From positions 1-25,908 of the IMG/VR virus record IMGVR_UViG_3300025326_000185: a stretch of DNA of 25,908 nucleotides, one strand, 5' to 3'. Source of the stretch: a virus. Positions 1-25,908 of the stretch are shown piece by piece. Every line of letters starts with the position of its first letter. Position 1 is the first letter of the stretch. Under the pieces are notes generated by a model that did not search any database, was not told the origin of the DNA, and saw nothing but the letters and a program-made list of their open reading frames with translations. The translations under genes were made by a program, and so were the position numbers.

Positions 1-365
1 CTCTCAGTCGCCCCCGCTGAGCATGACAAGGAGGAAAACCCGAGCCCCAAGGCCCGGGCTGCATCAGCCGCGAGTCGGGTTTTCCCGCATCCGGCGGGCC
101 CGGCCAGGAATAGGCTCCGGATCCCTCCGGAGATCCGAGCCAAAAGGCCCGGGAGCGACTCGTGGGCGCCGGTGACTTCCCCGAGGAGGCCCCCGTCGGG
201 GGCCTCCATCCTGAGGACGAGCGGAGGGGCGAAGGCCAGGGCGGCCTTCGCCTCCTCTCTGGCTATGGCGCGGACCTGGTCCGCGTCCACGGAGGGCCGC
301 AAGGCCCTCGACAGGATGTCGATCACCTCCTGTCCGGTTGGGGTTGGGGTTGGTGTCTCGTTCAT
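1..365 (-). CDS. AAA+ ATPase, N-terminal part (runs off the left edge)
   Basis: Partial gene: 121 codons are visible and the C-terminus lies beyond base 1. The frame is open from the ATG at 365-363 to the edge. An AAGGAGA ribosome site sits five bases upstream. The product starts MNETPTPTPTGQ, then has a charged Ala-rich stretch, and reaches a beta strand followed by a clear Walker A loop, GPAGCGKT (about residues 89-96). The sequence after it, LAADAARALGLGFSSLSCSAG, resembles phage AAA+ ATPases of the dynein/CobS-like group. In these families the ATPase remodels protein or DNA complexes; the substrate here cannot be told. Walker B, sensor and arginine-finger motifs would lie outside the window. 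It diverges from the gene at 571 across a repeat-rich spacer, so the two may share control. Confident on the P-loop ATPase call, less on the subgroup. Confidence 0.75.
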   Translation of the reverse strand, partial: MNETPTPTPTGQEVIDILSRALRPSVDADQVRAIAREEAKAALAFAPPLVLRMEAPDGGLLGEVTGAHESLPGLLARISGGIRSLFLAGPAGCGKTRLAADAARALGLGFSSLSCSAGATE

Positions 366-412
366 GGTTTCTCCTTAGTGGCGACGGCGCCGGCCGGGCG
401 TACCAGCTAGAG

Positions 413-430
413 GCGCACCGGACGGTGCGC
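413..430. promoter_or_regulatory. Perfect inverted repeat, likely operator
   Basis: GCGCACCG-ga-CGGTGCGC: two perfect 8-base arms around a 2-base centre, 48 bases upstream of the ATPase start, in the divergent spacer. There is no T-run on either side, so it does not look like a terminator. The geometry suits a dimeric DNA-binding protein. The binding role is inferred. Confidence 0.5.
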
Positions 431-447
431 ACTGGGGATTTTGGCCG

Positions 448-474
448 TACTACGAAGAGAATTGCGCGGTAGTA
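448..474. promoter_or_regulatory. Inverted repeat TACTAC/GTAGTA
   Basis: TACTAC at 448-453 and GTAGTA at 469-474, separated by 15 bases, in the same divergent spacer. The right arm includes TAGTAT (470-475), a 4/6 match to a sigma70 -10 box, but no good -35 lies at the proper distance. It could be a second operator or part of a promoter. Confidence 0.3.
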
Positions 475-490
475 TGAAAAGGCTTGCGTA

Positions 491-527
491 GCACCGATTC
501 TGTTGCACTGCACCGATTCTGTTGCAC
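491..527. repeat. 18-bp perfect tandem repeat, period 19
   Basis: The 18-mer GCACCGATTCTGTTGCAC occurs at 491-508 and again at 510-527, separated by one base. It lies 44 bases before the ATG at 571, in the divergent regulatory spacer. A head-to-tail pair at roughly two helical turns is typical of regulator or initiator binding sites. The function is inferred from position only. Confidence 0.6.
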
Positions 528-570
528 CTAGCGTCCGCGCGATGATGAGGGTAGGGTTTTCGTTGGGAAG

Positions 571-1821
571 ATGGCGGGTAAGGGGAACCATTGGCGGTCG
601 GCGACAGAGGACGCCATCGCGGCAGCGATGCGTCACCGGCGGGGACGGGGCGAGGTCCTGGCGTGGTGTGGGGTCGTCCGGGCAGTGGCCGCCGTGCTGG
701 ACACAGATCGGGCCGCCGGGAGCCCCTCTCCGACGCTGGAGCGCTGGTTGGCGTACCAGCTGGTACACCATGCTAAACCCCCGAAACCCCGGGGAAAGCG
801 GGCGCCCTCGGCTGTCGGCGTCGGAAAGGGCGAGGGACGCTCGGACGGCTTCCCTAGTCGTTTCCATGGCTTGGACGAGCCAGACCGGCCGTCGGTATCC
901 GAGAGCCACACTAGGACGATCCCTAGTCCGGAGGAGGAACTGGGGTACGCCCTGGGGATCGATCTGGGGGGGGACACCCCGCGAAGCACCCCGGGGCTCG
1001 AGCGGAGTCCTGTTAGTGTACCCCATCGCGACCCCCCCGCCGTCCCGCTGCTGGAATCCGCTCCCGGCGACACCCGGGAGCTCGAGGCCCGGTTGCTGTC
1101 CGCCGCCGAAGCCGCAACGATCCCGGACGTATCCCCCCCGGGACCTGATCTCCGAAAGATCCCCCCAAGGAATCCGCTCCCCGCAAGGAAGCGCCTCAAG
1201 AAGCTGGCCCTCGCCGTCGAAGATCTGCGGAACTGGATCGTCTTCTGGGGCCTCGAGATCCCTGAGGCTGCCGAGGTCCTCGGGTCCACCGTCGGCCTAG
1301 TCGAACGACTGCTTACCCGTCAGTATTCTGAGAGACTGTCATGCCGACTGAGCAGGCGGCTGTCACACATCATGCACACCGACCCGTGGACCCTGCCGGA
1401 CATAGCCCGGCTGGGCTCCGTTGTGCTGAATGTCGTCCCGGTCCGTAACGATTCCGAAATCGGGACCGACGCCTACAACAACGGGCTGGTTATGACAGAG
1501 CTCACGTTCTGGCGTTTCTGGAGCGCGGAGCAGGTTCGCCTCAAGGTCTTGCTCGACAAGAACACGAGGGAGTTCCTCCCGGGCCGCGAGCTCAGGGATC
1601 TCGGCAAGCTCAGGGCTCTCGACCTGCCGCGAGACAGGCCGATTGCCTGCTGTGTCAGGCACGAGCCCAGCCGACTGACAACCATGGCGTCCCATGGCGC
1701 AACCTTCGACGTGAACAGGAGAGAGGCTATGGCGCGGCTCGCCCTGGCTGTCGAGGAGAGGAAGGTCAGGGCAATCTCCATCTTCACTCCACCGGCAGAC
1801 TCTGAGATTGTGGAACCATGA
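571..1821 (+). CDS. Unknown protein with possible central HTH
   Basis: 416 aa; I do not recognise the family. Three parts can be seen. Residues 1-60 are a basic, Trp/Ala-rich helical segment. Residues about 70-205 are Pro-, Ser- and Gly-rich and probably disordered. From about 206 a more ordered domain begins (RKRLKKLALAVEDLRNW). Within it, IPEAAEVLGSTVGLVERLL (about 230-248) has the spacing of a helix-turn-helix, suggesting a DNA-binding regulator. That is inference, not a family match. The start ATG has only a weak purine stretch (GGGAAG) upstream. A second frame (503-1300) is also open here, but its product is an Arg/Ser/Pro-rich shadow. The gene ends in an ATGA overlap with the next, so the two are probably co-translated. 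It diverges from the AAA+ ATPase. Confidence 0.6.
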   Translation: MAGKGNHWRSATEDAIAAAMRHRRGRGEVLAWCGVVRAVAAVLDTDRAAGSPSPTLERWLAYQLVHHAKPPKPRGKRAPSAVGVGKGEGRSDGFPSRFHGLDEPDRPSVSESHTRTIPSPEEELGYALGIDLGGDTPRSTPGLERSPVSVPHRDPPAVPLLESAPGDTRELEARLLSAAEAATIPDVSPPGPDLRKIPPRNPLPARKRLKKLALAVEDLRNWIVFWGLEIPEAAEVLGSTVGLVERLLTRQYSERLSCRLSRRLSHIMHTDPWTLPDIARLGSVVLNVVPVRNDSEIGTDAYNNGLVMTELTFWRFWSAEQVRLKVLLDKNTREFLPGRELRDLGKLRALDLPRDRPIACCVRHEPSRLTTMASHGATFDVNRREAMARLALAVEERKVRAISIFTPPADSEIVEP

Positions 1822-2072
1822 GCGAGAAATGCCTGATGCTAGACCATCCCAGTGGATGGGGTTCTGCTCTGGTGATCATGCCAGAGGAGGCCAAGCGAAC
1901 AATGACTCTGCGGTTGCGAAGACACCCGGCCGCCGGGACCTTCAAGGTGAGTAATGTCTACGTGTTCGGGACGAAGATCTACGTGGCCTCGAGGGGGTCG
2001 GACGACGACAAGCTCGGCGAGTTGACGTGGCGTCTGGGCTGGTTGCGAAGCAGACAAGAAAGGAAGGAATGA
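1818..2072 (+). CDS. Small unknown protein
   Basis: 84 aa, coupled to the preceding gene by an ATGA overlap (ATG at 1818 inside the upstream stop). The composition is normal for a small folded beta-rich protein: MTLRLRRHPAAGTFKVSNVYVF suggests strands, followed by a charged C-terminus rich in Arg, Gln, Lys and Glu. No signal peptide, membrane segment or motif is seen. It directly precedes the RNA ligase gene and its last codons carry that gene's ribosome site (AAGGAAGG). This suggests joint expression, but no function can be assigned. Confidence 0.6.
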   Translation: MSEKCLMLDHPSGWGSALVIMPEEAKRTMTLRLRRHPAAGTFKVSNVYVFGTKIYVASRGSDDDKLGELTWRLGWLRSRQERKE

Positions 2073-2074
2073 GC

Positions 2075-3070
2075 ATGCGAGTGCTGGCGTCAATTCAACG
2101 TGTGTCCGAGATCGCGCCGCTCGAGGGCACCGACCACCTGTCGGTGGCGCGGGTCCTTGGATGGACCGTCGTAGTCCGAAAAGACGAGCTGGCCCACAAC
2201 TCCCGCGTGATCTTCGTCGAAGCGGACGCCGTCGTGCCCGAGATGGAGGCGTGGTCGTTCTTGCGCGAGTCCGGATGGCGGGTGCGCACGAGGAAGATCC
2301 GCGGGCAGCTCTCCGAGGGGCTGGCCGTTCCGTTGCCTCTCCCGTTCTCGTCGCTCCCTGACGGGACAGATCTCACGGCGATCCTGGGGATCACCAAGTA
2401 CGAGCCACCCCAGCGCATGATCGCGGGGGAAGAGGAGGGTTCGTGGCCGGTGGGCGTCCCGAAGACGGATGAGGTCAGGCTTCAGGCGCACCCGGGCTTA
2501 CTGAAGGAGATCCAGGGCCGCGAGCTGGCGGTGACGTTGAAGCTAGACGGCACGTCGGCGACGTTCTTCAAGTCCGCACAGGGCGAGTTCTTTGTCTGCT
2601 CGAGGAATCGGTCTGTGAAGAGAGGAGAGAACACCTACTGGAACATCGCCCAGAAGTACGACCTCGAGAAGAACATGCCCCGGGGCACCGTTCTACAGGG
2701 AGAGATCTGCGGGCCAGGGATCCAACAGAACCCGCTCGGGCTCAGCAAACACGAGTTCTTCGTCTTCGACCTGCGCCTACAATGCCCCGGCGGCGAGTAC
2801 TTGGAGGCTCCATACGCCGACATGGCGTCCGGCCTAGGCCTCTCGTCGGTCCCTCCGGTGTGCATTATCCCGAACGGGAGCGGAGACCTTCGGTTTTGGC
2901 TGAACCTCGCCACGACGGCGAGATACGCATTGGCTGGCGGGTCTGTGCCGGGGGAGGGAATCGTGGTCCGCCCTGTGAAGCAGGGTGTGAAGGCGGCCTG
3001 CCTGCGCAATAGAAGGATGTCCTTCAAGGTGATCAACCCGGACTACCTGCTGAACGGCGGCGAACAGTGA
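2075..3070 (+). CDS. RNA ligase, DRB0094 (Rnl5-like) family
   Basis: 331 aa, close to Deinococcus DRB0094-type RNA ligases. These ATP-dependent enzymes seal nicked or broken RNA through a lysyl-adenylate. The N-terminal ~100 residues look like the OB-type domain of this family (VARVLGWTVVVRKDELAHNSRVIFVEADAVVP). The nucleotidyltransferase core follows: motif I KLDGT with nucleophile Lys156, LQGEICG (207-213), FVFDL (229-233), motif IV EGIVVRP (294-300) and motif V FKVI with Lys318. All motifs are intact, so the enzyme is probably active. ATG 2075 is chosen because AAGGAAGG lies seven bases upstream; ATG 2069, overlapping the upstream stop, is too close to it. No polynucleotide kinase is visible in the window. 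A role in RNA or tRNA repair during infection is inferred. Confidence 0.88.
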   Translation: MRVLASIQRVSEIAPLEGTDHLSVARVLGWTVVVRKDELAHNSRVIFVEADAVVPEMEAWSFLRESGWRVRTRKIRGQLSEGLAVPLPLPFSSLPDGTDLTAILGITKYEPPQRMIAGEEEGSWPVGVPKTDEVRLQAHPGLLKEIQGRELAVTLKLDGTSATFFKSAQGEFFVCSRNRSVKRGENTYWNIAQKYDLEKNMPRGTVLQGEICGPGIQQNPLGLSKHEFFVFDLRLQCPGGEYLEAPYADMASGLGLSSVPPVCIIPNGSGDLRFWLNLATTARYALAGGSVPGEGIVVRPVKQGVKAACLRNRRMSFKVINPDYLLNGGEQ

Positions 3071-3171
3071 TCGAGCGCGCAATCGGGCTGTTGGTTGTCG
3101 CCTGTGCGGCCGTTACCATACCGGCGATCTTGGCTGTGATTGTCCTCTGTCTGCTAGACGCCGCGCTGTGA
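3067..3171 (+). CDS. 34-residue single-span membrane peptide
   Basis: GTG start at 3067 overlaps the ligase stop (GTGA). The product begins MIERAIGLLVVACAAVTI and is almost wholly hydrophobic from residue 5 to 30, with an acidic/basic N-terminus and DAAL at the end. It is one plausible transmembrane helix. There is no strong ribosome site of its own, so translation would be by coupling to the ligase. It overlaps the 3' end of the opposite-strand kinase gene by 18 bases. It could be a small holin-like or host-membrane-targeting peptide, but nothing here proves a role. Its small size makes it uncertain. Confidence 0.4.
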   Translation: MIERAIGLLVVACAAVTIPAILAVIVLCLLDAAL

Positions 3172-3753
3172 GATGAAGCCGCCGCGGACCAAGGCATCGA
3201 CGGCCAGCCTCAGCGTCTCCATGTCCTGGTAGTACCCCAAGACGAAATCCGCTGCTGCCTCCGCCTGACCAGACAGGGCGAACCTTTCGCTGGGCAGCTC
3301 GAGCTCGGCACCACCCTTCTTGTGGATGACCACCCCGCCCGCCCTTTTGATCGCCAGGGACTCGTTCTCGAACCGGACGTCTTTGATGATCACGTGTTCG
3401 ATGATGCAGACGCCAGATCGGCCGCCAGACCCAGAAGCCGGGTGAGGCAACTGGTGGACGGACGAACCGACGGACTCCCTGGCTCGGCGAAGCCCGAGAC
3501 GTACCCATGCGTCCGGGTCCAGATCCCTGACGGCCTGACCGATCCCGGACAGGGCTTGTCTGGGAGACACCGTGGGGGAGGGTTTCTCTTTGCGTTCCTC
3601 GATGTCCTCCGCGGACCAGAGCCATATCTGGCCGGCGAATTCCTTGATCGGATCCGCAAACCCGATGATTTTCGTTCTGCCCATTCTGTCGGCCAGTAAA
3701 GAGGCGACCGTGTCTTTGCCCGCTCGAGCGCGTCCGGAGATCCCAATGAGCAT
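3154..3753 (-). CDS. Deoxynucleoside monophosphate kinase
   Basis: 199 aa. The N-terminus MLIGISGRARAGKDTVASLLA carries a P-loop (GRARAGKDT, about residues 7-15) as in phage dNMP kinases (T4 gp1-like) and related AAA-18/P-loop nucleotide kinases. Downstream are FADPIKEF, SPRQALSGIGQAVRDLDPDAWV and VIIKDVRFENE, all typical of this family, including a substrate-binding arginine region. The enzyme phosphorylates dNMPs to dNDPs in the cytoplasm and feeds dNTP synthesis for replication. The ATG at 3753 is chosen because the family starts right before the P-loop. The frame is open further upstream but gives low-complexity sequence. No clear ribosome site precedes this ATG. The gene faces away from the HNH gene and runs against the ligase operon. 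Confidence 0.82.
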   Translation of the reverse strand: MLIGISGRARAGKDTVASLLADRMGRTKIIGFADPIKEFAGQIWLWSAEDIEERKEKPSPTVSPRQALSGIGQAVRDLDPDAWVRLGLRRARESVGSSVHQLPHPASGSGGRSGVCIIEHVIIKDVRFENESLAIKRAGGVVIHKKGGAELELPSERFALSGQAEAAADFVLGYYQDMETLRLAVDALVRGGFISQRGV

Positions 3754-3822
3754 GATCAGACCGTAGGGCGCTCGGGGCCGAGAGTCTAGGCCGGGGCCAT
3801 GGATTGTGAGAAGATGGGGTAA

Positions 3823-4299
3823 GTGCTGAAGCGGTGCCCGATGTGCGGAGAGGTCCTCCCTGCTGAAGGCTTCACCCACAACGGCCGGTGTCGGACCTGT
3901 GGCCGCAAAGAGCAGCGCGAGAACAAGGAGCGAATGAGACTGCGCGACCCGGTGACCTGGTGGATTCGCACGGTCATTAGAGGGGCGAAGAGCAGGAGCA
4001 AGAACGCTGATCTGACGCCGCAACAGGTCGCCGAGATCCTGGCCGCTCAGAAGTCTTTGTGCTTCTACTGTGATCGACCCCTCAACTTCAACGTGCGCGC
4101 CGGTGAGGCTCGAGGCGTCTGGCATCCAGAGTCTCCGTCCCTGGATCAAGTAATACCGGGCGGCGGTTATTCACCCGCCAATGTGGTCGTTGCCTGCTGG
4201 GAGTGCAACCGGGCCAAGGGGGCGGCCAGACCAGACCAGATCGCTCGGCTTCATGAGCGGATCCAGGCGTTCCTGAACCGGACCAGATCGCCCGGTTGA
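3823..4299 (+). CDS. HNH endonuclease with N-terminal zinc knuckle
   Basis: 158 aa from GTG 3823, which has GGGG just upstream. Residues 5-27 hold two Cys pairs (CPMC and CRTC), a zinc-ribbon-like start often seen in phage HNH proteins. The C-terminal half carries the nuclease fold: CFYCDRPL, then SLDQVIPGGGYSPANVV, then CWECNRAKG. That is the HNH pattern with its structural Cys4 zinc site. The first His of the canonical motif is replaced by Gln in LDQVIP (many relatives have DHIIP), so the catalytic residue may be altered. The role may be a free-standing homing endonuclease or a nuclease aiding packaging. It is far from the terminase, and a stand-alone mobile nuclease is at least as likely. 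It is followed by a terminator-like hairpin. Confidence 0.85.
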   Translation: MLKRCPMCGEVLPAEGFTHNGRCRTCGRKEQRENKERMRLRDPVTWWIRTVIRGAKSRSKNADLTPQQVAEILAAQKSLCFYCDRPLNFNVRAGEARGVWHPESPSLDQVIPGGGYSPANVVVACWECNRAKGAARPDQIARLHERIQAFLNRTRSPG

Positions 4300-4324
4300 T
4301 CATCTCCTCTGGTAATTTTTTTTT
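4282..4324 (+). terminator. Terminator-like hairpin with T9 tract
   Basis: ACCAGA (4282-4287) can pair with TCTGGT (4308-4313). The right arm is followed by two A's and nine T's (4316-4324), a very unusual run in this GC-rich sequence. The position just after the HNH stop fits an intrinsic terminator. The 6-bp stem with a 20-base loop is weak, so confidence is moderate. Confidence 0.45.
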
Positions 4325-4708
4325 GTTAAAAAATTTCTCAGATCAGATCCGGCCGGACCGGATCGGACCATACCGGACCGGAGAAGACCAAACCGCGCGG
4401 GCCATACAGATTGGCTCAGCCCACCACCTCTCTCCTCTTCACCCATCCCCAGAGGCCAGGAGCTCCGTGAACAAGATGATCCATTCTGGCGATCCAGGGC
4501 TTTCGAACAGAGATGACCGTCCCACAGGGGAACGAAGCCGAGAGTCTAGCCTTTGTGGCTTGAAAAGCCTCTGGACCAACTAGACCGCGCCGACCATGGA
4601 AGGGCTATCCGGCGGTACTTCGCACCCTGCGTTCCTTCGACCATGAAGATTAGGGACGTCAACAACAACACCCATCCCCGTCGGCCTATCGCCCCGGGTG
4701 AGTCCACC
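4300..4708. other. Non-coding region with AT tract, GATC cluster and phased repeats
   Basis: I see no convincing gene in these ~400 bases. After the T9 tract comes a short AT-rich stretch (to about 4340, with A6 then T3). Next is GATCCGG-5-CCGGATC (4346-4364), then CGGACC three times at 4354, 4364 and 4374, exactly 10 bp apart. GATC occurs at 4286, 4298, 4341, 4346 and 4361. The remainder (4384-4708) has no repeats I can support. A 16-codon frame at 4596-4646 ends in ATGA with another ATG at 4643, which could extend the next gene upstream, but it has no ribosome site. Confidence 0.5.
4354..4383. repeat. Three CGGACC boxes on a 10-bp period
   Basis: The decamers CGGACCGGAT, CGGACCATAC and CGGACCGGAG follow each other without gaps. 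A fourth CGGACC lies at 4279-4284, inside the end of the HNH gene. One helical turn between boxes puts them on the same DNA face, as in iteron-like protein-binding arrays. Binding is inferred. Confidence 0.5.
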
Positions 4709-5000
4709 ATGCCACCGCCCCAACCAAAGCGCAAGATCGTCCTGCCAAGGGTTTCCTACGATTGCACGGTCAACGGCCCAGGCGTAGCCTCAGTGCATCG
4801 AACAGTCGGTTGACATCGTCCAGCTTCGCCTGCGGCTCAGGGTTCGTCCCGGCCGCTGCGAGGCATACGAGATCACCGACAACGGACCCAGGTTCCTGGG
4901 CGAGTGCGATTGGCGCGTGATGTGGCGCGCACTGTCGCAGCTCGTGGTGACCCAGGGCGGGGCGGGGAAGGAAAGGAAAGCAGATGGCCAAGTGCAGTGA
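4709..5000 (+). CDS. Small unknown protein, apparently split by a +1 frameshift
   Basis: ATG 4709 has GGGTGAG seven bases upstream. The first frame reads MPPPQPKRKIVLPRVSYDC and stops at 4811-4813. The frame one base ahead is open from 4788 to the stop at 4998-5000 and reads plausible protein (for example CIEQSVDIVQLRLRLRVRPG, then EAYEITDNGPRFLGECDW), but it has no usable start codon. Joined by skipping one base between 4788 and 4810 they give a 96-residue protein. This could be a true gene with an assembly or natural indel, or a programmed shift. An in-frame ATG at 4643 is an alternative start. The end overlaps the next gene by 17 bases. The family is not recognised. Confidence 0.4.
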
Positions 5001-5412
5001 CTACGGGGACAGGCGCGGATGCGGCGCCGAGATCATGCTGATCAAGATCCATCGGCGGGACGGAAAGGAACAATTCATGCCGTTCGACCGTTGCTTCGAG
5101 GTGCGCCTCAAGGACGGGTCCGAGGTGATGGGGGCCTTCATCCCTCACTGGCTGACGTGCCCAGAGGCCGAGGACAAAAGGGCGAAGGAGATCGCCTACA
5201 TGCGTCAACGCGAGGAGAAGTTCCAGGCGAGCCGTCTGAACAAGGACGGCAACGGCAACGGCGGAGGTGAAGGCAAGCGGGGCGGCGACTTTCGCCGCGC
5301 GTCCGAGCGTCCCGACCAGCGCCAGTCCGCGAACCGCGACCGGGGGACCGGCGGCCAGGCTCGTGGAGACCAACGGGGCCGTGGCGGCCGTGATGAGGAC
5401 ATTCCCTTCTAG
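4984..5412 (+). CDS. Zinc-ribbon-like protein with SSB-type acidic C-terminal tail
   Basis: 142 aa; ribosome site GGAAAGGAAA just upstream. Residues 1-62 match a compact phage zinc-binding pattern: Cys4 and Cys13 (CGAEI), a central GKEQFMPFDR, and HWLTCP with His55 and Cys59 as probable ligands. A charged helix follows (EDKRAKEIAYMRQREEKF). Residues about 86-136 are a Gly/Arg/Asn/Gln-rich disordered linker, and the protein ends in RDEDIPF. Bacterial single-stranded DNA-binding proteins have this architecture: a flexible Gly-rich linker, then an acidic tip such as DDDIPF that recruits replication and repair enzymes. I see no OB-fold, so this is not an ordinary SSB. It may bind DNA through the zinc domain and recruit the same partners. 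The tail is seen directly; the role is inferred. Confidence 0.75.
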   Translation: MAKCSDYGDRRGCGAEIMLIKIHRRDGKEQFMPFDRCFEVRLKDGSEVMGAFIPHWLTCPEAEDKRAKEIAYMRQREEKFQASRLNKDGNGNGGGEGKRGGDFRRASERPDQRQSANRDRGTGGQARGDQRGRGGRDEDIPF

Positions 5413-5457
5413 GGAGATCCGAGTGCGGTTCAAAGGCGAAAGGTCTTGGAGGTATCC

Positions 5458-5727
5458 ATGAGGGCATTCATTCCGTTCGGCCGCCGTGTCTTGGTCCGTG
5501 TTTCTGGTCCCGACGAGCTCACCCCGGGCGGGCTTCACATCCCCTCTGTGGCCCAAGAGGCCAAGCTGGAGGGTGTCGTCGTCGCGGTCGGGTCGGATAT
5601 CGAGGTGATCCGTCCCGGGCACCAGGTTCTCTTTGGACGGTTCAGCGGAACCGTCCTCACCGTCAACAACGAGACCCTGCGGCTCGTCCACGAAGACGAG
5701 CTACATGGAAGGTTCGAGGAGTCGTAG
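5458..5727 (+). CDS. groES: GroES-like co-chaperonin
   Basis: 89 aa, near the usual 90-100 aa of Cpn10. The start RAFIPFGRRVLVRV matches the first GroES strand. The mobile loop is DELTPGGLHIPSVAQEAK, where LHI takes the place of the GroEL-contacting IVL triad. The core EGVVVAVG, then RPGHQVLFGRFSGT, and the C-terminal LRLVHEDELHG are characteristic. ATG 5458 is chosen because GGAGG (5448-5452) lies five bases upstream. In cells, Cpn10 caps the GroEL chamber. Phage versions (the T4 gp31 fold analogue is the classic case) retarget host GroEL to fold large virion proteins. No GroEL is encoded in the window, so it probably works with the host chaperonin. Confidence 0.85.
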   Translation: MRAFIPFGRRVLVRVSGPDELTPGGLHIPSVAQEAKLEGVVVAVGSDIEVIRPGHQVLFGRFSGTVLTVNNETLRLVHEDELHGRFEES

Positions 5728-5730
5728 ACA

Positions 5731-5988
5731 ATGAAAACCCCCCTTCTCTGTCTTGTGGCCGTCCTTGGTTTCTCCTCCGGCGTTGGGTGTCAAAGGGCCG
5801 TCAAGATGGAGGAGGGGGGTAATGCCCGGTGCTACTACGACGAGACGCTGATCTTCAACGGACAGATCACCTTGGTCGGAGAGGGAGAGGTCAACTTCTC
5901 TGAGACCCTAACCGGCATTCATCGGCTGTGCTCGGACTCGGCGGTGTGGTGTCAGATAGACTTCTCCCCCAAGGGGGACGCCAAGTGA
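5731..5988 (+). CDS. Small exported or lipoprotein-like protein
   Basis: 85 aa with a short Lys N-terminus, a hydrophobic core (LLCLVAVLGF) and SSGVGC with Cys20. This is lipoprotein-signal-like, but Gly at -3 is atypical of a lipobox, so plain Sec export is also possible. The mature part is small and acidic, with Cys pairs (ARCYYDE; HRLCSDSAVWCQ) that could form disulfides outside the cytoplasm. It starts three bases after the GroES stop. A role in lysis, superinfection control or envelope interaction is possible, but nothing specific is visible. Confidence 0.6.
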   Translation: MKTPLLCLVAVLGFSSGVGCQRAVKMEEGGNARCYYDETLIFNGQITLVGEGEVNFSETLTGIHRLCSDSAVWCQIDFSPKGDAK

Positions 5989-6296
5989 GCGGCGGATCGT
6001 ATGGCTACGGGTATCGGTACCTCGCCGACCTAGCCGAGGAGGTCCAACGGCGGGCGCTAGGCAAGAAGAACTGGCAGACGCGCCTCGCGTTTGCTCGCCT
6101 CCTCTCTTTGTGTGCCCTGGCGGCGCATGCTCTGGAGTGGGTGGACTCTGGCGATTATGCCGCCGGTGACGAGGACGCCCCCATTCTGGCCGCCTTGGGA
6201 TCCCAGGCCGCCGATATCGCTTCCTCGGCAGACAAGATTCGTCGAGCCGCGGAGGCCCTGGTTCCGGAGTTGGCCGGCGAGGAGCCCCGTGGCTGA
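5985..6296 (+). CDS. Unknown small helical protein
   Basis: 103 aa from GTG 5985, which overlaps the previous stop (GTGA) and has GGGGG about ten bases upstream. It starts MSGGSYGYGYRYLADLAEEV and continues as mostly helix: NWQTRLAFARLLSLCALAAHALEWVDSG, then a long Ala-rich helix DIASSADKIRRAAEALVPEL. The central hydrophobic helix is interrupted by charges, so it is not a clear membrane span. The family is not recognised. It lies directly upstream of the SVxx repeat cassette, and its final codons carry that cassette's first ribosome site. Confidence 0.65.
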   Translation: MSGGSYGYGYRYLADLAEEVQRRALGKKNWQTRLAFARLLSLCALAAHALEWVDSGDYAAGDEDAPILAALGSQAADIASSADKIRRAAEALVPELAGEEPRG

Positions 6297-6414
6297 TCAA
6301 GGAATCCGATCCGTCTGGGGCTCCGTCTGGGACTCCGTCTGGGGCTCCGTCTCGGACTCCGTCTCAGCCCCCGTCTGGGACTCCGTCTCGGAGTCCGTCC
6401 GGGAGGCCCCATGA
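6289..6414 (+). CDS. SVxx tetrapeptide-repeat peptide, copy 1
   Basis: 41 aa from GTG 6289, with GAGGAG upstream and an overlap with the previous gene. After VADQGIR come eight tetrapeptides of the form [S/P]-V-[W/S/R]-[D/G/E/A], ending in AP-stop. Each tetrad is one 12-bp DNA unit. The stop lies in ATGA with the next copy. Function unknown. Repeats of this period leave several frames open on both strands, so coding status rests on the conserved start/stop junctions and the tetrad pattern. Confidence 0.45.
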   Translation: MADQGIRSVWGSVWDSVWGSVSDSVSAPVWDSVSESVREAP

Positions 6415-6775
6415 AGGCACCACTGGAGTCCGTCTGGGAGTCCGTCTCGGGCTCCGTCTGGGGTTCTATCTGGGATTCCTTCTCGGCCTCCGTCTCGGAC
6501 TCCGTCTCGGAGTCCGTCTCGGAGTCCGTCTGGGACTGCGTATGGGATTTCCCCTCTGACCAAATCCGGGATCTCGTCGCGGTCTCCGTAAAGGAGATTC
6601 CATGAAGGCACCACTGGTCTCCGTCCGGGCCTCCGTCTGGGCCTCCGTCCGGGACTCCGTCTGGGACCCCGTCTTGGCCTCCGTCCGGACCTCCGTCCGG
6701 ACCTCCGTCTGGGAGCCCGTCTCGGCCTCCGTCTGGGACTCCGTCTGGGTCTCCGTCTCGGACTCCGTCCGGGAG
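6310..6775 (+). repeat. 12-bp tandem repeat array (consensus TCCGTCTGGGAC)
   Basis: About 31 near-perfect 12-bp units in three blocks: 8 units (6310-6405), 10 units (6429-6548) and 13 units (6620-6775). The first six bases, TCCGTC, are nearly invariant. Variation is concentrated at positions 7, 8, 11 and 12. The blocks are separated by a conserved junction containing ATGAAGGCACCACTG. The array is unlike any other part of the window in composition and order. Confidence 0.95.
6411..6605 (+). CDS. SVxx tetrapeptide-repeat protein, copy 2
   Basis: 64 aa, starting MKAPLE at an ATGA overlap with copy 1. Ten tetrads follow (SVWE SVSG SVWG SIWD...). Then a degenerate part (FPSD QIRD LVAV SVKE) keeps the four-residue rhythm although its DNA has drifted from the 12-mer: mostly aliphatic at position 2, small or basic at 3, mostly acidic at 4. 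That suggests selection on the protein, and so real coding. It ends IP-stop, again in ATGA. A repeated valine every four residues would give a slowly twisting amphipathic helix or an extended strand; the structure is unknown. No known family is recognised. Confidence 0.5.
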   Translation: MKAPLESVWESVSGSVWGSIWDSFSASVSDSVSESVSESVWDCVWDFPSDQIRDLVAVSVKEIP

Positions 6776-6784
6776 ACCCCATGA
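6602..6784 (+). CDS. SVxx tetrapeptide-repeat protein, copy 3
   Basis: 60 aa, starting MKAPLV at an ATGA overlap with copy 2. Thirteen uninterrupted tetrads follow (SVRA SVWA SVRD SVWD PVLA SVRT ...), then TP-stop. More Arg appears here than in copy 2 (which is acidic/Ser-rich), so the two products would differ in charge. The stop overlaps a fourth ATGAAGGCACCACTG junction. Its order, spacing and ends match the other copies, so duplication of a whole cistron is likely. Function unknown. Confidence 0.5.
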   Translation: MKAPLVSVRASVWASVRDSVWDPVLASVRTSVRTSVWEPVSASVWDSVWVSVSDSVRETP

Positions 6785-6855
6785 AGGCACCACTGGTCTC
6801 GGGCATCACGCAGCGCACGGCGATCAAGCGGCAAGAAGAAGAAGGAGAAGCGACT
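6781..6855 (+). other. Truncated fourth copy of the repeat-cistron start
   Basis: ATG 6781 begins with the same 20 bases as copy 3 (MKAPLVS), then departs from the repeat and runs in frame (GITQRTAIKRQEEEGEAT) into the gene at 6856. It looks like a remnant of a further copy joined to the next gene. It might be translated as an N-terminal extension through the ATGA coupling. Confidence 0.5.
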
Positions 6856-7098
6856 ATGGCAAAGCAAATCTACACAGCGCGGATCGAGGTCGAACTCATG
6901 ATCATCGCGGAGTCTGCCGACGGGGCCAGAATGATTGCCGCACGATCTCTCAAAGAAGAAGCTTCGAACTTTAGCTGGGTGGACTTTGACACCGTTCTCT
7001 CGAACGGCAAGTTGGCTAAAGGCTGGGTTGTGAATGCACTGCCTTACGGCAAGAACGAAAACAAGACCGTCGGTGGGTGGATCGGAGGAGGAGAATGA
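6856..7098 (+). CDS. Small unknown protein (beta-alpha fold likely)
   Basis: 80 aa from ATG 6856, chosen because GAAGGAG lies eight bases upstream. A longer in-frame start at 6781 would add the repeat-cistron leader. KQIYTARIEVELMIIAE, then SADGARMIAARSLKEEA, is a strand-strand-helix pattern seen in several small phage proteins that read 'YxVxIxxxxxVxAxSxxEAxxxA'. A second strand pair follows, then a Gly-rich end. The exact family is not recognised. The stop overlaps the next ATG (ATGA). Confidence 0.6.
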   Translation: MAKQIYTARIEVELMIIAESADGARMIAARSLKEEASNFSWVDFDTVLSNGKLAKGWVVNALPYGKNENKTVGGWIGGGE

Positions 7099-7175
7099 TG
7101 GCTGATGTGATGCTCGTTCTTCGGTTCCTGTGGGCTCTCTGGGAGGACACGGGCCTCGAGGAGACGCCAGAATGA
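7095..7175 (+). CDS. 26-residue peptide linking two genes
   Basis: ATG 7095 has GGAGGAG just before it and overlaps the previous stop; the gene ends in an ATGA shared with the methyltransferase start. The product is MMADVMLVLRFLWALWEDTG and six more residues: a short hydrophobic amphipathic helix with an acidic tail. It may be a real micro-protein or mainly a translational bridge that keeps ribosomes moving into the methyltransferase gene. Confidence 0.35.
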   Translation: MMADVMLVLRFLWALWEDTGLEETPE

Positions 7176-7621
7176 ACAACGGGCGCAACCACCAATCGAC
7201 CCCGCAAGACCTGTTCGACTGGGCGCACGCTCGCTGGGGACCATTCACGCTCGATGCCTGCGCCTCGAGCTGGAACGCCAAGGTGCCCCACTACTACGGC
7301 GAGGAAGCGGACGGGTTGGCGTCGCCATGGGCAGGCCGGGTCTGGTGCAATCCGCCGTGGGATCGCGTTGATCCGTGGGCCGAGCGCGCCCTTCTGGCTG
7401 TACGCCAGCGAGAGGCGGAGCGTGTCGTGATGCTCGTCCCCGCCAGAGCGGGGCGCGGGTGGTGGCACAACATCATCCGTCCCCACGCCCTCGTGCTCCC
7501 TGTGGGTCGCGTCCAATTCGCCCCGCCACCAGGAGAGCCCGTGGGCTCAGGCGGATTCGAGGATGCGGTGTTCGCCGTGCTCGAGGGGTCGCCACCGGCA
7601 GGGCTCGGGAGGAAGAAGTGA
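7172..7621 (+). CDS. dam: Phage DNA N6-adenine methyltransferase (Dam-like)
   Basis: 149 aa, the usual size for the short phage Dam family. QSTPQDLFDWAHARWGPFTLDACAS is the family opening, with DACAS in the AdoMet-binding region. VWCNPPWDRVDPW holds the NPPW catalytic motif. VVMLVPARAGRGWWHNII and the Gly/Pro-rich C-terminus also fit. The enzyme would transfer a methyl group from AdoMet to adenine N6, protecting phage DNA or timing replication and packaging. The target site cannot be read from the protein; GATC is only the family's commonest assumption. ATG 7172 has GAGGAG eight bases upstream; an earlier in-frame ATG at 7130 adds an implausible leader. Confidence 0.85.
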   Translation: MNNGRNHQSTPQDLFDWAHARWGPFTLDACASSWNAKVPHYYGEEADGLASPWAGRVWCNPPWDRVDPWAERALLAVRQREAERVVMLVPARAGRGWWHNIIRPHALVLPVGRVQFAPPPGEPVGSGGFEDAVFAVLEGSPPAGLGRKK

Positions 7622-7857
7622 AGGAAGAACCAACCAACCACCGACTGATCGTGATCCTCGACAAAGACGAAACGCGCGCCGCCTTCGATGCGATGCTGGA
7701 GGACGCGAAACGGGATCGGGCTAGAATGACACGCCTCGGCGCGTCGAACAATATCGCCCGCATTGACGGCTGGATTGCAGGAGTCCTAGCCTGTCGGTCC
7801 GTGATCGCCCGCCTCGCCGCCCAAGACGAGGCCCTTCCCGAACCCGAACAAGAATAG
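7618..7857 (+). CDS. Small unknown charged protein
   Basis: 79 aa from GTG 7618, which overlaps the methyltransferase stop (GTGA), with AGGAAG just upstream. HRLIVILDKDETRAAFDAMLEDAKRD begins with a strand and continues into long charged helices (ARIDGWIAGVLACRSVIARLAAQDE), then an acidic Pro/Glu tail. The family is not recognised and there are no membrane or metal motifs. Its position between the methyltransferase and the helicase suggests a replication-related accessory, which is only context. Confidence 0.6.
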   Translation: MKEEPTNHRLIVILDKDETRAAFDAMLEDAKRDRARMTRLGASNNIARIDGWIAGVLACRSVIARLAAQDEALPEPEQE

Positions 7858-7866
7858 GAGCCAACC

Positions 7867-9120
7867 GTGACCGACCCGGCCGAGGCCGTGCTAGGCTCAA
7901 TCCTCCTGGATAACGCGGCGATCTACGCTGTGGCCGACATACTTTGCCCGGCTGATTTCGAGCTCGGGTCTGACGCGGAGCTGTTCAGCCGCATGGTGGC
8001 GCTCTCGTCGTCCGGACGCCCAATAGACCTAGTCACACTCGACGGCGCCGTAGACCCGGCGAGGTTCGCCCTGCTCCTGGACGCAGTCCCTACAGCCAAG
8101 CACGCGCCGCACTATGCGGCCCAGGTCCTGGCTGCCTCACAGAGGCGGAGACTTCGTGCTGTGGGCGAGGAAATGGCCGCATCGGCCGATGACGAGCGAC
8201 CGGTGGATCTCCTTATCGCCCAAGCCGAGGCCGCGGTCATGGGGGTTCGTCGGTTTTCCGTGTCCTCGGACTTCGTCTCCGCCGGAGAACAGGCGGCCAG
8301 GCTGTATTCGCTATATGAGGAGCGGGCCTCTGAGCCGGGAGCGATGCTTGGCCGACCAACCGGGATCAAGGGGCTAGACGACCTTCAAAGCGGCCTCAGT
8401 CAGACCGACCTGGTCGTGATCGCCGGACGTCCGGCCATGGGTAAGAGCGCGATTGCGCAACAGATCATTCTGAACCTGCTCCGCGCAGACCGCGGCGCCG
8501 TGGGAATCCTGTTCTCGCTGGAGATGTCCTCGGATCAGTGCGTCACCAGGGCGCAGGCGCAGATCTCGGGGCTGGACTCGAGGCGCATACAGACAGGGCG
8601 GCTCAATGACCGAGAATGGGGCGACCTGGCAGACGCCTGTCGAGACCTCGAGCGCATGCAGTTCTGGATCGATGGCTCCGGATATCAGTCAATGCAAACC
8701 ATCGGATCTCGGTGTCGCGCCATCAAAGGCCGTCTGGGGCGGCTCGATATCGTGGCCGTGGACTACCTGCAACTGATCGCCCAGGACTCGCGCGCCGGGA
8801 ACCGCGAGCAAGCCATCGCTCAGGCGTCTCGAGACGCCAAGCTACTGGCCAAAGAGCTCTCGGTGCCGGTGCTGTTGCTGTCCCAGCTTAATCGAGGCCT
8901 CGAATCCAGGGACGACAAAAGGCCGCGAATGAGCGACCTCCGCGAGTCCGGAGCCATCGAGCAGGACGCGGATGAAATCCTGTTCGTCTACCGAGACATC
9001 GTCTACAACGAAGGAGCAGACCCTAATGAAGCGGAAATCATCGTCGCGAAGAACAGGGACGGAGCCACAGGGAAGTGCTTTGTCCGATTCGAGGAGAAGT
9101 CCACGCGGTTCCACGACTAG
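7867..9120 (+). CDS. dnaB: Replicative DNA helicase, DnaB family
   Basis: 417 aa, near the ~450-470 aa of DnaB. The N-terminal domain (EAVLGSILLDNAAIYAVADIL) matches the DnaB primase-binding region but is somewhat short. The RecA-like domain starts about residue 160 (GRPTGIKGLDDLQSGLSQTDLVVIAG). It has Walker A GRPAMGKS (187-194), the catalytic SLEM motif (217-220), Walker B VAVDYLQLI (296-304), and the H3/H4 regions LLLSQLNRG and SDLRESGAIEQDADEI. All motor motifs are present. It would form the hexameric 5'-to-3' fork helicase. No helicase loader, primase or polymerase is seen in the window. The start is GTG 7867 with AGGAG about nine bases upstream. Confidence 0.95.
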   Translation: MTDPAEAVLGSILLDNAAIYAVADILCPADFELGSDAELFSRMVALSSSGRPIDLVTLDGAVDPARFALLLDAVPTAKHAPHYAAQVLAASQRRRLRAVGEEMAASADDERPVDLLIAQAEAAVMGVRRFSVSSDFVSAGEQAARLYSLYEERASEPGAMLGRPTGIKGLDDLQSGLSQTDLVVIAGRPAMGKSAIAQQIILNLLRADRGAVGILFSLEMSSDQCVTRAQAQISGLDSRRIQTGRLNDREWGDLADACRDLERMQFWIDGSGYQSMQTIGSRCRAIKGRLGRLDIVAVDYLQLIAQDSRAGNREQAIAQASRDAKLLAKELSVPVLLLSQLNRGLESRDDKRPRMSDLRESGAIEQDADEILFVYRDIVYNEGADPNEAEIIVAKNRDGATGKCFVRFEEKSTRFHD

Positions 9121-9127
9121 GCCGCCG

Positions 9128-9544
9128 GTGATCTATGTCGCCGGACCGTACTCGGCGCAGACCAAGGCGGGGGTCCTGGCCAACATCGATCGCGCCATGG
9201 CGGCCGGGGCAGAGCTTGTGTGCCGCGGGTTCGCCGTCATTGTCCCCCACTTCTGGGGGCTGTCTGGCGCCGTGGCCAATGTGGACTATGAGGGCTGGAT
9301 GTCGCGCGACTTCGCCATCCTCGAGAAATGCGACGGACTCTTCTGGTTGCCCGCCCTCCCCGCGACCGCAACAACCGCGCCTGAGCCGAGCCCGGGGACC
9401 GCTCGAGAGCTCGCCCTCGCCCGCTCGTTGGGAATCCCTGTGTTCCGCCATCTCGACAGCTTCTCGCACTACGATTGGAGCACAAGAGCCCCTGCCGGCG
9501 TCGTGTTGCGCCCGTTGCGGCGCAGCCGCAAAGCCCGCCTCTGA
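9128..9544 (+). CDS. DUF4406 / nucleoside deoxyribosyltransferase-like protein
   Basis: 138 aa. IYVAGPYSAQTKAGVLANID, then AMAAGAELVCRGFAVIVPHFWG, and CDGLFWLPALPA with a later REL and LGIPVF, are the pattern of the DUF4406/nucleoside 2-deoxyribosyltransferase-like superfamily. These act on nucleoside or nucleotide derivatives; activity here is not proven. I chose GTG 9128 because relatives begin right at the IYVAGP strand. ATG 9029, with GAAGGAG upstream, is an alternative that would overlap dnaB by 92 bases and add a basic leader. Its 3' end overlaps the terminase gene tail to tail by 76 bases. Confidence 0.7.
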   Translation: MIYVAGPYSAQTKAGVLANIDRAMAAGAELVCRGFAVIVPHFWGLSGAVANVDYEGWMSRDFAILEKCDGLFWLPALPATATTAPEPSPGTARELALARSLGIPVFRHLDSFSHYDWSTRAPAGVVLRPLRRSRKARL

Positions 9545-11430
9545 TCTCTGGCAATCTTCTTCTTCACTGCGGCCTGGAGCCACGGGTCAGCCCCGGCGTT
9601 CCTCGTTGCGGCCTCCGCGTCGGCTTTGTCCGACAGGTCGCGGAGCGCCATGATCGGGGCAGCCGCCTTGAAGTGAGCATAGACGGCCAGCGCGGTGGCG
9701 ATCACGTAGTCATCGGTCTCGCCAGACGGGTGCGTGAGTCGGCCGTTCTCGTTGACGAAGATCTCGTGTTGTCGTATCCCCTCGACCGTTCGCAGCGAAA
9801 GGCCGCGATCCTGGATCAGTTGCTGAGACATTGAGATGATCAACGCCTTCGTGTGCGCGTAGGTCTTGAATCCGGGTGTGAACCCGTCGTCCTCTGAATT
9901 GTCCACGCGCTCCTCATTTTTGCGGTGATACATCGGAGAGGTGTGGAGCTCAACCAGGCGCTGGCACGTCGAATTGCCCGGGTAGTTACCCTCGCAGCAC
10001 ACGTAGGCGTCTCCGTATGTCTTGTGCAGCCAATGGATGATGTCTCCGAAGTCCCGGGTGTGCGGCTTGCCGGCGAAGCGGGCGACCTCGATCAATCGCG
10101 TCCCGTCGGTGCGGTCGAAGACGATGGCGACAGAGAGATCCCCGTCTGATGCGTCTGTCTTGCCGGTGGCCACGTCGGCGCCGATGATGTACTTACGCTC
10201 CGGCTTCGGCTTCTCCCATATCACTGTCTGGGCCGCCGCCTCCCGGTTGGCGCGCGCAGGCATCTGGAGCACGTGCTTGCGGTCATCTACCACCAGATAC
10301 CCACACCACTCGGGCTTGGCCTTGTCGGCCTCCATGCGCATCGCCTTTAGGGCCCCCGGTGCGAAGATCGAGTTACCAGACCCGACGAACGCCTCCTGTG
10401 GCTCAGACGGGTACTCCTGGCGGAAGAAGTCCTCCGGAGACATCTTGCCCTGTTCAGAGCACTTCGTCTGGATGGTGTGGCGGCGCCAACGGAGCTGCTC
10501 CATCGACAGGCCGAATCGGCTCACGAGCTCGGTTTCGATGTCGTCAAGGTTCTGCTTCATCCACGCGGCTTCGTCCTCCGATACCGGCAACCGGTAGTGT
10601 GGATCTTGCCACCACGCCCAGAAGAACCTGAACTTGCCGTTCCAGTCTCCGGGCGTCCTTCCGGTCTCCTTCCAGCACTTGTAGACCTCCTCGAATGACA
10701 GCGAGCCCTGCACGGAGGCGTAGAAGGAGGCGTCGTGTCCGTTGGCGGTGGACTCCTCGAAGCAGTAATGATCGGGCATCATGGCGTTCTTCGCCGCGCT
10801 GATCGCGTCCGCGTTCGCGAAGTGGGCCACCTCCGACAGGTGGGTGAAGTCCAGGTCGTACCCGCGAGCCACGCCTTCGTCTTTGCCCACGGTGACGATC
10901 ATTCTGGAGTCCCACGCAGGCTCGTCCTCGGCGTCGCCCATGGCCCACTCCAGCCCATCCCCGCTCGATTTCTTCATCGGGACCTTGTGGAAGGCATATT
11001 CCTGGGGCCAGGCCAACACGAATCGCTGAGCGATCTTGCCGATGTTCTGCGCCCCGTCCTTCCTGTGGGCCATCAAGAGGGCGTTCGTGTGCGGGGAGAA
11101 TTCGCACAAGTGAAAAGCTAACGCCTCGATGTATGTGGACATTCCCTCCTTTCTGGGCTTCAGCACGACGACGTCCACCGGGAGGTGAGACACCTGCACA
11201 GTGGGGTCTTCCTTCGCCCTCGCCGAAGTGCGCTCGAGGTTGAACGCTTCGATCATTTCGACAAGCCGATGTAGGGACTCTTGGGCCGGGTTCAGGACGA
11301 GCGGGACCAGCTTGGTGGCGGCCGGATCCCTGGATCGCACCCGCAACACGTCGGCGAAGAACCGTCGACGGTCTCTACGCCATTCGTCGCGTTTGGCCTG
11401 GACCGACTGGATGCTCGCCTTGTCTGCCAT
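9469..11430 (-). CDS. terL: Terminase large subunit
   Basis: 653 aa. The ATPase half has a variant Walker A, KPRKEGMST (91-99), a Walker B, DLDFTHLSEVA (192-202, catalytic Glu200), and FEESTANG (224-231), a coupling motif. The nuclease half has GADVATG with Asp419, CCEGNYPGN with Glu480, and DDYVIATA with Asp573/574, the RNase H-like metal triad. The enzyme cuts concatemeric DNA and pumps it through the portal. Unusually it is on the strand opposite the other virion genes, between the replication block and the portal operon. No small terminase could be identified nearby. No strong ribosome site precedes ATG 11430. Confidence 0.93.
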   Translation of the reverse strand: MADKASIQSVQAKRDEWRRDRRRFFADVLRVRSRDPAATKLVPLVLNPAQESLHRLVEMIEAFNLERTSARAKEDPTVQVSHLPVDVVVLKPRKEGMSTYIEALAFHLCEFSPHTNALLMAHRKDGAQNIGKIAQRFVLAWPQEYAFHKVPMKKSSGDGLEWAMGDAEDEPAWDSRMIVTVGKDEGVARGYDLDFTHLSEVAHFANADAISAAKNAMMPDHYCFEESTANGHDASFYASVQGSLSFEEVYKCWKETGRTPGDWNGKFRFFWAWWQDPHYRLPVSEDEAAWMKQNLDDIETELVSRFGLSMEQLRWRRHTIQTKCSEQGKMSPEDFFRQEYPSEPQEAFVGSGNSIFAPGALKAMRMEADKAKPEWCGYLVVDDRKHVLQMPARANREAAAQTVIWEKPKPERKYIIGADVATGKTDASDGDLSVAIVFDRTDGTRLIEVARFAGKPHTRDFGDIIHWLHKTYGDAYVCCEGNYPGNSTCQRLVELHTSPMYHRKNEERVDNSEDDGFTPGFKTYAHTKALIISMSQQLIQDRGLSLRTVEGIRQHEIFVNENGRLTHPSGETDDYVIATALAVYAHFKAAAPIMALRDLSDKADAEAATRNAGADPWLQAAVKKKIARDQRRALRLRRNGRNTTPAGALVLQS

Positions 11431-11447
11431 TGGCTTGCCAGTATAGG
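11420..11447 (+). promoter_or_regulatory. Possible sigma70-like promoter before the portal operon
   Basis: TTGTCT (11420-11425), 16 bases, then TATAGG (11442-11447): a 4/6 match to each box. It sits in the divergent spacer at the terminase start and points at the membrane-protein/portal genes. TATAGG (11442-11447) and CCTATA (11454-11459) also form an inverted repeat, so this may be a hairpin or operator instead. Confidence 0.3.
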
Positions 11448-11471
11448 GGAAAGCCTATAGAGTTTTCCAGC

Positions 11472-11720
11472 ATGGCTTCACTCTTGGTCGTGGTGGTGAT
11501 CCTGGCTGTCTGCCTGCCCGTGACCGCCGCCGTGGTTTCTCATTACCACGTGCTTGCGATTGAGTCCTTCCACGCACACATCAAGGAGACGCAGATCGTC
11601 GGCGGAGAGCTGGCGGACGTCTACCGGTCGAAGGCGACGTGGCACATGCAAGAGGCCGAGAAGGAAACCGAGCGCCGGCATAGGCCCCGCGTGGTCGATC
11701 CTAGGCAGGTGATCTCGTGA
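11472..11720 (+). CDS. Small membrane-anchored protein
   Basis: 82 aa from ATG 11472. The N-terminus is a strong hydrophobic segment (LLVVVVILAVCLPVTAAVV), then a long charged helix (HIKETQIVGGELADVYRSKATWHMQEAEKETERR). This is the shape of a type-II single-span protein with a helical domain. It resembles the layout of i-spanins or phage membrane-associated accessory proteins, but no family match is claimed. It precedes the portal gene and overlaps it by GTGA, suggesting joint expression in late infection. An upstream TTG (11430) is possible but less likely. Confidence 0.55.
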   Translation: MASLLVVVVILAVCLPVTAAVVSHYHVLAIESFHAHIKETQIVGGELADVYRSKATWHMQEAEKETERRHRPRVVDPRQVIS

Positions 11721-13804
11721 CCAAGATCCCAGAGAAAAGGGCGCTCGAGCTCCTGGCTGTGGCCAAGGCCCGCTGTGAGGATGCCAAGATGGCGGTTCGG
11801 GATCGGATCGATCTGTGGCTGGAGCGCCTGGCCTTCATGCGCGGCTGGCAATACGCCGTTCGCGACGGCGCTTTCGTTGTGGATGATGACGCCTCAGGAG
11901 AGGAGCGCGAGGTTCACAACTACATCGGGACGTTTGTCCGGTCCGCCGTCGCCAACAGGCTCAAGACATTCCCCAACCCACAGGTTCCGGCATCCAGCGG
12001 AGACCAGCGGTCGATGGCCAAGGCCGACGCAACCGAGAAGCTGTTGGCATCCTTCATTGACGACGAGATCGTAAGCAAAGAGGAGATCATCCGGGCGTTG
12101 ACGTGGGCCGCCGCGGTTGGCGGCGCATGGGTGAAGTGCTACTGGGATCCCCACGCGGGCAGGCCTCTTCTCGAGGAGCCGTCGTTCATCGAGCGGCATG
12201 AGACCGACCCAGAGACCGGTGAGACCGTGGTCCAGTACGAACGAGAAACCGACGAATTCGGGGTCGAGATCTTCTCACGAGATTTCGAGGGCTCAATCAG
12301 GACCGAATTCGTTGACACCATAGACGCGCTTCCGGACCCGACGGCCAAGCGTGGATCAGAGATGCGTTTTTGGATCCACAGGAAACTGAGGCCGGTCTCG
12401 GAACTCGAGGCCAAGTTCCCGGTCGATTACGCTGGCAAGAAGACCAAAGGGCGGTTCGACGTTGGAGGGAAAGAGGTCGGCCAAGCAGAGAGGGACATGG
12501 TTGGCGGCGCTGAATCCATGTCGGTCGAGCAAAGGCACGACAACGAATCCCGCCTGGCTCACCTGTACGAGTATTGGGAGCCCGCCTCACCCGAGCGGCC
12601 CAACGGGATGTTCTTGGCGTGGTCGAATGATGTGATCGTGGCCATTGGGGCTAACCCGTACAGGCCCGCCCGCATTCCGGCCGTTCTGTTCCTCGGCGAC
12701 AATCTCGTCCCGTCCGGGCTGTACGCCGATGGCGTCGTGGAGCCGTTGATCCCGCTTCAGCGTACGTTGAACTCGCACGAAAGCATGAAGAAGGAATGGA
12801 TCAAGGCGCTCTACAGCCCGAAGATCCTCAATCCTATCGGGTCGATGGTTGTGGCCGACGACTTCGGCGATCTGCCGTCCGTGATCGACCACGCCCCAGG
12901 CCTGAAGCCCTCCCCGATGCAGGTGCCGGACATGCCATCCGCAATGTTCGAGGCCGCCGCCGAGCTCGTGTCGCGCATGAAGGAGATCAGCTCCTACAGC
13001 GACATCAGCCGCGGCGACGTCCCGCAAGGGGTGGAGTCCGGCCGCGCAATCGCGTTCCTTCGCGAGAACGAGCAGACCATCCGTGAACCGGACATGCTCC
13101 TTCATCGATCCGCCTGTCTGTCTATCCTGCGTCACTGCCTGTGGCTGGCCAAACAGTTCTACCACGAAGATCGGGCCATCAGGACCATGGGAGACGACGG
13201 ATGGGAATACTTCATCTTCAAGGCCGACGATTTCGACTGGTACGCCGACCTAGCCCCGGAGGCCTTCTCCGGTGCGCCCAACTCTAGGGCCTTGCGGTGG
13301 GCGGAGACCGTGGAGGCGTTCACGGCCGGCCTATTCGACGACGAGAACCCGGCGGCCAAGAAAGCGCGTCGCATGCTCGAGCTCGATCACGCCAACAGAA
13401 GCACGGTGGATCCGGACCGCACATCCAGGAGGCTGGCACGAATGGAAAACCTACAAGCCATCGAGCTGGCGGCCGGTCGAGGCCAATGGATCAACGAGGT
13501 CCGCGAGTTCCACGACGACAAGCTACATCTTGAGGAGCACAACGTCGTGCGCAACAGCCCGATCTACTTGGCGTGGCCCCATGAGGTCCAGGCGGCCTTC
13601 GATCATCACTGCGAGAACCACGAGGGCAACCTAGAGGCCAAAGAAGGCCTTGTGGCTGGCCAGCAAGACCCGGCCGCCATGAACGCCAAACCAGGCCCAC
13701 CCCCTGCCCCGATGGGAGCAGAGTCGCCAATGGCCGGCGGCCATTCAGTCGGAGAAGCAGAGCCGGCAAGCCAGGACGAATTTCTCTCTGGCCGGGCCAG
13801 TTGA
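11717..13804 (+). CDS. Portal protein (P22-like)
   Basis: 695 aa, close to the P22 portal (725 aa). It begins with a charged helical stretch and a YLxFMxGxQW-like segment (ERLAFMRGWQYAVRDG), then VHNYIGTFVRSAVANRLKTFPNP, VGGAWVKCYWDP, and the later GLYADGVVEPLIPLQRTLNSHES and YSDISRGDVPQGVESGRAI, all typical of podoviral portals. Twelve copies form the ring through which DNA enters and leaves and to which the terminase and neck proteins bind. The C-terminus is Pro/Ala/Gly/Met-rich. GTG 11717 overlaps the previous stop. The gene is followed by a promoter-like element and the scaffold gene, the usual portal-scaffold-capsid order. Confidence 0.88.
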   Translation: MTKIPEKRALELLAVAKARCEDAKMAVRDRIDLWLERLAFMRGWQYAVRDGAFVVDDDASGEEREVHNYIGTFVRSAVANRLKTFPNPQVPASSGDQRSMAKADATEKLLASFIDDEIVSKEEIIRALTWAAAVGGAWVKCYWDPHAGRPLLEEPSFIERHETDPETGETVVQYERETDEFGVEIFSRDFEGSIRTEFVDTIDALPDPTAKRGSEMRFWIHRKLRPVSELEAKFPVDYAGKKTKGRFDVGGKEVGQAERDMVGGAESMSVEQRHDNESRLAHLYEYWEPASPERPNGMFLAWSNDVIVAIGANPYRPARIPAVLFLGDNLVPSGLYADGVVEPLIPLQRTLNSHESMKKEWIKALYSPKILNPIGSMVVADDFGDLPSVIDHAPGLKPSPMQVPDMPSAMFEAAAELVSRMKEISSYSDISRGDVPQGVESGRAIAFLRENEQTIREPDMLLHRSACLSILRHCLWLAKQFYHEDRAIRTMGDDGWEYFIFKADDFDWYADLAPEAFSGAPNSRALRWAETVEAFTAGLFDDENPAAKKARRMLELDHANRSTVDPDRTSRRLARMENLQAIELAAGRGQWINEVREFHDDKLHLEEHNVVRNSPIYLAWPHEVQAAFDHHCENHEGNLEAKEGLVAGQQDPAAMNAKPGPPPAPMGAESPMAGGHSVGEAEPASQDEFLSGRAS

Positions 13805-13829
13805 CGGGTAAACCCCTTCGGGATAAACT
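13801..13829 (+). promoter_or_regulatory. Sigma70-type promoter upstream of scaffold and capsid genes
   Basis: TTGACG (13801-13806, 5/6 to consensus), a 17-base spacer, and TAAACT (13824-13829, 4/6). This is the best bacterial promoter match I found. Transcription would start near 13836, giving a leader of about 95 bases with a CGGG-gaaaa-CCCG hairpin (13842-13854). It would boost the most abundant virion genes downstream. Confidence 0.5.
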
Positions 13830-13930
13830 CTCCACGTGTTTCGGGGAAAACCCGCAAGACTGGTGCGTCAATCCAGGCCCCGATCCGTCTCCATCGAGCG
13901 TACCGCGTCAAGGCGTAGGAGTGTTTCACA

Positions 13931-14854
13931 ATGAGTCTGTTCCCTCCGGCAAGCACAACCAATTCACCATCGACGGGCCTGGCTGATTACAACCGGGACG
14001 CCGGCGGAGGGCCCGAGCCAAGCGCAGGGCAGGAGGCCGATCAGGTCTTCGAGGTTGGCGAGGCGGAGGAGCAGGAAGCCGAAACCACCAACCAACCAAA
14101 CCGGACCAACGGAGAGGAAGAGGTCGGCGAAGAAGGGCAGAACGTAGGGGCAGATCAAGAACCAGAGGAGACAGAGCAGCGACAGGCTCCCGGGCGCGCG
14201 GATAAGCGCATCCGGCAACTTGTCGGCGAGAAGAAGCGGCAAGAAGAGGAGAACGCCTCGCTGCGTGCGACGTTGCAGGCCCTTCAGGAGCACATGCGAG
14301 AGCAGGTGGCCTTGGGCCGGGAGCAGTGGAACGCCCAGAGGCCGTTCGTCGAGCAGCAAAGGACACAGCAAGGGAAGACCGAGAAGCGGCAGAAGATGCT
14401 GGAGCTCGGCTTCGACCCGGCGGACTACAAGGACCACGCCTTGTATGACGCACTGCAAGAGAACGTCCAGATGCGATCCGAGCTCGGCGAGGTCCGAAAG
14501 ATGTTCGAGGAGACGAAGCACGAGAAGCAGATGCGCGCCTACTCGGAAGACTTGTCTCGCCGGATCACGGCCGAGCTGGAGGGCTATGACGTCTCCAGTG
14601 AGCATCTCGCCAGCATCCAGGAGCAGGCCATTGAAAGCGCGGTAGCCAAGGGGCTGGACTCAGCACAGGCCGCCGCGACTGTGGCGACCAGGGTCAAGCC
14701 ATTCCTCAGGAAGAGATCTGCAACCACCAAGCCGAAACCGACCGGAGGGGATGTCCACGGGGTCATCTCTACGAGCGGCCGGAGCGGAGGCGAGGGGACG
14801 TCCCGAGCCAAACCCTCCACCTTCGACGAAGCCTTGAAATCTCTGTTTGGGTAG
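13931..14854 (+). CDS. Scaffold protein
   Basis: 307 aa, close to the P22 scaffold (303 aa). The first ~100 residues are acidic and disordered (Glu/Gln/Asn-rich). Then a long coiled coil follows (EKKRQEEENASLRATLQALQ, EQWNAQRPFVEQQRTQQGK). The C-terminus is basic and Lys/Arg-rich (RVKPFLRKRSATTKPKP), as expected for a capsid-binding tail. Its position right before the capsid gene supports the call: it would direct assembly of the procapsid and then leave. GGAG lies about ten bases before the ATG. The family match is by architecture and context, not by motif. Confidence 0.8.
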   Translation: MSLFPPASTTNSPSTGLADYNRDAGGGPEPSAGQEADQVFEVGEAEEQEAETTNQPNRTNGEEEVGEEGQNVGADQEPEETEQRQAPGRADKRIRQLVGEKKRQEEENASLRATLQALQEHMREQVALGREQWNAQRPFVEQQRTQQGKTEKRQKMLELGFDPADYKDHALYDALQENVQMRSELGEVRKMFEETKHEKQMRAYSEDLSRRITAELEGYDVSSEHLASIQEQAIESAVAKGLDSAQAAATVATRVKPFLRKRSATTKPKPTGGDVHGVISTSGRSGGEGTSRAKPSTFDEALKSLFG

Positions 14855-14875
14855 AAAGAAGAAAAGGAACACACC

Positions 14876-16246
14876 ATGGCATTGACGGATACCAGCGGAA
14901 TCGCAGGACAAAGCAGACTCTCTTTCCAGGGACGGCTCAAGACCGAATTCCTGCCCAAGTGGGATGATCACGTCCACAAGAAGACCAAGGTCGCCGAGAA
15001 GATCGCGAAGAAGAAGGGCACCATGGGTGGCCTCGAATCGCTCGGGTCCGTGATGGACGCCCTCCCCCAGAGCGCAGGGATCGCGCTGCTTGAGGGGCAC
15101 GACCTGCCGAATCCTACCGTGGGGTCGTATTTCCAGCCGAAGCTCCATTCGCGTTCGATCTACACCCGACTGCGCTGGACCGGCCATGTCGAGCGAGCCG
15201 CCCGGAAGGGCGACAAGCACGCATGGGCCAAGCCGCGCGCAGAGGACATGAAGGCCGCGGACGAGCAGATGCGACTCAACTTCGCGCGCATGCTGTACCT
15301 GGGGCCGTATCAGGCACTGGCTTGTGTCAGCTCGTTCAACGACACCACCGACAAAGCAACGCTGTACGGACGGGACGCCCGGCGCAGCGCGGCCGCGGAT
15401 CTGTGGAAGTTCGGCGCGCACTACTTGCGCAAAAACATGGAGATCGACTACGTCACCGCCCTGGCCACTGGTGCGGCCGTGATTGAGAACGACGACGCCA
15501 CCCAGGCCGCGATCAAAATCACGGCCATCGACAACTCGTCGTATGCGGCCCCGACGATCACGTTTTCACTGGATCCCAACGCCGCTTATGGCGTGACCGA
15601 TCCCGCCGACGGCAATCTGATCATCCCGTTCGGATCTCGTCTTGCAACCGGCCCCACCGCCGACGACGTGACGAAGTTCGCCGGGGTCAACGGACTCCTC
15701 CAGATGGTCGGTGATCGAAACATCTACACCTACCTGTACGACCTCCTCCGCGAGACGTACCCGACGCTCGAGGGCATCCGGAACACGAATGCCGGCGTTG
15801 CTCGTCCGTTCGCCGAGGACTACCTCACCCTTGCCATCGACCGGATCGCGGACGAGGGCGTAGGCGAGGAGCCGGGAGTCATTCTGTGTGACCGTTCTGG
15901 GCGCAGGGAGTACCTCAAGGAGTCCAAGGGAGATCGTCGGTTCAAGGAAGTCCAGACCGAGAAGGGCTTTGGCCAGCTCGTATTCCATGCGGGCGACGCT
16001 CAGACCCCGATTGTCACCGACCGGGACTGCCCGCCGGGGATCTTCTTCATTCTCGATGACAAGGGCTTTGGATGGCTCGAGGAGTCGAGCCTGGGTTCGG
16101 TGGATGAGCAGGCCGAGCGGCCGGTCACAAACAAGGACGCCCACGAGATCGTGTTGCACAAGTCCGGCAACGTCTTCACGGAAAAGCCGTTCAACAACGG
16201 CACCCTCGAAGACGTCTCGTTCTTGACGCGCGACATCGTGGCGTAG
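14876..16246 (+). CDS. Major capsid protein
   Basis: 456 aa, after the scaffold and before the neck genes, with a purine-rich ribosome site (AAAAGGA) upstream, consistent with high expression. The N-terminus (KTEFLPKWDDHVHKKTKVAEKIA) and SYFQPKLHSRSIYTRLRWTGHVE are typical of long-arm capsid proteins. The interior has mixed alpha/beta sequence (LRETYPTLEGIRNTNAGVARPF, GVILCDRSGRREYLKESKGDRR) compatible with the HK97 fold. It would form the icosahedral shell. Called by position, length and composition; no short signature motif marks this family. Confidence 0.85.
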   Translation: MALTDTSGIAGQSRLSFQGRLKTEFLPKWDDHVHKKTKVAEKIAKKKGTMGGLESLGSVMDALPQSAGIALLEGHDLPNPTVGSYFQPKLHSRSIYTRLRWTGHVERAARKGDKHAWAKPRAEDMKAADEQMRLNFARMLYLGPYQALACVSSFNDTTDKATLYGRDARRSAAADLWKFGAHYLRKNMEIDYVTALATGAAVIENDDATQAAIKITAIDNSSYAAPTITFSLDPNAAYGVTDPADGNLIIPFGSRLATGPTADDVTKFAGVNGLLQMVGDRNIYTYLYDLLRETYPTLEGIRNTNAGVARPFAEDYLTLAIDRIADEGVGEEPGVILCDRSGRREYLKESKGDRRFKEVQTEKGFGQLVFHAGDAQTPIVTDRDCPPGIFFILDDKGFGWLEESSLGSVDEQAERPVTNKDAHEIVLHKSGNVFTEKPFNNGTLEDVSFLTRDIVA

Positions 16247-16266
16247 GCTGGAGCAAGGAGGTAAAG

Positions 16267-17013
16267 GTGAGCTTTAGAAAACTGATTCCCGCGTGCCTTT
16301 TGGTTCTGGCTCTCCCGTCCCCGGCCTCGGCCAAGGTAGGGAGCCGGAACCTGGAGTTCGCGCTCAAGACACATCAGTTCTGCGCGTTGGTTGATTACCC
16401 TGAGAGCGCCACTGTCGTTCAAGGCGAAAATGGGGTGTTGGCCAACATCATCCTTGCGGCGTACGTGGACGACGGAGCGCAAACGCAGACCTCGTCAATC
16501 GTCCAGCCCATCACTCCGATGAAGCTGCGCGTCGAGATCGAGGACGACGGGGGCGCCACGACCCCCGCTCTGACTTGTTCGGTGCAGATCTTCGGCTTGG
16601 ACCAGTTCGGCGGCGCCATCAGCGAAACGGTGTCTGCCTCGGAAACCGCGGCAACAACGGTCAACGTGTATTCCAAGATCACCAAAATTAGCACCGTCGC
16701 CGGAGCGTGTGTGGCAGCGGCCGACACCTCCGACTATCTGCTGGTCAACCAGTCCCTACAGATCGGCCTTGGGCGCAAAATCGGGGCCACGTCCGACGTT
16801 GTGATGGCCTGTTTCGTTGACGACCCGGACGGGACGGCGGACACCAAGTGCTCGCCCTACGATATCGGCACCGATGACTCAATCAGCGACATCGTATCGG
16901 TGAGCACGCACAGCATTGACTTCTCTGTAACCGCATTCGGTCCCGTGGGCGGGAGCGAGGTTGCGGCAACAGACGGAGACATCCTCTGTGTGCGCGTGGT
17001 CCCGTCGATCTAG
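16267..17013 (+). CDS. Sec-signal-bearing beta-rich protein in the capsid cluster
   Basis: 248 aa from GTG 16267, with a near-perfect AGGAGGT ribosome site. It starts with a classic Sec signal peptide: MSFRK, a hydrophobic stretch LIPACLLVLAL, then PSPASA with cleavage after Ala22. The mature part is Thr/Ser/Val/Asp-rich and looks like beta sandwich repeats, with several Cys (TCSVQIFG, VAGACVAA, VMACFVDD, TKCSPYD). It sits exactly where a head decoration or head-completion protein is expected, but a signal peptide is odd for a virion protein assembled in the cytoplasm. It could be an exported moron-like protein, or a decoration protein whose N-terminus only resembles a signal. Family not recognised. 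Confidence 0.7.
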   Translation: MSFRKLIPACLLVLALPSPASAKVGSRNLEFALKTHQFCALVDYPESATVVQGENGVLANIILAAYVDDGAQTQTSSIVQPITPMKLRVEIEDDGGATTPALTCSVQIFGLDQFGGAISETVSASETAATTVNVYSKITKISTVAGACVAAADTSDYLLVNQSLQIGLGRKIGATSDVVMACFVDDPDGTADTKCSPYDIGTDDSISDIVSVSTHSIDFSVTAFGPVGGSEVAATDGDILCVRVVPSI

Positions 17014-17067
17014 CCCCACCCGATAGGGGTTGCCCGCTCCATCCTCCTGCTGTAGTGTTTGCCCCAC

Positions 17068-18036
17068 ATGGGCGCATCTGTCCCGATCCCTGTCAACCTG
17101 GACAAGTCAGGCGGGCGCACCCAACCCGGCGTAATCCCGTCCATTAGGCGCGAAGCGCACTGGCAGCTCTACGCCAACGTCGATCCGGACGTCATGCACC
17201 GCTCCGACCCGGCCCCCTCTCACATCCAGAGGGCCATGGAGGAGGTCTTCGGCACCGAGCGGCTGAAGGACGTGAAGCTGGCCCGTCACCCGCTGTTGGG
17301 GTACTGGAGCCTGTGGGAGCGAGTCCGCAACCCAGAGAGCGGCCAGGTCGGCGGATATCGACTGGTCTCGATGTTCTACAGCCAGCCGGTGGACGGGTAT
17401 CTCCCACAGCACCTGCGCGGGAACAAGTGGACCGCACATCTTACCGGACAGGTGGGTGAGCCTCGAGAGCCGACGAGGCGTGACTTCGAGATCATCGAGC
17501 AATTCGACATCAAGAAGTACGGCTACGAAGCGGTTGAGAACCGGTACGCAGCCCCAGAGATCGAGGCAGAGCGCGAGCTGGAGCGCGTGTTCCATGACCG
17601 GATTGACGACTTCCTTGACTACCACTTTTGGCTTGCGATGCGAGACGCCCAGGCACACCACTCGCGCCCGTGGAGCACGCCCACCGTCGAGTACCGGCCG
17701 AACGGCCTGCGGTGGGCGCACATCAAGAAGGACGGGTACACGTTGAGGGTGAAATTCGGCAGCCGTGAGCACCGGCGGGAGCTGGAAGATCTGGTCACCC
17801 GTCTCGAGCACGACCGGGACGCATTCGAGTCCGCTCGTGGCCTTCGACGCGATTACGCCAGGGCCGACTACGAAGCCGAGATCCTGGCAACCCGCTCCCA
17901 GATCGATGTGGTCGAGCTCGAGGAGCAGGCCGCGCAGAAAACCCCTGAGATCAAGACCAAGGTCGCCGAGTGGCACTGTAAGGTCTCGAGGCTCGCCGCG
18001 ATGAACAAGGCAGTCAACGGGGGCGGGGGAGGCTGA
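17068..18036 (+). CDS. Unknown protein with C-terminal coiled coil
   Basis: 322 aa from ATG 17068; an in-frame TTG nine bases earlier is less likely. The first half is mixed, with Trp/Tyr/Arg-rich patches (HPLLGYWSLWERVRNPESGQ, VSMFYSQPVDGYLP). The second half is a long charged coiled-coil region (HRRELEDLVTRLEHDRDAFESA, RADYEAEILATRSQIDVVELEEQ) with a Gly-rich end. No motif or membrane segment is seen. It sits between the capsid block and the adaptor gene, and a weak TTGCCC-17-TAGTGT promoter-like element (17030-17058) precedes it. Role unknown; a virion or assembly function is inferred from position. Confidence 0.65.
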   Translation: MGASVPIPVNLDKSGGRTQPGVIPSIRREAHWQLYANVDPDVMHRSDPAPSHIQRAMEEVFGTERLKDVKLARHPLLGYWSLWERVRNPESGQVGGYRLVSMFYSQPVDGYLPQHLRGNKWTAHLTGQVGEPREPTRRDFEIIEQFDIKKYGYEAVENRYAAPEIEAERELERVFHDRIDDFLDYHFWLAMRDAQAHHSRPWSTPTVEYRPNGLRWAHIKKDGYTLRVKFGSREHRRELEDLVTRLEHDRDAFESARGLRRDYARADYEAEILATRSQIDVVELEEQAAQKTPEIKTKVAEWHCKVSRLAAMNKAVNGGGGG

Positions 18037-18037
18037 T

Positions 18038-18955
18038 ATGTCGATCATCTACGCACCGACCGCTCCGGCGACACTGGCTTCAATGATTACCCGGATTCGA
18101 CGCATGGTCGGCGACACCGAGTCCCTGGCGGCCAACCGAAGATGGCAGGATGACGAGATCATCGACGCGCTCAACATGTCCATGGTCGAGATCGGCAACG
18201 CCCTGAGTCTCACACAGCCATCCCCGGCCCTCTCAAGCGAGAACATCACCTATACGGCCGACAGCGAGTCGGTGGCCCTCGGGACGTACACGGCGCATGC
18301 ACCGATCTTCCAGGTCGAGGACATTACGGACCCATTGCGGCCGGTGGTGATCGAGCAGGCCTCGTTCCGGGATCTGTCTGACTACGGCCTCGCCGGCGTG
18401 CCGGCCCTGTGGCGGTCTGTCTACGCCATCCATTCCGGCGGGATCTCGGTGCGACCGAAGCCGACATCGGACAAGCCCCTCCGAATCTGGTACGTCCAAG
18501 AGCCGTATGTCATCGGAGCAGAAGACGCTTCCCCGTCGGCCGTGTCGGTTGCAGCGAATGTTGCTACTGCCACCATAGGATCCGGCCATGGCTTTGTTGC
18601 GGGCATGCGGATCTCCACGGACGGGATGCTGTCCTCGGCCCCGGCAGAGGCCGACGTCTCGGACGTGGCCATTACATCGGTCACCGACACGACCATCATC
18701 TACCCATGCACAGCAGCCAACGGGGCGTTCACCGCGGTCGGAACCTTGTCGGCGAGCCGGCTCAACCGCGGCCCCGCCGGGGCGATGGCCGACGAGGTGG
18801 CCTGCCTGGGCGCCGCCATCCGGCTACAAGAGACCGATGTTGAGGCATCGCCGGCCAGGCTGATGCGTCATGAGAAAATGCTGTTTCAACTCGCAGGATC
18901 TGCGCGCCGCCTCCGTGGCCCGCAGCGGATCAGGCGTACAAGGAGGTTTGTGTGA
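18038..18955 (+). CDS. Head-tail adaptor (phage connector, P22 gp4/T7 gp11-like position)
   Basis: 305 aa from ATG 18038, just after the previous stop, with a G-rich ribosome site. The N-terminus MITRIRRMVGDTESLAANRRWQDDEIIDALNMSM is the characteristic opening of phage adaptor proteins (two helices that ring the portal). The middle adds a Thr/Ser/Ala/Val-rich insert (about 165-250) resembling an Ig-like domain, which makes it longer than usual adaptors. The C-terminus returns to helix and ends basic (RRLRGPQRIRRTRRFV). It would extend the portal ring and receive the nozzle. The first region supports the call strongly; the insert is a notable departure. Confidence 0.75.
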   Translation: MSIIYAPTAPATLASMITRIRRMVGDTESLAANRRWQDDEIIDALNMSMVEIGNALSLTQPSPALSSENITYTADSESVALGTYTAHAPIFQVEDITDPLRPVVIEQASFRDLSDYGLAGVPALWRSVYAIHSGGISVRPKPTSDKPLRIWYVQEPYVIGAEDASPSAVSVAANVATATIGSGHGFVAGMRISTDGMLSSAPAEADVSDVAITSVTDTTIIYPCTAANGAFTAVGTLSASRLNRGPAGAMADEVACLGAAIRLQETDVEASPARLMRHEKMLFQLAGSARRLRGPQRIRRTRRFV

Positions 18956-19467
18956 GAGTATACTATACCGGGTCCGTCGAAGACGGCCCGCGCGTGGTCG
19001 AGTATGGCGGCGAGGAGCTTGTCTGGGCTCCGGCTGGATTCCAGATCGAGAAGAAGGACCTGCCGGTCAAGAGGGCGGACGGGACCGACTACGTCGTAGA
19101 ACACGCCATGACCGGCAAGAGGACCACCGTCATGCGGAAGCAGTGGGTGGTGCGGCGGAACGTGTCGGGTGAGCCCATGAGGTCCAACCAGAGCGAGTCG
19201 TTCCTGTCCTTGCCGGACGACGCCGCGCGAAATGCGCTGCGCCAGGTATGGAACGAAGACGGGAAACTGGTGCCGGAGTCCCGCTACAAGGCCAACAGGT
19301 CACCGGAGTTCATCGAGGCCGAGATCGAGAGGCTCAAGGCGGAGCTGGATCTGAGGCGCGGCCCGGATCCGCTCCTGTCTGCGCCCGCGGTCGACGACGA
19401 CTCGAAGCCAGAACGCAAGACCGCACGTGAAAGGCGGATTGAGAGGCTCGAGAGGGCTAGCGAGTAA
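18952..19467 (+). CDS. Unknown protein of the tail/neck cluster
   Basis: 171 aa from GTG 18952, overlapping the adaptor stop (GTGA) with AGGAGG five bases upstream. A beta-rich N-terminal third (VYYTGSVEDGPRVVEYGGEE, ELVWAPAGFQIEKKDLPV) is followed by a helical, charged C-terminus (ERLKAELDLRRG, KTARERRIERLERASE). The family is not recognised. Its location between adaptor and nozzle suggests a neck or accessory virion protein. The last two bases of its stop form a TAATG junction with the next gene. Confidence 0.65.
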   Translation: MRVYYTGSVEDGPRVVEYGGEELVWAPAGFQIEKKDLPVKRADGTDYVVEHAMTGKRTTVMRKQWVVRRNVSGEPMRSNQSESFLSLPDDAARNALRQVWNEDGKLVPESRYKANRSPEFIEAEIERLKAELDLRRGPDPLLSAPAVDDDSKPERKTARERRIERLERASE

Positions 19468-21971
19468 TGGCACGGCCTCTGCCCAGCGTTCCGCTGTCGC
19501 CGATGACGGGCGGCATAGAGCGCCGAGAGGCGAAGGCCAAGGGCCACCAGGCGGCCGAGGGCGAAAACGTCTACGAGACGAACGGAGAGATCCGGCGTAG
19601 AGACGCAATCGTAGCCCTCGCCGCCGGTCCCGTGTTCATGTACCCCGCCGAGCAGTGCGTGGTCATGGACTTCAACTACTCCACCGACACGTTCACCACG
19701 CATGCCGAGCGAAGGCCGTCCGTCACGACTGCGTTTTCTTCCACCCGGCTGCTCTTGATCGGCTGTACGTCGAAGTTCGACGGCGTCGATTGGGCGCACG
19801 TGGCCGAATCCGCAACACTGGCCGCCTCGTGGAGGCACGCCAAGATCAGCCGCGTGGCGGGATGGACCCCGAGCGCATCCTATGGCGGTCACACATCAGA
19901 CTTCGCGGCTCTGCCATGGGTCCTGGACTCCACGAAGCGCCGCTACGATGGCCGGGTGTCCTCGCTCCAGCGCACAGGCAGGATCGCCTGGCACTCCTCG
20001 GAGATGGTCGATTGGGAACCGGTGTCGATCAATTCTCTGTCTCTGTATTGGGTCGCGCTCGAGCTGACGGCCGAGCCACAAGACCCAGATAACACACCAA
20101 CCAGGGCCCCGGCGGCAGTGGCGGACGCGATCACGATTGAGAGGCCCGGGATCCGCGTTTTTCGGCACGGCAAAGTCACCGGCCTGGTCCCGGTGCGCGG
20201 CAAGGGCGACGCGTTCTTGTTGGTCATGTCCGAGCGCACAGGGCAGGACAGCGGAGGAGGCAAGTCCGCGACCACAAGGGGGCAAGAGAAGGGCGGCCAG
20301 ATCGGCGCCGTGCGCTCGGAATTCACCAAGACCGAGGAGCTTGGCATCGTCGAAGACGAGGGCTCCGGAACGGCGGGCGAGGTCGCTGGACCGTCGTGGA
20401 ACACCACTCCCCCGGGCGGGGCCTCGGCCAACGGAAGCTCTGGTGTCATTACCAAGAACGACGAGAGCTATTCATGGCTCACCGAGTCCGGGACCTATGA
20501 GGGCCAATGGGCCGGCCAGCCCATTCATTCAGACCTGACCCCGTCCGCTGGCTCCGCGTCTGGAGTGACCTTCGCGACACAGCTCAATCCAGAGAACAGC
20601 CTGGAAGACTGCGTGATCGAATGCACTCAGCGGGTCACCGGCCCGCTTGTTGGTGAGAAGAGAAGGATCGTCACCCATGCGGTGGGTGGCTCAACGACCT
20701 TGGCCGTGCATCCGGCCTGGTCCGCCACGCCAAACGCGAACAATCGGTTCAGGATCTTGGGCTCTCCGTTCTTCGCGCGCATCATTGAACCGCATGTAGA
20801 CGCCAACTCCTCTGCGAAGGCCATCGAGACCTTCGAGGTAGACTCCAGCGGGGAGCACATCCTCAACACCTCGCCAGCAGAGGCATACGGAGACCGACGA
20901 CGACTTGCGGATACGTCCCTCGACAGCAAGAACATCAACTTCGAGCTCGTGCGCGAGGCGCGGTTCGAGATGCAAGGGAATGCCCAGTGGTCTGCGTGCT
21001 GGGACACGATATCGCGCGAACACCTGCTTGCGTCTGGTGTGTGCGGCCCTGTGCGGTGGGACGGCCGATCCCTGCGCCGCCTCGAAGCCCTCGCGGATCC
21101 AGACAGCGCCATGGTGCAGATGTGGACCGGAGTCTTGCGCGACATGGCCCCAGAACAGAACACGCCAGATCTCACCCCGGGCTCTTTCCTTCGTAGCGAG
21201 CCACCGGCCGGTAGGTTCATCGTGGACTACTCTGGCCGTCTGGTGATCGCGGGCGTGTCGGCAGACCCCAACAGGATCTATTGGTCGGCCCCTGGCGGAG
21301 CGAACAACCTGTGGCCGCGGGTCTACGAGGCCCTGATCCGGGCCAACAGCAACCAGCCAATCGCGGGTATGAGGGTCTTCGGCGGCGAGCTTGTTGTGTG
21401 GACGCCCTCGCAGGTCTTCTCGAGCGGCCCGCCTGACAATGAGGGCATGTTCTACTTCGCTCCCAAGTCTTCCGGTGTGGGGTTTTCCAATCACGCAGGG
21501 GTGGGAGAGCTCTCCTACAGGGGCCAGCCGGTCTTGATCGGCCCGAACCCGGATGGAGTGTACGCCTACGCCGGGACCGAGCTCGTTGCTGTTCTCGATG
21601 ATTGGTCCGCGCTGTTGCCGGGCGGGGTCAACAAGGCCGGTCTGGACAGATGCGTTGCGGCTGTGTCGAAGTATGACACGATATACGCCCTCGCCGTCCC
21701 GTCAGCCGGAAGCAACGTGAACGACAGGATCCTGGTGTTCGATTACGTGGACCGGACGTGGTGGGTCTGGACTGCGCCATTCGGCGGCGTCACATCCATG
21801 GCGGTGGATAGGGATTCGGCCGGCCGAGAACGGATCCTGTTCGGGACTTGGGACGGGTTTGTGTGCGAGCTCGCCGGACGTGAGACCGACGACGGCAGGG
21901 CGATCACCGGCCGAGCACGGAGCGTCCCGGCGCGTCCAGCGGCACACACCCACGCCTTCACTGGCCTTTGA
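19467..21971 (+). CDS. Tail nozzle / beta-propeller stabilisation protein (P22 gp10 / T7 gp12-like)
   Basis: 834 aa, near T7 gp12 (794 aa). The N-terminal part threads through the adaptor ring (RREAKAKGHQAAEGENVYETNG). The main body has a long run of propeller-like strands; the C-terminal third shows the recognisable order LVIAGVSADPNRIYWSAPG, FGGELVVWTPSQVF, GVGELSYRGQPVLIGPNPDGVYAY, and NDRILVFDYVDRTWWVW. It would form the hexameric tail nozzle that closes the DNA channel. The C-terminal cap found fused in related proteins is here encoded by the next frame. TAATG joins it to the preceding gene. Confidence 0.75.
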   Translation: MARPLPSVPLSPMTGGIERREAKAKGHQAAEGENVYETNGEIRRRDAIVALAAGPVFMYPAEQCVVMDFNYSTDTFTTHAERRPSVTTAFSSTRLLLIGCTSKFDGVDWAHVAESATLAASWRHAKISRVAGWTPSASYGGHTSDFAALPWVLDSTKRRYDGRVSSLQRTGRIAWHSSEMVDWEPVSINSLSLYWVALELTAEPQDPDNTPTRAPAAVADAITIERPGIRVFRHGKVTGLVPVRGKGDAFLLVMSERTGQDSGGGKSATTRGQEKGGQIGAVRSEFTKTEELGIVEDEGSGTAGEVAGPSWNTTPPGGASANGSSGVITKNDESYSWLTESGTYEGQWAGQPIHSDLTPSAGSASGVTFATQLNPENSLEDCVIECTQRVTGPLVGEKRRIVTHAVGGSTTLAVHPAWSATPNANNRFRILGSPFFARIIEPHVDANSSAKAIETFEVDSSGEHILNTSPAEAYGDRRRLADTSLDSKNINFELVREARFEMQGNAQWSACWDTISREHLLASGVCGPVRWDGRSLRRLEALADPDSAMVQMWTGVLRDMAPEQNTPDLTPGSFLRSEPPAGRFIVDYSGRLVIAGVSADPNRIYWSAPGGANNLWPRVYEALIRANSNQPIAGMRVFGGELVVWTPSQVFSSGPPDNEGMFYFAPKSSGVGFSNHAGVGELSYRGQPVLIGPNPDGVYAYAGTELVAVLDDWSALLPGGVNKAGLDRCVAAVSKYDTIYALAVPSAGSNVNDRILVFDYVDRTWWVWTAPFGGVTSMAVDRDSAGRERILFGTWDGFVCELAGRETDDGRAITGRARSVPARPAAHTHAFTGL

Positions 21972-22261
21972 TTGCGGCGGGCGAGACCGGAGCCAGCGAC
22001 CTGACAATCAAGACGTTCGTCAACCAGAAGCCGTCTGCACAGCAGACATGGATCGGCGAGTTCGACGCAGGCACAGGCCGGCTTGGGACCGGCCTCTACG
22101 GCACAGCCACGGCAGGCACGAGAACCTACAAGACGAGGAAGATCGCCCTTCCGGCGGCGACCCGAGGAGAGAGTCTACAGTACGAGGTCAGCGGAACCGG
22201 ACGGTGGGCGCTCAGGTCCGCGGAGCTCCTCTTGCGCCCGGTGGGACAGCGAAGCAAGTGA
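21968..22261 (+). CDS. Split-off C-terminal domain of the nozzle protein
   Basis: 97 aa. TTG 21968 overlaps the nozzle stop (TTGA); there is no ribosome site. The product (TIKTFVNQKPSAQQTWIGEF, TRTYKTRKIALPAATRGESL, GRWALRSAELLLRPVGQRSK) looks like the last beta domain that usually ends nozzle/propeller proteins. It may be a separate small subunit made by re-initiation, or part of one protein made through a -1 shift or broken by an indel. The domain assignment is by recall of the family layout and is not certain. Confidence 0.55.
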   Translation: MIAAGETGASDLTIKTFVNQKPSAQQTWIGEFDAGTGRLGTGLYGTATAGTRTYKTRKIALPAATRGESLQYEVSGTGRWALRSAELLLRPVGQRSK

Positions 22262-22806
22262 AGCCCGCGCGGCCCCCACAACTCGCGTTCTTCGAGACCG
22301 TGCCGCACAACAACGCGGACGTCTGGACCCCGACGGCGGACACGCTATACATGGTCCCGATCCCGGAGCTGTCGGCTCCGATGTCCGTGGCTGCAATCAA
22401 CCTGTGGCTAGACGTGGGCATGTCTACGGCGAACACGTGTGTTTCGATCTACAGACAGGTCCAAGCAGCCGACGGACGGCGTTGGAGGAGGTTGTGCCGC
22501 CCGGTGGTAAAGCCGGTCTCTGATGACGGGGCCGCGCTATACTTGTTCGATCGAGATGTCGAGCTCGAGGTGGCGGACACGTGCTGTGCGGTAGGGGTTT
22601 CCGTTGACGGCGCAGGGGCCAACCTGTTCGTGGCCAAGAGCGCGATATGGACCTTCAAAGCGCAAACCCTGTCCGCGGTCGGCGAGCACCCGGAAGAAGC
22701 CAGAGCGATCGCGAGCGCATCCACTTGGCGGCCGTCAATTGGCTTGTTGTCCCGCACCGCGCTAGCAATCCGCGGGATGGTCCCGTCAACCGGATGGCGG
22801 TCGTAG
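22258..22806 (+). CDS. Unknown tail or appendage protein
   Basis: 182 aa from GTG 22258, overlapping the previous stop (GTGA). It reads as a beta sandwich: QLAFFETVPHNNADVWTPTA, LYMVPIPELSAPMSVAAINL, CVSIYRQVQAADGRRW, and DTCCAVGVSVDGAGANLFVA. It probably sits on the virion surface as a tail accessory protein, judged by its place between the nozzle and the fibre-like gene. No family match. The last ~50 residues are less regular (SVGEHPEEA-like start, then Arg-rich), and an indel near the end cannot be excluded. Confidence 0.6.
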   Translation: MKPARPPQLAFFETVPHNNADVWTPTADTLYMVPIPELSAPMSVAAINLWLDVGMSTANTCVSIYRQVQAADGRRWRRLCRPVVKPVSDDGAALYLFDRDVELEVADTCCAVGVSVDGAGANLFVAKSAIWTFKAQTLSAVGEHPEEARAIASASTWRPSIGLLSRTALAIRGMVPSTGWRS

Positions 22807-22821
22807 ACTTTGCGTGCGCGC

Positions 22822-22839
22822 CGGGATAGGGTTATCCCG
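22822..22839 (+). promoter_or_regulatory. Hairpin touching a GTG start codon
   Basis: CGGGATA-gggt-TATCCCG: a perfect 7-bp stem with a 4-base loop. Its last G is the first base of the start codon GTG 22839. In RNA it could hide the start and limit translation, or it could be a protein-binding site. No ribosome site precedes it. A weak TAGACT-17-TAGGGT promoter (22804-22832) overlaps it. Confidence 0.4.
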
Positions 22840-23456
22840 TGCCGCTGACTATCCCCAACTCGCTGGCCGACGGGGACGTAATCTCCGCCACCGAACAAAA
22901 CGCCAACTTTTCGGCCTGCGCTGATGCGCTGGGGAACATCGTCAACAGCGACATTTCGTCGGACGCCGGGATCACGTCTGATCGCATGAGCGACAAGTTC
23001 GGCCCGACATGGATCCCCCTGGTCCTGATCCCGCCGGCCATCGCAGCCGGAACCATCGCCCCAGCGACGGAACAGATCGTCCCCGCGGCTACGTCTGCGG
23101 CGCTCGGGGCCTCTTCCGGCACCCGTCTGGCGCGGTTCTATCCGCGGATCAAGGCCGGCCGGCGGGTCGAGCTGGTGTCGATCACGCTGCACGCCAACGG
23201 TGTCACCATCGGCGGGGCTGATTACCCCAAGGTCTGGGTGTACCACAACGCAACCCTCCTCTCCGGCGACGGTGCGACCGTGAACGCCGACAACACCCCC
23301 TTCTACCTCGAGAACAGCAGCCCGCACACCGCCCCCTTGGCCGTCCTACAGAACGGCGATTACCTCGACTTCCACATCGGGTCCTCTGGTGCCGGCGCTC
23401 CGACCATCGGTGTGCTAACCGCGTCGATTTGCATCAAGGGAGAACTGGAGTCCTAA
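22839..23456 (+). CDS. Tail-fibre/appendage-like protein
   Basis: 205 aa from GTG 22839. The opening (IPNSLADGDVISATEQNANF, then ALGNIVNSDISSDAGITSD) is the common head segment of phage fibre or head-fibre proteins that begin 'NxLxDGxxISAxxxNANFxxL'. The rest is a beta-rich C-terminal domain (RRVELVSITLHANGVTIGGA, YPKVWVYHNATLLSGDG). It would attach to the virion as a short fibre or spike that contacts the host. No enzymatic motif seen. A hairpin covers its start codon, and the end shares TAATG with the next gene. Confidence 0.6.
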   Translation: MPLTIPNSLADGDVISATEQNANFSACADALGNIVNSDISSDAGITSDRMSDKFGPTWIPLVLIPPAIAAGTIAPATEQIVPAATSAALGASSGTRLARFYPRIKAGRRVELVSITLHANGVTIGGADYPKVWVYHNATLLSGDGATVNADNTPFYLENSSPHTAPLAVLQNGDYLDFHIGSSGAGAPTIGVLTASICIKGELES

Positions 23457-25195
23457 TGGCCATCAGCGGCAACAGCAGCACCGGTTTTCCGCGCCCACGC
23501 CTCACGACCTCCGCCAGGCGGATCAACGAGTACAACGCGGTCGGACGTTCGCCGGGTGCCACGGTGGCGACACCTGATGCACCACGGGATTCGACGGTCG
23601 ATCAGTCTCAGCGCCCACGCGTACAGCCGTTCGGCAACGCCCCGGTCCAGGTACCAGGCACGAGGATCCTCCCCACCCAACCCAACGCGACCCCCGGGGC
23701 CAGGCCGGCCGGAGCTCCAGTCCCATACCCCGGCACGCTCAACAGAGAACCGGAGCCCGTCGGCGCTTGGTCGTCCGCCGGACCGCGCACCAGGGACGAG
23801 GCCGAGGAGGCCAGAGGTCGAGTGGGTGTTGGTGGGGGCTGGTACCGCGCCCGCGCCTACGATCAAAGCGGCGAGCTCCAGAAGACCATGAGGCCGAGGA
23901 TCGGTGGCGCCGCAACCGCGGGGACCATGGGCCACACCGAGGCCCTGGCTGGCGGGATGCAGGAGGCGGCCGGGACGCCGAGAGTGAACGACGAGTTCCG
24001 CCGGCGGGCGGCTGAGGCCCAGAGAGGGCAACCGCTCACCGGAACCGTGGCCGATAGCGGAGCACCCACCGCCAGCTCGACGCCGGAGCCAGCTCAGGAT
24101 GCGCCCGTCTACGGGACCAGCAATCAGCACCTCCAGGCCGATACCGGAGAGGACACCCCAGAGGCCGACGACACCGGGGGGACAGCCGTCAGCAACGTGG
24201 ACATTGGCGCCGCCGAGGCTCCGGACATTATTGCCACGCTTTTTACCACGGATTCAGGATACATCAGAGCTGCACAGTCGATGGGATTGGATATAGATCC
24301 TGGCGAGTGGGAGAAGCCAACCGAAGAATGGTCAAGCGCCCAATGGGATGCTGCCCGTTACGTCTACGATCACCTCGACGAGGGCGCCGACAAGCAGGCC
24401 GTTGGTGCGCTACTCTACAAGCGACAAAAAGAACTCGTTGACAACATCGCCACGCAGAGCGGGGTCACAGATCCGGGCCAGCGCCAACTGGTCCAGGCCA
24501 TGGACAACGATCCCAGGTGGGAGGTGGACTCCAACGGCAACATCGTAGACTCGGACTCCCGTGCCGTTCTTGGGCACATCACCAGGCCGGACGAATGGGT
24601 CGGCGATCTGGCTAGCGCGAGGGACAGGTACTACCAGGCCAACCCGGCAGCTCGGCCGAAAGCAGAGGACCGTGGTGGCAAGTATCGCCAGCTCCTGGAC
24701 GAGCTCGGCGATCCGATGGACTCTGTGGATCCAATCGACACCGAAGGCCTTATTGCTGCGCAGCGGGCGCAAAGAGCGGCCGAGATGGCACGCACGATCC
24801 GCGCCTCGATGGAGGCCGGCGGCCGGGCTGGTATGGGCCCGGAGGCCATGACCGGGCTTCAGGCCGGTGTGCAGCAGCAATCACAGCTCGAGGGGGCGAC
24901 GGCCGACGAGAACACTCGCCTCCAGTCGCAGATCCAGAACAGTCAACAAGCCATGGAGGCGTGGCGGATGCGGTCTTCTCAGCTCATGCAACTTGCCTCG
25001 ATGGAGCAAGACATGGCGATCAAGGAGATGCTGATCAAAGAAGCCAGGGCGGCGGAAGCCAGATCCAGGGAACACGAGCGGTCGATGATGGAAGCGCAAC
25101 TCGAGGCCCAAACAGAGGCCGCGATGTGGTCCGGCATCGGAGGCGGGGTAGGGTCTATTTTCGGCGGACTCGTCGGAAGGAAGTGGGGGGGGTAG
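23456..25195 (+). CDS. Probable internal virion / ejection protein
   Basis: 579 aa from ATG 23456 at a TAATG junction. Residues 1-200 are Pro/Thr/Gly/Arg-rich and disordered; 240-400 are acidic and helical; 420-560 form long Ala/Gln/Met/Glu coiled coils (QQSQLEGATADENTRLQSQI, QLMQLASMEQDMAIKEMLIK). The C-terminus is a Gly-rich hydrophobic segment, AMWSGIGGGVGSIFGGLVGR. That pattern, with glycines every three or four residues, can pack in membranes and resembles ejection proteins (T7 gp14/P22 gp16-like) that form a channel in the host envelope. Called by architecture and position; no sequence signature. Confidence 0.6.
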   Translation: MAISGNSSTGFPRPRLTTSARRINEYNAVGRSPGATVATPDAPRDSTVDQSQRPRVQPFGNAPVQVPGTRILPTQPNATPGARPAGAPVPYPGTLNREPEPVGAWSSAGPRTRDEAEEARGRVGVGGGWYRARAYDQSGELQKTMRPRIGGAATAGTMGHTEALAGGMQEAAGTPRVNDEFRRRAAEAQRGQPLTGTVADSGAPTASSTPEPAQDAPVYGTSNQHLQADTGEDTPEADDTGGTAVSNVDIGAAEAPDIIATLFTTDSGYIRAAQSMGLDIDPGEWEKPTEEWSSAQWDAARYVYDHLDEGADKQAVGALLYKRQKELVDNIATQSGVTDPGQRQLVQAMDNDPRWEVDSNGNIVDSDSRAVLGHITRPDEWVGDLASARDRYYQANPAARPKAEDRGGKYRQLLDELGDPMDSVDPIDTEGLIAAQRAQRAAEMARTIRASMEAGGRAGMGPEAMTGLQAGVQQQSQLEGATADENTRLQSQIQNSQQAMEAWRMRSSQLMQLASMEQDMAIKEMLIKEARAAEARSREHERSMMEAQLEAQTEAAMWSGIGGGVGSIFGGLVGRKWGG

Positions 25196-25198
25196 AAC

Positions 25199-25908
25199 AT
25201 GGCCGCGCCGGTGAAGCTGCCGAAGGGTTACGGACCAAAGCTGGGACTGGGTTCTTTCGCTACCTCTTTCGCCTCTGGCCTCGACCGGGGGATGGACGCG
25301 GCAACCAGGCAAAGGGAAGAGGAAGAGGAGCGCAAAGCTAGAGAGGCCGAGGCCGCGGAGTCCAAGCGTCGATACGACCTCTTGCGCTCCGACGCTACCT
25401 CCAGGTTCGACATCAGAGCCATAGAGCGGGCCAAAGACCGGGCAACCAAGGACAAAGCGGCCGAGGAGGCCGCGAAGGCCAGCGAGCGCGCAGAGACCCG
25501 ATCAGAGGAGCGGCTGCGGCTGGCCCGAGAGAGCGCAGAGCGCACAGGCCGGACGGCCGACATGGACGTTCAGGTCAAGGCAGCCCGGGCTGCGATGGTC
25601 CCAATCCAGACGCAGATCCGGAAAGCCTCGGAGGTCGCTCGTCGAGCCAAGGAGATGGAAGAGAGCGCTCAAGAGCGCGGCGGGTTCGACGCGGATGTCG
25701 GAATCTGGCTCAGGGATCCAGATGGTCAGTGGGCGGCCGAAGCCAACAAGCACCGTCAGGCGATCGAGGCCGCCGCGGCGGAGCAGGTCTCCCTGTATGA
25801 AGAACTGGCGGCGGCCGGCCGGATCACCAACGAGATCATGCGCTCCGGATCTTCTGCGGGCACCCGCTCACCACAGCAGCAGCCTGGCCAGGCGCCTCCA
25901 GTCGAACC
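25199..25908 (+). CDS. Coiled-coil virion protein, partial (runs off right edge)
   Basis: 236 codons visible from ATG 25199, preceded by a GGGGGGGG ribosome-like purine run that also lies in the previous gene's end; the C-terminus is outside the window. It begins MAAPVKLPKGYGPKLGLGS, then a long Arg/Glu/Ala-rich coiled coil (TRQREEEEERKAREAEAAES, RATKDKAAEEAAKASERAET). It ends in the visible part with Pro/Gln/Ser. It resembles a second internal virion protein paired with the gene before it; the two are translated together. Family not recognised. Confidence 0.7.
   Translation, partial: MAAPVKLPKGYGPKLGLGSFATSFASGLDRGMDAATRQREEEEERKAREAEAAESKRRYDLLRSDATSRFDIRAIERAKDRATKDKAAEEAAKASERAETRSEERLRLARESAERTGRTADMDVQVKAARAAMVPIQTQIRKASEVARRAKEMEESAQERGGFDADVGIWLRDPDGQWAAEANKHRQAIEAAAAEQVSLYEELAAAGRITNEIMRSGSSAGTRSPQQQPGQAPPVE

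Follow-up and report, generated by a model that had tools for sequence, protein, structure and literature searches.

Tailed-phage assembly is taken as cytoplasmic, and the products of genes next to the capsid gene are often classed as virion proteins on position alone. The closest described counterparts of the protein presented here are the decoration proteins Soc and Hoc of T4, gpD of lambda and Dec of phage L, which in several phages are encoded in or near the head genes and which, according to studies of T4, lambda and phage L, can attach to completed capsids in vitro. To our knowledge, however, these proteins stay in the cytoplasm throughout and carry no signal peptide, unlike the protein encoded at our locus. 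Another counterpart is the antiholin RI of T4, a lysis regulator whose gene, in contrast to ours, is not known to lie beside the capsid gene. As described in PMC8385771, RI has a cleavable Sec signal peptide, like the one predicted below, and is released to the periplasm. We found no exported head protein of a tailed phage in the literature, which is weak evidence of absence given that most subscription journals fell outside the coverage, and the accessible parts of PMC3338817, PMC6102473, PMC5723332, PMC7344957, PMC3606486 and PMC5567305 mention none. They do report two and one predicted signal peptides in two Bacteroides phages (PMC5723332) and one phage signal peptide, on a cell-wall hydrolase (PMC7344957). 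The locus analyzed here encodes, together with the capsid, a protein whose probable destination, the cell envelope, is unusual for such a product.

The gene behind the capsid gene

The window, that is, the whole stretch of DNA analyzed, is a 25,908-base linear virus record with a P22/SU10-like head module. Its terminase gene (9469-11430) lies on the minus strand and is followed by the genes for the portal (11717-13804; Pfam P22_portal, 2.8e-13), a scaffold-type protein assigned by position (13931-14854) and the major capsid protein (14876-16246, plus strand; PHROG major head protein, E 6.7e-13). Directly 3' of the capsid gene, after a hairpin-free gap of 20 bp, is the gene of interest (16267-17013, plus strand), here referred to as the SP gene for the signal peptide of its product, which opens with GTG and encodes 248 amino acids (aa). 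Downstream follow a gene for a 325-aa protein (17059-18036, plus strand), whose TTG start is uncertain and which comes next in both relatives introduced below too, the SU10-type head-tail adaptor gene (18038-18955, plus strand; Pfam PF24175 SU10_adaptor, 31.8 bits with a cut-off of 27), a gene for a 171-aa protein and the gene for a stabilisation-type protein (19467-21971) that owes its name to a homologue in phages from Manatee Spring. The first-pass annotation had placed the SP gene between the capsid and adaptor genes; the capsid side of this placement was correct, but the gene of the 325-aa protein intervenes before the adaptor.

The ribosome binding site AAGGAGGT (16255-16262, plus strand) ends 4 bases upstream of the GTG. 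Its pairing energy (dG -12.7) was the lowest among the 20 window genes tried, with the 171-aa gene (-12.1) and the adaptor gene (-11.3) close behind, in a ranking for which several start codons were picked by us. We therefore favour the GTG at 16267 over the later in-frame starts, which are TTG at codons 12 and 41 and then others.

Relatives and gene order

A capsid search of IMG/VR yielded a 30,689-base contig, IMGVR_UViG_3300030397_000751 (L010), which encodes, directly after its capsid gene, a homologue of 245 aa with an ATG start and 38% identity (L010:9411-10148). When the window and L010 proteins were compared by tblastn with 50,697 phage records at E 10, two matches were obtained, both of them Manatee Spring phages, ctsm1931 (MW202658) and ctSAF950 (MW202622). 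Their homologue, annotated as a hypothetical protein and identical between the two, has 268 aa with an N-terminal insertion just after the cut site, and is 30% identical to the window protein overall and 32% over residues 59-223. Six Xanthomonas and Aeromonas phage records that matched the Manatee query in tblastn at E 2-8 over 22-27% of its length were taken as noise. A local tblastn (E 0.01) of all three homologues against 28 loci and the window placed the gene only in the window, in L010 and in the two Manatee records, and the L010 protein had no match among 72,556 plasmids. IMG/VR viral contigs were scanned with the SP protein and its homologues and with the capsid, stabilisation, portal and terminase proteins, and genome contigs with stabilisation and portal alignments, the SP protein itself not being a query there. 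These scans gave L010, one very distant terminase relative (L028) and pieces of the window's own phage (L009, L011, L020, L022 and L024-L026), which stop short of the SP gene. In L028, a 226-aa gene after a capsid-like gene has no signal peptide by eye, and no homologue was detected after the capsid gene of Shocker, Jasmine or ctLwi270, whose capsid proteins are related. The distant set also included sequences of the portal relatives DS1 and ctEqG8 but neither MT836150 nor seven of the eight Arthrobacter records.

All three lineages share the gene order portal, scaffold type, capsid, SP protein, 325-aa type, adaptor and stabilisation, and L010 has an additional ORF (11221-11643) ahead of the adaptor. 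The terminase gene lies opposite to the head genes in the window and in L010 (2699-4594, minus strand) and on the same strand in the Manatee phage. Identities to the window proteins in L010 and Manatee, respectively, were 48 and 24% for the portal, 29 and 23% for the scaffold type, 55 and 25% for the capsid, 38 and 30% for the SP protein, 33 and 26% for the 325-aa type, 38 and 19% for the adaptor and 38 and 33% for the stabilisation protein, which indicates that the SP protein diverges at the pace of its structural neighbours. Like the window protein in position, signal peptide and six cysteines, the Manatee homologue differs in its insertion and in a displaced last cysteine. The L010 homologue shares position, peptide, six cysteines and a mature start (KIGLRNLE) with the window protein, whereas its ATG start, its weaker ribosome binding site and the strong hairpins that flank its gene set it apart. 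The earlier suggestion that a strong ribosome binding site argues for abundant synthesis is fair for the window and for the Manatee Spring phage (-12.1), but the site is unremarkable in L010, where the SP gene has -7.3 versus -6.8 for the phage's own capsid gene.

A predicted signal peptide kept in three lineages

The N terminus of the SP protein reads MSFRKLIPACLLVLALPSPASA and continues, after the predicted cut, with KVGSRNLE; it carries R4 and K5, approximately 11 uncharged hydrophobic residues and A-S-A at positions 20-22. We evaluated it by a sequence rule of our own, not SignalP, that demands a positive n-region, an uncharged h-region and small residues at -3 and -1, and obtained a Sec/signal-peptidase-I type peptide of 22 residues (16267-16332, plus strand) cut between ASA and K. 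The first-pass annotation, which had proposed a Sec signal peptide with an ASA site after residue 22, was thus borne out, with a score of 5.19 and equivalents kept in both relatives; of the coordinates given there, 16267-16335, the start is right, but the peptide ends at 16332, and 16335 takes in codon 23. The score was the highest of the five flagged among 164 six-frame window ORFs of at least 60 aa, and shuffles of the protein scored at least 5.0 in 3 of 20,000 cases and reached any passing score in 342-355 of 20,000. Four of 26 plausible window genes were flagged, the other three being an 85-aa ORF of lipoprotein-like character, a small membrane protein encoded ahead of the portal gene and a weak 588-aa ORF that scores 2.23 when read from a TTG. 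A twin-arginine motif is absent from the N terminus. We also considered and rejected a lipoprotein processed by signal peptidase II: C10 stands in a poor lipobox (I-P-A-C) after too short a hydrophobic stretch, and, as judged by eye, no lipobox is kept, with L-L-V-C13 in L010 and no cysteine in the Manatee peptide.

The positive n-region, the short uncharged h-region and the A-x-A box that characterize Sec/signal peptidase I substrates were found in the window and in both homologous lineages. The L010 peptide, MKKLALISALLVCVSSTAFA followed by KIGLRNLE, scored 5.06 (none of 20,000 shuffles at 5.0 or above), and the Manatee peptide, MKLTTWLGLLITAVFLAFTVGAHA followed by APPGG, scored 5.00 (3 of 20,000). 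Each homologue was the top match of its own locus, in which one of 58 ORFs (L002, Manatee) and three of 53 (L010) were flagged. Only 7 of 20 signal-peptide letters in L010 and 6 of 22 in Manatee are identical to the window, while the n-h-c plan is retained, as expected under selection on export; across the cut site itself, AKVGSRNLE in the window matches AKIGLRNLE in L010. Loss of the hydrophobic segment in relatives, named beforehand as a finding that would speak against export, was seen in neither lineage. The rule flagged none of the terminase, portal, scaffold-type, capsid, adaptor and stabilisation proteins of the window, Manatee and L010 and none of 11 other late genes of L010. When it was applied to 40 genes around the capsid in Shocker, Jasmine and ctLwi270, the genes of DS1 and ctEqG8 being left out, one was flagged (L006:9241-9735). 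Collectively, these features suggest that the SP protein is very probably sent via Sec and cleaved.

Cysteine pattern of the mature protein

The predicted mature protein (16333-17010, plus strand; stop codon 17011-17013) has 226 aa, a mass of 23.3 kDa, a pI of 4.1 and six cysteines, and contains no transmembrane-grade segment (best 19-aa hydropathy, 1.16). Six cysteines are present in each of the three mature homologues, at intervals of 65-44-34-13-46 in the window, 62-44-35-12-45 in L010 and 65-44-33-15-32 in Manatee. Four of the five intervals thus agree within 3 residues across all three proteins, and the last one deviates in the Manatee phage (32 versus 45-46). Cysteine accounts for 18 of 695 residues in the homologues, whereas 24 terminase and structural proteins from these phages contain 83 in 11,338 residues; the odds ratio is 3.6 (p 1.7e-5 by Fisher's test), although the homologues are not independent samples. 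Conserved and even in number, the cysteines are consistent with disulfide formation and therefore with an oxidising compartment, and the signal peptide and the cysteine pattern together fit a predicted course of export, cleavage and disulfide bonding.

Pfam had no match for the SP protein, and the weak matches in PHROG and NCBIfam (E of 0.02 at best) were to families whose function is unrelated or unknown; the best E value of the PDB profile search was 0.87. In none of these four collections did we obtain a sequence match to a known decoration protein, the kind of product that the first-pass annotation had offered, with an unusual route, as one of its two candidates. Two AlphaFold models of two sequences each, with the Manatee homologue left out of the input, had mean pLDDT values of 42 and 34 and were mostly strand, otherwise uninterpretable and too poor for a fold search.

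Proposed role of the probably exported protein

As there is no fold or family match, the choice between a role in the virion and one in the envelope has to be made from gene position, synteny and composition, and on these we lean toward a virion surface protein that joins late, with a protein acting in the envelope as a close rival. In the preferred reading, the protein encoded directly behind the capsid gene would pass the Sec translocon, signal peptidase I would cut it after Ala22, and oxidation outside the cytoplasm would join its six cysteines in up to three disulfides. Late in infection, a soluble, acidic 23-kDa protein would then build up at the surface of the cell or in its periplasm. 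Because an exported protein would be outside the cytoplasm during head assembly, binding to the virion needs an extra step after lysis: the protein would take no part in building the head and would bind finished particles once lysis mixes the compartments. The ORF, the rule-based signal peptide and its conservation, the cysteine pattern and the synteny are established here; from these we predict expression alongside the capsid gene late in infection, followed by export, cleavage and disulfide formation, and virion binding is the least certain link. The whole chain from export to virion is therefore proposed tentatively. If the SP protein does reach the virion after lysis, phages would gain disulfide-stabilised surface proteins by this route.

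It is also quite conceivable that the exported late protein is retained at the cell surface or in the periplasm, where it might block superinfection, tune lysis or mask receptors, the progeny thereby being spared loss on debris. The evidence for export serves this possibility as well as it serves the virion. Sim of phage P1 and Lom and Bor of lambda are examples of such proteins. Genes acting in the envelope are, however, usually patchy in distribution and in many cases expressed early or during lysogeny, whereas the place of the SP gene beside the capsid gene is kept in three of three lineages and its divergence is like that of structural genes. The PADLOC collection of defence systems, which need not hold exclusion proteins, returned no family for any of the three homologues at E 0.1. 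A point in favour of this possibility is T4 RI, a phage protein whose Sec signal peptide has been demonstrated to be cleavable (PMC8385771). A conserved, apparently exported and cysteine-patterned protein encoded beside the capsid gene implies that position is an unsafe guide to a virion role.

Transcription context and base composition

The gaps between the capsid and SP genes are tight and hairpin-free both in the window (20 bases) and in the Manatee phage (24 bases), which fits a shared capsid transcript in these two lineages. Between the SP gene and the next gene, the window has a weak RNA hairpin (17011-17032, plus strand) without a U-run that scores no better than shuffled sequence (z +0.5). 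At the same place, directly 3' of its SP gene, L010 has a strong terminator-like stem, GCCCCUCGGGUGGCC pairing with GGUUGCCUAGGGGGC, with six U after it (-25.3 kcal/mol over the folded stretch, z -2.5); the Manatee hairpin at this place is weaker than that of L010 and has no U-run (z -1.5). A second L010 hairpin, with a UUCG loop and no U-run, separates the capsid gene from the SP gene (L010:9348-9410; -26.4 kcal/mol, z -3.0). Only 1 of 200 shuffles was as good, and the hairpin, which might be an attenuator or a processing site, is absent from the window and Manatee gaps. Both L010 hairpins were missed by a pattern scan and revealed by RNA folding. With strong hairpins on either side, the L010 SP gene may form a separate unit. 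A promoter scan of window positions 13,800-18,200 found a single promoter-like site (0.5 expected) at 13801-13829, before the scaffold-type gene, and none beside the SP gene; in L010 and Manatee, promoter-like sites were as frequent as expected (6 versus 6.2 and 2 versus 1.8, respectively). Rfam (gathering threshold) and tRNA scans of the window gave no match.

These data bear on the proposal of the first-pass annotation that the protein might be moron-like, and on the reading that its gene is a moron gained as cargo for lysogenic conversion. The export signal would suit such a gene, as would the strong hairpins before and after it in L010 and the lack of a detected homologue in distant relatives. 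A tyrosine integrase (L020:2436-3551, minus strand; Pfam 7.6e-13) is encoded on L020, a piece 100% identical to the window in the capsid protein (first 169 residues) and the portal protein, and because of it the window phage may be temperate. A foreign base composition as the mark of a moron was looked for and not found: the GC content of the SP gene (0.605, 0.493 and 0.551) tracks that of the whole sequences (0.633, 0.473 and 0.555) in the three lineages, in the same order. A recently acquired moron is thus disfavoured by base composition as well as by synteny, and the proposal is further weakened by divergence like that of structural genes, by a position kept across divergent phages and by the want of a promoter-like site adjoining the gene in the window; what still speaks for it is the pair of hairpins in L010 and the absence of a detected homologue in the distant relatives. 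The upstream hairpin of L010 slightly lowered the weight that we give to the virion chain and slightly raised that of a moron, which nonetheless is improbable. It is likewise improbable that the hydrophobic N terminus goes unused for export and forms an arm on a head protein of the usual cytoplasmic kind, as the position of the gene and the normally cytoplasmic nature of tailed-phage virion proteins would have it. Against this reading, three of three lineages have a complete n-h-c arrangement with a correctly spaced A-x-A box despite diverged letters, the conserved cysteines suit an oxidising compartment, and the rule did not pick out any of the terminase and structural proteins listed above for the window, Manatee and L010.

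Further predicted signal peptides in the late regions of relatives

Of 46 Manatee genes tested (44 of the 55 annotated coding sequences, the other 11 being short, and two ORFs chosen by us), three were flagged, namely the SP homologue and the neighbouring genes L014:27753-28379 and L014:28381-29280, whose products have nine and six cysteines, respectively, signal peptide included. A third Manatee protein, within 29594-30580, was flagged when read from an internal start (L014:29723-30580). Two genes of the L010 contig were flagged as well: L018:1456-2097 is weakly similar to L014:27753-28379 (E 2e-4 in a two-sequence comparison), and L018:2099-2959, which has a Laminin_G_3 domain (7.5e-8), shares short similarities with L014:28381-29280 (E 0.002). 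In ctLwi270, a podophage from the same spring, the flagged gene mentioned above (L006:9241-9735) encodes a 164-aa protein, and L006:1686-2477, annotated as concanavalin-like, has a signal peptide-like start by eye that the rule did not flag. We count these additional proteins in favour of the preferred reading of the SP protein. The window ends at 25908, before the region that matches these extra genes. A rather speculative extension would be that the tailed-phage virion is completed outside the cytoplasm, by disulfide-bonded surface proteins whose genes adjoin the capsid gene and which are exported via Sec, fold and become oxidised in the periplasm and coat particles only at lysis; this is on balance doubtful, but if true, the laminin-G-type and cysteine-rich late proteins with signal peptides in the relatives would belong to the same virion-completion system.

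Other features of the window

A GroES-like co-chaperonin is encoded at 5458-5727 (plus strand; NCBIfam E 6.6e-14, under the curated cut-off). Directly after it, at 5731-5988 (plus strand), is the 85-aa ORF with the lipoprotein-like signal peptide MKTPLLCLVAVLGFSSGVGC, a second candidate for an exported protein of this phage. In all three lineages, a small protein with one hydrophobic segment, at its N terminus, precedes the portal (window 11430-11720, plus strand; L010, approximately 4634-4864; L014:10690-10968). An RNA ligase of the DRB0094 type lies at 2075-3070 (plus strand; E 4.4e-35, under the curated cut-off). Finally, low-complexity repeats of the ESVWESVSGSVW and DGVPDGGPDG types, open in several frames on both strands, occupy approximately 6155-6800, and a stretch resembling them is found at L020:5601-6056.
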